Shown in pieces: positions 1-64,000 of a DNA stretch of 64,000 bases. The DNA is from Thiobacillus sp. (GTDB lineage: Bacteria > Pseudomonadota > Gammaproteobacteria > Burkholderiales > Thiobacillaceae). The stretch spans positions 1 through 64,000 of the forward strand of contig JAJPEP010000114.1 in the NCBI GenBank assembly GCA_021166845.1, read 5' to 3'. A program made the position numbers and the translations under genes. The notes beneath the pieces were generated by a model, which ran no database searches, had not been told where the DNA came from, and was given only the letters and a program-made list of their open reading frames with translations. The number at the start of each line of letters is the position of its first letter. The first letter of the stretch is position 1.

Positions 1-1
1 C

Positions 2-106
2 CACGTCCGGCTGCTCGAACCCATCGGCTATATCCCGCCCGCCGAAGCTGAGGCAAACTACTACCGGCAACTCGCCGAACAGGCCGAGTCAACGGCCTGC
101 ACTTAA
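2..106 (+). mobile_element. C-terminal end of an IS3-family transposase (OrfB), cut by the window start
   Basis: Frame 2 reads HVRLLEPIGYIPPAEAEANYYRQLAEQAESTACT*, the typical IS3-family OrfB C-terminus; IS end-like sequence (cctccacgaaacccggggcggttca) follows to ~140. Confidence 0.88.
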
Positions 107-206
107 ACTAAATGGCCTCCACGAAACCCGGGGCGGTTCAAAACGAATTTCAGGGGAAGATTTTCAATGGTCAGACCGAGGAACACTCAGGTATGGCACT
201 ACCGAA

Positions 207-851
207 GTGCCAGTACCCCAAGGTTCTGTAGTGCAATGTTTTGCATCCTATTCGGGGCATTTGCAGCATCACGGATGGATAGCGGACCCGGATACGTTCC
301 CCAACGTGCGTCGGGTCCTTCACCACGGGTTTGATTCAAACCTTGAGGGGCTTAAGACTTACCTGTTTGACGAGAAGCACCAAGAAAAAAACTCTCGTGA
401 CTTCGAAGTCGGAGTATCCAATTTATTGTTTATGTTGGGGTTTTCGGTCGACCCATTGATTGGCAAAAAGCTCGAATCCGGTCCAGACATCGTTGCGACG
501 ACCAACAACGGGGACGTGGTCCTAGTCGAGTGCACAATCAACCAAATTAATAAGGATGGGAAGCTTGGCAAACTAGTAGACCGGGCTGAAGTAATCCGGG
601 CTCACCTCGATAACTCCGCCTATGGGCACCTGAGGGTGCTGCCTGTAATTGTCACCGCCAGGCCCAAGGATGCAGTCGGACAGTTTGATGTTGATGCCGC
701 CCGAAGCCAGGGCGTGGTGATAATCACCAAGGACAACCTCATTGACGCATTCGAGCGCTCCGTCGTTTCTCAAGACCCGGACAAGCTGTTCTCCCTTGGG
801 TGGGAGTCCTTGCATCGCGAGGCGAATTCAAAACCCGGTCGGATTGAATAG
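207..851 (+). CDS. Restriction endonuclease-like (PD-(D/E)XK / Mrr-like) protein, possibly 5' truncated
   Basis: GPDIVATTNNGDVVLVECT...K motif resembling a PD-(D/E)XK core; starts just after the IS3 end. Confidence 0.55.
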   Translation: MPVPQGSVVQCFASYSGHLQHHGWIADPDTFPNVRRVLHHGFDSNLEGLKTYLFDEKHQEKNSRDFEVGVSNLLFMLGFSVDPLIGKKLESGPDIVATTNNGDVVLVECTINQINKDGKLGKLVDRAEVIRAHLDNSAYGHLRVLPVIVTARPKDAVGQFDVDAARSQGVVIITKDNLIDAFERSVVSQDPDKLFSLGWESLHREANSKPGRIE

Positions 852-953
852 TCGGCCTCATTGGCTCAAGAGGTAGTCAATTGGCTTCACCAGCTAGTCA
901 GTTGGGTTCGGCTGCTAGTCACACCATTCGGCGCTGGCAATTCCCTCTGCCAG

Positions 954-981
954 ACTTCGCATAATGTATATTATGTTAAAT
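954..981 (+). other. dif: dif-like XerC/XerD recombination site
   Basis: ACTTCGCATAATGTATATTATGTTAAAT; 25/28 identical to E. coli dif (GGTGCGCATAATGTATATTATGTTAAAT), XerD arm and central region identical. Confidence 0.85.
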
Positions 982-1056
982 AGAATATCTGATTCATGAA
1001 ATTCACTGCTGAGGATGCCGCTGGAGTAACTCAAAATTCGGGGAACGCGCGGCCAG

Positions 1057-1537
1057 TCAGCCGCGCCGTGCCGCTTCGATCGCCGCGATGTCGATCTTTT
1101 TCATCTGCATCATCGCCTCGAAAGCGCGCTTGGCTGCGGCGCGATCGGGATCGGCGATTGCGGCAGTGAGCGCGCGCGGCGTGATCTGCCACGACAGACC
1201 CCCACTTGTCCTTGCACCAACCGCAGGCGCTCTCCTGGCCGCCGTTGTCCATGATCGCATTCCACAAGCGGTCGGTTTCGGCTTGGTCGTCAGTCGCAAC
1301 CTGGAATGAAAAAGCCTCGCTGTGCTTGAATGCCGGGCCACCATTGAGGCCGAGACAAGGGATGCCGATCACGGTGAATTCCACCGTCAGAACATCGCCC
1401 AGTTTGCCCGCGGGATAGTCGCCGGGCGCACGATGGACCGTTCCCACCGCGCTGTCCGGGAACGTCTCGGCGTAGAACTTCGCGGCATCCAAGGCGGCGC
1501 CGTCATACCAAAGACAGATCGTGTTCTTGGGGACCAT
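1057..1537 (-). pseudogene. VOC/PhnB-like (3-demethylubiquinone methyltransferase-type) protein with a frameshift
   Basis: N-terminal frame ...ACGWCKDKWG continues in another frame as LSWQITPRALTAAIADPDRAAAKRAFEAMMQMKKIDIAAIEAARRG; extra base in a C5 run near 1199-1203. Confidence 0.8.
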
Positions 1538-1962
1538 ATTCGTTCTCCATTCGTGACCGTTTACGTGAATCCAGCTTAGGCTGACTAGCGGAAGGTCATT
1601 CGTGAGCGTTACCAGAATTTTTTGGGAATATCTCTCGTTTATTCTTAAGAATAGATGTCATCCTATTGACAAAACAAACTTTTTCGGATGAGTTCGGATG
1701 AGGTTGGGCGCTTGATTTCATTTGGCGGCGTTACTCGAATTTCGTGGGGGCGACACCTGGCGCCGGCTGGCTTCTGAAAGTCCCATACCCTTCCCAATGA
1801 ATTACATGGTTGGCCGCTGCCCTTAAAAATCCCCGCGCGCTCAAGGGGGCGCATTCGATGAACTCCGAACACATGGTCTATCCTTTTGAAATGTCGACAC
1901 AATAATCACCCGGTTCCGGGTATGAAACTGGCAGGACCTTGCAGCAAATAACAAGGATCACC

Positions 1963-2148
1963 ATGAAAAAGCCCTTGCCCTCGTTCCTGCACCATCCGCT
2001 CGCCAGGGAAATCACGCTGGCTATCGTCATCAAGCTGTTGGTGATCGTGGCAATTTTCTATGCGTTTTTCGATGGTCGGGCGGTGCATCCCGACGCCGAC
2101 GCCGTGGCCGAGCGGCTGGCCAACCCGCAACAACACGCCAGGCAATAA
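1963..2148 (+). CDS. cydP: Cytochrome oxidase putative small subunit CydP
   Basis: Short single-TM protein MKKPLPSFLHHPLAREITLAIVIKLLVIVAIFYAFF directly upstream of cydA. Confidence 0.75.
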   Translation: MKKPLPSFLHHPLAREITLAIVIKLLVIVAIFYAFFDGRAVHPDADAVAERLANPQQHARQ

Positions 2149-2164
2149 CCCATTAGGAGCACCC

Positions 2165-3757
2165 ATGTTGACCGAAGAACTCGTTGACCTGTCCCGGCTG
2201 CAATTCGCCGTCACCGCGCTGTATCACTTTTTGTTCGTGCCGCTGACGCTGGGCCTGGCATTCATCCTGGTGATCATGGAGCTGACCTATGTCATCACCG
2301 ACCGCCCCGTCTACAAGGACATGGTGCGCTTCTGGGGCAAGCTGTTCGGCATCAATTTCGCGCTCGGGGTGACCACCGGAATCACCATGGAATTCCAGTT
2401 CGGCACCAACTGGGCGTACTACTCGCACTATGTCGGCGACATATTCGGCGCGCCGCTGGCGATCGAGGGGCTGATGGCCTTCTTCCTCGAATCGACTTTC
2501 ATCGGCCTGTTTTTCTTCGGCTGGGACCGCCTCAACAAATGGCAACACTTCATGGTCACGGTGCTGATGGCAGTGGGCTCCAATCTGTCCGCGCTGTGGA
2601 TCCTGATTGCCAATGGCTGGATGCAGAATCCGCTCGGTGCGGAGTTTTCCTATGCCACCATGCGTATGGAAATGACCGATTTCTGGGCCATCGTGTTCAA
2701 TCCGGTGGCGCAGGCCAAGTTCGTACATACGGTGTCGGCGGGCTATGTCACCGCCTCGCTGTTCGTGCTCGGCATTTCCAGCTACTACCTGCTGAAAGGG
2801 CGAGACCTCGATTTCGCGCGGCGCTCGTTCCGCATCGCCGCAGCCTTCGGCTTTGCCTCGGCGCTGTCGGTCATCGTGCTGGGCGACGAATCCGGCTACA
2901 CCATGGGTGAATCGCAGCAAGCCAAGATGGCGGCGATCGAGGCGATGTGGGAAACCGAGCCCGCCCCCGCCGGCTTCACCGTGTTCGCCCTCCCCGACGA
3001 GGCGGCCCAGCGCAACGACTACGCGCTGCATATCCCCTACGTGCTCGGCCTGATCGGCACGCGCACGCTGACCGAGACCATGCCCGGCATCAAGGAGATC
3101 AAGGCAAGGAACCGAGAACGCATCGAGAACGGCATCCAGGCGGTGGTCGCGCTGGAGCAATTACGCAGAAAACGCGACGACAGCGTCGCGCATGCGCGAT
3201 TCGAAGCCAGCAAGACCAACCTCGGCTTTGGCCTGCTTCTGAAGAAATACACGGTCGATGTTTCGCAGGCCACGCCGCAAATGATCCAGCAGGCGGTTGA
3301 CGACACCATCCCGCGCATCGCCCCGCTGTTCTGGAGCTTCCGCATCATGGTGGCGCTGGGTTTCCTGTTCCTCGTGCTGTTCGGCTTCGCATTGTTCTAT
3401 TCGGTGAAGGGCAATTTCACCGAGAAGAAATGGCTGCTGCGCTGGGCGCTGTGGTTCATGCCGATGCCGTGGATCGCCGCCGAACTCGGCTGGATCGTCG
3501 CCGAATACGGCCGTCAGCCATGGTCGATCTACGGCGTGCTGCCCACCCATATCTCGGTGTCGAACATCTCGGTCGGCAATGTTTACGGCTCGCTCGCCGG
3601 CTTCATCGGCTTCTACACCGTGCTGCTGTTCGTCGAGATGTATCTGATGACGAAATACGCGCGCCAGGGCCCGGCCAGCCTCGGCAGCGGCAAATACCAT
3701 GGCGAACAGACCGCTGGCGTCGTACTGCCAGCGGGCGCACCGGTGCACAAAATCTAA
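2165..3757 (+). CDS. cydA: Cytochrome bd ubiquinol oxidase subunit I
   Basis: MLTEELVDLSRLQFAVTALYHFLFVPLTLGL..., FQFGTNWAYYSHYVGDIFGAPLAIEGLMAFFLEST. Confidence 0.97.
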   Translation: MLTEELVDLSRLQFAVTALYHFLFVPLTLGLAFILVIMELTYVITDRPVYKDMVRFWGKLFGINFALGVTTGITMEFQFGTNWAYYSHYVGDIFGAPLAIEGLMAFFLESTFIGLFFFGWDRLNKWQHFMVTVLMAVGSNLSALWILIANGWMQNPLGAEFSYATMRMEMTDFWAIVFNPVAQAKFVHTVSAGYVTASLFVLGISSYYLLKGRDLDFARRSFRIAAAFGFASALSVIVLGDESGYTMGESQQAKMAAIEAMWETEPAPAGFTVFALPDEAAQRNDYALHIPYVLGLIGTRTLTETMPGIKEIKARNRERIENGIQAVVALEQLRRKRDDSVAHARFEASKTNLGFGLLLKKYTVDVSQATPQMIQQAVDDTIPRIAPLFWSFRIMVALGFLFLVLFGFALFYSVKGNFTEKKWLLRWALWFMPMPWIAAELGWIVAEYGRQPWSIYGVLPTHISVSNISVGNVYGSLAGFIGFYTVLLFVEMYLMTKYARQGPASLGSGKYHGEQTAGVVLPAGAPVHKI

Positions 3758-3766
3758 GGAGCGGAC

Positions 3767-4903
3767 ATGGACTACGAAACCCTGAAACTCGTCTGGTGGC
3801 TGCTTGTCGGCGTACTGTTGATCGGCTTCGCCATCATGGATGGCCACGACATGGGCATGGGCGTGCTGCTGCCCTTCGTCGCCAGGAACGATCTCGAGCG
3901 CCGCGCCATGATCAATACCGTCGCCCCGCACTGGGACGGCAACCAGGTGTGGTTCATCACCGCCGGCGGCGCGATCTTCGCCGCCTGGCCGCTGGTCTAC
4001 GCCACCGCCTTCTCGGGCTTCTACTGGGCGATGATGGCCGCATTGTGGGCCCTGTTCTTCCGCCCGGTCGGCTTCGATTACCGTTCCAAGATCAAGCACC
4101 CGACCTGGCGCAGCACCTGGGACTGGGGCCTCTTCATCGGCGGGGCGGTGCCGCCGATCATTTTCGGGGTCGCCTTCGGCAATCTGCTGCTGGGCGTGCC
4201 CTTCCACTTCGACGACCTGATGATGTCGACCTACACCGGCAGCTTCTGGGCCCTGCTCAACCCCTTCGCCCTGCTCGCCGGCGTGGTGAGCCTCGGCATG
4301 ATCACCTTTCAGGGCGCGAACTACCTGATGATGCGCACCGAAGGCGCCATCTACCGCCGCGCCCGCACCGCCAGCCTGATCTTCGGTGCGCTCACCTTCG
4401 TCACCTTTGCCCTGGCGGGCGTGTGGGTGGCGACCGGCATCGACGGTTACGTCGTCACCAGCGCCCTTGCCCCCAATGCCCCTTCCGATCCGCTCGCCAA
4501 AACGGTCGAGGTGCAGGCGGGTGCCTGGATGCACAACTACACGCAATATGCCTGGGCGATGTGGGTGCCGATCGCGGCCTTCGTCGCGCTCGCCGCGGGC
4601 ATCCTGTTCTCCCGCCTGCATCAGGCCGGCGCCGCGTTCTGGTCGTCGTCGGTCGCCTGTGCCGGCATCATCGGCACCGCCGGCGTATCGATGTTCCCCT
4701 TCATCATGCCGTCGTCGACCGACCCGCGTTCCAGCCTCACCGTGTACGACGCCGTGTCGTCGCATCTCACGCTCGGCCTGATGCTCGGCGCCACCGTCAT
4801 CTTCATGCCGCTGATCATTTTTTACACCTCATGGGCCTACAAGGTGATGTGGGGCAAGGTGACGACGGAATACATCGCTGCCAACGACAAATCGGTTTAT
4901 TGA
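3767..4903 (+). CDS. cydB: Cytochrome bd ubiquinol oxidase subunit II
   Basis: MDYETLKLVWWLLVGVLLIGFAIMDGHDMGMGVLLPFV. Confidence 0.97.
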   Translation: MDYETLKLVWWLLVGVLLIGFAIMDGHDMGMGVLLPFVARNDLERRAMINTVAPHWDGNQVWFITAGGAIFAAWPLVYATAFSGFYWAMMAALWALFFRPVGFDYRSKIKHPTWRSTWDWGLFIGGAVPPIIFGVAFGNLLLGVPFHFDDLMMSTYTGSFWALLNPFALLAGVVSLGMITFQGANYLMMRTEGAIYRRARTASLIFGALTFVTFALAGVWVATGIDGYVVTSALAPNAPSDPLAKTVEVQAGAWMHNYTQYAWAMWVPIAAFVALAAGILFSRLHQAGAAFWSSSVACAGIIGTAGVSMFPFIMPSSTDPRSSLTVYDAVSSHLTLGLMLGATVIFMPLIIFYTSWAYKVMWGKVTTEYIAANDKSVY

Positions 4904-4914
4904 AAGGAATCGCC

Positions 4915-5055
4915 ATGTGGTATTTCGCCTGGATGCTCGGAGTCACCATGGCCGTGCTGCTCGCCTCGATCAACGCGATGATGTGCGATGCTCAGGAATA
5001 CTCGCTCGACGAAGTGCGCAACAAGGCCGCGGACGACACCACGCGGCATGGCTGA
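4915..5055 (+). CDS. cydX: Cytochrome bd-I oxidase small subunit CydX
   Basis: MWYFAWMLGVTMAVLLASINAMMCDAQEY right after cydB. Confidence 0.93.
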   Translation: MWYFAWMLGVTMAVLLASINAMMCDAQEYSLDEVRNKAADDTTRHG

Positions 5056-5067
5056 TCGATTGTTCGA

Positions 5068-5388
5068 ATGGCAGTACCCCCGCCGCAAGGCCCGGCGCGC
5101 ATGATGCGCGGGCTCGACACCGGCTGGGCGCGCGGCATCTCGCTGCTTGTCGCACTGACGCTGATGATGCTCGTCACCCTGCTGCCGCGCGGACTGACCA
5201 CTGAAGACGGCAGCCCGATCAGCCACGGCGTGCTCGTGCTCATCATGTGGGGCATGTCAGCGGGCTTCGTGCACGGGGTCGGTTTCGTCCCCCGCAACCG
5301 CATCCCGCGCGTGCTGCTCGGCCCCCTGGTCGCGTGGCTGTGGATGGCCGTGGGGCTGGCTTTTTATGTTGCGTATTTTTTGAGGTGA
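5068..5388 (+). CDS. ybgE: Cyd operon protein YbgE family
   Basis: Three-TM protein after cydX; HGVLVLIMWGMSAGFVHGVGFVPRNRIPRVLLGP. Confidence 0.8.
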   Translation: MAVPPPQGPARMMRGLDTGWARGISLLVALTLMMLVTLLPRGLTTEDGSPISHGVLVLIMWGMSAGFVHGVGFVPRNRIPRVLLGPLVAWLWMAVGLAFYVAYFLR

Positions 5389-5526
5389 TGCCGCCAACCC
5401 TGAGTCGCTTCACCCGTTCGCTGCGCATTCTTAATCTTAAAGCGACCACCCATCATTGGAGGCAAGCGGACGCCACAATTACTGTGAACTTCTACAATGG
5501 GTGCATAGGCTTCAGTCGGAGGCGAT

Positions 5527-5928
5527 ATGCGTTATCTCAGCTTTGCATTGCTGCTGCTGCAGTTGAGTTTTACTGCAGCAGCCGACAACAAAACCGAACT
5601 GGAAAAGCACTACAGCGCCTTGAACATGCTCAATCAGCAGCAGCAGGCGATCTATCAGCAATTCCAGATGGTGCAGGAATTGCGCCGAAACGGCAGCGCG
5701 CCATTGCTGTACGGCACGCCCATGCGCCCGCAGCTGCTCGGGCAGATTGCGAATTACGACGAAGTGGTCGCAGCGCAGAAAAGCGCAGTCTTGCGCGGGG
5801 AATACTTGTATCAGCAGGCCGACCAGCTTCTGGCTAAATACAACGAAATCGAAGAAATGAAAAAACCGCTGCAACTGAGGATCTACGGTCTTTCGCTGAA
5901 GGCCGAGCCTGAACCTGTGCCGGAATAA
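5527..5928 (+). CDS. Secreted/periplasmic hypothetical protein
   Basis: Signal peptide MRYLSFALLLLQLSFTAAA, Q-rich helical body. Confidence 0.65.
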   Translation: MRYLSFALLLLQLSFTAAADNKTELEKHYSALNMLNQQQQAIYQQFQMVQELRRNGSAPLLYGTPMRPQLLGQIANYDEVVAAQKSAVLRGEYLYQQADQLLAKYNEIEEMKKPLQLRIYGLSLKAEPEPVPE

Positions 5929-6086
5929 ATGTTGAACACCCAGGTTAATTACCGTCTCTAACTGATTGTTTTTAATGCCGCCACCGGCTTGCCGCGCAGC
6001 TCGAAAAGGCGCCGGGCGCGGCGCCAGCGCCGCCCTAACTCCAACTGGGCCACGCGAGGGCTGATCTCCACCCTCTTGGGCTGGCC

Positions 6087-6596
6087 TCAGATAAACAGGC
6101 AGATATCCGTTTCGCCCGCGAATTCAAAGAAGGTCGCCGCGCCGCCGTATTCGATGTTGTCGATGAAGTCGGACTGCTCAAAGCCGAACAATTCGATGGT
6201 CATCTGGCAGGCGATCATCTTGACGTCGGCTTCCTGGCAGAGTTCTCGCAAGTCCGGAATCGAAGCGACGCCGGTGTTGCGGATCGTCTGCTTCATCAGC
6301 GAGGTGGCGAGGTTTTCGTACCCCGGCACCAGGGACTGCACCGCATTCGGGATGTTCCAGCTGATTCCCTTGAACCACTTTGGGCCGAACGGCATTTTCA
6401 TGGGCATGCCGGGGTTGCCGAGCGGGCTGACCTTGAGTCCTGACAAGTCCTTTTTCAGCAGTTGCAGGCCATAGAAGGTGAAGAATATCTGCACCTCGTA
6501 TCCCAGTGCGGCGGCGGTGGACGCCAGGATGAAGGGCGGATAGGCCCAGTCCAGCGTGCCCTTGGTGGCGATGAGCGCCATTTTTTTGGTTTCCAT
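6087..6596 (-). CDS. dsrE2: DsrE/DsrF-like (DsrE2-type) sulfur-relay family protein
   Basis: KMALIATKGTLDWAYPPFILASTAAALGYEVQIFFTFYGLQLL; downstream of tusA. Confidence 0.85.
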   Translation of the reverse strand: METKKMALIATKGTLDWAYPPFILASTAAALGYEVQIFFTFYGLQLLKKDLSGLKVSPLGNPGMPMKMPFGPKWFKGISWNIPNAVQSLVPGYENLATSLMKQTIRNTGVASIPDLRELCQEADVKMIACQMTIELFGFEQSDFIDNIEYGGAATFFEFAGETDICLFI

Positions 6597-6627
6597 GATA
6601 TTTCTCCTTTTCCTGGTTGGATACGGC

Positions 6628-6855
6628 TCAGTGCTTGCGCATCAGGAAGACGAACTCACCGCCGTTTTCGGCGGTGGACAGGAGTTCGTTGCCGGTTTGC
6701 TTGGCAAACGCCTGCATGTCCTTGACCGAGCCCGGGTCGGTTGAGCTCACCTTCAATATCTGGCCGCTTTGCAGTTCGCCCAGCGATTTTTTGGTGCGCA
6801 AAATAGGCAGCGGACAGTTGAGGCCGCGCGCGTCGAGTTCTTTGTCGAAGTTCAT
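6628..6855 (-). CDS. tusA: Sulfurtransferase TusA family
   Basis: LDARGLNCPLPILRTKKSLGELQSGQILKV with conserved CPxP. Confidence 0.95.
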   Translation of the reverse strand: MNFDKELDARGLNCPLPILRTKKSLGELQSGQILKVSSTDPGSVKDMQAFAKQTGNELLSTAENGGEFVFLMRKH

Positions 6856-6929
6856 GCTGTTCTCCTGAAAAATCGGCTGATTTTCTTGCGCGCCCAGCCG
6901 TGAATTGCGCGTCTGTCACAGGCCGGCGA

Positions 6930-7502
6930 TCAGTCCGCCCATGCGCGGCCGGCGAACATGCCGTCGACCGGGGTATGGAAAAGATGATTGGCATAGTTGC
7001 TCAGGGTCTTCACGGCAATCGCCAGCACAATTTCCAGGATTTGGCGTTCGCTGTAACCCGCGGCGAGAAAAGCGCTCACGTCAGCCTTGTCGGGCAGTCC
7101 GCGCTTCGCCACCATGGTGCGGGTGAAGTCGTGCAGGGCGGCCAGCCTGGCATCCGGGATCGGCCGGCCATCGCGGATGGCGTCGGTGACGGCTGCAGGA
7201 ACCCCGGACATCCTGTCGGCGATGAAACTGTGCGCGGCGACGCAGTAGGTGCAGCCCTTTTCGCGGCTGACCGCCAGCAGCACCACCTCCTGCTCGGCCG
7301 GGGTAAAGCCGGACAAGGCCCGGAAGCGCTCGTAGCCGTGCACATAGGTATCGAGCAGGCCGGGCGAGTTGGCCATCACGCCATACATGTTGGGCACGAA
7401 ACCGAAACCGGCCTGCGCCGCGCGCATCCGGTCGGCGGCGATGGTGTCGGCATTGGCTTCGGTCAGGGGTGGGAGGGACAGCTTATATTCCGATTGCATC
7501 AT
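6930..7502 (-). CDS. AhpD-like / carboxymuconolactone decarboxylase-family peroxidase-related protein
   Basis: EVVLLAVSREKGCTYCVAAHSFIA (ExxxxxxxxxxCxxCxxxH). Confidence 0.88.
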   Translation of the reverse strand: MMQSEYKLSLPPLTEANADTIAADRMRAAQAGFGFVPNMYGVMANSPGLLDTYVHGYERFRALSGFTPAEQEVVLLAVSREKGCTYCVAAHSFIADRMSGVPAAVTDAIRDGRPIPDARLAALHDFTRTMVAKRGLPDKADVSAFLAAGYSERQILEIVLAIAVKTLSNYANHLFHTPVDGMFAGRAWAD

Positions 7503-7516
7503 GACTCCTTGGTTAG

Positions 7517-7532
7517 TGGACCGTATGGTCCA
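7517..7532. promoter_or_regulatory. Putative TetR operator upstream of the AhpD-like gene
   Basis: TGGACCgtatGGTCCA palindrome; related 16-mer TGGACTGATTGGTTCA at 8168-8183 upstream of the tetR start. Confidence 0.55.
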
Positions 7533-7562
7533 TTATTGGTCGCAAAAAAAAAACACGAATCC

Positions 7563-8156
7563 TTACTGCAAAGCCTTCAAAGTCAGTCCGATGATACCGC
7601 GCAGGGTGTCCTCCCCTGCCTCGGCTTTGCTCATGGTCTTCAGGCCACTCATGCTGCTGACCAGATAACTGGCCAGCATCACGGCATCGCGCGCCGGCGG
7701 GATATCGCCTTCTTGCTGGGCGCGTTCAACCGCAGCCAGCAATACGCCATGAAAGCGGTCAAGGCCATGCGACACCGCCTCGGCAATCCGTGGATTGCGC
7801 CGCGCGAATTCGTTGGCGGTGTTCAGGACCAGGCATCCGCGCGCCTCGCACACCCCGCGCGCCTCATCCAGCACGCTTTCCAGAAACTGCCGGATAAAAC
7901 CCAGGCCGCTGGGCGAGGCCTGCAAGGCATCGCGCAGGGCCCCGATCATCTCATCGCCGTAACGCGTCATGCAGCGCTCGAATAGGGCCTGCTTGCCGCC
8001 AAACGCCTGGTACAGGCTGCTCTTGGATATCTGCATGGCGTCGAGCAGATCCTGCATCGAGGTGTTTTCATAGCCATTGCGCCAGAAAACCTGCATCGCC
8101 GCATCGAGCGCGGCGTCAGGATCGAATTCGAGCGGCCGACCGGGTGATGGCTTCAT
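7563..8156 (-). CDS. TetR family transcriptional regulator
   Basis: FDPDAALDAAMQVFWRNGYENTSMQDLLDAMQISKSSLYQAFGGKQALF. Confidence 0.93.
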   Translation of the reverse strand: MKPSPGRPLEFDPDAALDAAMQVFWRNGYENTSMQDLLDAMQISKSSLYQAFGGKQALFERCMTRYGDEMIGALRDALQASPSGLGFIRQFLESVLDEARGVCEARGCLVLNTANEFARRNPRIAEAVSHGLDRFHGVLLAAVERAQQEGDIPPARDAVMLASYLVSSMSGLKTMSKAEAGEDTLRGIIGLTLKALQ

Positions 8157-8202
8157 GATCCTGTTTATGGACTGATTGGTTCATAATGTCAAGAGCAAGG
8201 TC

Positions 8203-8403
8203 TCAACCCCTTTCCAGCCGTTGGGCGGATTTCACGAACTTCACCCGCGCCACATCCGCCTCGCCGTAGCGACGAATGCCGCCGTAGGGTTTGTCCGGCT
8301 CGGCCAGCAAGCCGCGGCGCTGGTAGAAGCGGATGGTTTCCACGTTCACCCCGGCGGCCTTGGCAAAGGCGCCAATCGTCAGGCTCTCAAGATCATTCTT
8401 CAT
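8203..8403 (-). pseudogene. merR: C-terminally truncated mercury regulator MerR (DNA-binding half only)
   Basis: [63 protein letters not shown] then ERG*; Hg-binding region missing. Confidence 0.88.
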
Positions 8404-8408
8404 TCCGC

Positions 8409-8439
8409 TTGACTCCGTACATGAGTACGGAACTAAGGT
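8409..8439 (+). promoter_or_regulatory. MerR-type mer operator/promoter
   Basis: TTGACT-19 bp-TAAGGT with dyad CCGTAC atgA GTACGG (ttgactccgtacatgagtacggaactaaggt). Confidence 0.85.
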
Positions 8440-8473
8440 TAGGTTATCCATTCCGGATTTGAAAGGACACAGC

Positions 8474-10269
<1,796 letters not shown>

Positions 10270-10304
10270 GCTGAGCGTACCGATACAGCAGGAGCCGATT
10301 CAGC

Positions 10305-10994
10305 ATGGAAGGCCATCACACCGCAACCAGGAAAATGCGACTGCTCGGGGCGTTGCTGGTCCTGATCGCCCTGGTGCTGGTCTATCGCCATCTGGACGCC
10401 AGCGGCCTGCTGGAACGGCTGATGGACGGCCAGTGGCTGCGCCAGCAAACCCTGGCGCTGGGCGTCTGGGGGCCGCTCCTGATTGTCGGCCTGATGGCGC
10501 TGGCCATCGTCCTCAACCCCATCCCGAGCGCGCCCATTGCCCTGGTCTCGGGCGCCGTGTTCGGCCATGCCTGGGGCACGCTGTACGTCGTCCTCGGCGC
10601 GGAAATCGGCGCCCTGACCGCCTTCGCAATCGCCCGCGTATTGGGTCACGACCTGTTGCGCCGGCTGTTCGGGGAGCGCGTCGCACTGGGCTGGCTGGGC
10701 TCGCAAAATGCCCTGACCTGGATGGTGTTCGTCTCCCGCCTGCTGCCTTTCGTCTCCTTCGACCTGGTGAGCTACGGCGCCGGGCTGACCCACTTGAAGG
10801 CATGGCGCTTCGCGCTGGCGACCCTGCTGGGCCTGATTCCGGCGAGCTTTCTGCTCGCCCACTTCGGCGGCGAGTTGGCCGCGGCGGACATGGGCAATGC
10901 GATGGTCGCATTGCTGCTGATCGGGCTGCTGGTCGTGGTTCCGCTTGTGTTCAAGCTCGTTCGCGCCCATATAAACCGCGATCGGGAAGCCTGA
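10305..10994 (+). CDS. TVP38/TMEM64 family (DedA-like) membrane protein
   Basis: NPIPSAPIALVSGAVFGHAWGTLYVVLGAEIGALTAFAIAR; VFVSRLLPFVSFDLVSYGAGLT. Confidence 0.88.
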   Translation: MEGHHTATRKMRLLGALLVLIALVLVYRHLDASGLLERLMDGQWLRQQTLALGVWGPLLIVGLMALAIVLNPIPSAPIALVSGAVFGHAWGTLYVVLGAEIGALTAFAIARVLGHDLLRRLFGERVALGWLGSQNALTWMVFVSRLLPFVSFDLVSYGAGLTHLKAWRFALATLLGLIPASFLLAHFGGELAAADMGNAMVALLLIGLLVVVPLVFKLVRAHINRDREA

Positions 10995-11015
10995 CGGGGA
11001 ACGGGGGAGACCTTC

Positions 11016-12566
11016 TCAGGCAGTGCAGGCCCCCAGGTTGCCGCTGATGGCGCGCCAGCGGTGGCCGTTGCGTGCAAGCAGGGCGTCGGCCTCTGCCGGG
11101 CCGTCGGTTCCGGCGGCATAGCCGGGCAGCGCACCTTCAGTCTGCGCCGCCCAGGCTTCCTCGATGGGTGTGATCAATCGCCATTGCGCTTCCACGCCGT
11201 CGCGCCGGGTGAACAGGGTGGCGTCGCCGCGCATGGCGTCCAGCAGCAGCACGGCATAAGCCGAAGGCGGATGCTCGCCGAAGGCGTTGCGGTAGCAGAA
11301 ATCCATCGAAACCGGCACCGCGCGGCGCGCCGTGCCAGGCTGCTTGGCGCCGAAGGCGAGGCTGATGCCTTCGTCGGGCTGAATGCGCAGGGCGATGACG
11401 TTGGATTGCACCGCCTCCTCGTGCGGGAACAGGCTCAAGGGCGGGTGATGGAAGTGCACCGCGATTTCGGTGACCTGGCGCGAGAGGCGTTTTCCCGTGC
11501 GCAGGTAGAACGGCACTCCGGCCCAGCGCCAGTTGTCGATGAAGAATTCCAGCGCGGCGTAGGTCTCGGTGCGGGATTCCGCGGGCACCCCCGCCTCCCC
11601 CAGCCAGCCCGGCACGCTTTCACCGTTGCTCGTCCCGGCGGTGTACTGGGCGCGCACGGTGCGGCGCGCCACGTCCTCCGGCGTCATGGGGCGGATCGAG
11701 CGCCACACCTCGATCTTCTTGTCACGCACGGCGTCGGCGTCGAAGGCAACCGGCGCTTCCATGGCGGTGAGCGCCAGCAGCTGCATCAGATGGTTGGCCA
11801 CCATGTCGCGCAAGGCGCCGGATTCCTCGTAGTAGCCGGCGCGGTGCCCCACGCCCAGCGGCTCGGCGGCGGTGATCTCGACATGGCTCACGTGATTGCG
11901 GTTCCACACCGGCTCGAACAGGGCGTTGCCGAAGCGGAAGAAGAGGATGTTCTGCACCGTCTCCTTGCCCAGGTAGTGGTCGATGCGATAGACCTGCTTC
12001 TCGTCGAAGGCTTCGGCCACAATCTTGTTCAACGCCTGCGCCGAGGCCAGGTCGCGGCCGAAGGGCTTTTCAATGACGACGCGCGCCCAGCCACGGTCTT
12101 CCCGGTTCAGCCCCGCGCCGGCCAGCCCGCGGATGATGGCCGGCGCGGCGGAAGGCGCCGTGGCCAGGTAATACAGGCGGTTGCGGGCATCGGGCAGCGT
12201 GCCCAGCAAGGCCGCCAGCCGCGTGTGGGTGTCGGCATCGGCGAAGTCGCCCGGAAGATAGGTGATGCGCGGCGCGAAGACCTGCCACTCGTCTTCGCTG
12301 AACTGCTGAATCTCGGCGGAATGGGCCACGCCTTCCTTGAGATGCGCGCGAAAGGCATCGTCGCTCATGGCCTGGCGGCCGATGCCGACGACCCGGAACG
12401 GGCCGGCCATGCAGCCCTCGCAGGCAAGGTGGAACAGCGCCGGCATCAGCTTGCGCCGGGTCAGGTCACCGCTGGCGCCGAAGATTACGATGACGCATGG
12501 TTCGGCCTGCGGCAGCGTCGCTACAGGCAGGTCAATGTGGGTGGTGAGGTCGATTTGGGGGGACAT
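11016..12566 (-). CDS. zwf: Glucose-6-phosphate 1-dehydrogenase
   Basis: [40 protein letters not shown]. Confidence 0.95.
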
Positions 12567-12757
12567 GGCTGTTTCCTGTTTACCGGGTTCCATATGGCCG
12601 CCGCTGCCGCTTCCATGAACGACAAAGCCTGGATTCCCAATGTCGAAATTTGTCTATATTCAACAAACCCGGTGGCAGGCAGCGATCGCAGGAAGCGCCA
12701 TGAGGGTACGTTTCAAACTCCAAGGGAGATTCAATCTTCAAGATAGGAGGCTTTGCC

Positions 12758-13330
12758 ATGAAATATCCCAGAAATACTCGATCCGCTCGCCTGATTTTTC
12801 CCTTTGCCGCAATGCTTGCCCCGGCGCTCCTGTGGCATGCCGGCCCGCTTGCCGCGCAGGGAATGTCCGGCAAGACTCCCGCCGCGGTCAAGGCAATGCA
12901 GGGTTCGGCCATGAAGACCATGGAGAAATTCATGGCCATGCCGGCGGACAAGCAAAAGGCCTACGTGGCGCAGAAGCAGAAGGAATCCATGGATCGCGGC
13001 GAGGCGGCCTTCAAGGACACCAGACTCGGCACCAACGGCTTTTCCTGCGCGACCTGCCATCCCGGCGGCAAGACAACGGGGGGCAGCATACCCATGGGCA
13101 TGATGCAAATGCCGATTCCAAGCCTTCAGGGCGTCGCGGCGACCTTTCCCAAATTCAAGATCGGCAACGATGCCGTGATTACCCTTGCCGACATGAACAA
13201 CAACTGCATCGTCATGTTCCTCAACGGCAAGCCCTTGAAGACGGACAGCCAGAAGGCGCGCGACCTTGCCTTTTTCGTGACCGGTTTCAGCCAGGGTGTA
13301 CCCTACTCCCCCGGAAAAGAGGCCGAGTAG
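12758..13330 (+). CDS. Periplasmic c-type cytochrome
   Basis: Signal peptide plus one CATCH heme motif. Confidence 0.8.
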   Translation: MKYPRNTRSARLIFPFAAMLAPALLWHAGPLAAQGMSGKTPAAVKAMQGSAMKTMEKFMAMPADKQKAYVAQKQKESMDRGEAAFKDTRLGTNGFSCATCHPGGKTTGGSIPMGMMQMPIPSLQGVAATFPKFKIGNDAVITLADMNNNCIVMFLNGKPLKTDSQKARDLAFFVTGFSQGVPYSPGKEAE

Positions 13331-13341
13331 GCGGGGGTTCC

Positions 13342-13980
13342 ATGGCTGCCAGGGCTGTGCGGTCTTGGGCCGTTGCGCTATCGCTCCTGTGGATGTCGGG
13401 GGTGGCGCTTGTCGCGAAGGCCGAAAGCCCTGGCGCAAGCCAGGGTGCGGCGCTGTGGCAGAAATTCGGCTGTGCGAATTGCCATCGTCTGGGCGGCGCG
13501 GGAGAAACGGTCGGCCCCGAGCTCGACCAGGTCACGCAGCGGCGGCCCCGGGACTGGATTTTCCGCTGGCTGGGCGACCCGGCAAGCATGAAGCCCGGAA
13601 CTCTGATGCCGAAACTTCCCTGGCAGGCCGGCGAGCGCGAAGCGCTTATCGTTTATCTGCGACAGTTTGCCGTCCCGGTCGACGGCCCCGCGATCGTCAT
13701 GGAAAAAGGCCGCACGCCCGAAGCCGGAGAAGCGCTGGTCAAGGCATACGGCTGCCGGGCGTGCCACCAGGTGGGAACGGCGGCGGGCCGCCCGCTCTAT
13801 CCCGACCTGACCATCGTCAGGCTGCGCCGCACGCCGGCATGGGAAAAGAGCTGGCTGGCCAATCCGGACGCGATTAAACCCGGAACCTTCATGCCCGACT
13901 TTCATTTCAGCGAAGGCGAGATCGATGCCATTGCCGCCTACCTGTTCCGGCCCCCCGTAAAAGGCGGCAAGACGCGATGA
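13342..13980 (+). CDS. Diheme c-type cytochrome
   Basis: Signal peptide; two heme motifs CANCH and CRACH; KPGTLMP/KPGTFMP repeats. Confidence 0.85.
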   Translation: MAARAVRSWAVALSLLWMSGVALVAKAESPGASQGAALWQKFGCANCHRLGGAGETVGPELDQVTQRRPRDWIFRWLGDPASMKPGTLMPKLPWQAGEREALIVYLRQFAVPVDGPAIVMEKGRTPEAGEALVKAYGCRACHQVGTAAGRPLYPDLTIVRLRRTPAWEKSWLANPDAIKPGTFMPDFHFSEGEIDAIAAYLFRPPVKGGKTR

Positions 13981-16409
13981 ATCGCAATAATTTCCTTGCC
14001 GGGAACACGGTGGCATTCGGCCACCCCGGCATCCCTCTCAGCTGGACCCCGAGCTCGAAAGGCGCGGTCGGCACAGCGTATTCCCGGGCCAGCAGGCTCT
14101 GGTTTACGCTCTCCCGCGGGGTGCTCAACGAAGTCTACTACCCGACCATCGACCGGCCGCAAATCCGCGATCTGCAATTCCTGTTCACCGACGGCGAGCA
14201 CTTTTTTCACGAGGAACGGCGGGACCTGCACAGCGAAATTCGCTGTCTCGACGGCGACTCCCTGGGCTATTCGGTGCGAAGCGAGGACCCCGAAGGCCGC
14301 TACAGCCTCTACAAGGAAATCATCGCCGACCCCACCAGCCCATGCCTGCTGATTCATACCCGTATCGAGGCCGACGCCGCCTGGCTCAAACGCTTGCGCG
14401 TCTATGCCTTCCTCGCTCCCCGGCTCGAGTGCGGGGGTGCGGGCAATTCCGCGTGGCGGGGCCAGGTCGCGGGAAAGAACATTCTGATCGCCGGCAAGCA
14501 AAGGACCTACCTCGCTTTGGCCGTCGACCGGGGTTTTGCACGGACTTCCTGCGGCTTTTCGGGCATCAGCGACGGCTGGCAGGATCTCAACGACAACTTC
14601 AACCTTGACTGGGCGTTCGACCAGGCCGAAAACGGCAATGTCGCCGTCATCGGGGAAATCGATCTTTCCCAGGGCAATGCGTTCACCCTGGGAATGGCGT
14701 TCGGCGACGGGCCGCATGCCGCCATCACCAGCCTGGTGCAGTCGCTCAGCATTCCCTTCGCCAGCCACCGCGCGCGCTTTGTCGAGCAATGGCACAGCAT
14801 CTGTTGCGAGATTCCAGACCTCGGCGCCGTGTCGCTGGATGGCGGCGCGCTCTATCGCATCAGCCACAACCTGCTTCTCGCGCACGAGGACAAGACCTTC
14901 TCCGGCGCGATCATCGCCTCGGCCAGCATTCCGTGGGGCGAAGCCCGGCGGGACGAAGACCTGGGGGGCTACCATCTGGTCTGGACGCGCGACATGGTTC
15001 ATAGCGCCACCGCCCTGCTCGCCTGCCGCGACATCGCCACGCCGCGCCGCACGCTGGTCTACCTCGGCTGCTCGCAACATTCCGACGGGGGATTTCCCCA
15101 GAACTTCTGGCTGGACGGCACCCCGCTGCATACGGCGATTCAACTCGACCAGGTGGCGTTTCCGATCATCCTGGCCTGGCGCCTCTGGCAGCTCGATGGG
15201 CTGGGTGACTTCGATCCCTATCCCATGGTCCAACGCGGCGCCGCCTTCCTGATCCGGCAAGGCCCCATGACCCAGCAGGAGCGATGGGAGGAGGCAAGCG
15301 GCTATTCGCCGTCGACCCTGGCCGTCACCATTGCCGCCCTTGTCTGCGCCGCCGATTTTGCACGGTCGCGCGGGGCGCCGGACGCGGCGCGGTTTCTGGA
15401 AGAGTACGCGGACTTCATCGAATCCCGTCTCGAAGCGTGGACGGTGACCACCGAAAGCACACTCGTTCCCGGCATTCCCCGCCATTACATCCGCATCCAC
15501 CCCACCACCATCGAAGACCATTCCCCGGATGAGAACCCCAATGCCGCATCGCTCGTGGTGGCGAACCGGCCACCCGGCGGTCCCTGGCTGTTTCCCGCCA
15601 AGGACGTGGTCGATGCGGGCTTCCTCGAACTTGTCCGTTACGGCATCCGCAAGCCAGGGGATGCCCTGATCGAGGACTCGCTGCAGGTGGTCGACGCCGC
15701 GCTCAAGGTCGAAACGCCGTTGGGCCCGTGCTGGCGGCGATACAACCACGACGGCTACGGCAACCGCCCCGATGGCGGCCCGTATCAAACCTGGGGGAAA
15801 GGCCGCGCCTGGCCCCTGCTCACGGGCGAGCGCGCCCACTATGAATTCGCCGCGGGGCGGCCGGTAAGCGGCTACGTCAGCGCGATGGAGAAATTCGCAT
15901 ATCGCAGCGGCATGCTGCCCGAACAGGTTTGGGACGAAGACCGCCTCGAGCTCGGCATCCGTTCCGGGTATCCGTCGGGGTCCGCCATGCCGCTGATGTG
16001 GGCGCACGCCGAATACATCAAACTGCTCCGGACCATCGCCGACGGGCAGGTGTTCGATTTCATTCCGCTTGTTGCGGAACGCTACTGGAATGGTCGTGGC
16101 GCCAAGGATCTGGAGGTATGGAAACCGGTGCGCCAGGTGCGCACCGTAAACCGGGGGCAGCGATTGCGCATCATGTCCCCTGCCGCCTTCCGGCTGCGCT
16201 GGACGCCGGACGAATGGCAAACGGTCTACGACATCGAAGCCACCCGCTCCGGGGTCGGCATCAGCTTCGTGGATATTCCCATCGGCCTGGCGCAGCAGTC
16301 CCCCATCCGGTTCACGTTCTATTGGCTGGAGACCATGAGCTATCCATTTTTCCACAGTGAACGGGGGCAGTGGGAAGGGCGCGACTTCACGGTGCATGTT
16401 CTTGCATAG
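13977..16409 (+). CDS. Glycoside hydrolase family 15 (glucoamylase-like)
   Basis: GVLNEVYYPTIDRPQIRDLQFL, IPWGEARRDEDLGGYHLVWTRDMVHSATALLA. Confidence 0.92.
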   Translation: MNRNNFLAGNTVAFGHPGIPLSWTPSSKGAVGTAYSRASRLWFTLSRGVLNEVYYPTIDRPQIRDLQFLFTDGEHFFHEERRDLHSEIRCLDGDSLGYSVRSEDPEGRYSLYKEIIADPTSPCLLIHTRIEADAAWLKRLRVYAFLAPRLECGGAGNSAWRGQVAGKNILIAGKQRTYLALAVDRGFARTSCGFSGISDGWQDLNDNFNLDWAFDQAENGNVAVIGEIDLSQGNAFTLGMAFGDGPHAAITSLVQSLSIPFASHRARFVEQWHSICCEIPDLGAVSLDGGALYRISHNLLLAHEDKTFSGAIIASASIPWGEARRDEDLGGYHLVWTRDMVHSATALLACRDIATPRRTLVYLGCSQHSDGGFPQNFWLDGTPLHTAIQLDQVAFPIILAWRLWQLDGLGDFDPYPMVQRGAAFLIRQGPMTQQERWEEASGYSPSTLAVTIAALVCAADFARSRGAPDAARFLEEYADFIESRLEAWTVTTESTLVPGIPRHYIRIHPTTIEDHSPDENPNAASLVVANRPPGGPWLFPAKDVVDAGFLELVRYGIRKPGDALIEDSLQVVDAALKVETPLGPCWRRYNHDGYGNRPDGGPYQTWGKGRAWPLLTGERAHYEFAAGRPVSGYVSAMEKFAYRSGMLPEQVWDEDRLELGIRSGYPSGSAMPLMWAHAEYIKLLRTIADGQVFDFIPLVAERYWNGRGAKDLEVWKPVRQVRTVNRGQRLRIMSPAAFRLRWTPDEWQTVYDIEATRSGVGISFVDIPIGLAQQSPIRFTFYWLETMSYPFFHSERGQWEGRDFTVHVLA

Positions 16410-16500
16410 CCGCTTTGGCCAAACCAACACCCGAATTTCGTACCGCCGCAACCGCCACGGCTTCGGCCCGGGGGCGGGCCTCCTGCAACAGCAAGCGTAG

Positions 16501-16611
16501 ACCCAGATTGTCCATTGGCGCGTAGGGTGTACTCTGTGCGCCGATTAACGCCCGAAGGTGCACGGAGTGCACCCTACTCAAAGCATCTCGCCCTAATGAA
16601 CAATCTGGGGT
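16501..16611. repeat. MITE-like inverted-repeat element
   Basis: Outer inverted repeat cccagattgtccatt / aatgaacaatctggg and inner inverted repeat gtagggtgtactctgtgcgcc / ggtgcacggagtgcaccctac around a short loop. Confidence 0.7.
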
Positions 16612-16822
16612 AGATGCTGTTGAATTGAAATGAATTCCAATGTGCGTGGCGGATTGCCCACTCCCGAGGAGAAGGCCTTGGAAAGCGGGGCCTGCGATTG
16701 CCTTACGCGTCTGCCCGTTCCGGGACGCAAAACCCGCCAGCCCCGATCCAGGCGAGGACTTCGTTCGGCATACGGTCGCGGTTGTCGCGCGTCACCTCCT
16801 CAGGATGGTTCCCGCGGGTGGG

Positions 16823-17446
16823 TTAGTACTTGTCCGGCCACTCGCACACCGCGCGCAGCACGCACTCGGGGCAGCGCGGCTTGCGCGCGATGCAGGTCTC
16901 GCGTCCATGCAGGATCATGGCGTTGCCGAACGCAGTCCATTTACCCTTCGCCACCTGACGCATGAGCGCCTCCTCCACCTGCTCGGGGTCGTTGGAATGG
17001 ACGAGCCCCAGTCGATTGCTCACCCGCAGCACGTGCGTATCCACCGCAATCGCCGGCACGCCGAAGGCGTTGCCCAGCACCATGTTGGCGGTCTTGCGCC
17101 CCACTCCGGGCAGCGTCGTGAGCGCCTCCAGGGTGTGCGGGATCTCGCCGTGAAAATCCGCCACCAGTTTTTGGCAGCAGGCGATGACCGAGCGGGCCTT
17201 GTTCCTGTAAAAGCCGGTGGAGCGTATCTCCGCCTCCAGCACGGCAGGGTCGGCCGCGGCGTAGTCCTCGGCTGTCCTGTACTTTTCGAAAAGGGACGCG
17301 GTGACTTCGTTGACCCGCGCATCGGTGCACTGGGCGGAGAGGATGACGGCGATCAGGAGTTCCAGGGGATTCCCGTAATGCAGGGCGAGCCTGGGCTCGG
17401 GGTATTTCTTGAGCAGCAGCGTAGCGATCTTCCCGGCATCGGCCAT
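16823..17446 (-). CDS. nth: Endonuclease III
   Basis: LPGVGRKTANMVLGNAFGVPAIAVDTHVLRVSNRLG; C-terminal 4Fe-4S cysteines. Confidence 0.96.
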   Translation of the reverse strand: MADAGKIATLLLKKYPEPRLALHYGNPLELLIAVILSAQCTDARVNEVTASLFEKYRTAEDYAAADPAVLEAEIRSTGFYRNKARSVIACCQKLVADFHGEIPHTLEALTTLPGVGRKTANMVLGNAFGVPAIAVDTHVLRVSNRLGLVHSNDPEQVEEALMRQVAKGKWTAFGNAMILHGRETCIARKPRCPECVLRAVCEWPDKY

Positions 17447-17705
17447 GACTTACTCCCGACGAGCGATTCAAGCATAGTGCACGAAACCCGTCCGGCATGT
17501 GGCGGCACTCATAACATGCCTTTCATTCCGAGTGGATATGGTCCAGTGAGAGCGACGCGTCATCAAAGGGTTGTCGGGCGCCAGATAATTCCTGGCGATG
17601 GGGGCGATGCACCCGGTATCACCTCTTCCATGCCCCCTCCCCGCTTCGTCAAAATGCGACCCACCGGGGCCGGCCAGCGCATGGACGGCGTAAGGAGGTG
17701 GGGCG

Positions 17706-18500
17706 TCATGTGACGCGTCCGTCACTGATCAATACGGACGTCATGGATATAGCGCTGAGCACGACGTCATCCATAAATTCGACCCTGTCCGTTCCACGCT
17801 GTACACCGAGAATGTAGATCAGAGGCAAGTAGTGTTCTACCGTCGGTACAGCCAGGGCCGCATGCGCACTTAACCCCCCGTAATTAATCAGTGCCTGATG
17901 ATCGCGGGACAACAATTTCTGTTTCACTGCATCGTTGAATTCAACCGCCCACGCGGGCGCCACGGGATCGTCATAGCTAAAAGCGCTTAAGTTATGCACG
18001 ATATTTCCACTACCAAGAATCAGAAAACCTTCGTCACGCAGCGGAGAAAGTTTTCTGGCAAGGTCGTAGTGGAATTGAATGGGTTGACGGGTATCCAAAC
18101 TCAGCTGGACAACCGGAACATCCGCGGCTGGGTACATGGGTCTCAAGACGCCCCATGCGCCATGGTCCAAACCACGCTCGGAATCCAGCACCACTTCGTG
18201 GCCATGCAAGAGTGCACTGACACGGCGGACGAGTTCCGGGTCGCCGTGGGCAGGATACTCAACCGCAAGCAGCTCTTTCGGAAAACCATGGAAATCGTGA
18301 ATGGTTTCCGGCTGTTGAGATGACGTCACACGAACGCCGGGCGCTTCCCAGTGCGCGGAAATGCACAATACCGCTTTCGGTCCGGGCAGCTGCTTCCCAA
18401 GACGCTCCCAGCTCGCGTGAAAGGGGTTGCGTTCGATTGCGTTCATGGGATTCCCGTGCCCCAGGAAGACAGCAGGCATTCTTGTCGATTCAATGTTCAT
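17706..18500 (-). CDS. DODA-type extradiol aromatic ring-opening dioxygenase (YgiD-like)
   Basis: PAVFLGHGNPMNAIERN, CISAHWEAPGVRVTSSQQPETIHDFHGFP. Confidence 0.93.
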   Translation of the reverse strand: MNIESTRMPAVFLGHGNPMNAIERNPFHASWERLGKQLPGPKAVLCISAHWEAPGVRVTSSQQPETIHDFHGFPKELLAVEYPAHGDPELVRRVSALLHGHEVVLDSERGLDHGAWGVLRPMYPAADVPVVQLSLDTRQPIQFHYDLARKLSPLRDEGFLILGSGNIVHNLSAFSYDDPVAPAWAVEFNDAVKQKLLSRDHQALINYGGLSAHAALAVPTVEHYLPLIYILGVQRGTDRVEFMDDVVLSAISMTSVLISDGRVT

Positions 18501-18566
18501 GGATTTTGTTGCCTCGCAATATTAATGAAAGCCAACTCGCGCCTGCTGTTCGACGATGAAATGGGA

Positions 18567-18586
18567 CCGCCCCGATGTCGGGGCGG
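18567..18586. terminator. Putative terminator hairpin between pirin and dioxygenase genes
   Basis: CCGCCCCGA-tg-TCGGGGCGG perfect stem; weak T tract. Confidence 0.4.
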
Positions 18587-18597
18587 AAGCGGGTCTC

Positions 18598-19296
18598 TCA
18601 GGGCAGATCGAACAGCAGTACCTCGGCATGTCCAAGGCCTTCGAGGTGAACATGGTCGACGTCTTCCAGCGTCGCGCCGTCTCCGCCGCCCAGGGGCGTG
18701 CCGTTGACAGCGACCTGGCCGCGCGCCACGTGCACGTAGGCGCGGCGACCGGCGGCGAGCGGATGCTCGACCGACTCGCCCGCTTCGAGCAGGGTGCCGT
18801 ACAGCAGGCCGTCCTGATGCGCGATCAGGGAGCCGTCGCGCCCGTCCGGCGAAACCAGCAGCACCAGCCGGCCGCGCCGATCCGCGAGTGGAAAGTGCTT
18901 CTGCTCGTAGCCCGGCTGCACGCCGGTGCGGTTGGGTACCAGCCAGATCTGCAGGAAATGGACCGGCTCCGTCGGTGACGGGTTGTACTCGCTGTGCCGA
19001 ACGCCGGTTCCGGCACTCATGCGCTGGATATCACCCGGGCGGATGACCGAACCGTTGCCCATGCTGTCCTTGTGCTCCAGCGCGCCATCGAGCACGTAGC
19101 TGACGATTTCCATGTCCTGGTGGCCGTGGGTGCCGAAGCCCTGACCGGGCATCACGGCGTCGTCGTTGATCACCCGCAGGTTGGACACCCCCATGTGCTC
19201 CGGGTCGTAGTAGTTCGCGAAGGAAAACGTGTGGTAGCTGTCGAGCCAGCCATGGTTGGCGTGGCCGCGCGCGTTCGAAGGTCTGAGGGTTGTCAT
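18598..19296 (-). CDS. Pirin family protein
   Basis: [67 protein letters not shown]. Confidence 0.96.
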
Positions 19297-19395
19297 GGCG
19301 GATCTCCTTGGAATAATCGGCCACGAAGGCCTGGTCGGCCGGCGCTGCCCAAAGGCGTGGAAGAAGACGCTGGCGGCGAGCGTGGGCTCTTGCGC

Positions 19396-19995
19396 TCAGG
19401 CAAACGCTGCCTCGAGATCCGCCTCGGCTTGGGCAAAACCCTTCTCGGCCGCTTCCGGTCCCATGGCCAAGCCCTCAGCATAGATAAACTGAAGGTCGGT
19501 CATGCCCAGAAAGCCCAGCACGTTCTTCAGATATGGCACCTGGGCATCCTTGTCCGTCCCACGGTACAGGCCACCGCGCGCCAGCGCTATGTAGACCTTC
19601 TTGCCTTTGAGCAGGCCCTCCGGACCCGTCTCGGTATATTGAAACGTCACACCCACGCGAGCAATCGCGTCGATCCAGTTCTTGAGTTGCACGGACACGC
19701 CAAAGTTGTACATCGGCACCCCCAGCACGATGGTGTCGTGCGCCTGGATCTCGGCGATCAGCGCGTCGTCCAGTGCCGCGCGGGCAGCCTGCTCGGGTGT
19801 GCGTTGGTCGGCGGGGGTGAACAACGCGCCCAGCGCCGCTTCATCCAGCATGGGGTGGGGCGTTACGGCCAAATCACGGAGCGTGACCTTGGCACACTGG
19901 TTGGCGGCCTTCAAACGGTCCACGATAGTGTTGGCTACACGGGTGGAGTTGGCCCCTTCGCTACGGGCGCTGGCGTTGATTTGCAGGATGTTCAT
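19396..19995 (-). CDS. azoR: FMN-dependent NADH-azoreductase
   Basis: [25 protein letters not shown]...; [52 protein letters not shown]. Confidence 0.9.
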
Positions 19996-20078
19996 TTCGG
20001 TGCCTCAGAGGGAATGGTTGCGATGGGTGTACTGTATCCGTCACCAATCGCGCTGAGAATCCCTAAAAGTGGCTATCA

Positions 20079-20098
20079 TTGTTCCTTATATGGAACAA
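20079..20098. promoter_or_regulatory. Perfect inverted repeat overlapping the lysR start codon
   Basis: TTGTTCC-ttatat-GGAACAA between divergent azoR and lysR. Confidence 0.5.
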
Positions 20099-20998
20099 TA
20101 CAAGACAGGCATCGACCCAAACGATCTGCTCATCTTTGCCTATGTGGCCGAGCTGGGGAGTTTCAGCCGGGCGGCTGAAAAATTAGGATTGCCCAAGTCC
20201 ACCGTCTCGCGGCGATTGGCCGGGCTGGAACAGCGCCTGGGCGAACGCCTTTTATTGCGCACCACCAGGCGCCAAACGATGACCGAGTTCGGACTGCTAT
20301 TGCTGGAGCACGCCCGTCAGGTGGCGGCCGAAGTGAATGCAGTGGCCGCCTTGAGCGAACATCGCCAGTCGGCGCCAAGCGGGCGCTTGCGCGTGTCCAT
20401 GCCCAGCGACTTTGCCAACCTGCTGCTCGCGGATGCGCTTGCCGCGTTTGCGGCAACGCACCGAGGCGTCGCGTTGGAACTCGATCTGTCGCCGCGGCGC
20501 GTGGATTTGCTGGGTGAAGGATTCGATGTGGCAATTCGCGTCGGTGATTTACCCGATGACGCCATGCTGGCCGCACGACGCTTGAGCGAATTCTCAACGG
20601 GCCTGTATGCGTCGGCCGATTACCTGGCTGAGTTCGGGCATCCGGCAAGCCCCGAAGACCTGGTCCGTCACAACGCCGTGGGACTTCTTGGCCAAAATGG
20701 TGAGCCCGTGAAGTGGACCCTCAGCCGCGGCGAGATCCGATGGGAGGGGCTTCCACCTGCGCGCATTACCGCCAATTCGCCGGAACTGCTGATCCACATG
20801 GCACGAGCCGGCGCGGGCATTGCCGCCGTCCCCGATGCCTTTGCGCTCGCCGATGTCGGCAAAGGCCTATTGCACCGCGTGCTGCCCGGCTGGAGTCTCC
20901 CCAGGGAAATGGTGTCGGCGGTTTTCCCCGGACGAAAACTCATGCCGGTGAAAACACGTGCATTTCTCGATATGCTGCAGGCGGCCCTGGGTGCGTGA
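20090..20998 (+). CDS. LysR family transcriptional regulator
   Basis: DLLIFAYVAELGSFSRAAEKLGLPKSTVSRRLAGLEQRLGERLLLRTTRR. Confidence 0.95.
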   Translation: MEQYKTGIDPNDLLIFAYVAELGSFSRAAEKLGLPKSTVSRRLAGLEQRLGERLLLRTTRRQTMTEFGLLLLEHARQVAAEVNAVAALSEHRQSAPSGRLRVSMPSDFANLLLADALAAFAATHRGVALELDLSPRRVDLLGEGFDVAIRVGDLPDDAMLAARRLSEFSTGLYASADYLAEFGHPASPEDLVRHNAVGLLGQNGEPVKWTLSRGEIRWEGLPPARITANSPELLIHMARAGAGIAAVPDAFALADVGKGLLHRVLPGWSLPREMVSAVFPGRKLMPVKTRAFLDMLQAALGA

Positions 20999-21035
20999 TG
21001 CCGATTCCCAGCGATTCCGCCCGAATTGCGTGACT

Positions 21036-22478
21036 TCATCGCGCCTGGTCCAACTGCTCGCGCAGGCTATTCAAGGCCTCCTGCTCGCCGCGGACGCGGA
21101 AGAACGCGCCTTCTTCGTCGGCGCGCTCCTCCAGCACCTCGCAGCGCACGAATATGTCCCCGCGCAGCTGCTGGGCCGACCAGGGAAGAAAAAACTCGGC
21201 CTCGACCAGATCCTGCTGGAAAAACGCAACGATTGCCTGATGCAGTTTCGCGATGTCGTCGGGGCGGCGCGCGCTCATCACGATGCAATCGGGGTAGTCG
21301 GCGCGCAGCGCGGCTTCGCGCTCGGCCTGCGCCGCGGCGTCGCCGACGTGGTCGATCTTGTTGAAGATGCGCAAACGCGGCACGTCCTGCGCACCGATTT
21401 CTTTCAGGACTTCTTCGGTGGTTTCGATCTGCCGCTCGAAGCCGGGATCGCTGGCGTCGATGACGTGAAGCAGCAGCGACGCATCAAGCGCCTCTTCCAG
21501 CGTCGATTTGAACGACGCGACCAGCCCGTGGGGCAGGTTCTTGATGAAACCGACGGTGTCGCTGACCAGCACGCGCGGGATGCTCTCGGGGTGCAGGCTG
21601 CGCACGGTGGTGTCGAGCGTCGCGAACAGCTTGTTGGCAACCAGCACTTCGCTTCCGGTGAGCGCGCGCATCAGGGTGGACTTGCCGGCATTGGTGTAAC
21701 CGACCAGCGCCACGCTGGCGAGCCCCTGGTGCGCCTGCCGCCGTGCGCGCTGCGTCTTGCGATCGGCGTCCATCGCGGCGATCTCTTTCTGCAGTTCGGC
21801 GATGCGGTCGCGGATCTTGCGCTTGTCGAGTTCGGTGTGCGACTCGCCGGCGCCGCGCCCGCCGACGCCGCTGCGCTGACGCCCCTGCGGTCCGGCGAGC
21901 TTCGCCGCCTCGCGCAGGCGCGGCGCCAGGTAGGCCAGCCGCGCGATCTCGACCTGCGCGCGCGCAGCGGGGGAGCGCGCGTTGCGGTGGAAGATTTCGA
22001 GGATGACCATGGTGCGATCCATCACCTGGCAGCCGACCTCGTTTTCGAGGTGGCGCGCCTGCGACGGCGAGATCTCGTGGTCGACGAAGACGACGTCGAT
22101 CGGGTCGGGCGAGACCATGGCCTCATCGTTCGCCGCCTCGGCGAGCGGGAGTCGATACAAAGGATTCTGCGGCGCGCGGTCGGGCTCGCTCTCGTCGCCG
22201 GTCCCGCCGTGAACGAAGTGGCGTATCTCCTGACGCTTGCCCACACCCAGATACGCCGTCGCGTCGAAGCCGGAGCGTTTCTGCGTGAAGGTGCGGGTGA
22301 CCGTGAACCCCAGCGTCTTGGCGAGCTCGCGCAGTTCGGCCAGCGACGCCTCGAACTCGACGTCGCTCACGCCCGGCAACTGCACCGCCGCCACGACGGC
22401 GTACTGGGGGTTTTCTTTGGCTTCTCTTTGCATTCGGCTTTGCTTCGGTTGAGTGGGCGAGGCCGGATTATCCGCCAA
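21036..22478 (-). CDS. hflX: GTPase HflX
   Basis: VALVGYTNAGKSTLMRALTG, LVSDTVGFIKNLPHGLVASFKSTLEE. Confidence 0.95.
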   Translation of the reverse strand: MADNPASPTQPKQSRMQREAKENPQYAVVAAVQLPGVSDVEFEASLAELRELAKTLGFTVTRTFTQKRSGFDATAYLGVGKRQEIRHFVHGGTGDESEPDRAPQNPLYRLPLAEAANDEAMVSPDPIDVVFVDHEISPSQARHLENEVGCQVMDRTMVILEIFHRNARSPAARAQVEIARLAYLAPRLREAAKLAGPQGRQRSGVGGRGAGESHTELDKRKIRDRIAELQKEIAAMDADRKTQRARRQAHQGLASVALVGYTNAGKSTLMRALTGSEVLVANKLFATLDTTVRSLHPESIPRVLVSDTVGFIKNLPHGLVASFKSTLEEALDASLLLHVIDASDPGFERQIETTEEVLKEIGAQDVPRLRIFNKIDHVGDAAAQAEREAALRADYPDCIVMSARRPDDIAKLHQAIVAFFQQDLVEAEFFLPWSAQQLRGDIFVRCEVLEERADEEGAFFRVRGEQEALNSLREQLDQAR

Positions 22479-22572
22479 TGCAATCGCCGCCGGTATCGAG
22501 TGTGCACAGGCCTCAGGCCGAAGCCTGCGGCTTTAAACAAAACCTGGCTGAATCGCTATATTTACAGGACCC

Positions 22573-22782
22573 ATGCACATGCATCGTCCTTCATCCATCC
22601 TGGAGCTGGCCAATCGGGTTTTCGGTGATCCGGCCAAGGCATCCGACTGGCTCGACCGCCGCCCCTGCGTGCAGTTGGGCGGACATACGCCGCGCGACAT
22701 GCCGGGCAGCGACGACGGCGTGCGCCGCGTCGAGGAGCTGCTGCTTCAGCTCGATGACGATCGGCGGCTTGGGATTGGGTAA
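22573..22782 (+). CDS. Short DUF2384 (MbcA/ParS/Xre C-terminal)-like protein
   Basis: ELANRVFGDPAKASDWLDRRPCVQLGGHTPRDMPGSDDGVRRVEELLLQL resembles the antitoxin toxin-binding domain. Confidence 0.5.
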   Translation: MHMHRPSSILELANRVFGDPAKASDWLDRRPCVQLGGHTPRDMPGSDDGVRRVEELLLQLDDDRRLGIG

Positions 22783-22824
22783 GCAGGCGCCCCAATTTGA
22801 AGCGCCGATTACCCCCCTACCTTT

Positions 22825-24042
22825 TTACCTTTTCCCTTCCGTCGCTTTCCCCACCGCGCAGATATTCTTTCCCAGCTCCAGTTCCTGCGCCTTGCGCGCG
22901 TCCGGGCTAGCCAGCCCGGCGTTGGCCCGCTTGATCTCGACATAGGCCTCGGGAAACTCCGGCAGGTTCGCCATGATGTAATCGTAGAAGGCCGCCTCGC
23001 CCTCGGCCAGCTTGAGCAGCCCCGGATTGCGCTGCTTCAGCTCGCCCAGGGTGGCGTGGAACACGCCGTTTTCGTCGCCTGCCGCGAGATCGCTGAAATG
23101 CGCCGGCAGCACCACTGTCTCGTCCGGCAGTCCCGCGATCCGCTTCAGCGAGTCGTAGAGCAACGGGGTCCAGGCCTCGGCCTTGCCGCCCAGGTCCGGG
23201 CGGGCGATGGACTCCAGAAACAGGCTGTCGCCGCTCAACAGATAGCGATCCTCGATAAGGAAAGCGACCATCCCCAGCGTATGGCCGGGAAAATGCAGCA
23301 CCCTGACTCCGGCCGAGCCGACCCGGAACGTCTGCTCCGCCTCCAGCGGGCGATACGCGATGCGGGCGGGCAGCATATCCATCGGGTGGATCGCGTCATA
23401 GGGATGCAGGTGGTAGGGAATGTGATCGCCCTGCCCCAGCGCCGGCCCGCCGCTCAGGTGGTCGGCATGCAGGTGGGTATCCAGCACCCGCTCGATCCGT
23501 GCCCCCATGGCGGCGGCTAGTTCGCGATAGCGCTCGATGTGGCGGCCGGGGTCGAACACCGCGGCGACATGCTCGCTCACCAGCACGTGGCTCAGGCAGC
23601 CGCGCGCCGGGCGCACCATCTGGAACAGCGAAAAGCGCTCGGTCTCCTCGACCGGGCGCCAGTAGTAAAAGTTGCCCCAGGCCTCCATCCCGCCCTCCAT
23701 GTTCACCGCATCGAACTCCAGGCGGCGCAGCCCTTCGGCCACGTAATTGGAGGTATTGCCCTCGGCGCAGACGGCGAGGATGGGCCGGTCATGCGGCAGC
23801 TGTTCCATCAGCTGCGCCCGCACCCCGCGCATCACCGCCTCGGTGACGTCCTCCTCTTCGCCTTCCAGGTCGAGCAGCTCGAAATAAGGAATGTTGAACG
23901 TGGGAACGGGATGCGGGCCTTCCACCCGCCAGCGTTCGAACTCGTCGCGGTTGCGAACATCGAGGATGAACAGCGGCGCGTCGCGCAACAGCCGTTCCCA
24001 CACCTGCTGCGGCATCGAGCCGGTCGTGACTTGCTTCACCAT
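22825..24042 (-). CDS. Rhodanese-MBL fold hydrolase (persulfide dioxygenase-like)
   Basis: N-terminal rhodanese-like FILDVRNRDEFERW...VCAEGNTSNYVAEGL; MBL motif DTHLHADHLSG. Confidence 0.87.
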   Translation of the reverse strand: MVKQVTTGSMPQQVWERLLRDAPLFILDVRNRDEFERWRVEGPHPVPTFNIPYFELLDLEGEEEDVTEAVMRGVRAQLMEQLPHDRPILAVCAEGNTSNYVAEGLRRLEFDAVNMEGGMEAWGNFYYWRPVEETERFSLFQMVRPARGCLSHVLVSEHVAAVFDPGRHIERYRELAAAMGARIERVLDTHLHADHLSGGPALGQGDHIPYHLHPYDAIHPMDMLPARIAYRPLEAEQTFRVGSAGVRVLHFPGHTLGMVAFLIEDRYLLSGDSLFLESIARPDLGGKAEAWTPLLYDSLKRIAGLPDETVVLPAHFSDLAAGDENGVFHATLGELKQRNPGLLKLAEGEAAFYDYIMANLPEFPEAYVEIKRANAGLASPDARKAQELELGKNICAVGKATEGKR

Positions 24043-24396
24043 GGGACACCTCCTTGCGGAGCCCCCCTACTCCGGAACATCGCGCGGTTCGGGTACCGCG
24101 GCATATCGTGTTGACCGAGCGTTTTATCGTTACTGAAATATAGTCGATGGCTGGCCGTGTAGATCAACAGCGTTTCCAGGACCTGCGCCTGCATAGCCTG
24201 CGGTTGACCGCTGAACAATCAATATGGCCGTCATTGCGTAGAGCGAAGCAATCCAGCGGTATTGATTAAGCAGGCCGTTCCCGGATTGCGAAATCACGGC
24301 CCCGATTTAAGGACGATTCAATATTTTGTCGGGCGGACCGTTAAAAGACCGCAACCTGAAGTAAACAAATTGAGCGCGCTTGAGTACATACGGTAA

Positions 24397-27381
24397 TTGA
24401 CGATGTCCGGGAACCGGAAAAATCCATATGGGGATGGGGACGAAACAGGGAATGGCGGTGAATGGGCGATGACATTGCGCATTCGCCTGCTGCTGCTTGT
24501 ACTGCTCGCCACGCTGCCGGCACTGGCAGTCATCATCGATACGGCCATCGACCAGCATCGGTACCTGAAGGCCGATGCTCGGCAATCCGTGCTGAAGTTT
24601 GCTCGCTTCGCCGTCAATTACCATGGTTCACGTGTCGCCGAAACGCAGCGGTTGCTCAACCTGATGGCCGAAATGCCGCAGGTGCGCGAGCTTACGACGC
24701 AGGACTGCGATACGTTGCTAAAAAAACTACTGTTCGGCAACCTGGGCTATGCCAACCTCGGTGTCATTCGCCCCAATGGCGACGTGGCCTGTAGCGGCGT
24801 GCGCTCCGTTGCGCCGATCAATCTCGCCGACCGCGCCTACTTCCAGGCGGCCATGCAAACCAAGCGCTTGAGCGTAGGCGATTACCAGGTCGGCCGTTTT
24901 GTGAAGAAACCGGTCCTGGTCATTGCACAGCCCCTCCTGAATGCCGAGCAGCAGGTGCAGAGCGTCGTATATGCCGCGCTGAACCTGGACTGGCTCAAAC
25001 AGTTTCTCCCGCTGTCCGGACTGCCGCCCGGCTCGGTCGTTACGGTCATCGATCGCCATGGCGTCATCCTTGCGCGCGCCCCCGACCCGAAGGGGGATTG
25101 GACCGGCGTCAAGCTGGAAAAGGATGTCCCCATCGCAAGGCAATTCATCGCCAGCCGACAGGAGGAAACGGTCAAGGAAGGGCGTGGCGAGGATGGCGTG
25201 CAACGGATCTATGCCTTGGCCAGCCTCGATTCGACCGCCGACAGCCACGGCTACATCATGGTCGGCATCCCCTCCAGGGAACTCGACGCCGCACTCAACG
25301 CGGCACTGCTGCCCCGTATTGCGTTTTTCAGCATCACCTTCCTCGCAATCATGCTGCTCGCCTGGTTTGGCAGCGAGGCCCTGATTTTGAAGCGCACGCG
25401 CATCCTCACTTCATCCACACGGCAGATGGGCCGCGGCGACTTCAGCGCGCGCGCCAGGATCCGTGGCAATGACGAAATTGCGCATCTCGCCGCCGAATTC
25501 AACCAAATGGGCGAAACGCTGCAAAAAAGTCACCGCCAGATTCAGCGTCTCAACCGTATTCACGCGGTACTCAGCGGCATCAATGGCGCCATTCTGCGAA
25601 TTCGGGAACGCGATGCCTTGTTGCGCGAGGCTTGTCGGATCGCAGTGCAACGCGGGGAATTGCGATTTGCCTGGATCGGACTGATCGATGCCGCGACGGG
25701 CAAGATGGACAAGGCCGCCTGGCATGGCGACGGCGAGGGCTATCTGCACGACCTTTGTCTGTCACCCAACCCCGAAGCCGCGAACGCACGCCAGCCTTGT
25801 GCCGTGGCGGTACTCGAGGACCGCCTCGTCATCCACAACGAGGTGGAGCGCGAGCAAGTCCATGCGCCCTGGCTCGGGCAGGCGCTTGCATATGGCTTCC
25901 GCTCCGTTGCAATCTTTCCGCTACGCCGCGAAGGTCGCGTGATCGGGATTCTTGGTCTTTATGCCGACGAGGCGCATTTCTTTGAAGCCCCGGAAACCGA
26001 TCTGTTTCTGGAACTCGCGGCCGATATTTCGCTTGGTCTCGAATACATCGATAAAGACCAGCGCATCGCACACATGCTTTACCATGATTTGCTTACCGGC
26101 CTGCCGAACCGCAGGCTTTGCGAAGACCGCCTGCAGCAGACGATTGCGCGTGCAAAACCCCACAACCGCTACGTCGGCGTGGTCGTGGTCAATATCACGG
26201 GATTCCGCCGTGTGGTCGGCATTTATGGCAATCATGTCGCCGACGAAACTTTGAACATGGTCGCAAAGCACTTGCTTGGGAAGGTGCGCCAGGGCGATAC
26301 GGTTGCCCGCCTCGAAGGTGACGAATTCGCGATTGTCCTCAGCGACATGGCGTCCATGCAGGATGCCATCCGTCTCGCCCAATTCATGGTTTTGGCAATC
26401 CCATCCGTCGTGCATTGCGCCGAGCAGGACATTCACCTGGTCATGCGCGGAGGGGCGGCCATTTTTCCGGGCGACGGCGAGGATTCGACGAGTCTTCTTG
26501 GAAATGCAACATTGGCCTGCACCGGCGGGAAAGACGCCCGGCTTCATTCGGTCAGCTTCTATTCGCCCGACATCCAGCAGGTTGCGAAAGAACGGGAACA
26601 ACTTGAGCAAGCGCTGCGGCATGCCATTGCTGAAGGCCGCGAGCTCGAGCTGTACTACCAGCCGGTCGTGGATATCGTTTCGCACCGCATCGTAAGCCTG
26701 GAAGCGCTCACGCGCTGGAACAGTCCGGAATTCGGCGCCGTTTCGCCGACGCGCTTTATTCCCGTCGCCGAGGAAAGCGGACTGATCATGTCGCTTGGGG
26801 ACTGGGTGCTGAGTACCGCCTGCCGACAAATCGATGCATGGCGCCAGCTCGGATTAAACGAAATTCGCGTCGCGATCAACGTTTCGTTTCATCAACTGCG
26901 CGACGCCGACTTCATCGAACGGCTGTGCAACACCGTAAATGCCGTTACGCCACAGGCGCAGAATCAACTCGCCATCGAACTGACGGAAAGCGAGTTGATG
27001 GACAACATCGAAATGACCATTGCCCAGCTCGAAATACTCAAGGATCAAAACTTCACCATTTACATCGACGACTTCGGCACCGGCTACTCATCCCTGAGTT
27101 ACCTGCAAAGACTGCCGGTGCATGTGCTCAAAATCGACCAGAGTTTTGTCGGCATGTTGGGGAAATCCGAAAGCAGCACCGCCATTGTGCGCACCGTCGT
27201 CGCGCTGGCACAAAGCCTCAAGCTCAAGACCATCGCCGAAGGGGTTGAAACCCCGGAGCAGCTTGCCCTGCTGCATCAGCTCGGCTGCGACTACGCACAG
27301 GGTTATCTGTTCAGCAAACCGAAACCCGCTGCCGAGATCATCCGATTGCTCAAGATGGGGACGCTTGCGCCGGAAGTGTAG
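24397..27381 (+). CDS. Cache-HAMP-GAF-GGDEF-EAL c-di-GMP signalling protein
   Basis: TM + Cache-like N-terminus, HAMP (TRQMGRGDFSARARIRGNDEIAHLAAEFNQM), degenerate GGDEF (RLEGDEF), EAL (LEALTRW). Confidence 0.9.
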   Translation: MTMSGNRKNPYGDGDETGNGGEWAMTLRIRLLLLVLLATLPALAVIIDTAIDQHRYLKADARQSVLKFARFAVNYHGSRVAETQRLLNLMAEMPQVRELTTQDCDTLLKKLLFGNLGYANLGVIRPNGDVACSGVRSVAPINLADRAYFQAAMQTKRLSVGDYQVGRFVKKPVLVIAQPLLNAEQQVQSVVYAALNLDWLKQFLPLSGLPPGSVVTVIDRHGVILARAPDPKGDWTGVKLEKDVPIARQFIASRQEETVKEGRGEDGVQRIYALASLDSTADSHGYIMVGIPSRELDAALNAALLPRIAFFSITFLAIMLLAWFGSEALILKRTRILTSSTRQMGRGDFSARARIRGNDEIAHLAAEFNQMGETLQKSHRQIQRLNRIHAVLSGINGAILRIRERDALLREACRIAVQRGELRFAWIGLIDAATGKMDKAAWHGDGEGYLHDLCLSPNPEAANARQPCAVAVLEDRLVIHNEVEREQVHAPWLGQALAYGFRSVAIFPLRREGRVIGILGLYADEAHFFEAPETDLFLELAADISLGLEYIDKDQRIAHMLYHDLLTGLPNRRLCEDRLQQTIARAKPHNRYVGVVVVNITGFRRVVGIYGNHVADETLNMVAKHLLGKVRQGDTVARLEGDEFAIVLSDMASMQDAIRLAQFMVLAIPSVVHCAEQDIHLVMRGGAAIFPGDGEDSTSLLGNATLACTGGKDARLHSVSFYSPDIQQVAKEREQLEQALRHAIAEGRELELYYQPVVDIVSHRIVSLEALTRWNSPEFGAVSPTRFIPVAEESGLIMSLGDWVLSTACRQIDAWRQLGLNEIRVAINVSFHQLRDADFIERLCNTVNAVTPQAQNQLAIELTESELMDNIEMTIAQLEILKDQNFTIYIDDFGTGYSSLSYLQRLPVHVLKIDQSFVGMLGKSESSTAIVRTVVALAQSLKLKTIAEGVETPEQLALLHQLGCDYAQGYLFSKPKPAAEIIRLLKMGTLAPEV

Positions 27382-27488
27382 GCGTACGCCGTCATGCTTG
27401 GTAGCGGCACGTCCGCCGGGATGGACGACGAACCGGGTAGCGCAGTATGCTGTGCACAATTCTGTCATCCATCTTGAAGGAGTCAGCC

Positions 27489-27830
27489 ATGGGTTTTACT
27501 ACCGGCGATGTGGTGCCATTTACCCAGGCGCGCGCCAATCTTTCCGAACTGGCCGACCAGGCCAAGGCCGGCGCCGAGAAAATCATTACCAAAAACGGCG
27601 AGAGTTACGTCGCCCTGATCGATGCCGAGCGGCTGGACTACTACCACCGGCTGGAACGCGAGCGCATCCATCTGCTGCTGATCGACGACGCCCGCCGTGG
27701 TCTGGCCGACATCGCCGCCGGACGGACCTTCGAGGCCGATGGCGCCATCGAGCGGCTGCAACAACGTCGGACCGCTGCCGGTCCCGCCAAGTCTTCCGCT
27801 ACGGGGAAGTCCGCCCGGAAGCGTGGCTGA
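27489..27830 (+). CDS. Phd/YefM-like antitoxin
   Basis: VVPFTQARANLSELADQAKAGAEKIITKNGESYVALIDAERL. Confidence 0.87.
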   Translation: MGFTTGDVVPFTQARANLSELADQAKAGAEKIITKNGESYVALIDAERLDYYHRLERERIHLLLIDDARRGLADIAAGRTFEADGAIERLQQRRTAAGPAKSSATGKSARKRG

Positions 27831-28212
27831 GCCTCTCTACCGGGTCGAACTGACCGCGAGCTTCCTGGAATGCCTCGATGCCATCGAAGGCTTCCTGCTG
27901 GAAGCCGACGCGGGCTTTGCCTTCGATGCGCTGCTGGCCGAGTTGCGCGCCACGGTGTTTCCTAACCTGAGCCGCTTCCCACGCATCGGCCGGCGCTACC
28001 TGGACAATCCGCCCCAATCGGCCGAAGCGCTGGCCCAGCTCGCCGCGCTGCCGGCCGGCGCCGCCCAGGCACTGCGCGAGTACCTGCATGGCGACTATCT
28101 GATGCTGTACACCGCATCGGAGACCAGCGCGATGGTGACCCTGCTGTCCATTCGGCATCTCCGCCAGCTCTCGTTCGACTTCGCAAAGCTGTGGCCCGGG
28201 GCCTGGCGTTAG
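27823..28212 (+). CDS. RelE/ParE-like toxin
   Basis: [22 protein letters not shown]...FPRIGRRYL...[14 protein letters not shown]...[19 protein letters not shown] start overlaps the antitoxin stop. Confidence 0.8.
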
Positions 28213-28286
28213 AATGCTTGGGGTGCAGCCAGTTTTATTCCGAACCTGGCCTCTTTGATTCCTTTCACGTTTCCAACGAAAGAAGA

Positions 28287-30026
28287 ATGATTAACCTGGC
28301 GCATAGGCAGCTCAATTTTGACCTGTACGACGATTTGAGCGTCGCTTATTCCCCCGAGATTTCTGCTGCGATTGAACGCCTATCTGGAGCTATGGGTGCA
28401 GAAGCACGCGGGGCAATCTTCACGCGTCCGGAAGTAGTTAACTTCATCCTGGATCTGGCTGGATACACCGAGGATAAGCCACTCCACGAAAAGCGACTTT
28501 TAGAACCCTCATTCGGTGGAGGCGATTTCCTGCTGCCCATCGTGGGCAGGCTTCTGAGTGCATGGCGAGCTACGAATAAAACTGGATCGGCATTGGATGA
28601 TTTGGGTGATGCCATTCGCGCCGTTGAGCTTCACCGTGAAACGCACCGTACGACATGCGCGACACTGGTGTCCTTACTAGAGCAGGAAGGGCTGGATGCC
28701 AGAACGGCGACTGCTCTTGTGGATCGTTGGCTCTCCCAAGGGGATTTTCTTTTAACCCCTCTGGATGGTCAATTTGATTTCGCGGTCGGAAACCCACCCT
28801 ATGTCCGGCAGGAATTGATACCTGCTCCATTATTGGCGGCATATCGGAGTCGTTTCCAGACGATGTACGACCGGGCTGATCTTTACATCCCGTTCATTGA
28901 ACGATCTTTGTCTCTGCTGGCGCCGGGCGGCAGCTTGGGTTTTATTTGTTCGGATCGCTGGATGAAGAACCGCTATGGCGGGCCGCTACGCAGCCTTGTG
29001 GCCGAGCAGTTCCACCTGAGAATTTATGTCGATATGGTGGATACCCCCGCATTTCATTCCGAGGTGATCGCCTATCCCGCTATCACAATCATCAGCCGGG
29101 AGGCTCCTGGTGCGACCCGTATCGCCCACCGCCCGGCCATTGACCGGATTGCTCTAACAACCTTGGCCGGTGCGCTGAGGGCGGAGGCCTTGCCGAAGGA
29201 GGGCTCTGTGCGTGAGTTGGCTCGAATCACGAATGGTTCCGAGCCATGGTTGCTCGAATCGTCGGATCAAATGGCGCTGATTCGTCGCCTCGAACAGCAG
29301 TTCCCGTGCTTGGAAGAAGTCGGGTGCAAGGTTGGAATCGGAGTGGCGACTGGTGCGGACAAGGCATTCATCGACGATTTTGACGCCCTTGATGTCGAGC
29401 CGGATCGAAAACTCCCTCTAGTGACAACGAAAGACATCGTGTCTGGTGAAGTGCAATGGCATGGGCAGGGTGTCATCAACCCGTTTGTAGACGGTGGCGG
29501 TCTTGTCGAACTGCGCGACTATCCACGCCTGCAACGCTATTTGGAGGAACGGCGGGAGACGATCGCGGGCCGTCACTGTGCCCAGAAGGCACCGGCTTCC
29601 TGGTATCGCACAATTGATCGAATCACTCCAGCGCTGTTGCGGAGGCCGAAGCTCTTGATTCCTGACATCAAGGGGGAGGCCCATATCGTGTTTGAAGGTG
29701 GGAAGCTGTATCCGCACCACAACCTTTACTACGTCACGTCTGACGAATGGGACTTGCGGGCCTTGCAGGCTGTGCTGCTCTCGGCTGTCACCCGCCTTTT
29801 CATAGCGTGTTACTCGACCAAGATGCGTGGCGGCTTCCTTCGATTCCAGGCGCAATACCTGCGCCGCATTCGCATCCCGTGCTGGGCAGTTGTGCCCGAT
29901 TATCTGCGGAAGGAACTGGCGGATGCTGCCATCAATCGAGACTTGCAAGCCTGCAACCGAGCTGTATTCAAGCTGTATGACCTGAGTCGTGAAGAGCGAT
30001 CTGCCCTTGGGGGAAACGGAGAATAA
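28287..30026 (+). CDS. N6-adenine DNA methyltransferase of a type II R-M system
   Basis: Motif I-like [15 protein letters not shown] and NPPYVRQE. Confidence 0.92.
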
Positions 30027-30767
30027 ATGGCCCTTGATCTTGTCGAATACGAGCAGAAAGCCCGTGAGGCAGTGAAGGCTTTTTGGGGAAATCGCGAGGC
30101 GGCGAAACAAAAGCAGATAGCGTCAGGAAAAGCCGATCAAGGCGAGCGTGCGGGCGTCACCGCAGGCAAGAATATGGATGGCTTCTTGTCCTTGGTGTTC
30201 GACGTCATCAAGGCGAATGGACTACCCCATGCCGAGATCCATCAGAAACGGGCGATGCTGACGCTCCCCGGCTACTTCCGGCCAACGAAGCTGTGGGATC
30301 TTCTGGTTATCTACAAAGGTGAGCTGATTGCCGCTATCGAGCTGAAAAGCCAAGTCGGCCCCTCATTCGGTAAAAACTTCAACAACCGTACAGAGGAGGC
30401 CATCGGCACCGCTCACGACCTTTGGACCGCCTATCGGGAGGAGGCTTTTGGCAAGCAGCCACGTCCATTCGTTGGCTGGTTGATGATGGTCGAGGATGCG
30501 ACCCAATCTCGCTCACCAGTGCGAGATAAATCGCCGCACTTCCCGGTTTTCAAGGAATTCAATGGCGCGTCATACCTCCAGCGGTATGACCTGCTGTGCC
30601 AGCGTTTAGTGCAGGAGCAGCTCTACACGACCGCGGCTGTAATCACGGCTCCTCGGCATGCGGTGAATACTGGGGAGTTTTCCGAGTTGTCGCGCATGAC
30701 AGGGCTCAAGACATTTGTCACCGCGTTGGCTGGTCATGTTGCAGCTGAGGCAGCCCGTCTTGGCTGA
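30027..30767 (+). CDS. PaeR7I (XhoI-isoschizomer) type II restriction endonuclease
   Basis: PaeR7I-family features [75 protein letters not shown]; start abuts the methylase stop. Confidence 0.92.
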
Positions 30768-30804
30768 GCTTTCGGCCGATAGTACGCAAAACACGACCTT
30801 CCAT

Positions 30805-32649
30805 TCACCCAATAATGTGATGCACCGGCAGCTTGCTCATCTGCCACTCGCCGGTCTTCGCGTCGTACCGGGACGCGGTGAAGGCATGCCACTCGGCATC
30901 GTCCAGCTTCGGAAAATCCCCTCGATAGTAATAGCCCGGCCAGCGCGTTTCCTGCCGGTATAGCGTGTGCCGGAGCACGGCTTCCGAGGTCCAGACCCGG
31001 TGCTTGAGTTCCCAGGTGCGCTGCAGCTGGTGCAGGCCATCGGCGCCGATATGGTCGAGGTCTTCCTTCAGCATGGTCAGCAGTTCGAGGCCGCGGTTGA
31101 GCATCGGTTCGCTGGTCATGTACTGCGTGCTGATGCCGCCGCCGTATTCGTCCATGATTTTCTCCAGCCTTTGCAGGCCGTGCAGCGGCGAGATGTAGCT
31201 CGGCGCCACGCTGCCGGCGACGATTTCGTGCTTGCCGATTGCGTGGTTTTCCAGCGGCTTGAAGATTTCGTCGCGCAGCATTCCGATCTGCGTGTCGTCC
31301 GCCTGCGGTGTGCTGCCGGCCAGGGCCATGACATAGCGCACCGCCGCCTTGCCGGCGATGCGGCCTTCGGTAAAGGAGCCGGACGAGAACTTGTGCGCCG
31401 AGCCGCCAATGGTGTCGCCGGCGCCGAACAGGCCTTCGACGGTGGTCATCCGGTTGTAGCCCCACTGATAGTCGGCCGGCGCGCAGTCCTCCGGCCCGCT
31501 GGCCCAGGCGCCGGAGCAGGTGGCGTGGGAGCCCATGACGTAGGGTTCGGAGGTGATCAGCTCGGACGGCTTCTCCTTGGGGTCGATGTTCTGCGAGGCC
31601 CAGACCACAGCCTGGCCGACGGTCATGTCGAGAAAATCCTCCCAGCCGATTTCCTCCTTCTCCCGGGTATCGATCGCATTCTGGGTGTGCATGTAGATGG
31701 GGCCCCTGCCCGCCTTGAGTTCCTGCAGCACGGCGTGATTGCGCAGGCAGGTCGGCAAGGGCGTGGTCTCCGCATACTTGCCGACAAGGGATTTCATTTC
31801 CTCCAGCATCGAGGCTTCGAAACGCTCGCCGTAGGCGTTGGTGGCCAGGGCCTTGAGCAGCAGGAACCAGGCGCCGACCGGGCCGTAGCCGTCCTTGAAG
31901 CGGGCGAGCACGATGCGGTTCTCCATCTGGATCATCTGCGCGCCGGCGTTGAGGACGAGGCCGTAGGCCGACGCGCTGCTCCACGGCGCATACCAGGTGC
32001 GGCCCATGCCTTCGCCGACCGAGCGGGGCTTGAAGATGTGCGAGGCGCCGCCGGCGGCGACGATGACCGCCTTGGCCCGGAAGACGTAGAAGCTGCCGTC
32101 GCGCACGTTGAAGCCGACGGCGCCGGCGACGCGGTTGGGGTGCGTCTTGTCCATCAGCAGATGGGTCACCATGATGCGGTTGTGCACCTCGCTGGCTGAT
32201 TTTCTGGCGGCCTCGGCGATGATCGGCTTGTAGCTCTCGCCGTGGATCATCACCTGCCATTTGCCTTCCCGCAGATAGTGGCCGGTCTCCGGGTTCTTCA
32301 TGATCGGCAGGCCCCATTCCTCGAACATATGGACCGTGCCATCGACATGGCGGGCGATGTCGTAGATGAGATCCTCGCGCACCAGCCCCATCAGGTCGCC
32401 GCGCGCGTAGCGGACGAAGTCCTCCGGCTGGTTTTCGTTCCAGCGCATGCCCATGTAGCAGTTGATCGCCGACAGGCCGTGGGCGACCGCGCCGCTACGC
32501 TCGATGTTGGCCTTTTCGACCAGGGTGACCTTGAGCTTACGGCCCCAGTAGCGCGATTCGTAGGTGGCGCCGCAGCCGCCGAAGCCGCCGCCGATGACGA
32601 GGATGTCGGTGTCGACGACGTGGGTTTTTCTGGAGGAGAACAGGCTCAT
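30805..32649 (-). CDS. aprA: Adenylylsulfate reductase alpha subunit
   Basis: DTDILVIGGGFGGCGATYESRYWG...VEKANIERSGAVAHGLSAINCYMG. Confidence 0.97.
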   Translation of the reverse strand: MSLFSSRKTHVVDTDILVIGGGFGGCGATYESRYWGRKLKVTLVEKANIERSGAVAHGLSAINCYMGMRWNENQPEDFVRYARGDLMGLVREDLIYDIARHVDGTVHMFEEWGLPIMKNPETGHYLREGKWQVMIHGESYKPIIAEAARKSASEVHNRIMVTHLLMDKTHPNRVAGAVGFNVRDGSFYVFRAKAVIVAAGGASHIFKPRSVGEGMGRTWYAPWSSASAYGLVLNAGAQMIQMENRIVLARFKDGYGPVGAWFLLLKALATNAYGERFEASMLEEMKSLVGKYAETTPLPTCLRNHAVLQELKAGRGPIYMHTQNAIDTREKEEIGWEDFLDMTVGQAVVWASQNIDPKEKPSELITSEPYVMGSHATCSGAWASGPEDCAPADYQWGYNRMTTVEGLFGAGDTIGGSAHKFSSGSFTEGRIAGKAAVRYVMALAGSTPQADDTQIGMLRDEIFKPLENHAIGKHEIVAGSVAPSYISPLHGLQRLEKIMDEYGGGISTQYMTSEPMLNRGLELLTMLKEDLDHIGADGLHQLQRTWELKHRVWTSEAVLRHTLYRQETRWPGYYYRGDFPKLDDAEWHAFTASRYDAKTGEWQMSKLPVHHIIG

Positions 32650-32653
32650 GACG

Positions 32654-33109
32654 TCACCCCTGATTCGGTACGGAAGGCTGCAGCGTCGGCAGCGCCGCCA
32701 CCATGAGCGCCGCGGGCTCGTGCGCGAGCAGCGGCGAGTTCAGGGCGTCGGCGTCGGGCGCCGCGTAATCGATGGGCGGCTTGATGGACCCCCATGGCGT
32801 GGTCCGGATCGGGAAGCTGAACGTCTTCTCCCGCCCGTCGCGGTAGCGGATCTTCCAGGAGATGGTGCCGCTCGCCTCTTCCCTGCGCACCCGGACGCTG
32901 TGGCCGAGCGGCGCGAAGTCGGCGTAGCCGCGCACGTCGATCGCATGCTGCGGGCAGGCCTTCACGCACGAGTAGCATTCCCAGCAGAAATTCGGCTCGA
33001 CGTTGTAGGACCTTCGGTAGACCGTGTCGATGTGCATGATGTCGGACGGACAGATGTCCACGCATTCGCCGCAGCCGTCGCAGCGAGTCATGTATGTGAA
33101 TGTGGGCAT
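32654..33109 (-). CDS. aprB: Adenylylsulfate reductase beta subunit
   Basis: MPTFTYMTRCDGCGECVDICPSDIMHIDTVYRRSYNVEPNFCWECYSCVKACP. Confidence 0.97.
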   Translation of the reverse strand: MPTFTYMTRCDGCGECVDICPSDIMHIDTVYRRSYNVEPNFCWECYSCVKACPQHAIDVRGYADFAPLGHSVRVRREEASGTISWKIRYRDGREKTFSFPIRTTPWGSIKPPIDYAAPDADALNSPLLAHEPAALMVAALPTLQPSVPNQG

Positions 33110-33855
33110 CGCTCACCTCCTGGCGTTGGGGCTGGCAGGTCGGACGAACCGTCGGCTTCTTCGACTCTTTTCTGGAAGGCGACGACTGGCTTGTAGAACA
33201 TGTGGGCGAACTTGGACCATGGAACGGAAACGAACAGCAGCGTCGTGAAGAAGAGGTAGAGGCCGGCGAATACCCGTGTCGCCACAGGGTTCCATGTCAT
33301 CGCCGCCCACTCGAAAACGAGTGCGAATGTGACGCTGGCGAGCAGCGAGACGATGAACAGGTCGGCGCGCACCAGCCGCCACGGCGGATGGCCGTCATGC
33401 GCCACGTTCACCCGGAGGAAGAAGAAAAACCAGTAGCCCCCGACCAGCGTCATCAGGGCGCCGATGTTCCACAGGACCGGCAGGGCAAGCGGCGGATGCG
33501 CGTCGGTCGGATAGGCGAACACCATCGCGACGGTCGTGATGAGATAGAGCACGAAGCCGTAGGCCATCAGCACATGGGAAATCCTTCGGCGCCGGTTGCA
33601 GAATTCGCCGAACGTCGCAATGTCGTTGGCGAGGGTTTTGGCCGCGATGGCGGCCAGTCCCGCGGCGCCGAGCGGCTGCTTCGCGGCGGCCTTCGCCCGC
33701 TGCCTTTCCTGCAGGAAGAATGCGAGCTTCTTGTCGTGAAGAAGATCGAATGCCGTTCCAATGGCCACCGCCAGTGCCATCAAAACGATGTAGCCCTGCA
33801 TGAGGTCGGGGGATACGAAAGCGGTCAGCGCGGTGAATGGATTGGTGATGAACAT
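33088..33855 (-). CDS. aprM: AprM-type membrane anchor of adenylylsulfate reductase
   Basis: Multi-TM protein immediately upstream of aprBA. Confidence 0.85.
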   Translation of the reverse strand: MFITNPFTALTAFVSPDLMQGYIVLMALAVAIGTAFDLLHDKKLAFFLQERQRAKAAAKQPLGAAGLAAIAAKTLANDIATFGEFCNRRRRISHVLMAYGFVLYLITTVAMVFAYPTDAHPPLALPVLWNIGALMTLVGGYWFFFFLRVNVAHDGHPPWRLVRADLFIVSLLASVTFALVFEWAAMTWNPVATRVFAGLYLFFTTLLFVSVPWSKFAHMFYKPVVAFQKRVEEADGSSDLPAPTPGGERCPHSHT

Positions 33856-34130
33856 CCTGCCCTCCCCATGCTTGCTCCGGCATTCGCGGCGAGGACGCCG
33901 GTGCGCGGGTGCTCCTGCAATTTCAAACTCGGGCTTGCCTTTTGCCAGGCGGTACGAGACGGATTGTAGGAGGTCCGCCCTCGGGCCGAATGCCGGCGGT
34001 GATGTGGCGCTGGCACTCGCGGCGAGGGCGCCGCCCCCACTATTTCAAATCGCCTGTTCCATACAACTGTCTGCTTTTTTCTAGTCCCTGCCATGGCTTT
34101 GTCAACAAAGCTGCCGCGGAATCGCTGCGC

Positions 34131-34586
34131 TCATTTCCCGCGAACCAGCAGAACGGGCTTGGTCGCCACGCGCGCGACGCCCTCGGCGACGCTGCCGAGG
34201 AACAGGCGGCTCAGACCGCGCCGGCCGTGCGTGCCGATGACGATGAGGTCGGCCGGCCAGGCTTCCGCATCGTTGGCGATGACTTCGGGAATGCGCTGAT
34301 TCAGGGTGTCGATGGTGATGAGATGGGTTTCGGCGGCAAGCCCTGCGGCCGCCGCGGTCGCTTCCGCATCGCTCAGGACTTTTTGCCCGGCCTTGACGAT
34401 GCTTTCGGATACCTCGGTCACTTCCGACAGCGTGGGAAACTCGGCGCTCATGTTGATGTGCGCGGCATCGACCGCGTGCACGATCCGAAGCCGGGCCTGC
34501 ATTTCCGCGGCAAGCCCGACTGCCGTCCGCAGTGCCAGTTCGCCGGTTTGACTGGCATCCACCGCTACCAGGATTCGCTTGAACAT
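34131..34586 (-). CDS. Universal stress protein (UspA family)
   Basis: MFKRILVAVDASQTGELALRTAVGLA...DLIVIGTHGRRGLSRLFLGSVAEGVARVATKPVLLV. Confidence 0.95.
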   Translation of the reverse strand: MFKRILVAVDASQTGELALRTAVGLAAEMQARLRIVHAVDAAHINMSAEFPTLSEVTEVSESIVKAGQKVLSDAEATAAAAGLAAETHLITIDTLNQRIPEVIANDAEAWPADLIVIGTHGRRGLSRLFLGSVAEGVARVATKPVLLVRGK

Positions 34587-34663
34587 GTTGCCTCCTTGGA
34601 ATTTGGGTCGATTATCAAGAACAATTCGCTTCCTCTTGATACTTGGATGTACTTTGCGGTGGT

Positions 34664-37063
<2,400 letters not shown>

Positions 37064-37081
37064 GGCGCTTCTTACCGATCC

Positions 37082-37648
37082 TCATGGCAGGGCGCGTTGC
37101 CGGTCATGGCGCCACAGCCATCCCTGGCTGCGCCAGGCATGGGCCATTTGCCGGCGCTGGCTGTCGGTCAGCAGGCCATCGATTTTTTGCTGCGTGTCGA
37201 TGGCCGCTTCCATTTGCTGGCGCTGCAGATCGAACACGGCCCGCGCGGCGGCGCGAATCGCCTCCCAGTCCCGTTTTTCGCTGGCGTACAGCTGGTTCAG
37301 GCGAGTCTGCGCCTCCCGGCGCTGCCGCATCAAGTCGAGGTTGCGCCGGGTCAGCTCCGCCTGCAGCGGTTCGATTTTTTCGGCCTGCTCCGGCGTGAGG
37401 TCGGTCAGCAGCCGGAGCATCGTGGCGTAATCCCCGCCATGCCCCCACATACCGAATCCCATCATCCCGGGTCCCATGCCATGCCACGCATGCGGGCCGC
37501 CGCGATCCATTTCCCAGGCGCCCATGCGGCCCCAGCCATGCCACGGCCCGTAGCCCGTTCCCATCGGGCCGTGAGCCCATGCCAGCCATCCTGTCACGAC
37601 GACAAGTACCAGCCACAGGGCGATCCAGAACCCACGCTTCCGATTCAT
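37082..37648 (-). CDS. Spy/CpxP-like periplasmic protein
   Basis: Signal/anchor, M/G/H-rich segment, LTPEQAEKIEPLQAELTRRNLDLMRQRREA. Confidence 0.8.
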   Translation of the reverse strand: MNRKRGFWIALWLVLVVVTGWLAWAHGPMGTGYGPWHGWGRMGAWEMDRGGPHAWHGMGPGMMGFGMWGHGGDYATMLRLLTDLTPEQAEKIEPLQAELTRRNLDLMRQRREAQTRLNQLYASEKRDWEAIRAAARAVFDLQRQQMEAAIDTQQKIDGLLTDSQRRQMAHAWRSQGWLWRHDRQRALP

Positions 37649-37693
37649 TCCTGTTCCTTTCTCCCGGCGGCTATCGGATGCCGGGATGCACGG

Positions 37694-37930
37694 CTACTGG
37701 GTCAGATCGTGCTTCTTCTTCTGGAATTCCTGCTCGTCGATCTCGCCCCGCGCATAGCGTTCCTTGAGGATGTTCAACGCCCGGCTCTCGCCGCTGCGCC
37801 CTTCCGTAGCGGAGGGTGCGCTTATCCATTTCACCAGCACGACGATGCCGACGATGATGAGCATCGCCCACAGAATCATGAATATCCAGCCGAATCCGAA
37901 GCCGCCTGTCATGCCGTAGCCGCCCATCAT
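37694..37930 (-). CDS. SHOCT domain protein
   Basis: One TM plus LNILKERYARGEIDEQEFQKKKHDL. Confidence 0.88.
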   Translation of the reverse strand: MMGGYGMTGGFGFGWIFMILWAMLIIVGIVVLVKWISAPSATEGRSGESRALNILKERYARGEIDEQEFQKKKHDLTQ

Positions 37931-37951
37931 GTCGTTCGCTCCCGTGATTGA

Positions 37952-38545
37952 TCAGTTACCCCACATGCCGCGGCCAAAGCCGCGGCGCATTTGCGCCTGC
38001 TGTTCCTTGGTCAGCACGGCAGCCATCTTGTTTTCCGCGTCGATGTGGGCCTCGAGCGCCTGGCGCTGCAGATCCGCGAGCCTGCCGTAGGCCTTGCCGA
38101 CCGCCGCCGGGTCGGGTTTTTCCGCCTTCGTCAAATCCCAAAGCTGTTTCTTTTCGTCCCATATCCGGCGCATGAGCGGACGATGCGCCTTCATGAACTC
38201 GGCCTGGATCTTCTGCAGCTGGGCGGTCTGCGCATCGCTCAGGTCGAGCATGGCCATCGGCCCCATGCCCATCATGCCCGGGCCGAATCCGCTCATGCCG
38301 CCGTCCATCATGCCCATCCCCGGGCCCATGCCACCCATCATTCCCATACCCATTCCATAGCCCATGCCGCCCATCATGGGGCCCATCGTTCCGTAGCCGG
38401 GGCAGCCCATGACGCCCGCTTTCGCGCCCTGCATCATTCCCGCACGCGGCATGGCTTTCTCATCGGCTGCAGCCGTCCCCGGCAGGCCTGCCAGTGCGCC
38501 GGCAAGCATGGACAGGGCGGCCAGGGTGTTGATTGGCTTGTTCAT
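37952..38545 (-). CDS. Spy/CpxP-like periplasmic protein, Met/Gly-rich
   Basis: Signal peptide, GMGYGMGMGMMGGMGPGMGMM, LSDAQTAQLQKIQAEFMKAHRPLMRRIWDEKKQL. Confidence 0.8.
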   Translation of the reverse strand: MNKPINTLAALSMLAGALAGLPGTAAADEKAMPRAGMMQGAKAGVMGCPGYGTMGPMMGGMGYGMGMGMMGGMGPGMGMMDGGMSGFGPGMMGMGPMAMLDLSDAQTAQLQKIQAEFMKAHRPLMRRIWDEKKQLWDLTKAEKPDPAAVGKAYGRLADLQRQALEAHIDAENKMAAVLTKEQQAQMRRGFGRGMWGN

Positions 38546-38756
38546 CTGAATCTCCTTTGCTGTTGGGTAAGGAACGCTGCCCGTGCATGCGGCAGCGTTC
38601 CGGAATGACGTTCGCCGAGCCGCCGTATCGGGCAGGCGATGCAAATCCATTTATAGACGGTATTTCCCAAACTCAAGCTGGCGGGCTGTTGCTGCAGCTT
38701 TTCATCGGGCCGCCGGCCGATGATCCGATCAACCGGCGCACCGCGATGGGAATGGG

Positions 38757-39317
38757 CTAGGCCGGGATGAACCTGAGCGCGACGCCGTTGTTGCACCAGC
38801 GCTGCTTCGTCGGCGGCGGGCCGTCGTCGAACACGTGGCCCTGGTGTCCGCCGCAGCGGACGCAGTGGTATTCGGTGCGCGGCAGGATCAGTTTGAAATC
38901 TTTTTTAGTGCCGACGTGGCCGGGAATGTGGGTGATGAAGCTGGGCCAGCCGGTGCCGCTGTCGAACTTCATGCGCGAGGTGAACAGCGGCAGGCCGCAG
39001 CCGGCGCAGGCGTAGACGCCCGGTCGTTTCTCGCGGTCGAGCGGGCTGGAAAACGCGCGCTCGGTGCCATCCCCGCGCAGCACGTCGAACTGCGCCGGGC
39101 TGAGGATCTTTTTCCACTCCGCTTCGGATCTGCGCAGCGGCTCGGTGGTGAGCGTGACGTCCGCGCCCGGCGCCAGCAGCGCCTTCCAGTCGCGGCGCAT
39201 CGCCTCGACTTCCTGTTCGCTGGCCGTGGCCGCCGGCCGTGCCGAACTGTCGCAAGCTACGCCCGCCATGGCCAGGGGAGTGAGCGTGACTGCGCCCAGA
39301 AAAGTGCGCCGTTTCAT
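38757..39317 (-). CDS. msrB: Peptide-methionine (R)-S-oxide reductase, exported
   Basis: KRRTFLGAV signal; YACAGCGLPLF, GTGWPSF, RCGGHQGHVFDDGP. Confidence 0.93.
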   Translation of the reverse strand: MKRRTFLGAVTLTPLAMAGVACDSSARPAATASEQEVEAMRRDWKALLAPGADVTLTTEPLRRSEAEWKKILSPAQFDVLRGDGTERAFSSPLDREKRPGVYACAGCGLPLFTSRMKFDSGTGWPSFITHIPGHVGTKKDFKLILPRTEYHCVRCGGHQGHVFDDGPPPTKQRWCNNGVALRFIPA

Positions 39318-39465
39318 GATGGACCTCTCTTTCTCGCTACTTAACCCAGGACTGGTTAACCTAAGACTGGCAGGCCCGCCTGAAAATTCCACTACATCGG
39401 ACTGCCCAGGCAACCAACGCGCTGCGGGCGGGTCGAAAACTTCGTGATATCAGGAGGATCAAGCC

Positions 39466-40098
39466 ATGATGACAAATCGGATCTTTACCATGCTGTTGCT
39501 GGCCATGCTTGCGATACCCGGCCTGCCGAACGCTGCGGACGCCGCGCCGGCGAAGTCCGACGCAGCCTTCGCCAGGGCCACCTTCGCGGGCGGCTGCTTC
39601 TGGTGCATGGAGCCGCCATTCGACAAGCTCGACGGGGTGGTGTCGACGACCTCCGGCTATATCGGCGGCCATACCAAAAACCCGACCTACGAGGCGGTGT
39701 CCGCCGGCGGCACCGGCCACGCCGAGGCGGTCGAGATCGCCTACGATCCGGCCAAGGTCAGCTACGCGAAGCTACTCGATGTGTTCTGGCGCAACATCGA
39801 CCCGACCGTGCCCAACCGGCAGTTCTGCGACGTCGGCGACCAGTACCGCAGCGCCATTTTCTATCACGACGCGGAACAGCGACGCCTCGCGGAACAGTCG
39901 AAGGCGGCGCTGGAAAAGTCCAGGCCGTTTCCCCAGCCGATCGTGACGGAAATCGTGGCGGCCGGCGTCTTCACCCCGGCCGAGGCCTATCACCAGGACT
40001 ATTACCTGAAGAACCCCGTGCGCTACAAGTTCTACCGCTATCGCTGCGGCCGCGACCAGCGCCTGGAGGAACTGTGGGGGAAGGCCGGCCTGAAATAG
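39466..40098 (+). CDS. msrA: Peptide-methionine (S)-S-oxide reductase, exported
   Basis: Signal peptide; FAGGCFWCMEPPFDKLDGVVSTTSGYIGG. Confidence 0.95.
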   Translation: MMTNRIFTMLLLAMLAIPGLPNAADAAPAKSDAAFARATFAGGCFWCMEPPFDKLDGVVSTTSGYIGGHTKNPTYEAVSAGGTGHAEAVEIAYDPAKVSYAKLLDVFWRNIDPTVPNRQFCDVGDQYRSAIFYHDAEQRRLAEQSKAALEKSRPFPQPIVTEIVAAGVFTPAEAYHQDYYLKNPVRYKFYRYRCGRDQRLEELWGKAGLK

Positions 40099-40349
40099 GC
40101 AGCGCCGGGCAGCGCTGTGCGCATTGCGCATTGCGCATCGCGGCGCCGCATCAAGGCTTGCATTGCGGCCAGGCCCATCCGGCTGCGTCGGGCTGGTCCG
40201 TGCCGGATTCGTGGGCGTAATTGAGACATTCGATCTGCATGTCCCGCAGGTGGCGGATGAGCCATGGATAGCCGGGTCATGGCCGGGAGGACTGAAGGCC
40301 GGAAGGACATGAGACCCATATGCTATGTTGAATGGGGAGGTGCCTTGAC

Positions 40350-41084
40350 ATGCAAAATGGAAATCCCATCCTCAAAACGCTGTGGGCGGCGCTCGAGCAC
40401 GAGCCGCGCATCAACCTGCATCGCTGGCCCGTTCGGATCGACCTGACGGAGAACGACGTTCTGGTTCTGGAAGGCGATGTCGGGAGCATCGCCGCGAAAA
40501 AACTCGCCCTCGAACTCGCGGGAGCGACGCCATCGGTGCGCGGGGTGGTCGACCGGCTGCACGTGGCGCCGCCGGAACCCCGGGGCGACGGCGCGATTCT
40601 GGACGCCCTCACGGCCTTGCTGCTGGACGCGCGCGAACTGAAGAACTGCACCCTGCGCGCGATCAGGAAGGGCGAGACCCTCACCCTGCAGGAAGCCGAC
40701 GGGGAGGATGCCAGCGGCGATCTCCTGGTTTCGGTAAAGAATGGCGTGGTGACGCTGGATGGCTGGGTCATCAGCCTATCCCACAAGCGCATGGCGGGGG
40801 TGCTGGCATGGTGGACGCCGGGTTGCCGCGACGTGGTGAACGCACTGGAAGTGTTGCCGCCGGAACAGGACAACGACGACGAGGTCAGCGATGCCCTCTC
40901 GCTGGTGCTGGAGATGGATCCGTTGATCCCCGATCCCGGGCAGATCCGCGTCCACACCCGCAATTACGTGGTCACCCTGGATGGACTGGTCGCTACCCAG
41001 GCCGAGAAGAACCGGGCCGAACAGGACGCCTGGTGCCTGTTTGGCGTGGACAACGTGATCAACCAGCTTTCCGTAAGCAGGTAA
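40350..41084 (+). CDS. BON-domain repeat protein
   Basis: Repeated BON-like segments (VLVLEGDVGSIAAKKLALELA, VVTLDGWVISLSHKRMAGVLAW, VVTLDGLVATQAEKNRAEQDAW). Confidence 0.85.
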   Translation: MQNGNPILKTLWAALEHEPRINLHRWPVRIDLTENDVLVLEGDVGSIAAKKLALELAGATPSVRGVVDRLHVAPPEPRGDGAILDALTALLLDARELKNCTLRAIRKGETLTLQEADGEDASGDLLVSVKNGVVTLDGWVISLSHKRMAGVLAWWTPGCRDVVNALEVLPPEQDNDDEVSDALSLVLEMDPLIPDPGQIRVHTRNYVVTLDGLVATQAEKNRAEQDAWCLFGVDNVINQLSVSR

Positions 41085-41132
41085 ACGCCGTCCCGGAGGG
41101 CGGCCCCCCCCCGCCCCGCGCTGCGACGGCCG

Positions 41133-41534
41133 CTACATCGTCCCGATGATATTTCCGCAGGAAACATAAATCTGCGCCTCGGCCGCGCTCTTGTGGACGT
41201 TGATCGCCGTCCTGTCTTTCAGGATGACATCCAGCGGCACGGGAACCACGGTCACGGAGCGTCCGCCCACAACGTCTTCCAGACGCCACTTCGGCGCCTT
41301 GTCCAGCTTGTCGCAGCGTCCAAGATGGATGTGTGCGGGTTGGGCAACGCCGGCAGGCATGTTGGGAATCTCGATCACAACCCTGGTTGTGTCGCCTTCC
41401 GGCATCAAGGTTGCGGTGCCGTTTTGTCCCGAATTGCTCTGCGCTTCGAGCTTGACTGAAACGACATCGTCCAGGGCCTGCGCGGCATGGGTAAACAGGC
41501 CAAGCAGCAGTATCACGAGCGATTTACGCATCAT
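41133..41534 (-). CDS. Secreted hypothetical protein, CHRD-like
   Basis: Signal peptide; GTATLMPEGDTTRVVIEIPNMPAGVAQPAHIHLGRC. Confidence 0.65.
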   Translation of the reverse strand: MMRKSLVILLLGLFTHAAQALDDVVSVKLEAQSNSGQNGTATLMPEGDTTRVVIEIPNMPAGVAQPAHIHLGRCDKLDKAPKWRLEDVVGGRSVTVVPVPLDVILKDRTAINVHKSAAEAQIYVSCGNIIGTM

Positions 41535-41716
41535 TCACCCTTTCGAAAGATAGTGGAGATCGCTTTCTAGCACCTCGCAATCAAAAGACAAGCCGGCGGA
41601 TTGCCTCCGGTTGTGCCCTGCCCGGATACCCGCCGTGCGTTGCGGCAGCCTGCGGAAAATGTGCCGCCACATCGCTCGTCTATGATTGATGAATCGGACA
41701 ATGGGGATGAAGACGC

Positions 41717-43765
41717 ATGCCGCGCGATCTGCCCATCGGCAACGGAACCCTGCTCGCCAGCTTCGATCTGGATTACCAGATCCGGGATTTCTATTACCCC
41801 CGGGTCGGCAAGGAAAACCATGCGCTGGGCTATCCATGGCGTTTCGGCGTGTGGCTGGACGGGGCGTTCTCCTGGCTCGACCGCGACCGCTGGACGCTGG
41901 AGCGGGCCTATGTGCCGGACACCCTGGTCACCGCGGTGACCGCCGCCCCGCCCAACCTGCCGTTGCGGCTTCATTTCAATGACACGATCGACTACGAGAA
42001 AAACATCCTGCTGCGCCAGGTGCGGGTGCGGAACCTTTCCGACAGGCCGCTGCAGCCGCGCCTGTTTTTTCATACCGATCTCAACGTGCTGGAAAACGAG
42101 ATCGGCGACACGGTGTTTTTCGACCCTCGCAACGCCTGCCTGGTGCATTACAAGGGCCCCCGCTATTTCATGATGAGCTGCGCCACCGAGGCGGCCCTGG
42201 GCGTAAGCGCCTTTGCCACCGGCAGCAAGCGCCACCGAGGCCTGGAAGGCACCTGGCGCGATGCCGAGGACGGCAAACTGGGCGGCAATCCCATCTCGCA
42301 GGGTGCGGTGGATTCGGTAGTCGGCATCCCGCTGTCGATCGCCCCGGGCCAGGAAGCGGTCTGCCATTACTGGATGGCCGTGGGCGAGAACTACCGCGCA
42401 GTGGAGGCGCTGCACCAGTTCGTCATCCGCAGCGGCCCCGAGCGGCTGATCGCGCGCAACATCGACTACTGGCGCCACTGGATCAGCGCGGGCGCGCGTG
42501 CCTTTCCCGGTCTGCCCGAGCTGCTGGTCGAGCGCTACCGCCGCAGCCTGCTCATCCTGCGCACCCAGATCGACCGCGGCGGCGCGGTGCTGGCGGCCAA
42601 CGACACCGACATCCGCCAGTTCAACCAGGACACCTACAGCTACATGTGGCCGCGCGATGGCGCCATCGTCGCCCAGGCGCTGGACCGCGCCGGGTATGGC
42701 AGCCTGAGCCGGCAGTTCCTCGAGTTCTGCACCCGGAAGGCGGCCGGCTACAGTTACTCGGCCAGCATCCTGGCCGAAACCGGCTTCCTCATGCACAAAT
42801 ACAACCCCGATGGCTCGGTGGGCAGTTCCTGGCAGCCCTGGCTGGAGGGCGAGGAAATGGTCTTCCCGATCCAGGAGGACGAGACCGCCCTGGTGATCTG
42901 GGCGATCTGGCACCACTACGCGGTGCACCGCGACATCGAGGCGATCCGCCCGCTCTACAGTCCTTTCGTCGAGCAGGCGGCCGATTTCCTGCTGAATTTC
43001 CGCGACGACAAGACCGGCCTGCCGCTGCCCAGCTACGATCTGTGGGAGGAGCGGCGCGGCGTGTTCACCTATACCGCGGCCACCGTCATCGCCGGGCTGC
43101 GCGCCGCGGCGGAGCTGGCGGCCCTGTTCCAGGACGAGGCGCGGGCCGAGGCCTGCCTGAACGGCGCGCAGGACATGAAGCAGGCCATCGACCGGCACCT
43201 GTATTGCCAGCGCGAAGGCCGCTACGCCCGTGGCATCCTGTTCGAGGACGGCGTGCAGATCCGGGATGCCACGGTGGATTCCAGTCTGTTGGGATTGGTG
43301 ATCTTCGGCGGTTTCGACCCGCTCGACCCGCGCATTGCGCAAACCGTCCAGGCGGTGGAGCAGCGCCTGTGGGTGCAGGCGGGAAGCGGCGGCCTGGCGC
43401 GCTACGAGGACGACGGTTACCAGCGTGCGCTGGTGCGCGAGGGGATTCCGGGCAACCCCTGGATCGTCTGCACCCTGTGGCTCGCCCAGGTCCGCATCGC
43501 GGCGGCCCGCAGCCCCAAGGAGCTGGAACGGGCCGTGCCGCTGCTGGATTGGGTGGCCAGGCGTGCCCTGCCTTCCGGAGTATTGCCCGAGCAGGTGCAT
43601 CCGCTGAGCGGGGAATTCCTGTCGGTCTCGCCCCTCACCTGGAGCCACGGCACGCTGGTGGCGGCGATGCTGGACTATGCTGAAAAGCAGGCGGCGCTAG
43701 GTAGCCCGGAGGAGGACGTGAAACCCGGGCGGCATGCCGCGATTGCCGAGACGGACGGGAGATGA
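41717..43765 (+). CDS. Glycoside hydrolase family 15 (glucoamylase-like)
   Basis: LPIGNGTLLASFDLDYQIRDFYYPRVGKENHA, TYSYMWPRDGAIVAQALD. Confidence 0.92.
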   Translation: MPRDLPIGNGTLLASFDLDYQIRDFYYPRVGKENHALGYPWRFGVWLDGAFSWLDRDRWTLERAYVPDTLVTAVTAAPPNLPLRLHFNDTIDYEKNILLRQVRVRNLSDRPLQPRLFFHTDLNVLENEIGDTVFFDPRNACLVHYKGPRYFMMSCATEAALGVSAFATGSKRHRGLEGTWRDAEDGKLGGNPISQGAVDSVVGIPLSIAPGQEAVCHYWMAVGENYRAVEALHQFVIRSGPERLIARNIDYWRHWISAGARAFPGLPELLVERYRRSLLILRTQIDRGGAVLAANDTDIRQFNQDTYSYMWPRDGAIVAQALDRAGYGSLSRQFLEFCTRKAAGYSYSASILAETGFLMHKYNPDGSVGSSWQPWLEGEEMVFPIQEDETALVIWAIWHHYAVHRDIEAIRPLYSPFVEQAADFLLNFRDDKTGLPLPSYDLWEERRGVFTYTAATVIAGLRAAAELAALFQDEARAEACLNGAQDMKQAIDRHLYCQREGRYARGILFEDGVQIRDATVDSSLLGLVIFGGFDPLDPRIAQTVQAVEQRLWVQAGSGGLARYEDDGYQRALVREGIPGNPWIVCTLWLAQVRIAAARSPKELERAVPLLDWVARRALPSGVLPEQVHPLSGEFLSVSPLTWSHGTLVAAMLDYAEKQAALGSPEEDVKPGRHAAIAETDGR

Positions 43766-43769
43766 CGAC

Positions 43770-45056
43770 ATGGCGGAACCCCTCCCAAGCGAGCTGATAC
43801 TGCCTGATTACAGCGAGGAAAAATGCCATCTACGGCTGGCGTTCCAGGAGCTTGGCGAACGGGATATCGAGCTGCTCCACGATCTGGAAGAGTTGTTCGA
43901 GCCGCACCTGGTGGAAATTGCGGACCACTTCTATCAACACCTGCTTTCCTTCTATGAGACGCGCCGGGTGTTCAGGGACGAAGGGATGGTCACCCGCCTC
44001 AAGGAGGCGCAAAAAACTTATCTCATGCAATCGTTGCGCGGCCCCTACGACGCCAGGTACATGGAGCGCCGCTGGCGTATCGGCTTCATCCACAACGCCA
44101 TTCACGTCGAGCCACACTGGTTCATCGGCGCCTTCCGGCTCTACCATCGCATCCTCTACCCGATGATCCTGGAGCGCTGGAAAGACGATTCACAAGCAGT
44201 GGTGGCGCATATCCTGGCGCTGGACAAAATCATGAACCTGGACATGCAGCTCGGCATCGAAAGCTACATGGTGCATTACCTGGACACCATGGAAAGATTG
44301 CGCGAGCTCAATGTCGCGATCGAGGCGACCAGCGCCGCCAAGAGCCAGTTCCTGGCCAACATGTCGCACGAGTTCCGCACCCCGCTCAACGCCATCATTG
44401 GTTTCACCGAAGTGCTGCAGGACCAGATCCCCGGTCCGCTCAATGCCGAACAGATGGAGTACCTCGGCGACGTCCACAACGCCGGCCAGCTCTTGCTGCG
44501 CCTGATCAACGACGTGCTCGATCTCGCCAAGGTGGAGTCGGGCCGGCTGGAACTCTTCTACGAAACCTTTCCGGTCGCGCAGACCGTGCGCGAGGCCGTC
44601 ACCACCCTGCGCGGGGCTGCCGAGAAAAAGGGTATTGCGATCCAGTTGAACCTGCCTCCCGACCTCGGGCTGATCACCGCCGACCAGATCCGGCTCAAGC
44701 AGATCCTGTTCAACCTGCTGTCGAACGCGGTGAAATTCACCGACCGGGGCGGGGTGAATGTCTCGGCCGCGATCGAGGACGGCCAGCTGCACCTGGCCAT
44801 CGCCGACACCGGCATCGGCATCCGGCCGGAAGACATGCAGCGCATTTTTGTCGAATTCAGCCAGGTGGACGATTCGCACGCTCGCCGCCATGAGGGAACC
44901 GGTCTCGGCCTCGCGCTTTCCAAGCGGCTGGTGGAGGCGCACGGCGGGCGGATCTGGCTGGAGAGCCGGTTCGGGGAAGGCAGCGTGTTTCACGTCCTGC
45001 TCCCCCTGCGGCCGCCAGGCGGCAATAAAAAGCCAGACTCGGGAAACTCGAAATGA
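43770..45056 (+). CDS. Protoglobin (globin-coupled) sensor histidine kinase
   Basis: Globin-like N-terminus; HisKA SQFLANMSHEFRTPLNAIIGF; HATPase DTGIGIRPEDMQRIFVEF. Confidence 0.9.
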   Translation: MAEPLPSELILPDYSEEKCHLRLAFQELGERDIELLHDLEELFEPHLVEIADHFYQHLLSFYETRRVFRDEGMVTRLKEAQKTYLMQSLRGPYDARYMERRWRIGFIHNAIHVEPHWFIGAFRLYHRILYPMILERWKDDSQAVVAHILALDKIMNLDMQLGIESYMVHYLDTMERLRELNVAIEATSAAKSQFLANMSHEFRTPLNAIIGFTEVLQDQIPGPLNAEQMEYLGDVHNAGQLLLRLINDVLDLAKVESGRLELFYETFPVAQTVREAVTTLRGAAEKKGIAIQLNLPPDLGLITADQIRLKQILFNLLSNAVKFTDRGGVNVSAAIEDGQLHLAIADTGIGIRPEDMQRIFVEFSQVDDSHARRHEGTGLGLALSKRLVEAHGGRIWLESRFGEGSVFHVLLPLRPPGGNKKPDSGNSK

Positions 45057-45862
45057 GCGCCATGAACACCGTTAAGGATCGCAGGCCATGCCCGGATCCG
45101 GCCAATACCATCCTGGTCGTCGAGGACGACCCCCGTGCGGCCAAACTGCTGACGCTCAGCCTCACCCGGGCCGGGTACGGCGTGTTGCTCGCCGCCGACG
45201 GCGTCACAGCCCTGGAACTCGCCGACCGCTGCCGTCCGAAGGCGATCACCCTGGACATCCTGCTGCCCGACCGCGATGGCTGGGAAGTGCTGGCCATGCT
45301 CAAGGCCTCGCCCCGCACCCGGGACATCCCGGTGGTGATCGTCTCGGTGCTGGACCAGCAGACGCTGGGGTTCCGGCTGGGCGCCGCGGACTACCTGGTC
45401 AAGCCGGTGGAACGCAGCGCCCTGCTCCACGCCCTGAAGCGCTGCGTTGCGCGAAAGACAAACGCCGGCCGGGCTTGCCGCAAAGTGATGGTGGTGCACA
45501 CCGACCCCGACGAACTGCAGCTGCTGGCAATGATCGTTGCCCAGGAAGACTACGAAGTGATTCAGGCCCTCGGCCCCGAAGAGGCCGCTGCGCTTGCGGC
45601 GTATACCCACCCCGATCTGGTGGTGACCGACCTCCTGGCGGAAGGAATGGACTATTTCGCCCTGCTGGAATGGCTGCGAGCGGCACCCGATACCCTCCAC
45701 GTTCCTGTCCTTGCCCTCAGCCGGCCCGGCCCGCTGGGCCCCGCACGCGAGGAAGACCGTATCGAGTTCGTCCTGGTCCAGGAGGACGAAATGGTCGAAG
45801 AACGCCTGCTGGCGGCGATCACCCTGCTCTTCAAACAGGAAAAGCGAACCGGAGAAACCTGA
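45053..45862 (+). CDS. Response regulator with an intact and a degenerate receiver domain
   Basis: TILVVEDDPRAAKLLTLSL...LDILLPDRDGWEVL; second unit KVMVVHTDPDELQLLAMIV. Confidence 0.88.
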   Translation: MSAMNTVKDRRPCPDPANTILVVEDDPRAAKLLTLSLTRAGYGVLLAADGVTALELADRCRPKAITLDILLPDRDGWEVLAMLKASPRTRDIPVVIVSVLDQQTLGFRLGAADYLVKPVERSALLHALKRCVARKTNAGRACRKVMVVHTDPDELQLLAMIVAQEDYEVIQALGPEEAAALAAYTHPDLVVTDLLAEGMDYFALLEWLRAAPDTLHVPVLALSRPGPLGPAREEDRIEFVLVQEDEMVEERLLAAITLLFKQEKRTGET

Positions 45863-45869
45863 GCGAACC

Positions 45870-46268
45870 ATGCAAGAGCAGGCCAAACATATTTTGCTGG
45901 TCGAGGACGACGACACCAACCGCAAGCTGGTGCGGATCGTCCTGGGTGGCGGACGCTATCGCATCAGCGAAGCGGTCAGCGTGGAACAGGCCCTGGCCCT
46001 GCTCGCGCATGAAAAACCCGATCTGCTGCTGCTGGACATCCGTCTCGGCGACGGCAGCGGCCTCGATGTGATCCGCGCCATGCGTGCGGATCCGGCGTTC
46101 GACCAGGTTCCGGCACTGGCCATCACGGCCCAGGCCATGAAGGACGACGAGAGCCGTTTCCTGACCGCGGGCTTCGACGCGTATCTGAGCAAGCCGATCG
46201 ATACCCGGCTTCTGCCGGAAGTGGTGGAGCGCTATCTCCGCGAAGGCAGAAAGGCCGGCCATGCCTGA
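45870..46268 (+). CDS. Single-domain response regulator
   Basis: HILLVEDDDTNRKLVRIVL...LLLLDIRLGDGSG...KPIDTRLLPEVV. Confidence 0.92.
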   Translation: MQEQAKHILLVEDDDTNRKLVRIVLGGGRYRISEAVSVEQALALLAHEKPDLLLLDIRLGDGSGLDVIRAMRADPAFDQVPALAITAQAMKDDESRFLTAGFDAYLSKPIDTRLLPEVVERYLREGRKAGHA

Positions 46269-46980
46269 AGAAGGCTTTTCTTCCCCGCTGCCCGGCGCCG
46301 TCGGCGCGACGATCCTGGTGGTCGACGACGCCCCGCCGAACGTCAAGCTGCTGCGCCTGATCCTCAGGGACGCCGGCTACCGGGTGCTGGAAGCCGGCAA
46401 CGGCCCGGAGGCGCTGGAAATCCTGCGGCGGGAAAAACCGGACGCCATGGTACTGGACGTGCGCATGCCCGGCATGACGGGCTACGAGGTGTGCCAGGCG
46501 GTGCGGCGCGACCCCGCGTTCGCCACCCTGCCGGTGATCATGGTCACCGCACTGTCGCTGCCCGAAGAGCGCATCCGCGGCATCGAGGCCGGCGCCACCG
46601 ATTTCATCAGCAAACCGTTCAGTCGAAAGGAACTACTGGCCCGTCTCCAGGCCAGCCTGGCGCTGGCGCACAACGTGCGCGGCGGCATCCTGTCGCAATT
46701 GCCCGGCGCCGTGGTGCTCACCGACCCGGACTGGAAAATTCTTGGCATGTCGCCGCTGGCCGGCGTGCTGCTGGGCCTCCCCGCGCCCGGTTCTGAACGT
46801 TTCGAACCGTTCGATCTAGGCGCGCTGATCGGACCCGAGGCGCAATCGGCTGCGGACGCAGGCGGGGATTTCCGCTTTCAGCCACCGGCCGGCGGCGGCA
46901 CGCTCGCTGCCCGGCAATGCGCCGCGACCGACCCGGCGGGAAATCTGGTCGTTCGCGTCGTCATTGTGGGTGAGGGATGA
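46261..46980 (+). CDS. Response regulator with C-terminal PAS-like extension
   Basis: TILVVDDAPPNVKLLRLILRDAGY...VLDVRMPGMTGYEV...FISKPFSRKELLARL. Confidence 0.9.
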   Translation: MPEEGFSSPLPGAVGATILVVDDAPPNVKLLRLILRDAGYRVLEAGNGPEALEILRREKPDAMVLDVRMPGMTGYEVCQAVRRDPAFATLPVIMVTALSLPEERIRGIEAGATDFISKPFSRKELLARLQASLALAHNVRGGILSQLPGAVVLTDPDWKILGMSPLAGVLLGLPAPGSERFEPFDLGALIGPEAQSAADAGGDFRFQPPAGGGTLAARQCAATDPAGNLVVRVVIVGEG

Positions 46981-47093
46981 GGGGTGAGGGGACCGATTTT
47001 CCGTGGATACCTACCCGTTTGGGTTATTCCGATAAAAATGGTCAAGTATTGTCTAGACTGAGTCCAGGCTTTCTTTTTTTGAAGGATATCGCC

Positions 47094-48401
47094 ATGTCTA
47101 CGCAACGCACCCTCCATGACACCCCCCTGCTCGACCAGCTCGAAAGCGGCCCGTGGCCTAGCTTCGTCACCGGCCTCAAGCGTCTGGCCAGGGACAGCGG
47201 CATGATGGCCGATCTGCTGGGCCAGCTGGAAACCTCCTACGAAACCCGCAAGGGCTACTGGAAAGGCGGCACGGTCGGCGTGTTCGGCTACGGCGGCGGC
47301 ATCATTCCGCGTTTTACCGAGCTGAAGGACGAATCCGGCAAGCCGCTGTTCCCCGAGGCGGCCGAGTTCCACACCCTGCGCGTGCAGCCGCCGGCCGGCA
47401 TGCACTATTCCTCCGACCTGCTGCGCAAGCTGTGCGACGTCTGGATCGACAGCGGCGGCTCCGGCCTGATCGCCTTCCACGGCCAGTCCGGCGACATCAT
47501 GTTCCAGGGCATCAGCACCGAAAATGTGCAGACGGCGTTCGACGGCCTCAACGAAATGGGCTTCGACCTCGGCGGCGCCGGCCCCGCGCTGCGCACCTCG
47601 ATGTCGTGCGTCGGCGCCGCGCGCTGCGAAATGTCCTGCTTCGACGAGGCGCGCGCGCTGCGCACCGTCATCAACAACAACATCGACGACATGCACCGGC
47701 CGTCCCTGCCGTACAAATTCAAGTTCAAGTTCTCCGGATGCCCGAACGACTGCGTCAACGCCATCCAGCGTTCCGACATGGCCACCATCGGCACCTGGCG
47801 CGACAATATCCGCGTCAACGAGGCGCAGGTCCGGGATTACTTCACGGCGCACGGCATGAACGACCTGTTCAACGACGTGGTCGGCCGCTGCCCGACCAAG
47901 GCCATCACGGTGGTGGCGTCCGACAAGCTTCAGTCCGATCCGCACACCTCGGTGGCCCACCTGGGCGACGGCAATGCCCTGTGCATCGACAACAGGAACT
48001 GCGTGCGCTGCATGCACTGCCTCAACGTCATCCCCGGCGGTCTTTTGCCCGGCAAGGACAAGGGCGTGTCCATCCTGGTGGGCGGCAAGGGGGTGCTGAA
48101 GATCGGCGCCACCATAGGCTCCGTGATCATCCCGTTCATGAAACTGGAAACCGACGAGGACTTCGAGAGACTGAACGACCTGGCGCGCAACGTCCTCGAC
48201 TTTTTCTCGGAAAATGCGCTGGACCACGAGCGTACCGGTGAAATGATCGAGCGCATCGGCCTGGCCAACTTCCTGGAAGCCCTGGATATTCCGGTCGACC
48301 CCAACATGATCCGGGAGCCGCGCTCCAACCCCTACTTCCGCTCCGACGACTGGGACGAGCAGGTCGCCAAGTGGGTTGAGTACAAGCAGAAAGTGGCTTG
48401 A
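47094..48401 (+). CDS. dsrA: Dissimilatory sulfite reductase alpha subunit (DsrA), orphan
   Basis: DLLGQLETSYETRKGYWKGGTVGVFGYGGGIIPRF; TSMSCVGAARCEMSC; FSGCPNDCVNAIQRSD; CVRCMHCLNVIP. Confidence 0.96.
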   Translation: MSTQRTLHDTPLLDQLESGPWPSFVTGLKRLARDSGMMADLLGQLETSYETRKGYWKGGTVGVFGYGGGIIPRFTELKDESGKPLFPEAAEFHTLRVQPPAGMHYSSDLLRKLCDVWIDSGGSGLIAFHGQSGDIMFQGISTENVQTAFDGLNEMGFDLGGAGPALRTSMSCVGAARCEMSCFDEARALRTVINNNIDDMHRPSLPYKFKFKFSGCPNDCVNAIQRSDMATIGTWRDNIRVNEAQVRDYFTAHGMNDLFNDVVGRCPTKAITVVASDKLQSDPHTSVAHLGDGNALCIDNRNCVRCMHCLNVIPGGLLPGKDKGVSILVGGKGVLKIGATIGSVIIPFMKLETDEDFERLNDLARNVLDFFSENALDHERTGEMIERIGLANFLEALDIPVDPNMIREPRSNPYFRSDDWDEQVAKWVEYKQKVA

Positions 48402-48464
48402 ATGGTCCAGTTCGGTACGGGGCCCGCGAGCAAGCAGACCCCGGCCGCTAACATACGGTCGGCG

Positions 48465-48630
48465 TTTTGCCACGGTGGAACCGGTGTTCGGCAATCTGCG
48501 GCATAACAAACAGCTCAATCGCTTTACCTTGAGAAGGCAGAAAAAGATGCGCGATGGAAGCTCTACTGCCTGGTACACAACATCGAGAAGCTGGCGCATC
48601 ACGGGTATGCGCAATAGGAGCGGGATAGAG
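48465..48630 (+). pseudogene. Frameshifted C-terminal remnant of an IS1182-like transposase
   Basis: VEPVFGNLRHNKQLNRFTLR in one frame, EKDARWKLYCLVHNIEKLAHHGYAQ* in another. Confidence 0.75.
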
Positions 48631-48716
48631 TGCCCGCAACACGCCCCTCAGACGACATCCTGACTTGATCAGAGCTTCACGTCGAAACGGTGAGCCGAAT
48701 TGCACCAGCAAGAATT

Positions 48717-48749
48717 AAAAACGGCGTGGAAAAAACCACGCCGTTTTTA
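48717..48749. terminator. Bidirectional rho-independent terminator
   Basis: aaaaACGGCGTGGaaaaaaCCACGCCGTttttt. Confidence 0.85.
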
Positions 48750-48848
48750 TGTACCGATGATTCGGCTGGAAAAGGGTTTTTCTACAGCGTCAACGTAAAG
48801 GTAACCGGCCTGCACGGCTTCTTTGCGCAGGTCCGGTTGACCACCATG

Positions 48849-49643
48849 TTAGGTTGCGGGTTTGATCGCTTCAATGGTTGCAGAAACGACGTAATCCGTA
48901 ATGGCCGTATCTGGCGCCCAGTCACGTATGAATGTCTTGCTTTCGTCTTTTGGTGCAACACGAATCTGTTGGAAACCGGCTGTTTTCAACATTTCTTTCA
49001 CCTCGGAAATCAGCGATGCACCGGCCATGCAACCAGTGAAGAGCGCCATATCACGCTGAATATCCTTGGGTAGTTCGGCAAACGCCACAACATCCGAGAT
49101 GGCCAGCCTGCCACCCGGTTTCAAGGCCCGATAGGATTCAGCGAATACCCGAAGTTTGTTCGGCGACAAGTTGATGACGCAATTTGAGATAATCGCATCC
49201 ACCGTTCCGTCAGCTACGGGCAGGTTTTCAATTTCGCCGAGTCGGAATTCAACATTCCGGTAACCTCCCTTTTCTGCGTTGGCCCGCGCTTTTGAAACCA
49301 TCGCCGATGTCATATCAACGCCGATTACCTTGCCTGAATCACCCACCTGCCTGGCAGCAAGAAAGCAATCGAATCCACCGCCACTGCCAAGATCAAGAAC
49401 TGTTTCACCTGTCTTTAAATTAGCGATGACCTGCGGGTTGCCGCAGCCCAAGCCCATGTTGGCGCCCTCGGGGACAAGGGCAGTTTCGTCTGTCGAATAT
49501 CCCAACGCCTGAGAGAGTGTGTCGGCGGTAGCTGTCGTTTCCCCGCAGCAGGCCGGCCCGCAACCGCAGCCCTCGCTTTCCGCCACGCGACTGTATTGTT
49601 GGCGCACAGCTTGGCGAATTTCGTCGTGTCTTACATCGTTCAT
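48849..49643 (-). CDS. arsM: Arsenite methyltransferase
   Basis: GCGCGPACCGE; VLDLGSGGGFDCFLAARQVGDSGKVIGVDMT; ISNCVINLSPNK. Confidence 0.95.
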   Translation of the reverse strand: MNDVRHDEIRQAVRQQYSRVAESEGCGCGPACCGETTATADTLSQALGYSTDETALVPEGANMGLGCGNPQVIANLKTGETVLDLGSGGGFDCFLAARQVGDSGKVIGVDMTSAMVSKARANAEKGGYRNVEFRLGEIENLPVADGTVDAIISNCVINLSPNKLRVFAESYRALKPGGRLAISDVVAFAELPKDIQRDMALFTGCMAGASLISEVKEMLKTAGFQQIRVAPKDESKTFIRDWAPDTAITDYVVSATIEAIKPAT

Positions 49644-49730
49644 GGATTCTCTCCGTTCTTCATGGTTGCGGTACTTATTGCACCGTACCCATATAGACGG
49701 CGATCGTTCGAAAAGGACGCAAGAATCAAG

Positions 49731-50276
49731 TTAGCCACAATCGCAACCTCGCCGTTTGTCGCGGACCTCATAGCCGACGATGCCACTTCGTCCGGTCTCT
49801 ATGTCGCAACACTTGAACAGAAGCTGCCGGAGCTTCTCGCGGCCACGCTGCACGCGCGACTTCGCGCCCGATAGGGAAAGCCCCAATCGTACTGCCACCT
49901 CTTTCTGTGTCAGCCCATCAACCTCCGACAATACAAGAGGTAGCCGGTAGGTTTCAGGCAAATCGGCAATCAGCGGTTGGAGACATGAGGCCAATTCGGC
50001 GAAGTAGTCAGGCTCCGGTTCAGGGGCCGCGAATTCATCAGATATTTCTTCCGATGGCTTTTGCCCCCGGTAGTGGTCAGTTATTGAGTTCGCCGCAATA
50101 CGGTACAACCAGGCGGCGAGGCTGCCGGGAGATTTAACCGTATGCAGGCTTGCGTAGGCCTTGAGAAATACGTCTTGAAGAATGTCATCAACAGCGCCAC
50201 TTTCTCGCACACGTTTGGCAACGTAACTGCGCAAGCGAGATTTGTGTTCTATCCAGAAATCGGGCATGGGGGTCAT
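49731..50276 (-). CDS. sigZ: ECF-type RNA polymerase sigma factor, SigZ-like
   Basis: VDDILQDVFLKAYASLHTVKSPGSLAAWLYRIAANSITDHYR; VDGLTQKEVAVRLGLSLSGAKSRVQRGREKLRQLLFKCC. Confidence 0.9.
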   Translation of the reverse strand: MTPMPDFWIEHKSRLRSYVAKRVRESGAVDDILQDVFLKAYASLHTVKSPGSLAAWLYRIAANSITDHYRGQKPSEEISDEFAAPEPEPDYFAELASCLQPLIADLPETYRLPLVLSEVDGLTQKEVAVRLGLSLSGAKSRVQRGREKLRQLLFKCCDIETGRSGIVGYEVRDKRRGCDCG

Positions 50277-50391
50277 GTGAGCACCCTAACTAGGCTGTAG
50301 AAAAAGCCCCAAGAATATCAATCCCCGCATCTTGCCCCAGCCCTCCATCCTGCATCAACATCGCGTCGGCAGCATCACGCCGCCCTTCAGC

Positions 50392-50994
50392 TCAGTTCGA
50401 GCGGACGAAGATTGCCCCGTAATGATAGGGAGGCAACTCGACCAACGTTTCCAGCTTGAAGCCGGCCGGCTCTACGACCGCACGGGTCTGCTCCGGCGAC
50501 ATGCGCAATTCGGCACTCGGCCCACGCGGCTGGCCCAGGACGGTCGTATCTTCGCGGGGCAATGGATACCAATTGACGATGGCAAAGCGGCCGTTTGGCT
50601 TTAAGGCCACAGCGACCTCCCGGGCTAGCGCCGTTTTGTCCGGCACGCCGTGAAAGGTGTTCGCGATCAGCACATAGTCCGCCGGCGCTCCAATCAGACT
50701 GCCCAGTTCCCTGGCGTCTCCGAGCAACCAGTCACAGTTCGCCAGCCCCTCGCAAGCCGCCTGCGCCTGCTCAAGCATCTCCGGATCAAGGTCAAATCCG
50801 ACGACGCGCCCCAGCCCAACCTGCCGGGCAATGGCGGCGGTGAAGTAGCCGTAGCCGCAGCCCAGGTCGACAACCGTCATTCCTCGCTCAACGCGCAAGG
50901 CCCTGACGGCGCCATCGGGATCGGGCCACAAGGCATGCCACCAGTTCCTGTCGGGCATCCCCGTCGCCGGAAACAATCGCTCCTGAATCATCAT
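50392..50994 (-). CDS. Class I SAM-dependent methyltransferase
   Basis: MTVVDLGCGYGYFTAAIARQVGLGRVVGFDLDPEMLEQA. Confidence 0.9.
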   Translation of the reverse strand: MMIQERLFPATGMPDRNWWHALWPDPDGAVRALRVERGMTVVDLGCGYGYFTAAIARQVGLGRVVGFDLDPEMLEQAQAACEGLANCDWLLGDARELGSLIGAPADYVLIANTFHGVPDKTALAREVAVALKPNGRFAIVNWYPLPREDTTVLGQPRGPSAELRMSPEQTRAVVEPAGFKLETLVELPPYHYGAIFVRSN

Positions 50995-51242
50995 TCGAGT
51001 TCTTCCTTCATTTGCCGATACTCCTCTCGGCTGATTTCCCCCCGGGCGTAACGCCCGTCGAGAATCTCCCTTGCGCTTTCTTCTTTCTCCCTCTTACCGT
51101 TCTCACGCATCCCCCGCCTGCCGCACATCGGCCCACTCCCGCTCTCGCCGCGGAAGAGGAAGACGAGGAGCACGACCAGGAAGGTTAGCGGAAAGATCCA
51201 CATAAACGGAAACCATCCCCACGGTCCATACGACGGCCACAT
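50991..51242 (-). CDS. SHOCT domain protein
   Basis: One TM plus AREILDGRYARGEISREEYRQMKEELE; overlaps the methyltransferase start. Confidence 0.85.
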   Translation of the reverse strand: MWPSYGPWGWFPFMWIFPLTFLVVLLVFLFRGESGSGPMCGRRGMRENGKREKEESAREILDGRYARGEISREEYRQMKEELE

Positions 51243-51244
51243 GA

Positions 51245-51628
51245 CTACACCTCCCTGGTTCTTGCCAACGCCGAATGACGCTTGGCTTGCTTGCTGTGCT
51301 GATGGACTCCGCTTGAGGCCGATCCCTGGCGCACCTCCAGCCAGTGTTTGAGGTCGTGCAGGATGCGCAGCAGTTCGAGGTCGGCGAGGCAGTAATAGAT
51401 GAACGGGCCGCGCCGCTCGGCGCGGACGAATCCCGCTTCGCGCAGCACGCGCAGGTGGAACGAAACATTGGTTTGTCCCAGGCCCGTCGCGTTGATGATG
51501 TCCGTGACCGGGCGGCATTCGAGTCCAAGTCCGCACAGGATGCTCAGGCGATTCGGCTCCCCGAGCACTTTGAGTGCCGGGATGATCTGCGCTTGGTCTT
51601 GCTCGCGGAATTCCATATCAAAATACAC
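51245..51628 (-). CDS. ArsR family transcriptional regulator
   Basis: KVLGEPNRLSILCGLGLECRPVTDIINATGLGQTNVSFHLRVLREAGFVRAERRGPFIYY; ATG at ~51616 also possible. Confidence 0.92.
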   Translation of the reverse strand: MYFDMEFREQDQAQIIPALKVLGEPNRLSILCGLGLECRPVTDIINATGLGQTNVSFHLRVLREAGFVRAERRGPFIYYCLADLELLRILHDLKHWLEVRQGSASSGVHQHSKQAKRHSALARTREV

Positions 51629-51722
51629 GTATATAAATCACCACTCATATACTAGACAAAACCAGATCGATGTCAAACCAATTTTTGGATTCTGGTTTCT
51701 GGGCCAGCAATGCGTGCGGGCA

Positions 51723-51763
51723 ACTGGGGCGAGCTGGTCGCCAAGCGGGTCGAGTACAAGCAG
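51723..51763 (+). pseudogene. Relic of a dsrA 3' end
   Basis: actggggcgagctggtcgccaagcgggtcgagtacaagcag matches 37/41 nt of 48349-48389 inside dsrA. Confidence 0.75.
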
Positions 51764-51783
51764 AGCGCAGCCAGGCTAGTTGC

Positions 51784-54636
51784 TTATCCCGGCACATAGC
51801 CATGGCGCAGCTGGTTGCTGCTGATCACGCGCGACCACACGAACTGCCGCAGATAGTCCTCGCTGCCCGCCTGGATGCCTGTGCCTGAGAGCGCCGTCCC
51901 GCCAAACGGCTGGATGCCGACGCGGGCGCCGGTGATCGCGCGATTCAGGTACAGGTTGCCGACCCGGAATTGCCGCTGCGCCGCGTCCAGGTGCTGCGGC
52001 AGGCGCGAAAACACGCCGCCGGTCAGCGCGTAGTCGCTGTCGTTGGCGAGCGTCAGCGCAGTTTCAAAATCGGGCGCCTGCAGCACGGCCAGAATCGGCG
52101 CGAAGATTTCCTCGCGCGCCAGCCGGTGATGGGCATGGATGTCGGCAAAAATAGCGGGCGCGAAATAGTAGCCGTCGCGATCCGGTACGCAGCCTTGATA
52201 AATCAACCTGCCTTCCGTCATGCCGATATCGAAGTAGCGTTGTGCCTTGTCCAGCGCCTGCCGGCTGATCAGCGGGCCGAAGCGGAATTGCGGATCGGCG
52301 GGCGGGCCCAACGGCCAGCTCGCCAGTGCGCCGGCCAGCCGCGCCAGCAGGCGCTCGTGCACGCGGCCCACGCTGATCAGGCGCGAGGCGGCGGAGCACT
52401 TCTGTCCCTGGTAGCCGAAGGCGGACGCCAGGATGTGCGCCACCGCCTCGTCGAGGTCGGCGTCCTCGTCGACGAGGATCGCGTTCTTGCCGCCCATTTC
52501 GCATACCACGCGCTTGACGCGCCTTTGCTCCGGGCTGCGCCGGTGCGCCTGCTCGATCAGTTCCAGCCCCACCTCGCGCGAGCCGGTAAAGGCGATCGCG
52601 GCGACGTCGGGGTGCGCCGCCAGCAGCGTACCGAGGCTGGCGCCCTCGCCCGGAAGCAGCTGCGCCACCGCAGGCGGAAATCCGGCTTCCAGCAGGATTT
52701 CGTGCAGCAGGCAGGCATTGATCTGCGCCAGCGTGGCCGGCTTCATGATGACCGGATTGCCGCACACCAGCGCCGCCGCGCTCATGCCGGAGAGGATGGC
52801 AAGCGGAAAATTCCAGGGCGCGATGACGGCCGTCGGACCCAGCGCCTCGTAGCGCGTGGCGTTCTTTTCGCCGGGAAAGTCGCGCGTCGTGCGCCAGTCC
52901 AGCAGCCGCTCCGCGGCGTCGGCGTAAAAGTTCCAGCAGTCGATGGCTTCGGCCACGTCGGCGTCGGCCTCCCGCCACGCCTTGCCGACTTCCAGCACCT
53001 GCCACGCCGCCAGCTCGAAGCGGCGACGGGCCATGATTTGCGCCGCCACGCGACACAGGCGCGCGCGTTCGCCCGTCGCCGTCTCGCGCCAGCCGGGAAA
53101 GGCGGCGACGGCATGACGCACCGCCTGCTGCGCGTGCGCGGGCTCGGCCTGCTCGATGCGGCCGAGGGTCTGCGCCGGGTCGGCCGGGTTGCGGCTATCG
53201 CGCCAGCGCGTCGCCAGGCCCGCACCGAGGACGGGATGCAGCGGATAGTCGCGCCCCTCTTCCGCCGTCACCTGCGCCAATGCCGCGCGCATCGCCCCTA
53301 CCCTATCGGCCCGGCTGAAATCGGCCAGCGGCGTGTTGCGGAATCCCGGCTCGCGCGACGCCGTCGGCGGCGGCACGGCCGGCGCGGCGAGCAGGCTCTC
53401 GGGCGGCGCGTCCTCCAGATAGGCCTGGCGCAGCACCGACGTCGACGCGGTGTTTTCCAGCAGCCGGCGGATGAGATAGGCGATGCCGCCGATGAGATCG
53501 CCCACCGGAAGATAGATGCGCAGGCGCGCGCCCTCGGCGACCACGGCGGCGGCGAGCGGGTCGGCCATGCCGTACAGCATCTGCACCTCCCAGCTGCCGG
53601 CACTGCGCCCCAGCGCGCGCGCCATCGCCAGCGTGTGCGCCAGCGAGCGCAGGTTGTGGCTGGCGATCATCGGATAGACGCGCTCGCCCGCCTCGAACAG
53701 CAGTGTGCCGAGCCGCTCGAAACCGGCGTCGGTGGCGGCCTTGTCGGTGTGCACCGGGCTCGGCCAGAAGCGCTGCGCGGCCAGCGCCACTTCGCTGTCC
53801 CAGTAGGCGCCCTTGACCAGGCGCACGCGCAGCGGCCGCGCGGGCGTCCACGGCAGTTCGAGCAGGCCGCGCAGGTCCGCCTCGGCGTCCGGACGGTAGG
53901 CCTGCAGCGCGAGCCCGGGCGGGATGCCGGGCCGTTCCGCCAGATGCCGGAACAGCGCCAGCACCAGCGGCCGGCTGTCGTGGTTTTCCATGTCAAGGGT
54001 GAGGCTGACGCCGGCCCGCGCGGCGGCGGTCCGGATCGGTTCCAGGCGGCCGAGCATCCGCGCCACGCTGCCCTCCAGGTCGATCGGGTCGAAGCGCGGG
54101 GTGAGTGCGGAAAGCTTGATCGAAAGATCGGGCTGCTGCGTGGGACTGGCCTCGAGCCAGGCGAGCAGCTTCAGGATGCGCGCGGCATAGGTGTCGGCCT
54201 CGGCCTCGGACAGAACCGCTTCGCCGAGGGCGTCGAGGCTCACCGTTGCGGGCAGGCCGGCCATTTTCTTCAAGGTCGCCGACAAGGCCGCGGGGGCCTC
54301 CTCGACCATGAACAACCGCGCCATGCGCGCCACTGCTCGCCGCAGCAGCGGCGCCATCCAGCGCTGCCCGCCCAATCTCAGCGCCCGCCCGAACAGCCCG
54401 CCCAGCTTGAAGCCGCCGAGGTAGGCGCGAAAATGCGCGGCGATCATGGGGGCGTCATGCAGTTGCGGCAGGACGTCGACGAACTGGAACAGCGCATCGC
54501 GCAGCCGCGCGTCGGCGATGGCACGCTTCAGCATCCAGCGGCGCCCGGCGTAAAAGCCGGGCGGGTGCGCCCGCGCCCGCTGGTAAAGCGTGCGGCCGAT
54601 TGCCTGAATCAAGGGTTCGGGGGGCGCGTCAGCCAT
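51784..54636 (-). CDS. putA: Bifunctional proline dehydrogenase / L-glutamate gamma-semialdehyde dehydrogenase
   Basis: VRLVKGAYWDSEV; ALDH APWNFPLAILSG, ITFTGSREVG-like, GYQGQKCSAASRL. Confidence 0.95.
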   Translation of the reverse strand: MADAPPEPLIQAIGRTLYQRARAHPPGFYAGRRWMLKRAIADARLRDALFQFVDVLPQLHDAPMIAAHFRAYLGGFKLGGLFGRALRLGGQRWMAPLLRRAVARMARLFMVEEAPAALSATLKKMAGLPATVSLDALGEAVLSEAEADTYAARILKLLAWLEASPTQQPDLSIKLSALTPRFDPIDLEGSVARMLGRLEPIRTAAARAGVSLTLDMENHDSRPLVLALFRHLAERPGIPPGLALQAYRPDAEADLRGLLELPWTPARPLRVRLVKGAYWDSEVALAAQRFWPSPVHTDKAATDAGFERLGTLLFEAGERVYPMIASHNLRSLAHTLAMARALGRSAGSWEVQMLYGMADPLAAAVVAEGARLRIYLPVGDLIGGIAYLIRRLLENTASTSVLRQAYLEDAPPESLLAAPAVPPPTASREPGFRNTPLADFSRADRVGAMRAALAQVTAEEGRDYPLHPVLGAGLATRWRDSRNPADPAQTLGRIEQAEPAHAQQAVRHAVAAFPGWRETATGERARLCRVAAQIMARRRFELAAWQVLEVGKAWREADADVAEAIDCWNFYADAAERLLDWRTTRDFPGEKNATRYEALGPTAVIAPWNFPLAILSGMSAAALVCGNPVIMKPATLAQINACLLHEILLEAGFPPAVAQLLPGEGASLGTLLAAHPDVAAIAFTGSREVGLELIEQAHRRSPEQRRVKRVVCEMGGKNAILVDEDADLDEAVAHILASAFGYQGQKCSAASRLISVGRVHERLLARLAGALASWPLGPPADPQFRFGPLISRQALDKAQRYFDIGMTEGRLIYQGCVPDRDGYYFAPAIFADIHAHHRLAREEIFAPILAVLQAPDFETALTLANDSDYALTGGVFSRLPQHLDAAQRQFRVGNLYLNRAITGARVGIQPFGGTALSGTGIQAGSEDYLRQFVWSRVISSNQLRHGYVPG

Positions 54637-54799
54637 GGCATGGAGTGTTTACGCAGTATAGGCCGCCGCCCGCCTGCCCGAGACGGCCCGACGGGCGGCC
54701 TGCAGTGGAAACCTGGCCTAGACTGAGTAATTCCATCAGGGCGTGCCGGAAGGCGGGATGCCTACGCTGCGCCTGCCGGCCGTTGATCGAGATTATCGG

Positions 54800-55190
54800 A
54801 TGAACGTACTTCTGCTTGGGCTGCTCGTCTTCTTCGGCGTGCATTCCGTGTCCATCGTCAATGACTCCTGGCGCAACCGCATGGCTGCGAGAATGGGCGA
54901 ATGGTCGTGGAAAGGCGTGTACGCGCTGGTAGCCATTGCCGGATTCATGCTGATCGTCTGGGGCTACGGGCTCGCCCGTCAGGAGCCGGTGGTTCTCTAC
55001 ACGCCAGCCCGCGTGGCTGCAAGCCGTGTCGATGGTCCTGCTCATCCCCGTCTTCCCCCTGGGTTACCTGCTCGGTGGCGCGCTCACGGCCGTGGGGTTG
55101 CTCGTAAGCACCACCGACATTTGCATCCCTTCACTCATCTACAGAACCATCTTCGGGTTCCACCCGAGATCGGGCGGCGGCAAAGCTTGA
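54800..55190 (+). pseudogene. Frameshifted/truncated NnrU family membrane protein
   Basis: MNVLLLGLLVFFGVHSVSIV...GLARQEPVVLYTP, continuing in another frame WLQAVSMVLLIPVFPLGYLL. Confidence 0.7.
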
Positions 55191-55264
55191 CCTGCCGCCC
55201 AGGCGGGCGCCGCAACCAGCGGCTACCAATATCTGCGTCAAGCCAATCTAGAGGAGACAGGATC

Positions 55265-55741
55265 ATGCTGAAATCACCGTCATTTGCAAAAACAGTCGTG
55301 CGCGCAGGCCTTCTGGCTTTGATGCTTGGCACAGCTACCGTCCAGGCTGCCGAAGCCCAGACCGCGAAATCCCTCTATGACCGACTCGGAGGAGACTATC
55401 CCATTTCAGTGGTGGTGGACACCTTCATCGATCTGCTGCTGGTGAACGATGTGCTGAATGCCAACCCAGCCATCGATGCGGCCAGAAAACGCGTTCCCGC
55501 AGCGGCGCTGAAGTTTCGCGTGACCGAGCTGGTCTGCCAGCAGACCGGTGGTCCGTGCAAGTACACCGGGCGCGGGATGAAGGAATCTCATGCCCACCTC
55601 AATATCAGCGAGAAGGAGTGGCAGGCCATGCTGACGGACTTCCGCCGCGTACTGAACAACTACGGTGTGCCGGCGAAGGAGCAGAGGGAACTGGTGGCCA
55701 TCGTGGAGAGTACGAAGAATGACATTGTGGTCAGGAAGTAA
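55265..55741 (+). CDS. Exported group 1 truncated haemoglobin
   Basis: Signal peptide ending TVQAAEA, then SLYDRLGGDYPISVVVDTFIDLLL...YTGRGMKESHAHLNISEKEWQAM. Confidence 0.9.
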   Translation: MLKSPSFAKTVVRAGLLALMLGTATVQAAEAQTAKSLYDRLGGDYPISVVVDTFIDLLLVNDVLNANPAIDAARKRVPAAALKFRVTELVCQQTGGPCKYTGRGMKESHAHLNISEKEWQAMLTDFRRVLNNYGVPAKEQRELVAIVESTKNDIVVRK

Positions 55742-55793
55742 AGGAAAGTAACGGCATCGCTGCCCGGAACAGGCGTTGGGTATTACTGCAAGC

Positions 55794-57101
55794 TCAGTAG
55801 AACCATGTGAGCTGCAGGCTGGCACGATTGCCCAGATTATTGGCGATGGCCAGGGCGTTGCTGCGCTGGTATTGGGGGGCGGCATCTGGAATGGCGAGCG
55901 GATAGGACACTTTCATGTCCCGCCATTCATAGTTGAAGCTGATCCGGATGTCCTTGCGCAGGAAGTGCCGCAGCCCCAGGGTGGTCGTGGTGAGTTCGCG
56001 GGTGTTGATGGGGTTTTCCGTCATCATCATGAAGCCGTCCCGGCGCAGGTCGACTTCCCATTTTGGATGGAAGCGCCAGCCCCCCTCCAGGTACCAGCCG
56101 TCGGCCTTTTCGTCGGTGCCGACGGCGACGGGGTTGCCTGGAAAAGGCGGATTGAAGCCGGCGATGATCATGCCGTCGCCGCGCAGCCAGGAACCCGACA
56201 GCCTGCCCTTGCCTTTCGACAGCTTGAAGCCCAGCCCCTCGCGGATGCGGTCATGGTCAGCGGCGCCAAAGCGGCGCTCGCCGTCCTGGCGCCAGAGATA
56301 GACGGAAAAATCCTGCCGGTTCGGCCCCTTGCCGCCGAAAACACGGGAAGCCTGCAGGCGCAGGGTGAGATCCTTGTTGTTGTCCTGGTCGGAAAAGTTC
56401 TCGATTTCGCCGCCGTTGGACAGCATGGCGGCATAGGAGAACTCCCACTTGCCGCGGTTGAACCAGTCGTAGACCTGGACCCCCCAGTCATGGAAGCAGT
56501 TGCAGCCGCTCGCCGCCCGGGCATTCGACAGCGTGGGGTTGGCGGTGGGGCCGGTGTACTGCACCGGCTGTTCGATGAGCAGGTTCTGCACGGCGTTGCT
56601 GAAGTAGGTATAGGAATAGGCGTTGTGCACCGCCACCATGGCCTCTTCGTCGGTGGGCAGCCTGAAAAGGCCGGCGCGGATGCGCGCGCCGGGAAGATGG
56701 TTGAAGGTCAGCGACAGGATGCTGGGGATCACGTCCCGCTGGGCGGTCATGGGATTGCTGCCCGCCTCGATGAGGGCGAAGTAGTTGATCTTGTCGGTGA
56801 GCTTGCCGCGGGCGCCCAGGCGGGCGCGCATGAACTGGAACTGCCTGGGTTCCTCGAAATTGGGCTGGATCCGATTGTTGAAGGTGTATTGCCCGTTGTA
56901 GCTGCCGAGCGGTCCCTGCAGGCCGGAGACAGGGTCCGCGTCGATGTGGGTATAGGTTGGCTGCAGGATGGCCATAGGGCGGAAAAGCGGGGCGTCGGGG
57001 CTTTCGTTGCCGAACACCTCGAGCCAGTTGGCGGCATGGGCCTCGTCGAGCAATGCGGGCAGGCAGGCCGCCAGCAGCTGCATCACATGGCGCGCATGCA
57101 T
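55794..57101 (-). CDS. Outer-membrane porin-like beta-barrel protein
   Basis: Signal peptide; alternating beta pattern; terminal ...LGNRASLQLTWFY. Confidence 0.75.
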   Translation of the reverse strand: MHARHVMQLLAACLPALLDEAHAANWLEVFGNESPDAPLFRPMAILQPTYTHIDADPVSGLQGPLGSYNGQYTFNNRIQPNFEEPRQFQFMRARLGARGKLTDKINYFALIEAGSNPMTAQRDVIPSILSLTFNHLPGARIRAGLFRLPTDEEAMVAVHNAYSYTYFSNAVQNLLIEQPVQYTGPTANPTLSNARAASGCNCFHDWGVQVYDWFNRGKWEFSYAAMLSNGGEIENFSDQDNNKDLTLRLQASRVFGGKGPNRQDFSVYLWRQDGERRFGAADHDRIREGLGFKLSKGKGRLSGSWLRGDGMIIAGFNPPFPGNPVAVGTDEKADGWYLEGGWRFHPKWEVDLRRDGFMMMTENPINTRELTTTTLGLRHFLRKDIRISFNYEWRDMKVSYPLAIPDAAPQYQRSNALAIANNLGNRASLQLTWFY

Positions 57102-57102
57102 T

Positions 57103-59832
57103 TCATGCCCTCGTCGATCCGGCAGCGGGCGCCGCGACCCCCTGCCCCGTTCTTGCGGCGTTGTCGCCCAGCCAGATTTCCAGCTGATCCAGCGGCATGG
57201 CCTTGCCGAACAGGTAACCCTGCAGGCAGCTGACGCCGATCCGGCCCAGGATGTCCGCGGCCTCCTGGGTCTCGACTCCTTCCGCCACGGTCTTCAGGCC
57301 CAGGGCGTGGGCCATGTTGACGATGGCCTGCACCATGCTCTTGCCGGCCGGCTCGTGCAGGCGACGGACGAAGGAAATATCGATCTTCAGTTCGACCACG
57401 TTCATCTCGTGCAACTGGGACAGCGAGGAGTAGCCGGTGCCGAAGTCATCGATGGCAATCAGGAAACCGGCCTGGCGCAACACCTGCACATGATCGGCCC
57501 CGCGCTCGACATCGTTGAGGGCCACGCTCTCCGTCACTTCAAGGATCAGCTGGCCGGGCTGCAGGCCACGGTTGCCGACCTCCTCCGCCAAGCGCTCGGC
57601 GAAGGACCGGATGAACAGCTGTCGCCTGGAAATGTTGACCGCCATCAGGATGTCGCGGCCCTGGCCCTGGAGATGCTTCAGGGAGTCGAGGCTGCCGAGC
57701 AGGATCTGGTTGCCCAGCACGTGGATGAGTCCCAGGTTTTCGGCCATCGGAATGAAGGTGGCCGGACTGATCCAGCCATGCTCGGCATCATGCCAGCGGG
57801 CCAGCACCTCCACCGCGGTGCAGCGGCCGGTCGCGGCATCGACGATGGGCTGGAACCAGGTCTGGATCAAGCCCTGATCGATGGCCGCGGCGAGGCGGTT
57901 CTGGATATAGAGATCCTTCTTGCCGATGCCCTTGCTGGTCATGTCCTGGAAGAAGCAGACCTGGTTGCGGCCCTGGGCCTTGGCGTAGAACATGGCCCGA
58001 TCGGCTTGGGAAAACAGCGTTTCCATGTCGTCGCCGTCGATGGGGTAGATGGCCGCGCCCATGCTGAAGGTGACCCGGATATCGCTGCCGTCGAGTTCCA
58101 GGGGGTGCTGCAGGGCGGAAATCACCTTCTCCGTCACCTGCCGGACGCCGGCCTCGCTCTCCATGTCCGGCAGCAGCAGCACGAATTCATCCCCGCCCCA
58201 GCGGGCCAGCGTGTCGCCGGCACGCAATTCCTGCCGCAGACGTTCCGAGAAAGCCAGCAGCAGGCGGTCGCCTGCCTTGTGGCCGAGCGTGTCGTTGATC
58301 GTCTTGAAGTGGTCGAGATCGATGAAGCAAACCGCCACCTTGTCGTGATTGCGCGAGGCCAGGCGCAGCGCAACCTTGAAGCGATCTTCCAGCAGCACGC
58401 GGTTGGGCAGCTCGGTGAGCGCATCGTGCAGCGCCATGTGGGTGATCTGCTGCTCGTGCAGGTGATTCTGGGTGATGTCGCGCAATACGCCGCGAATGCT
58501 GACCGCCTTGCCATGCTGGTTGTCGAAGGCCAGCAGCCTGGCCTCCACCCAGTTTTCGGAACCCTGCCCGTCGTGGGCGCGCAGGCGTATCCGCAGGGCC
58601 ACGATGTGCTTGTCGCCCCTGAACAGCAGGGCGGTCTGGGATTGCAGCATCGGCACATCATCCTCGTCGATGAATTCGTGGACGTCGCAGCCCAGGCTGT
58701 TGTCCCGCCGGGTGAGCTTGTTCCAGCCCGGACTGGCGTGCTGGATCCTGCCGTCGGCATCGAACTCGATGACAGCCTCCTCCAGCAATGCCAGGGTCTC
58801 CAGGTAGCCGCGCTGCTCCTGGTCGCGCGCCTCGACCGCCTGCACCAGATGGTCGAAAGCCCTGGCGGTTTCCCGGATCTCGTCGTCATGGCTGAGTGCC
58901 GGCGTCAAGGCGATGCCCAGCGATGCCCGGTCATGGCCGTCGGCGTAATGGCGGGCGCCATGACCGAGCGAGGCAATGCGCAAGGTGGTCCTCGAAATCC
59001 AGCGCCCCAGGCCGAACCACAGCAAGACGAGAATGACCAGGGAGACCATGATCGGGCGCATCACAAAGTAGGAGAAGGGGTAGATGTCCTCCAGATCGCG
59101 GTAGACCACAAGCATCGGCCGGACTTCGCCATCTGCCCCCGCCTTGGGCCACGGAACGTCTACACGCAGGAAGCGATCGGGCTGGTTCAGCTCCGGCCCC
59201 AATCCCCGCTTCGAAATGGCCATACCCCGGCCGTTGTAGATCAGCTGCAGGTGGGTCTGGGGAATCGCCAGCTCGCGCATCAGGGAATCGGACAGGGTCT
59301 TGAACAGCACCAGCTCCCCCTGGTCCTGGGCGCCCAGCCTGAGCGGCACGCGATAGACGCGGTAGAACAGGCGATTTTGCGGCACATGCAACCATGCTTT
59401 CTTTCCTGTCGCCAGATTTCGCAGGATTTCGGCTTCGGAACCGTAGTGGTACAGCACGCGCCGGCCGGCATCCAGGATCACCATATTGGAAAAATCGCCG
59501 AAGACCCATTGGGCATCCAGAAAGGCAGCCAGAACCGGCCAGCGGCTGGCGCCATCCCTTTCCAGAATTTTTGAAAACTCCATGCGGGAACCCAGTTGAA
59601 CGGCCGCAATGTAGCGGCTGTTTTCCAGCCTCGGCAGGGTATTGCCGTAGTGCTGCTGGATCTGGTCATGGCGCAGGGCCAGCTCGCGCTGGTTCAAAAG
59701 CCTGTATGAGAGCGCGCCCACCGTGAACAAGAGAGCGCTGGCGATCAGGGCGACCAGCAGCATGCGCCGGTTGGCCTGTGCCCGGAGGGACCGCCCCGCG
59801 AGGAAAAGTCTTTTTGCCGCGCGCAAAGGCAT
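57103..59832 (-). CDS. Sensor + PAS + GGDEF-EAL protein
   Basis: TMs, PAS, RWGGDEFVLLLPD, EVLARWHD (EAL variant), DDFGTGYSSL. Confidence 0.92.
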   Translation of the reverse strand: MPLRAAKRLFLAGRSLRAQANRRMLLVALIASALLFTVGALSYRLLNQRELALRHDQIQQHYGNTLPRLENSRYIAAVQLGSRMEFSKILERDGASRWPVLAAFLDAQWVFGDFSNMVILDAGRRVLYHYGSEAEILRNLATGKKAWLHVPQNRLFYRVYRVPLRLGAQDQGELVLFKTLSDSLMRELAIPQTHLQLIYNGRGMAISKRGLGPELNQPDRFLRVDVPWPKAGADGEVRPMLVVYRDLEDIYPFSYFVMRPIMVSLVILVLLWFGLGRWISRTTLRIASLGHGARHYADGHDRASLGIALTPALSHDDEIRETARAFDHLVQAVEARDQEQRGYLETLALLEEAVIEFDADGRIQHASPGWNKLTRRDNSLGCDVHEFIDEDDVPMLQSQTALLFRGDKHIVALRIRLRAHDGQGSENWVEARLLAFDNQHGKAVSIRGVLRDITQNHLHEQQITHMALHDALTELPNRVLLEDRFKVALRLASRNHDKVAVCFIDLDHFKTINDTLGHKAGDRLLLAFSERLRQELRAGDTLARWGGDEFVLLLPDMESEAGVRQVTEKVISALQHPLELDGSDIRVTFSMGAAIYPIDGDDMETLFSQADRAMFYAKAQGRNQVCFFQDMTSKGIGKKDLYIQNRLAAAIDQGLIQTWFQPIVDAATGRCTAVEVLARWHDAEHGWISPATFIPMAENLGLIHVLGNQILLGSLDSLKHLQGQGRDILMAVNISRRQLFIRSFAERLAEEVGNRGLQPGQLILEVTESVALNDVERGADHVQVLRQAGFLIAIDDFGTGYSSLSQLHEMNVVELKIDISFVRRLHEPAGKSMVQAIVNMAHALGLKTVAEGVETQEAADILGRIGVSCLQGYLFGKAMPLDQLEIWLGDNAARTGQGVAAPAAGSTRA

Positions 59833-60466
59833 TATCCGTCCCCGCCAACCCAGCGACCGCTGATCGAAAAACGTACGGCGAACCCAGGCGGAACAGACGC
59901 TGCCAGAACCGCCAGGAATCGGTGCGCGGCGGGGCCGGGGACATCGATGCGGAGCCTGCAAGGGGCCGCGGCTCGACCGATCCCGACCCATGAGGCAATG
60001 CTCGCGGGCGGCAGCGTTTGAAGCGCGGTTGCTCTTTTCAATTTCGTCTCCCCATTACTACCCTCGTGCCGGCGTAATTTTGTTTGTGGGTAAGGCATGT
60101 GGCCCCCTACGCCCGCTTCCAACGAAAAACAGGGGTAACAAGGTGTTCAACGGTACATTTGGCAGTTTTCTGAATGGCCGCGGCAAGATTCTGCCAATGG
60201 CCGAAAAAAGTCAGGGCCTGGTTTATTCCGGTAGCAGAAATACGCCGATGAGCCGGAATGGCTCCGGAAAGGATCGGCTTGCCGCAAGCGAAAACGCAGT
60301 GGGGAAACTTGGCTAGACTGGTATTTCCATTGGGACACGCCCGGAAATCTGGATGCGCCGGCCGCACCCGTCGGCCGTTGATCGAGGGCTATGCATGGAT
60401 GGTAGTCGGCGTCCGCTCATCGAGCGCACATGAAAAACCGGGATTGATTGAAAAGGAGAAGCGACC

Positions 60467-60844
60467 ATGACAAATCCATTCGTACATGTCGAATTGCATA
60501 CCGGCGATCTCGCCAGGGCCAAGACGTTTTATTCCGGGCTGTTCGGCTGGAATCTGCAGGATATGCCCATGCCCGGCGGCGGCACCTACACCATGATCAA
60601 CGTGGGGGAAGGCACCGGTGGCGGCATGGTGGTCGACTCCGGCACGCCACCGCACTGGCTGGCCTATATCGGCGTGGAAGACGCCGCCGCCGCGACGGCC
60701 AAGGCCAAGTCGCTGGGTGCGACCGTTGTCCAGGATGTCATGGAGGTGGGGGACTATGGCTGGATGAGCGTGTTGACCGATCCCACGGGAGCCGCCTTCG
60801 CACTCTGGCAGGCAAAAACGCCCGAGCAGAGAGGGGGCGATTAA
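60467..60844 (+). CDS. VOC (glyoxalase/bleomycin resistance) family protein
   Basis: HVELHTGDLARAKTFYSGLFGWNLQDMP...VLTDPTGAAFALWQA. Confidence 0.93.
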   Translation: MTNPFVHVELHTGDLARAKTFYSGLFGWNLQDMPMPGGGTYTMINVGEGTGGGMVVDSGTPPHWLAYIGVEDAAAATAKAKSLGATVVQDVMEVGDYGWMSVLTDPTGAAFALWQAKTPEQRGGD

Positions 60845-60877
60845 AGCTTCCTGCGTGTTCCACCCTGCCGAGGCCCC

Positions 60878-61585
60878 TCACCACGGAATTTCGGTGCCGT
60901 CGTAGCGGAAGAAGCGTCCGCTCATTTCCGGCCTGAAACTCTCCACCAGCGCGCGCATGCCGTGGACGCTCCGCGCGGGGGTGAGCGGCGCATCCGGCCC
61001 GCCCATGCGGGTTTTCACCCAGCCCGGATGCAGGAGCAGCACGCCGATGCCGCGTTGCGCGAGCGCATGCGAGAGGCCTTTCATGGCGGCATTCAGGGCC
61101 GCCTTGCTGGAGCGGTAGGCGTAGTTGCCGGGCGCCGCGATTTCGGCGATGGAACCCATGTGGCTGCTGATCGCAACGACCCGCTTTTTTTCGCTGGCAG
61201 CCACCTGCCCGGCCAATGCCTCGCTCACCCGTACCGCCCCCAGGGTGTTGACGGCGAAAGAACGCAGCCAGACTTCATAGTCGATCCCGCCAAGGTCGCC
61301 CATGAACTTGTCCAGATACACGCCGGCGTTGTTGAGCAGGACGTCGATCCGCGCTTCTTCCAGGTCGAGCTGCAGGGTGCGCAGCTGCTCGCTGTCGGTG
61401 ACGTCGAGACGGTGCACGCTCAGCCGTGGATGCCTGCCAGCCAGGGCATCGAGTTCCCCGGCCTCCGCCGGGCGGCGGCAGCTGGCATATACCCGCCAGC
61501 CGGCCTCGGCGTACTGCCGCGCCCATTCCAGACCGAGACCCCGGTTGGCGCCGGTGATCAGCACGCTGGATGTCGTTCTCGCCAC
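60878..61585 (-). CDS. SDR family oxidoreductase
   Basis: VLITGANRGLGLEWARQYAEAGWRVYASCR; NNAGVY; YRSSKAALN. Confidence 0.94.
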   Translation of the reverse strand: MARTTSSVLITGANRGLGLEWARQYAEAGWRVYASCRRPAEAGELDALAGRHPRLSVHRLDVTDSEQLRTLQLDLEEARIDVLLNNAGVYLDKFMGDLGGIDYEVWLRSFAVNTLGAVRVSEALAGQVAASEKKRVVAISSHMGSIAEIAAPGNYAYRSSKAALNAAMKGLSHALAQRGIGVLLLHPGWVKTRMGGPDAPLTPARSVHGMRALVESFRPEMSGRFFRYDGTEIPW

Positions 61586-61610
61586 AATCGCCGGCGGTCA
61601 AATCAAATCT

Positions 61611-61847
61611 TTACAGGCCAACGACCTGCGCATGCAGGCCGCGTTCCTTGAAGCTGTGGAGCAGGCTGGACGCATGGATGGAATCCGAGTCGTAGACCAC
61701 CATGAGGATGTGGGGCTTTTCCGGATTGTGACCCACGGAAACCACCCCCGCATCCTGGCGAATCCCGTCTTCGAGACGGTGCAATGCATCTTCGTCGAGA
61801 CCTTCGTCGATATGCACAATCACTTCGTTAAGTCGTGTGTTCATCAT
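61611..61847 (-). CDS. Small HMA-like ferredoxin-fold protein
   Basis: VIVHIDEGLDEDALHRLEDGIRQDAGVVSVGHNPEKPHILMVVYD. Confidence 0.65.
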   Translation of the reverse strand: MMNTRLNEVIVHIDEGLDEDALHRLEDGIRQDAGVVSVGHNPEKPHILMVVYDSDSIHASSLLHSFKERGLHAQVVGL

Positions 61848-62195
61848 GATCTCCTCAGGTTCCGGGTATGACGACGGGCCGTCGCGGGCAGCGATGGTCT
61901 TGCCGCGAATGGTTCATATTTATTCTAGTCAAGCGGACAAGCAGGGCAATAGGCAACGCCGCTTCCCGTGCACCCCTCAAGAACAGGATAAATCTGCCGA
62001 ATACAATCTTACAAAGCATTGAAAAAACTGAAAAACAACATGAAAATTTCGTTCCCCCGCGTATCGCTCCCCGCCTCACGATGCCGGCATGCCCAGCGCC
62101 TGAACAATCGCTCCGAGTGAATAAACCCGTTTGACCGAATGGACGCGGCCAACGCGGTGTGACCGTGCGCAAGCCCAGGAGCCTGAAGCACCCCA

Positions 62196-64000
62196 ATGAA
62201 TAGACAGACCTATATCGAGCCGGCGATTCGCAGCATTGCGGGGGGATTCATCGTCATCCTCGGGACATTGATTTATGTGTTCCCGGCGTGGTCGTGGCTG
62301 TGGCTTTCCCTCCTGTTTTTTGTGGGTCTCAACCTGTTCCAATCCGGTTTCACGAAATTCTGCATGCTGGAAAAGCTGCTGAAGAAACTGCATTTCCGCA
62401 GCGAGCTGGATGAAATCAGGGATTTAAGCCAGGCCAATGCGGAAGCGGAGGCGGGAGCCGCCTTCTACGACACACTGGGCCTGCTGAATGAGGTGGTCAT
62501 CGAACTGTCGCAGGACGGCAAGCTGGCTTTTCTGTCGGATCACTGGCTTCAGCTGCTGGGCAGCGACCACCGCAGCAATGCTCATTTTCTGGGCCGCCCT
62601 TTCATGGTTTTCGTCAACAAACAGGATCGGGAGTCGCTGGGATTTCTGCTGCATGCCTTGCTGAGCGGTGACAGGGATCCGGTCAGCATGCGCTTTCGCA
62701 TGCTGCGCGAAGACCGGCTTGAACATTGGGTCGAGGGGAATTTCGCCTTGTATCGAAAGCAAGGTTTGGTGCGGGGCATACGGGGCGTGTTGCGGGACGT
62801 GACCGAAGCGTACGTGCAGGAAAAGCGCATCAGCCACATGGCCATGCATGACACCCTGACCAACCTGCCGAATCGGACCTATCTCGACGATCGAATCGGC
62901 GAGGAAATCAAGCGTTCGAATATTAACGGATCGAAGTTTGCACTGCTGTTTATCGATCTCGACAATTTCAAGCAGGTCAATGACTTGCACGGGCACAAGT
63001 CGGGCGACCAGTTGTTGATTGATGTGGGCAATATTCTTCGTGCAAACCTGCGTGCAACCGATGTGCTGGCGCGTTGGGGCGGGGATGAATTCGTGGTGCT
63101 GCTGCCTTTTTCCCAAGATGTCGAAATCGCGCGAAAAGTTGCCAGCGAGATGATGCGTAAGCTGCAGACGAATCTTGAAAAGATGGACAGCGATATGTAT
63201 GTCACGCTCAGCATCGGTATCGCGGTTTATCCCGATGACGGGGATAGCGGCGAATCGCTTCTGATGCTGGCGGACAAGGCTCTTTTTTATGCGAAATCGC
63301 AAGGCCGGAACAATATCCAGATGTTCAGCGACCTGCAAACCCACGCGACAGGCTTCGAGGATGTGGACATGACGTCGCATTTCGTGGCCGCGGTCAAACA
63401 AAACCTGCTTCAGGTCAATTATCAGCCGGTGATGGACGCCAACGATCATGCCAGCATGGTCGGCGTGGAAGCGCTGGCCCGCTGGCACGACGACAAATAC
63501 GGATGGGTCAGCCCGGCGAGTTTCATTCCCATGGCCGAAAACCTGGGACTCATCAACGAGGTCGGGCGCCAGATTCTCGAGCAGGCGATGCATCACTTCA
63601 GCCAGCGCAGCGGCTTGTGCACGGGTGTAAAACTGGCGGTGAATGTTTCGAACCGCCAACTGGTCTCGGATGACTTTTACCCGATGATCATGGCCATGGT
63701 GGAGCGGTTTGGCCTGATGCCCGGACAAATCAAGCTGGAAATCACCGAAAGCATTGCCCTGCATGGCGTCGAGCAAGCCCGGGGCCATCTGCAGAAGCTT
63801 TCGGATGCGGGCTTTACCTTGTCGCTGGACGATTTCGGCACGGGATTTTCTTCCCTGTCCCTGGTGCATGAATTGCCGTTCGACGAAATCAAGATTGATA
63901 TTTCCTTTGTGCGGCGCATCAAGACGCCGGAAGGGAAAATCCTGGTCAGGACGATCGTGGACATGGGGCATGCGATGCAATTGGCACTGGTTGCCGAAGG
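62196..64000 (+). CDS. DUF2892-like TM domain + PAS + GGDEF-EAL protein, runs off the window
   Basis: MNRQTYIEPAIRSIAGGFIVILGTLIYVFPAWSWLWLSLLFFVGLNLFQSGFTKFCMLEKLLKKL; RWGGDEFVVLLPF; VEALARWHD; LDDFGTGFSSL. Confidence 0.9.
   Translation, partial: MNRQTYIEPAIRSIAGGFIVILGTLIYVFPAWSWLWLSLLFFVGLNLFQSGFTKFCMLEKLLKKLHFRSELDEIRDLSQANAEAEAGAAFYDTLGLLNEVVIELSQDGKLAFLSDHWLQLLGSDHRSNAHFLGRPFMVFVNKQDRESLGFLLHALLSGDRDPVSMRFRMLREDRLEHWVEGNFALYRKQGLVRGIRGVLRDVTEAYVQEKRISHMAMHDTLTNLPNRTYLDDRIGEEIKRSNINGSKFALLFIDLDNFKQVNDLHGHKSGDQLLIDVGNILRANLRATDVLARWGGDEFVVLLPFSQDVEIARKVASEMMRKLQTNLEKMDSDMYVTLSIGIAVYPDDGDSGESLLMLADKALFYAKSQGRNNIQMFSDLQTHATGFEDVDMTSHFVAAVKQNLLQVNYQPVMDANDHASMVGVEALARWHDDKYGWVSPASFIPMAENLGLINEVGRQILEQAMHHFSQRSGLCTGVKLAVNVSNRQLVSDDFYPMIMAMVERFGLMPGQIKLEITESIALHGVEQARGHLQKLSDAGFTLSLDDFGTGFSSLSLVHELPFDEIKIDISFVRRIKTPEGKILVRTIVDMGHAMQLALVAE

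Follow-up and report, generated by a model that had tools for sequence, protein, structure and literature searches.

The closest described counterpart of the site analysed here is the dif of Thiobacillus denitrificans, the same 28-mer, reported at position 1,430,783 of a 2,909,809-b chromosome (Carnoy and Roten 2009, PMC2731167). Several kinds of mobile element are known to exploit such sites. Integrative elements that use the Xer recombinases (IMEX) include the TLCphi type (PMC5357621), which is the match for XafT-encoding units described below. ISAjo2-type elements are known 'dif hunters' that insert 5 bp from the XerC arm; in the IS1202/ISAjo2 dif hunters, a TnsB-like transposase of 441-457 aa is carried in the element (PMC10132070). 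We compare these systems with a locus in the window, that is, the whole 64,000-nucleotide stretch of Thiobacillus DNA that was analysed. The genome of the window is designated G000, and the other G-numbers are congener genomes.

A complete 28-bp dif, ACTTCGCATAATGTATATTATGTTAAAT, lies on the plus strand at positions 954-981 and consists of an 11-bp XerC arm, a 6-bp centre and an 11-bp XerD arm (Table 1). It had been called near-canonical in the first-pass annotation, and rightly so: 25 of its 28 positions are identical to E. coli dif, the XerD arm and centre entirely so, and the three mismatches (positions 1, 2 and 4) all fall in the outer XerC arm. The next independent candidate in the window differs from E. 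coli dif at 11 positions, and none with three or fewer mismatches arose in 100 shuffles of the window. In the draft assembly (3.2 Mb in 115 contigs, 86% complete, 6% contamination), searched as a whole as the annotation had proposed, the window site is the sole match with at most three mismatches. No other dif-like site was found in the 73.8-kb contig or in the 86% complete draft. At least 118 GTDB contigs, mostly from gamma- and betaproteobacteria, contain a single copy of the identical 28-mer; Thiobacillus thioparus is among the carriers in the matches listed. In G011 the 28-mer is found at 1,430,772, and we infer that G011 is the T. denitrificans strain of the published dif, taken as ATCC 25259. 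The published site and that of the window share the 28-mer, the genus and the orientation to the right replichore, whereas the adjoining genes and mobile elements differ.

We conclude, with a probability of about 0.96, that positions 954-981 are the primary chromosomal dif of this Thiobacillus genome. The site is an ordinary one, described already and not novel in itself; it anchors the terminus of a draft genome, and little more. Its neighbourhood outweighs it: in Thiobacillus, elements that exploit Xer share dif as a landing site, and so, probably, do transposons that insert at a near-fixed distance.

Table 1. Features of the window around dif.
Feature	Position	Strand	Remark
3' end of IS3-family insertion sequence, reaching the contig end	1..140	+	Plasmid matches partly annotated as IS3-family transposase
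5'-truncated gene, restriction-endonuclease-like protein	141..851	+	Corresponds to residues 231-454 in a homologue of 476 aa
Probable transposon end (type A)	872..923	-	Also found in G024, G006, G026 and G019, 30-33 bp (measured to a terminus of the base-923 type) from an XerC arm
XerC-binding arm of dif (ACTTCGCATAA)	954..964	+	Arm shared with the published T. denitrificans dif
Central region of dif (TGTATA)	965..970	+	Same as the E. coli centre
XerD-binding arm of dif (TTATGTTAAAT)	971..981	+	Same as the E. coli XerD arm
Right replichore, KOPS directed at dif	982..64000	.	11 on the minus and 2 on the plus strand, counted over all 73.8 kb of the contig

Immediately to the left of dif, the window carries a block of three TAGTCA repeats, 21 bp apart (starting at 874, 895 and 916), whose terminus is TCACA at 923 or CCA at 926. 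The three-repeat block finishes with CTAGTCACA followed by CCA, and its minus-strand reading starts with TGTGACTAGCAGCC; 30 bp separate this end from the XerC arm. About 95 bp of the left flank beside dif are common to G024 and G006, and the homology ceases at the end of dif. When 56 genomes of the genus were searched with a degenerate pattern, this end, named type A, turned up at five places, each some 30-34 bp away from the XerC arm of a dif or dif junction; a sixth match was an internal repeat and was left out of the five. The exact pattern was encountered only in G000 and G026 in an order-wide scan of 399 genomes, and type A gave no match on plasmids. The left end of the element was not found in G006, G024, G026 or G019.

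An end of another family, type B (TGTAAGAACCAGAGCAACCTGC...), is found in G011, G002, G012 and G022 at a distance of 33-36 bp from an XerC arm, and its matches on plasmids were at chance level only. The G011 element is complete: it measures 1,947 bp, has inverted TGT...ACA ends with CCCGC on both sides (a 5-bp duplication), carries repeats at its dif-proximal end and contains a helix-turn-helix gene; no transposase was recognised by eye among its gene calls. Counting both families, transposon-like ends are placed 30-36 bp from the XerC arm in nine genomes, that of the window included. Types A and B are probably transposon ends, a single end being seen for the type A of the window.

These ends resemble the IS1202/ISAjo2 elements (PMC10132070) by their location on the XerC side of dif in a fixed orientation and, for the complete G011 copy, by the TGT...ACA ends and the 5-bp duplication. 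They differ by a spacing of 30-36 bp instead of the 5 bp that marks membership of that group, by the presence of a cargo gene, by the lack of a visible transposase and by the three repeats at the dif-proximal end. Likeness to Tn7/Tn5053-like elements is also found for type B in G011 (TGT...ACA ends, 5-bp duplication and repeated sites predicted to be bound), and the window shows one end, with three repeats, of an element that continues beyond the contig. The TniQ/TnsABC machinery is not located beside the ends: TniQ was found neither in G000 nor next to any type A or B end, and the TniQ of G024 is 11.8 kb off, on the opposite side of dif.

The truncated gene next to the type A end is probably cargo of the element that ends there. 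Its product matches PHROG 17577 (restriction endonuclease; E=5e-4), and no Pfam family was found for it. The first half of the gene was not found elsewhere in G000, and plasmids yielded no relatives of the nuclease. Several plasmid matches to the first 140 bases of the window end at base 140. This gene beside dif is cut by the IS3-family element, not by Xer recombination, and the link that had been drawn between dif or IMEX and the truncated genes nearby is not borne out. A multi-copy IS is likely to be the reason why the contig ends at this place.

On balance, we lean towards the view that non-autonomous cargo transposons hunt dif in Thiobacillus, with two end families that insert in the same orientation at a distance of 30-36 bp from an XerC arm and carry defence-like genes to the terminus, and that the type A end of the window is one of them. 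If true, such a spacing is undescribed for ISAjo2-type dif hunters, and whether dif-bound Xer proteins can guide a DDE transposase over some 30 bp becomes a testable question. A tentative alternative is that positions 872-923 form a conserved dif-associated block, for example sites for accessory proteins, which was inherited or moved together with dif. Such a block would fit the constant proximity to a dif-type XerC arm and the single type A end ever seen, and the CCA that follows TCACA in all copies may belong to it; yet only five of the 56 genomes of the genus have it, homology breaks off on its far side, and type B shows the same layout with another sequence, in G011 as a complete element with both ends and a CCCGC duplication. 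The transposon-like end beside dif is the sole lead worth following.

In the congeners, dif is a hot spot on its XerC side for XafT-encoding IMEX units of 1.5-1.9 kb and for a conjugative island. Units of 1,503-1,855 bp are found left of dif in G011, G002 (T. denitrificans RG) and G034; at their left junction, the XerC arm and centre are kept and the XerD arm is foreign. G011 has two XafT-encoding units in tandem (L183, G011:C1:1410773-1430772), with starts at 3573 and 1718 bp to the left of dif and with inner junctions that have foreign XerD arms. One small protein is encoded near dif in G011, G002, G034 and G017, and the G011 copy matches NF040522, the VC1465-family Xer activation factor, at 4.8e-42. 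G011, G002 and G034 display the features of IMEX, namely an attP with a good XerC arm and centre, a divergent XerD arm, and a VC1465/XafT-family protein. The congener elements share with the TLCphi and gonococcal GGI types of IMEX the canonical XerC arm and centre, the divergent XerD arm, the VC1465/XafT-family protein and the conjugative island at dif, but the 1.5-1.9 kb units have no recognised replication gene. Each integration would swap the XerC arm of the working dif, since the XerD arm of the chromosome is used again. In a gammaproteobacterial MAG (L132), an XerC arm with a foreign XerD arm, ACTTCGCATAATGTATAACATTAGCTGA, was observed 1516 b left of its dif.

The conjugative island is associated with the XerC arm TATGCACATAA, present in ten congeners. 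Where enough left sequence is available, long blocks of about 84-98% identity, with indels, reach this arm, and the right flanks are mostly without a match. In G029 (contig C16; L279, L223), genes for TraH, TraI_2 and a TraD/TraG-type coupling protein are encountered within about 38 kb on the left of dif, and on this account the region abutting dif is a conjugative island; no left end was found for it in 90 kb. G026 and G019 show ACTTCGCATAA-TGTATA-TTAGCAAGTCC, which we read, from separate contigs, as the putative left junction of the TATGCACATAA island, since G026 has the TATGCACATAA site on another contig. G029 also has, 40 kb to the left of dif, a gene for a 313-aa tyrosine recombinase that resembles XerC/D.

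The first-pass annotation had also proposed that the site of the window is a target or product of IMEX. This holds for the related species; for the window itself, there is no second XerC-arm junction in the 73.8-kb contig, of which the side where one is expected spans only 953 bases, and tblastn gave no xafT match in the window. XafT-type genes are dispensable for some IMEX. The window site might be the right junction of a Xer-integrated element situated to its left, and would then be dif and IMEX product at once, given that a hybrid of the XerC arm of the element and the chromosomal XerD arm still works as dif. Such hybrids are common in the congeners (the XafT units of G011, G002 and G034, and the TATGCACATAA island in ten species), and the right ends of the IMEX in G011 and G034 bear the same ACTTCGCATAA arm as the window. 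We nevertheless regard a junction of this kind as unlikely: besides the lack of a partner junction or xafT in the bases to the left, the known left-end sequence of the XafT-IMEX is absent from G000, and the flank at 872-926 is a transposon-like end and not an IMEX end.

The position of dif relative to the terminus was examined in the complete single-contig chromosomes of G011 and G024 (dnaA at about 1.2 kb), where it is located at 49% and 47% of the chromosome, respectively. In G011, the KOPS motif GGGNAGGG occurs 11 times on the plus strand and never on the minus strand in the 40 kb left of dif, compared to none and eight in the 40 kb to the right; the flip takes place exactly at dif, and the GC skew of the sampled stretches changes there from positive to negative. 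In G024 the tendency was the same, with lower counts (6:2 to the left of dif, 1:5 to the right). The contig of the window shows the right side of dif only, the left replichore being off the contig; 11 of its 13 KOPS point toward dif (the probability of at least 11 of 13 by chance is 0.011), and its GC skew is weak (-0.012), with a sign that agrees with KOPS. Skewed octamers other than KOPS were uninformative in the window (17 versus 15). XerD of G000 scores above the equivalog cut-off, and XerC was recognised by a C-terminal fragment with a score below the full-length cut-off. Two XerC-like genes are located on separate contigs (G000:C36 and G000:C99; L037, L040), a pair that may reflect a paralogue or the 6% contamination.

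The claim that the window contains the dimer-resolution point is thus upheld by the uniqueness of the site in the genome, its identity with the published T. denitrificans dif, the mid-chromosome position in two complete congeners, the KOPS polarity and the presence of XerC and XerD. With the left arm off the contig and a draft that is 86% complete, no better dif appeared elsewhere, and the KOPS and skew switch was located at dif in G011. That the site is a chance match or of plasmid type (pdif), for which nothing speaks except the draft state of the assembly, is extremely improbable in view of the empty shuffles, the KOPS polarity and a contig that bears chromosomal genes such as cydAB and shares synteny with the dif regions of G034 and G033. 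By analogy with the established E. coli mechanism, XerC is predicted to bind 954-964 and XerD 971-981; FtsK, steered by KOPS aimed at dif from both arms, would pair two dif copies at the septum and activate XerD, and XerC strand exchange around TGTATA would follow, so that a chromosome dimer would be converted into monomers.

A few minor features were recorded near dif. An inverted repeat, CTGGCA-N8-TGCCAG, occupies positions 934-953 of the window, immediately left of dif. Several Thiobacillus dif sites have similar motifs, GGCA...TTGCC, in their flanks, roughly at -28 to -16; as a general feature of dif, this motif was set aside, as it was not evident by eye in most other flanks. To the right of dif, at 1057-1537 on the minus strand, a gene of the PhnB/3-dmu-9_3-mt family is apparently split over two reading frames, by a true frameshift or an assembly error. 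Finally, a record labelled Rhizobium sp. (L120, JAIBEL010000073.1) has the same dif flank as Thiobacillus G005, and its name looks wrong.
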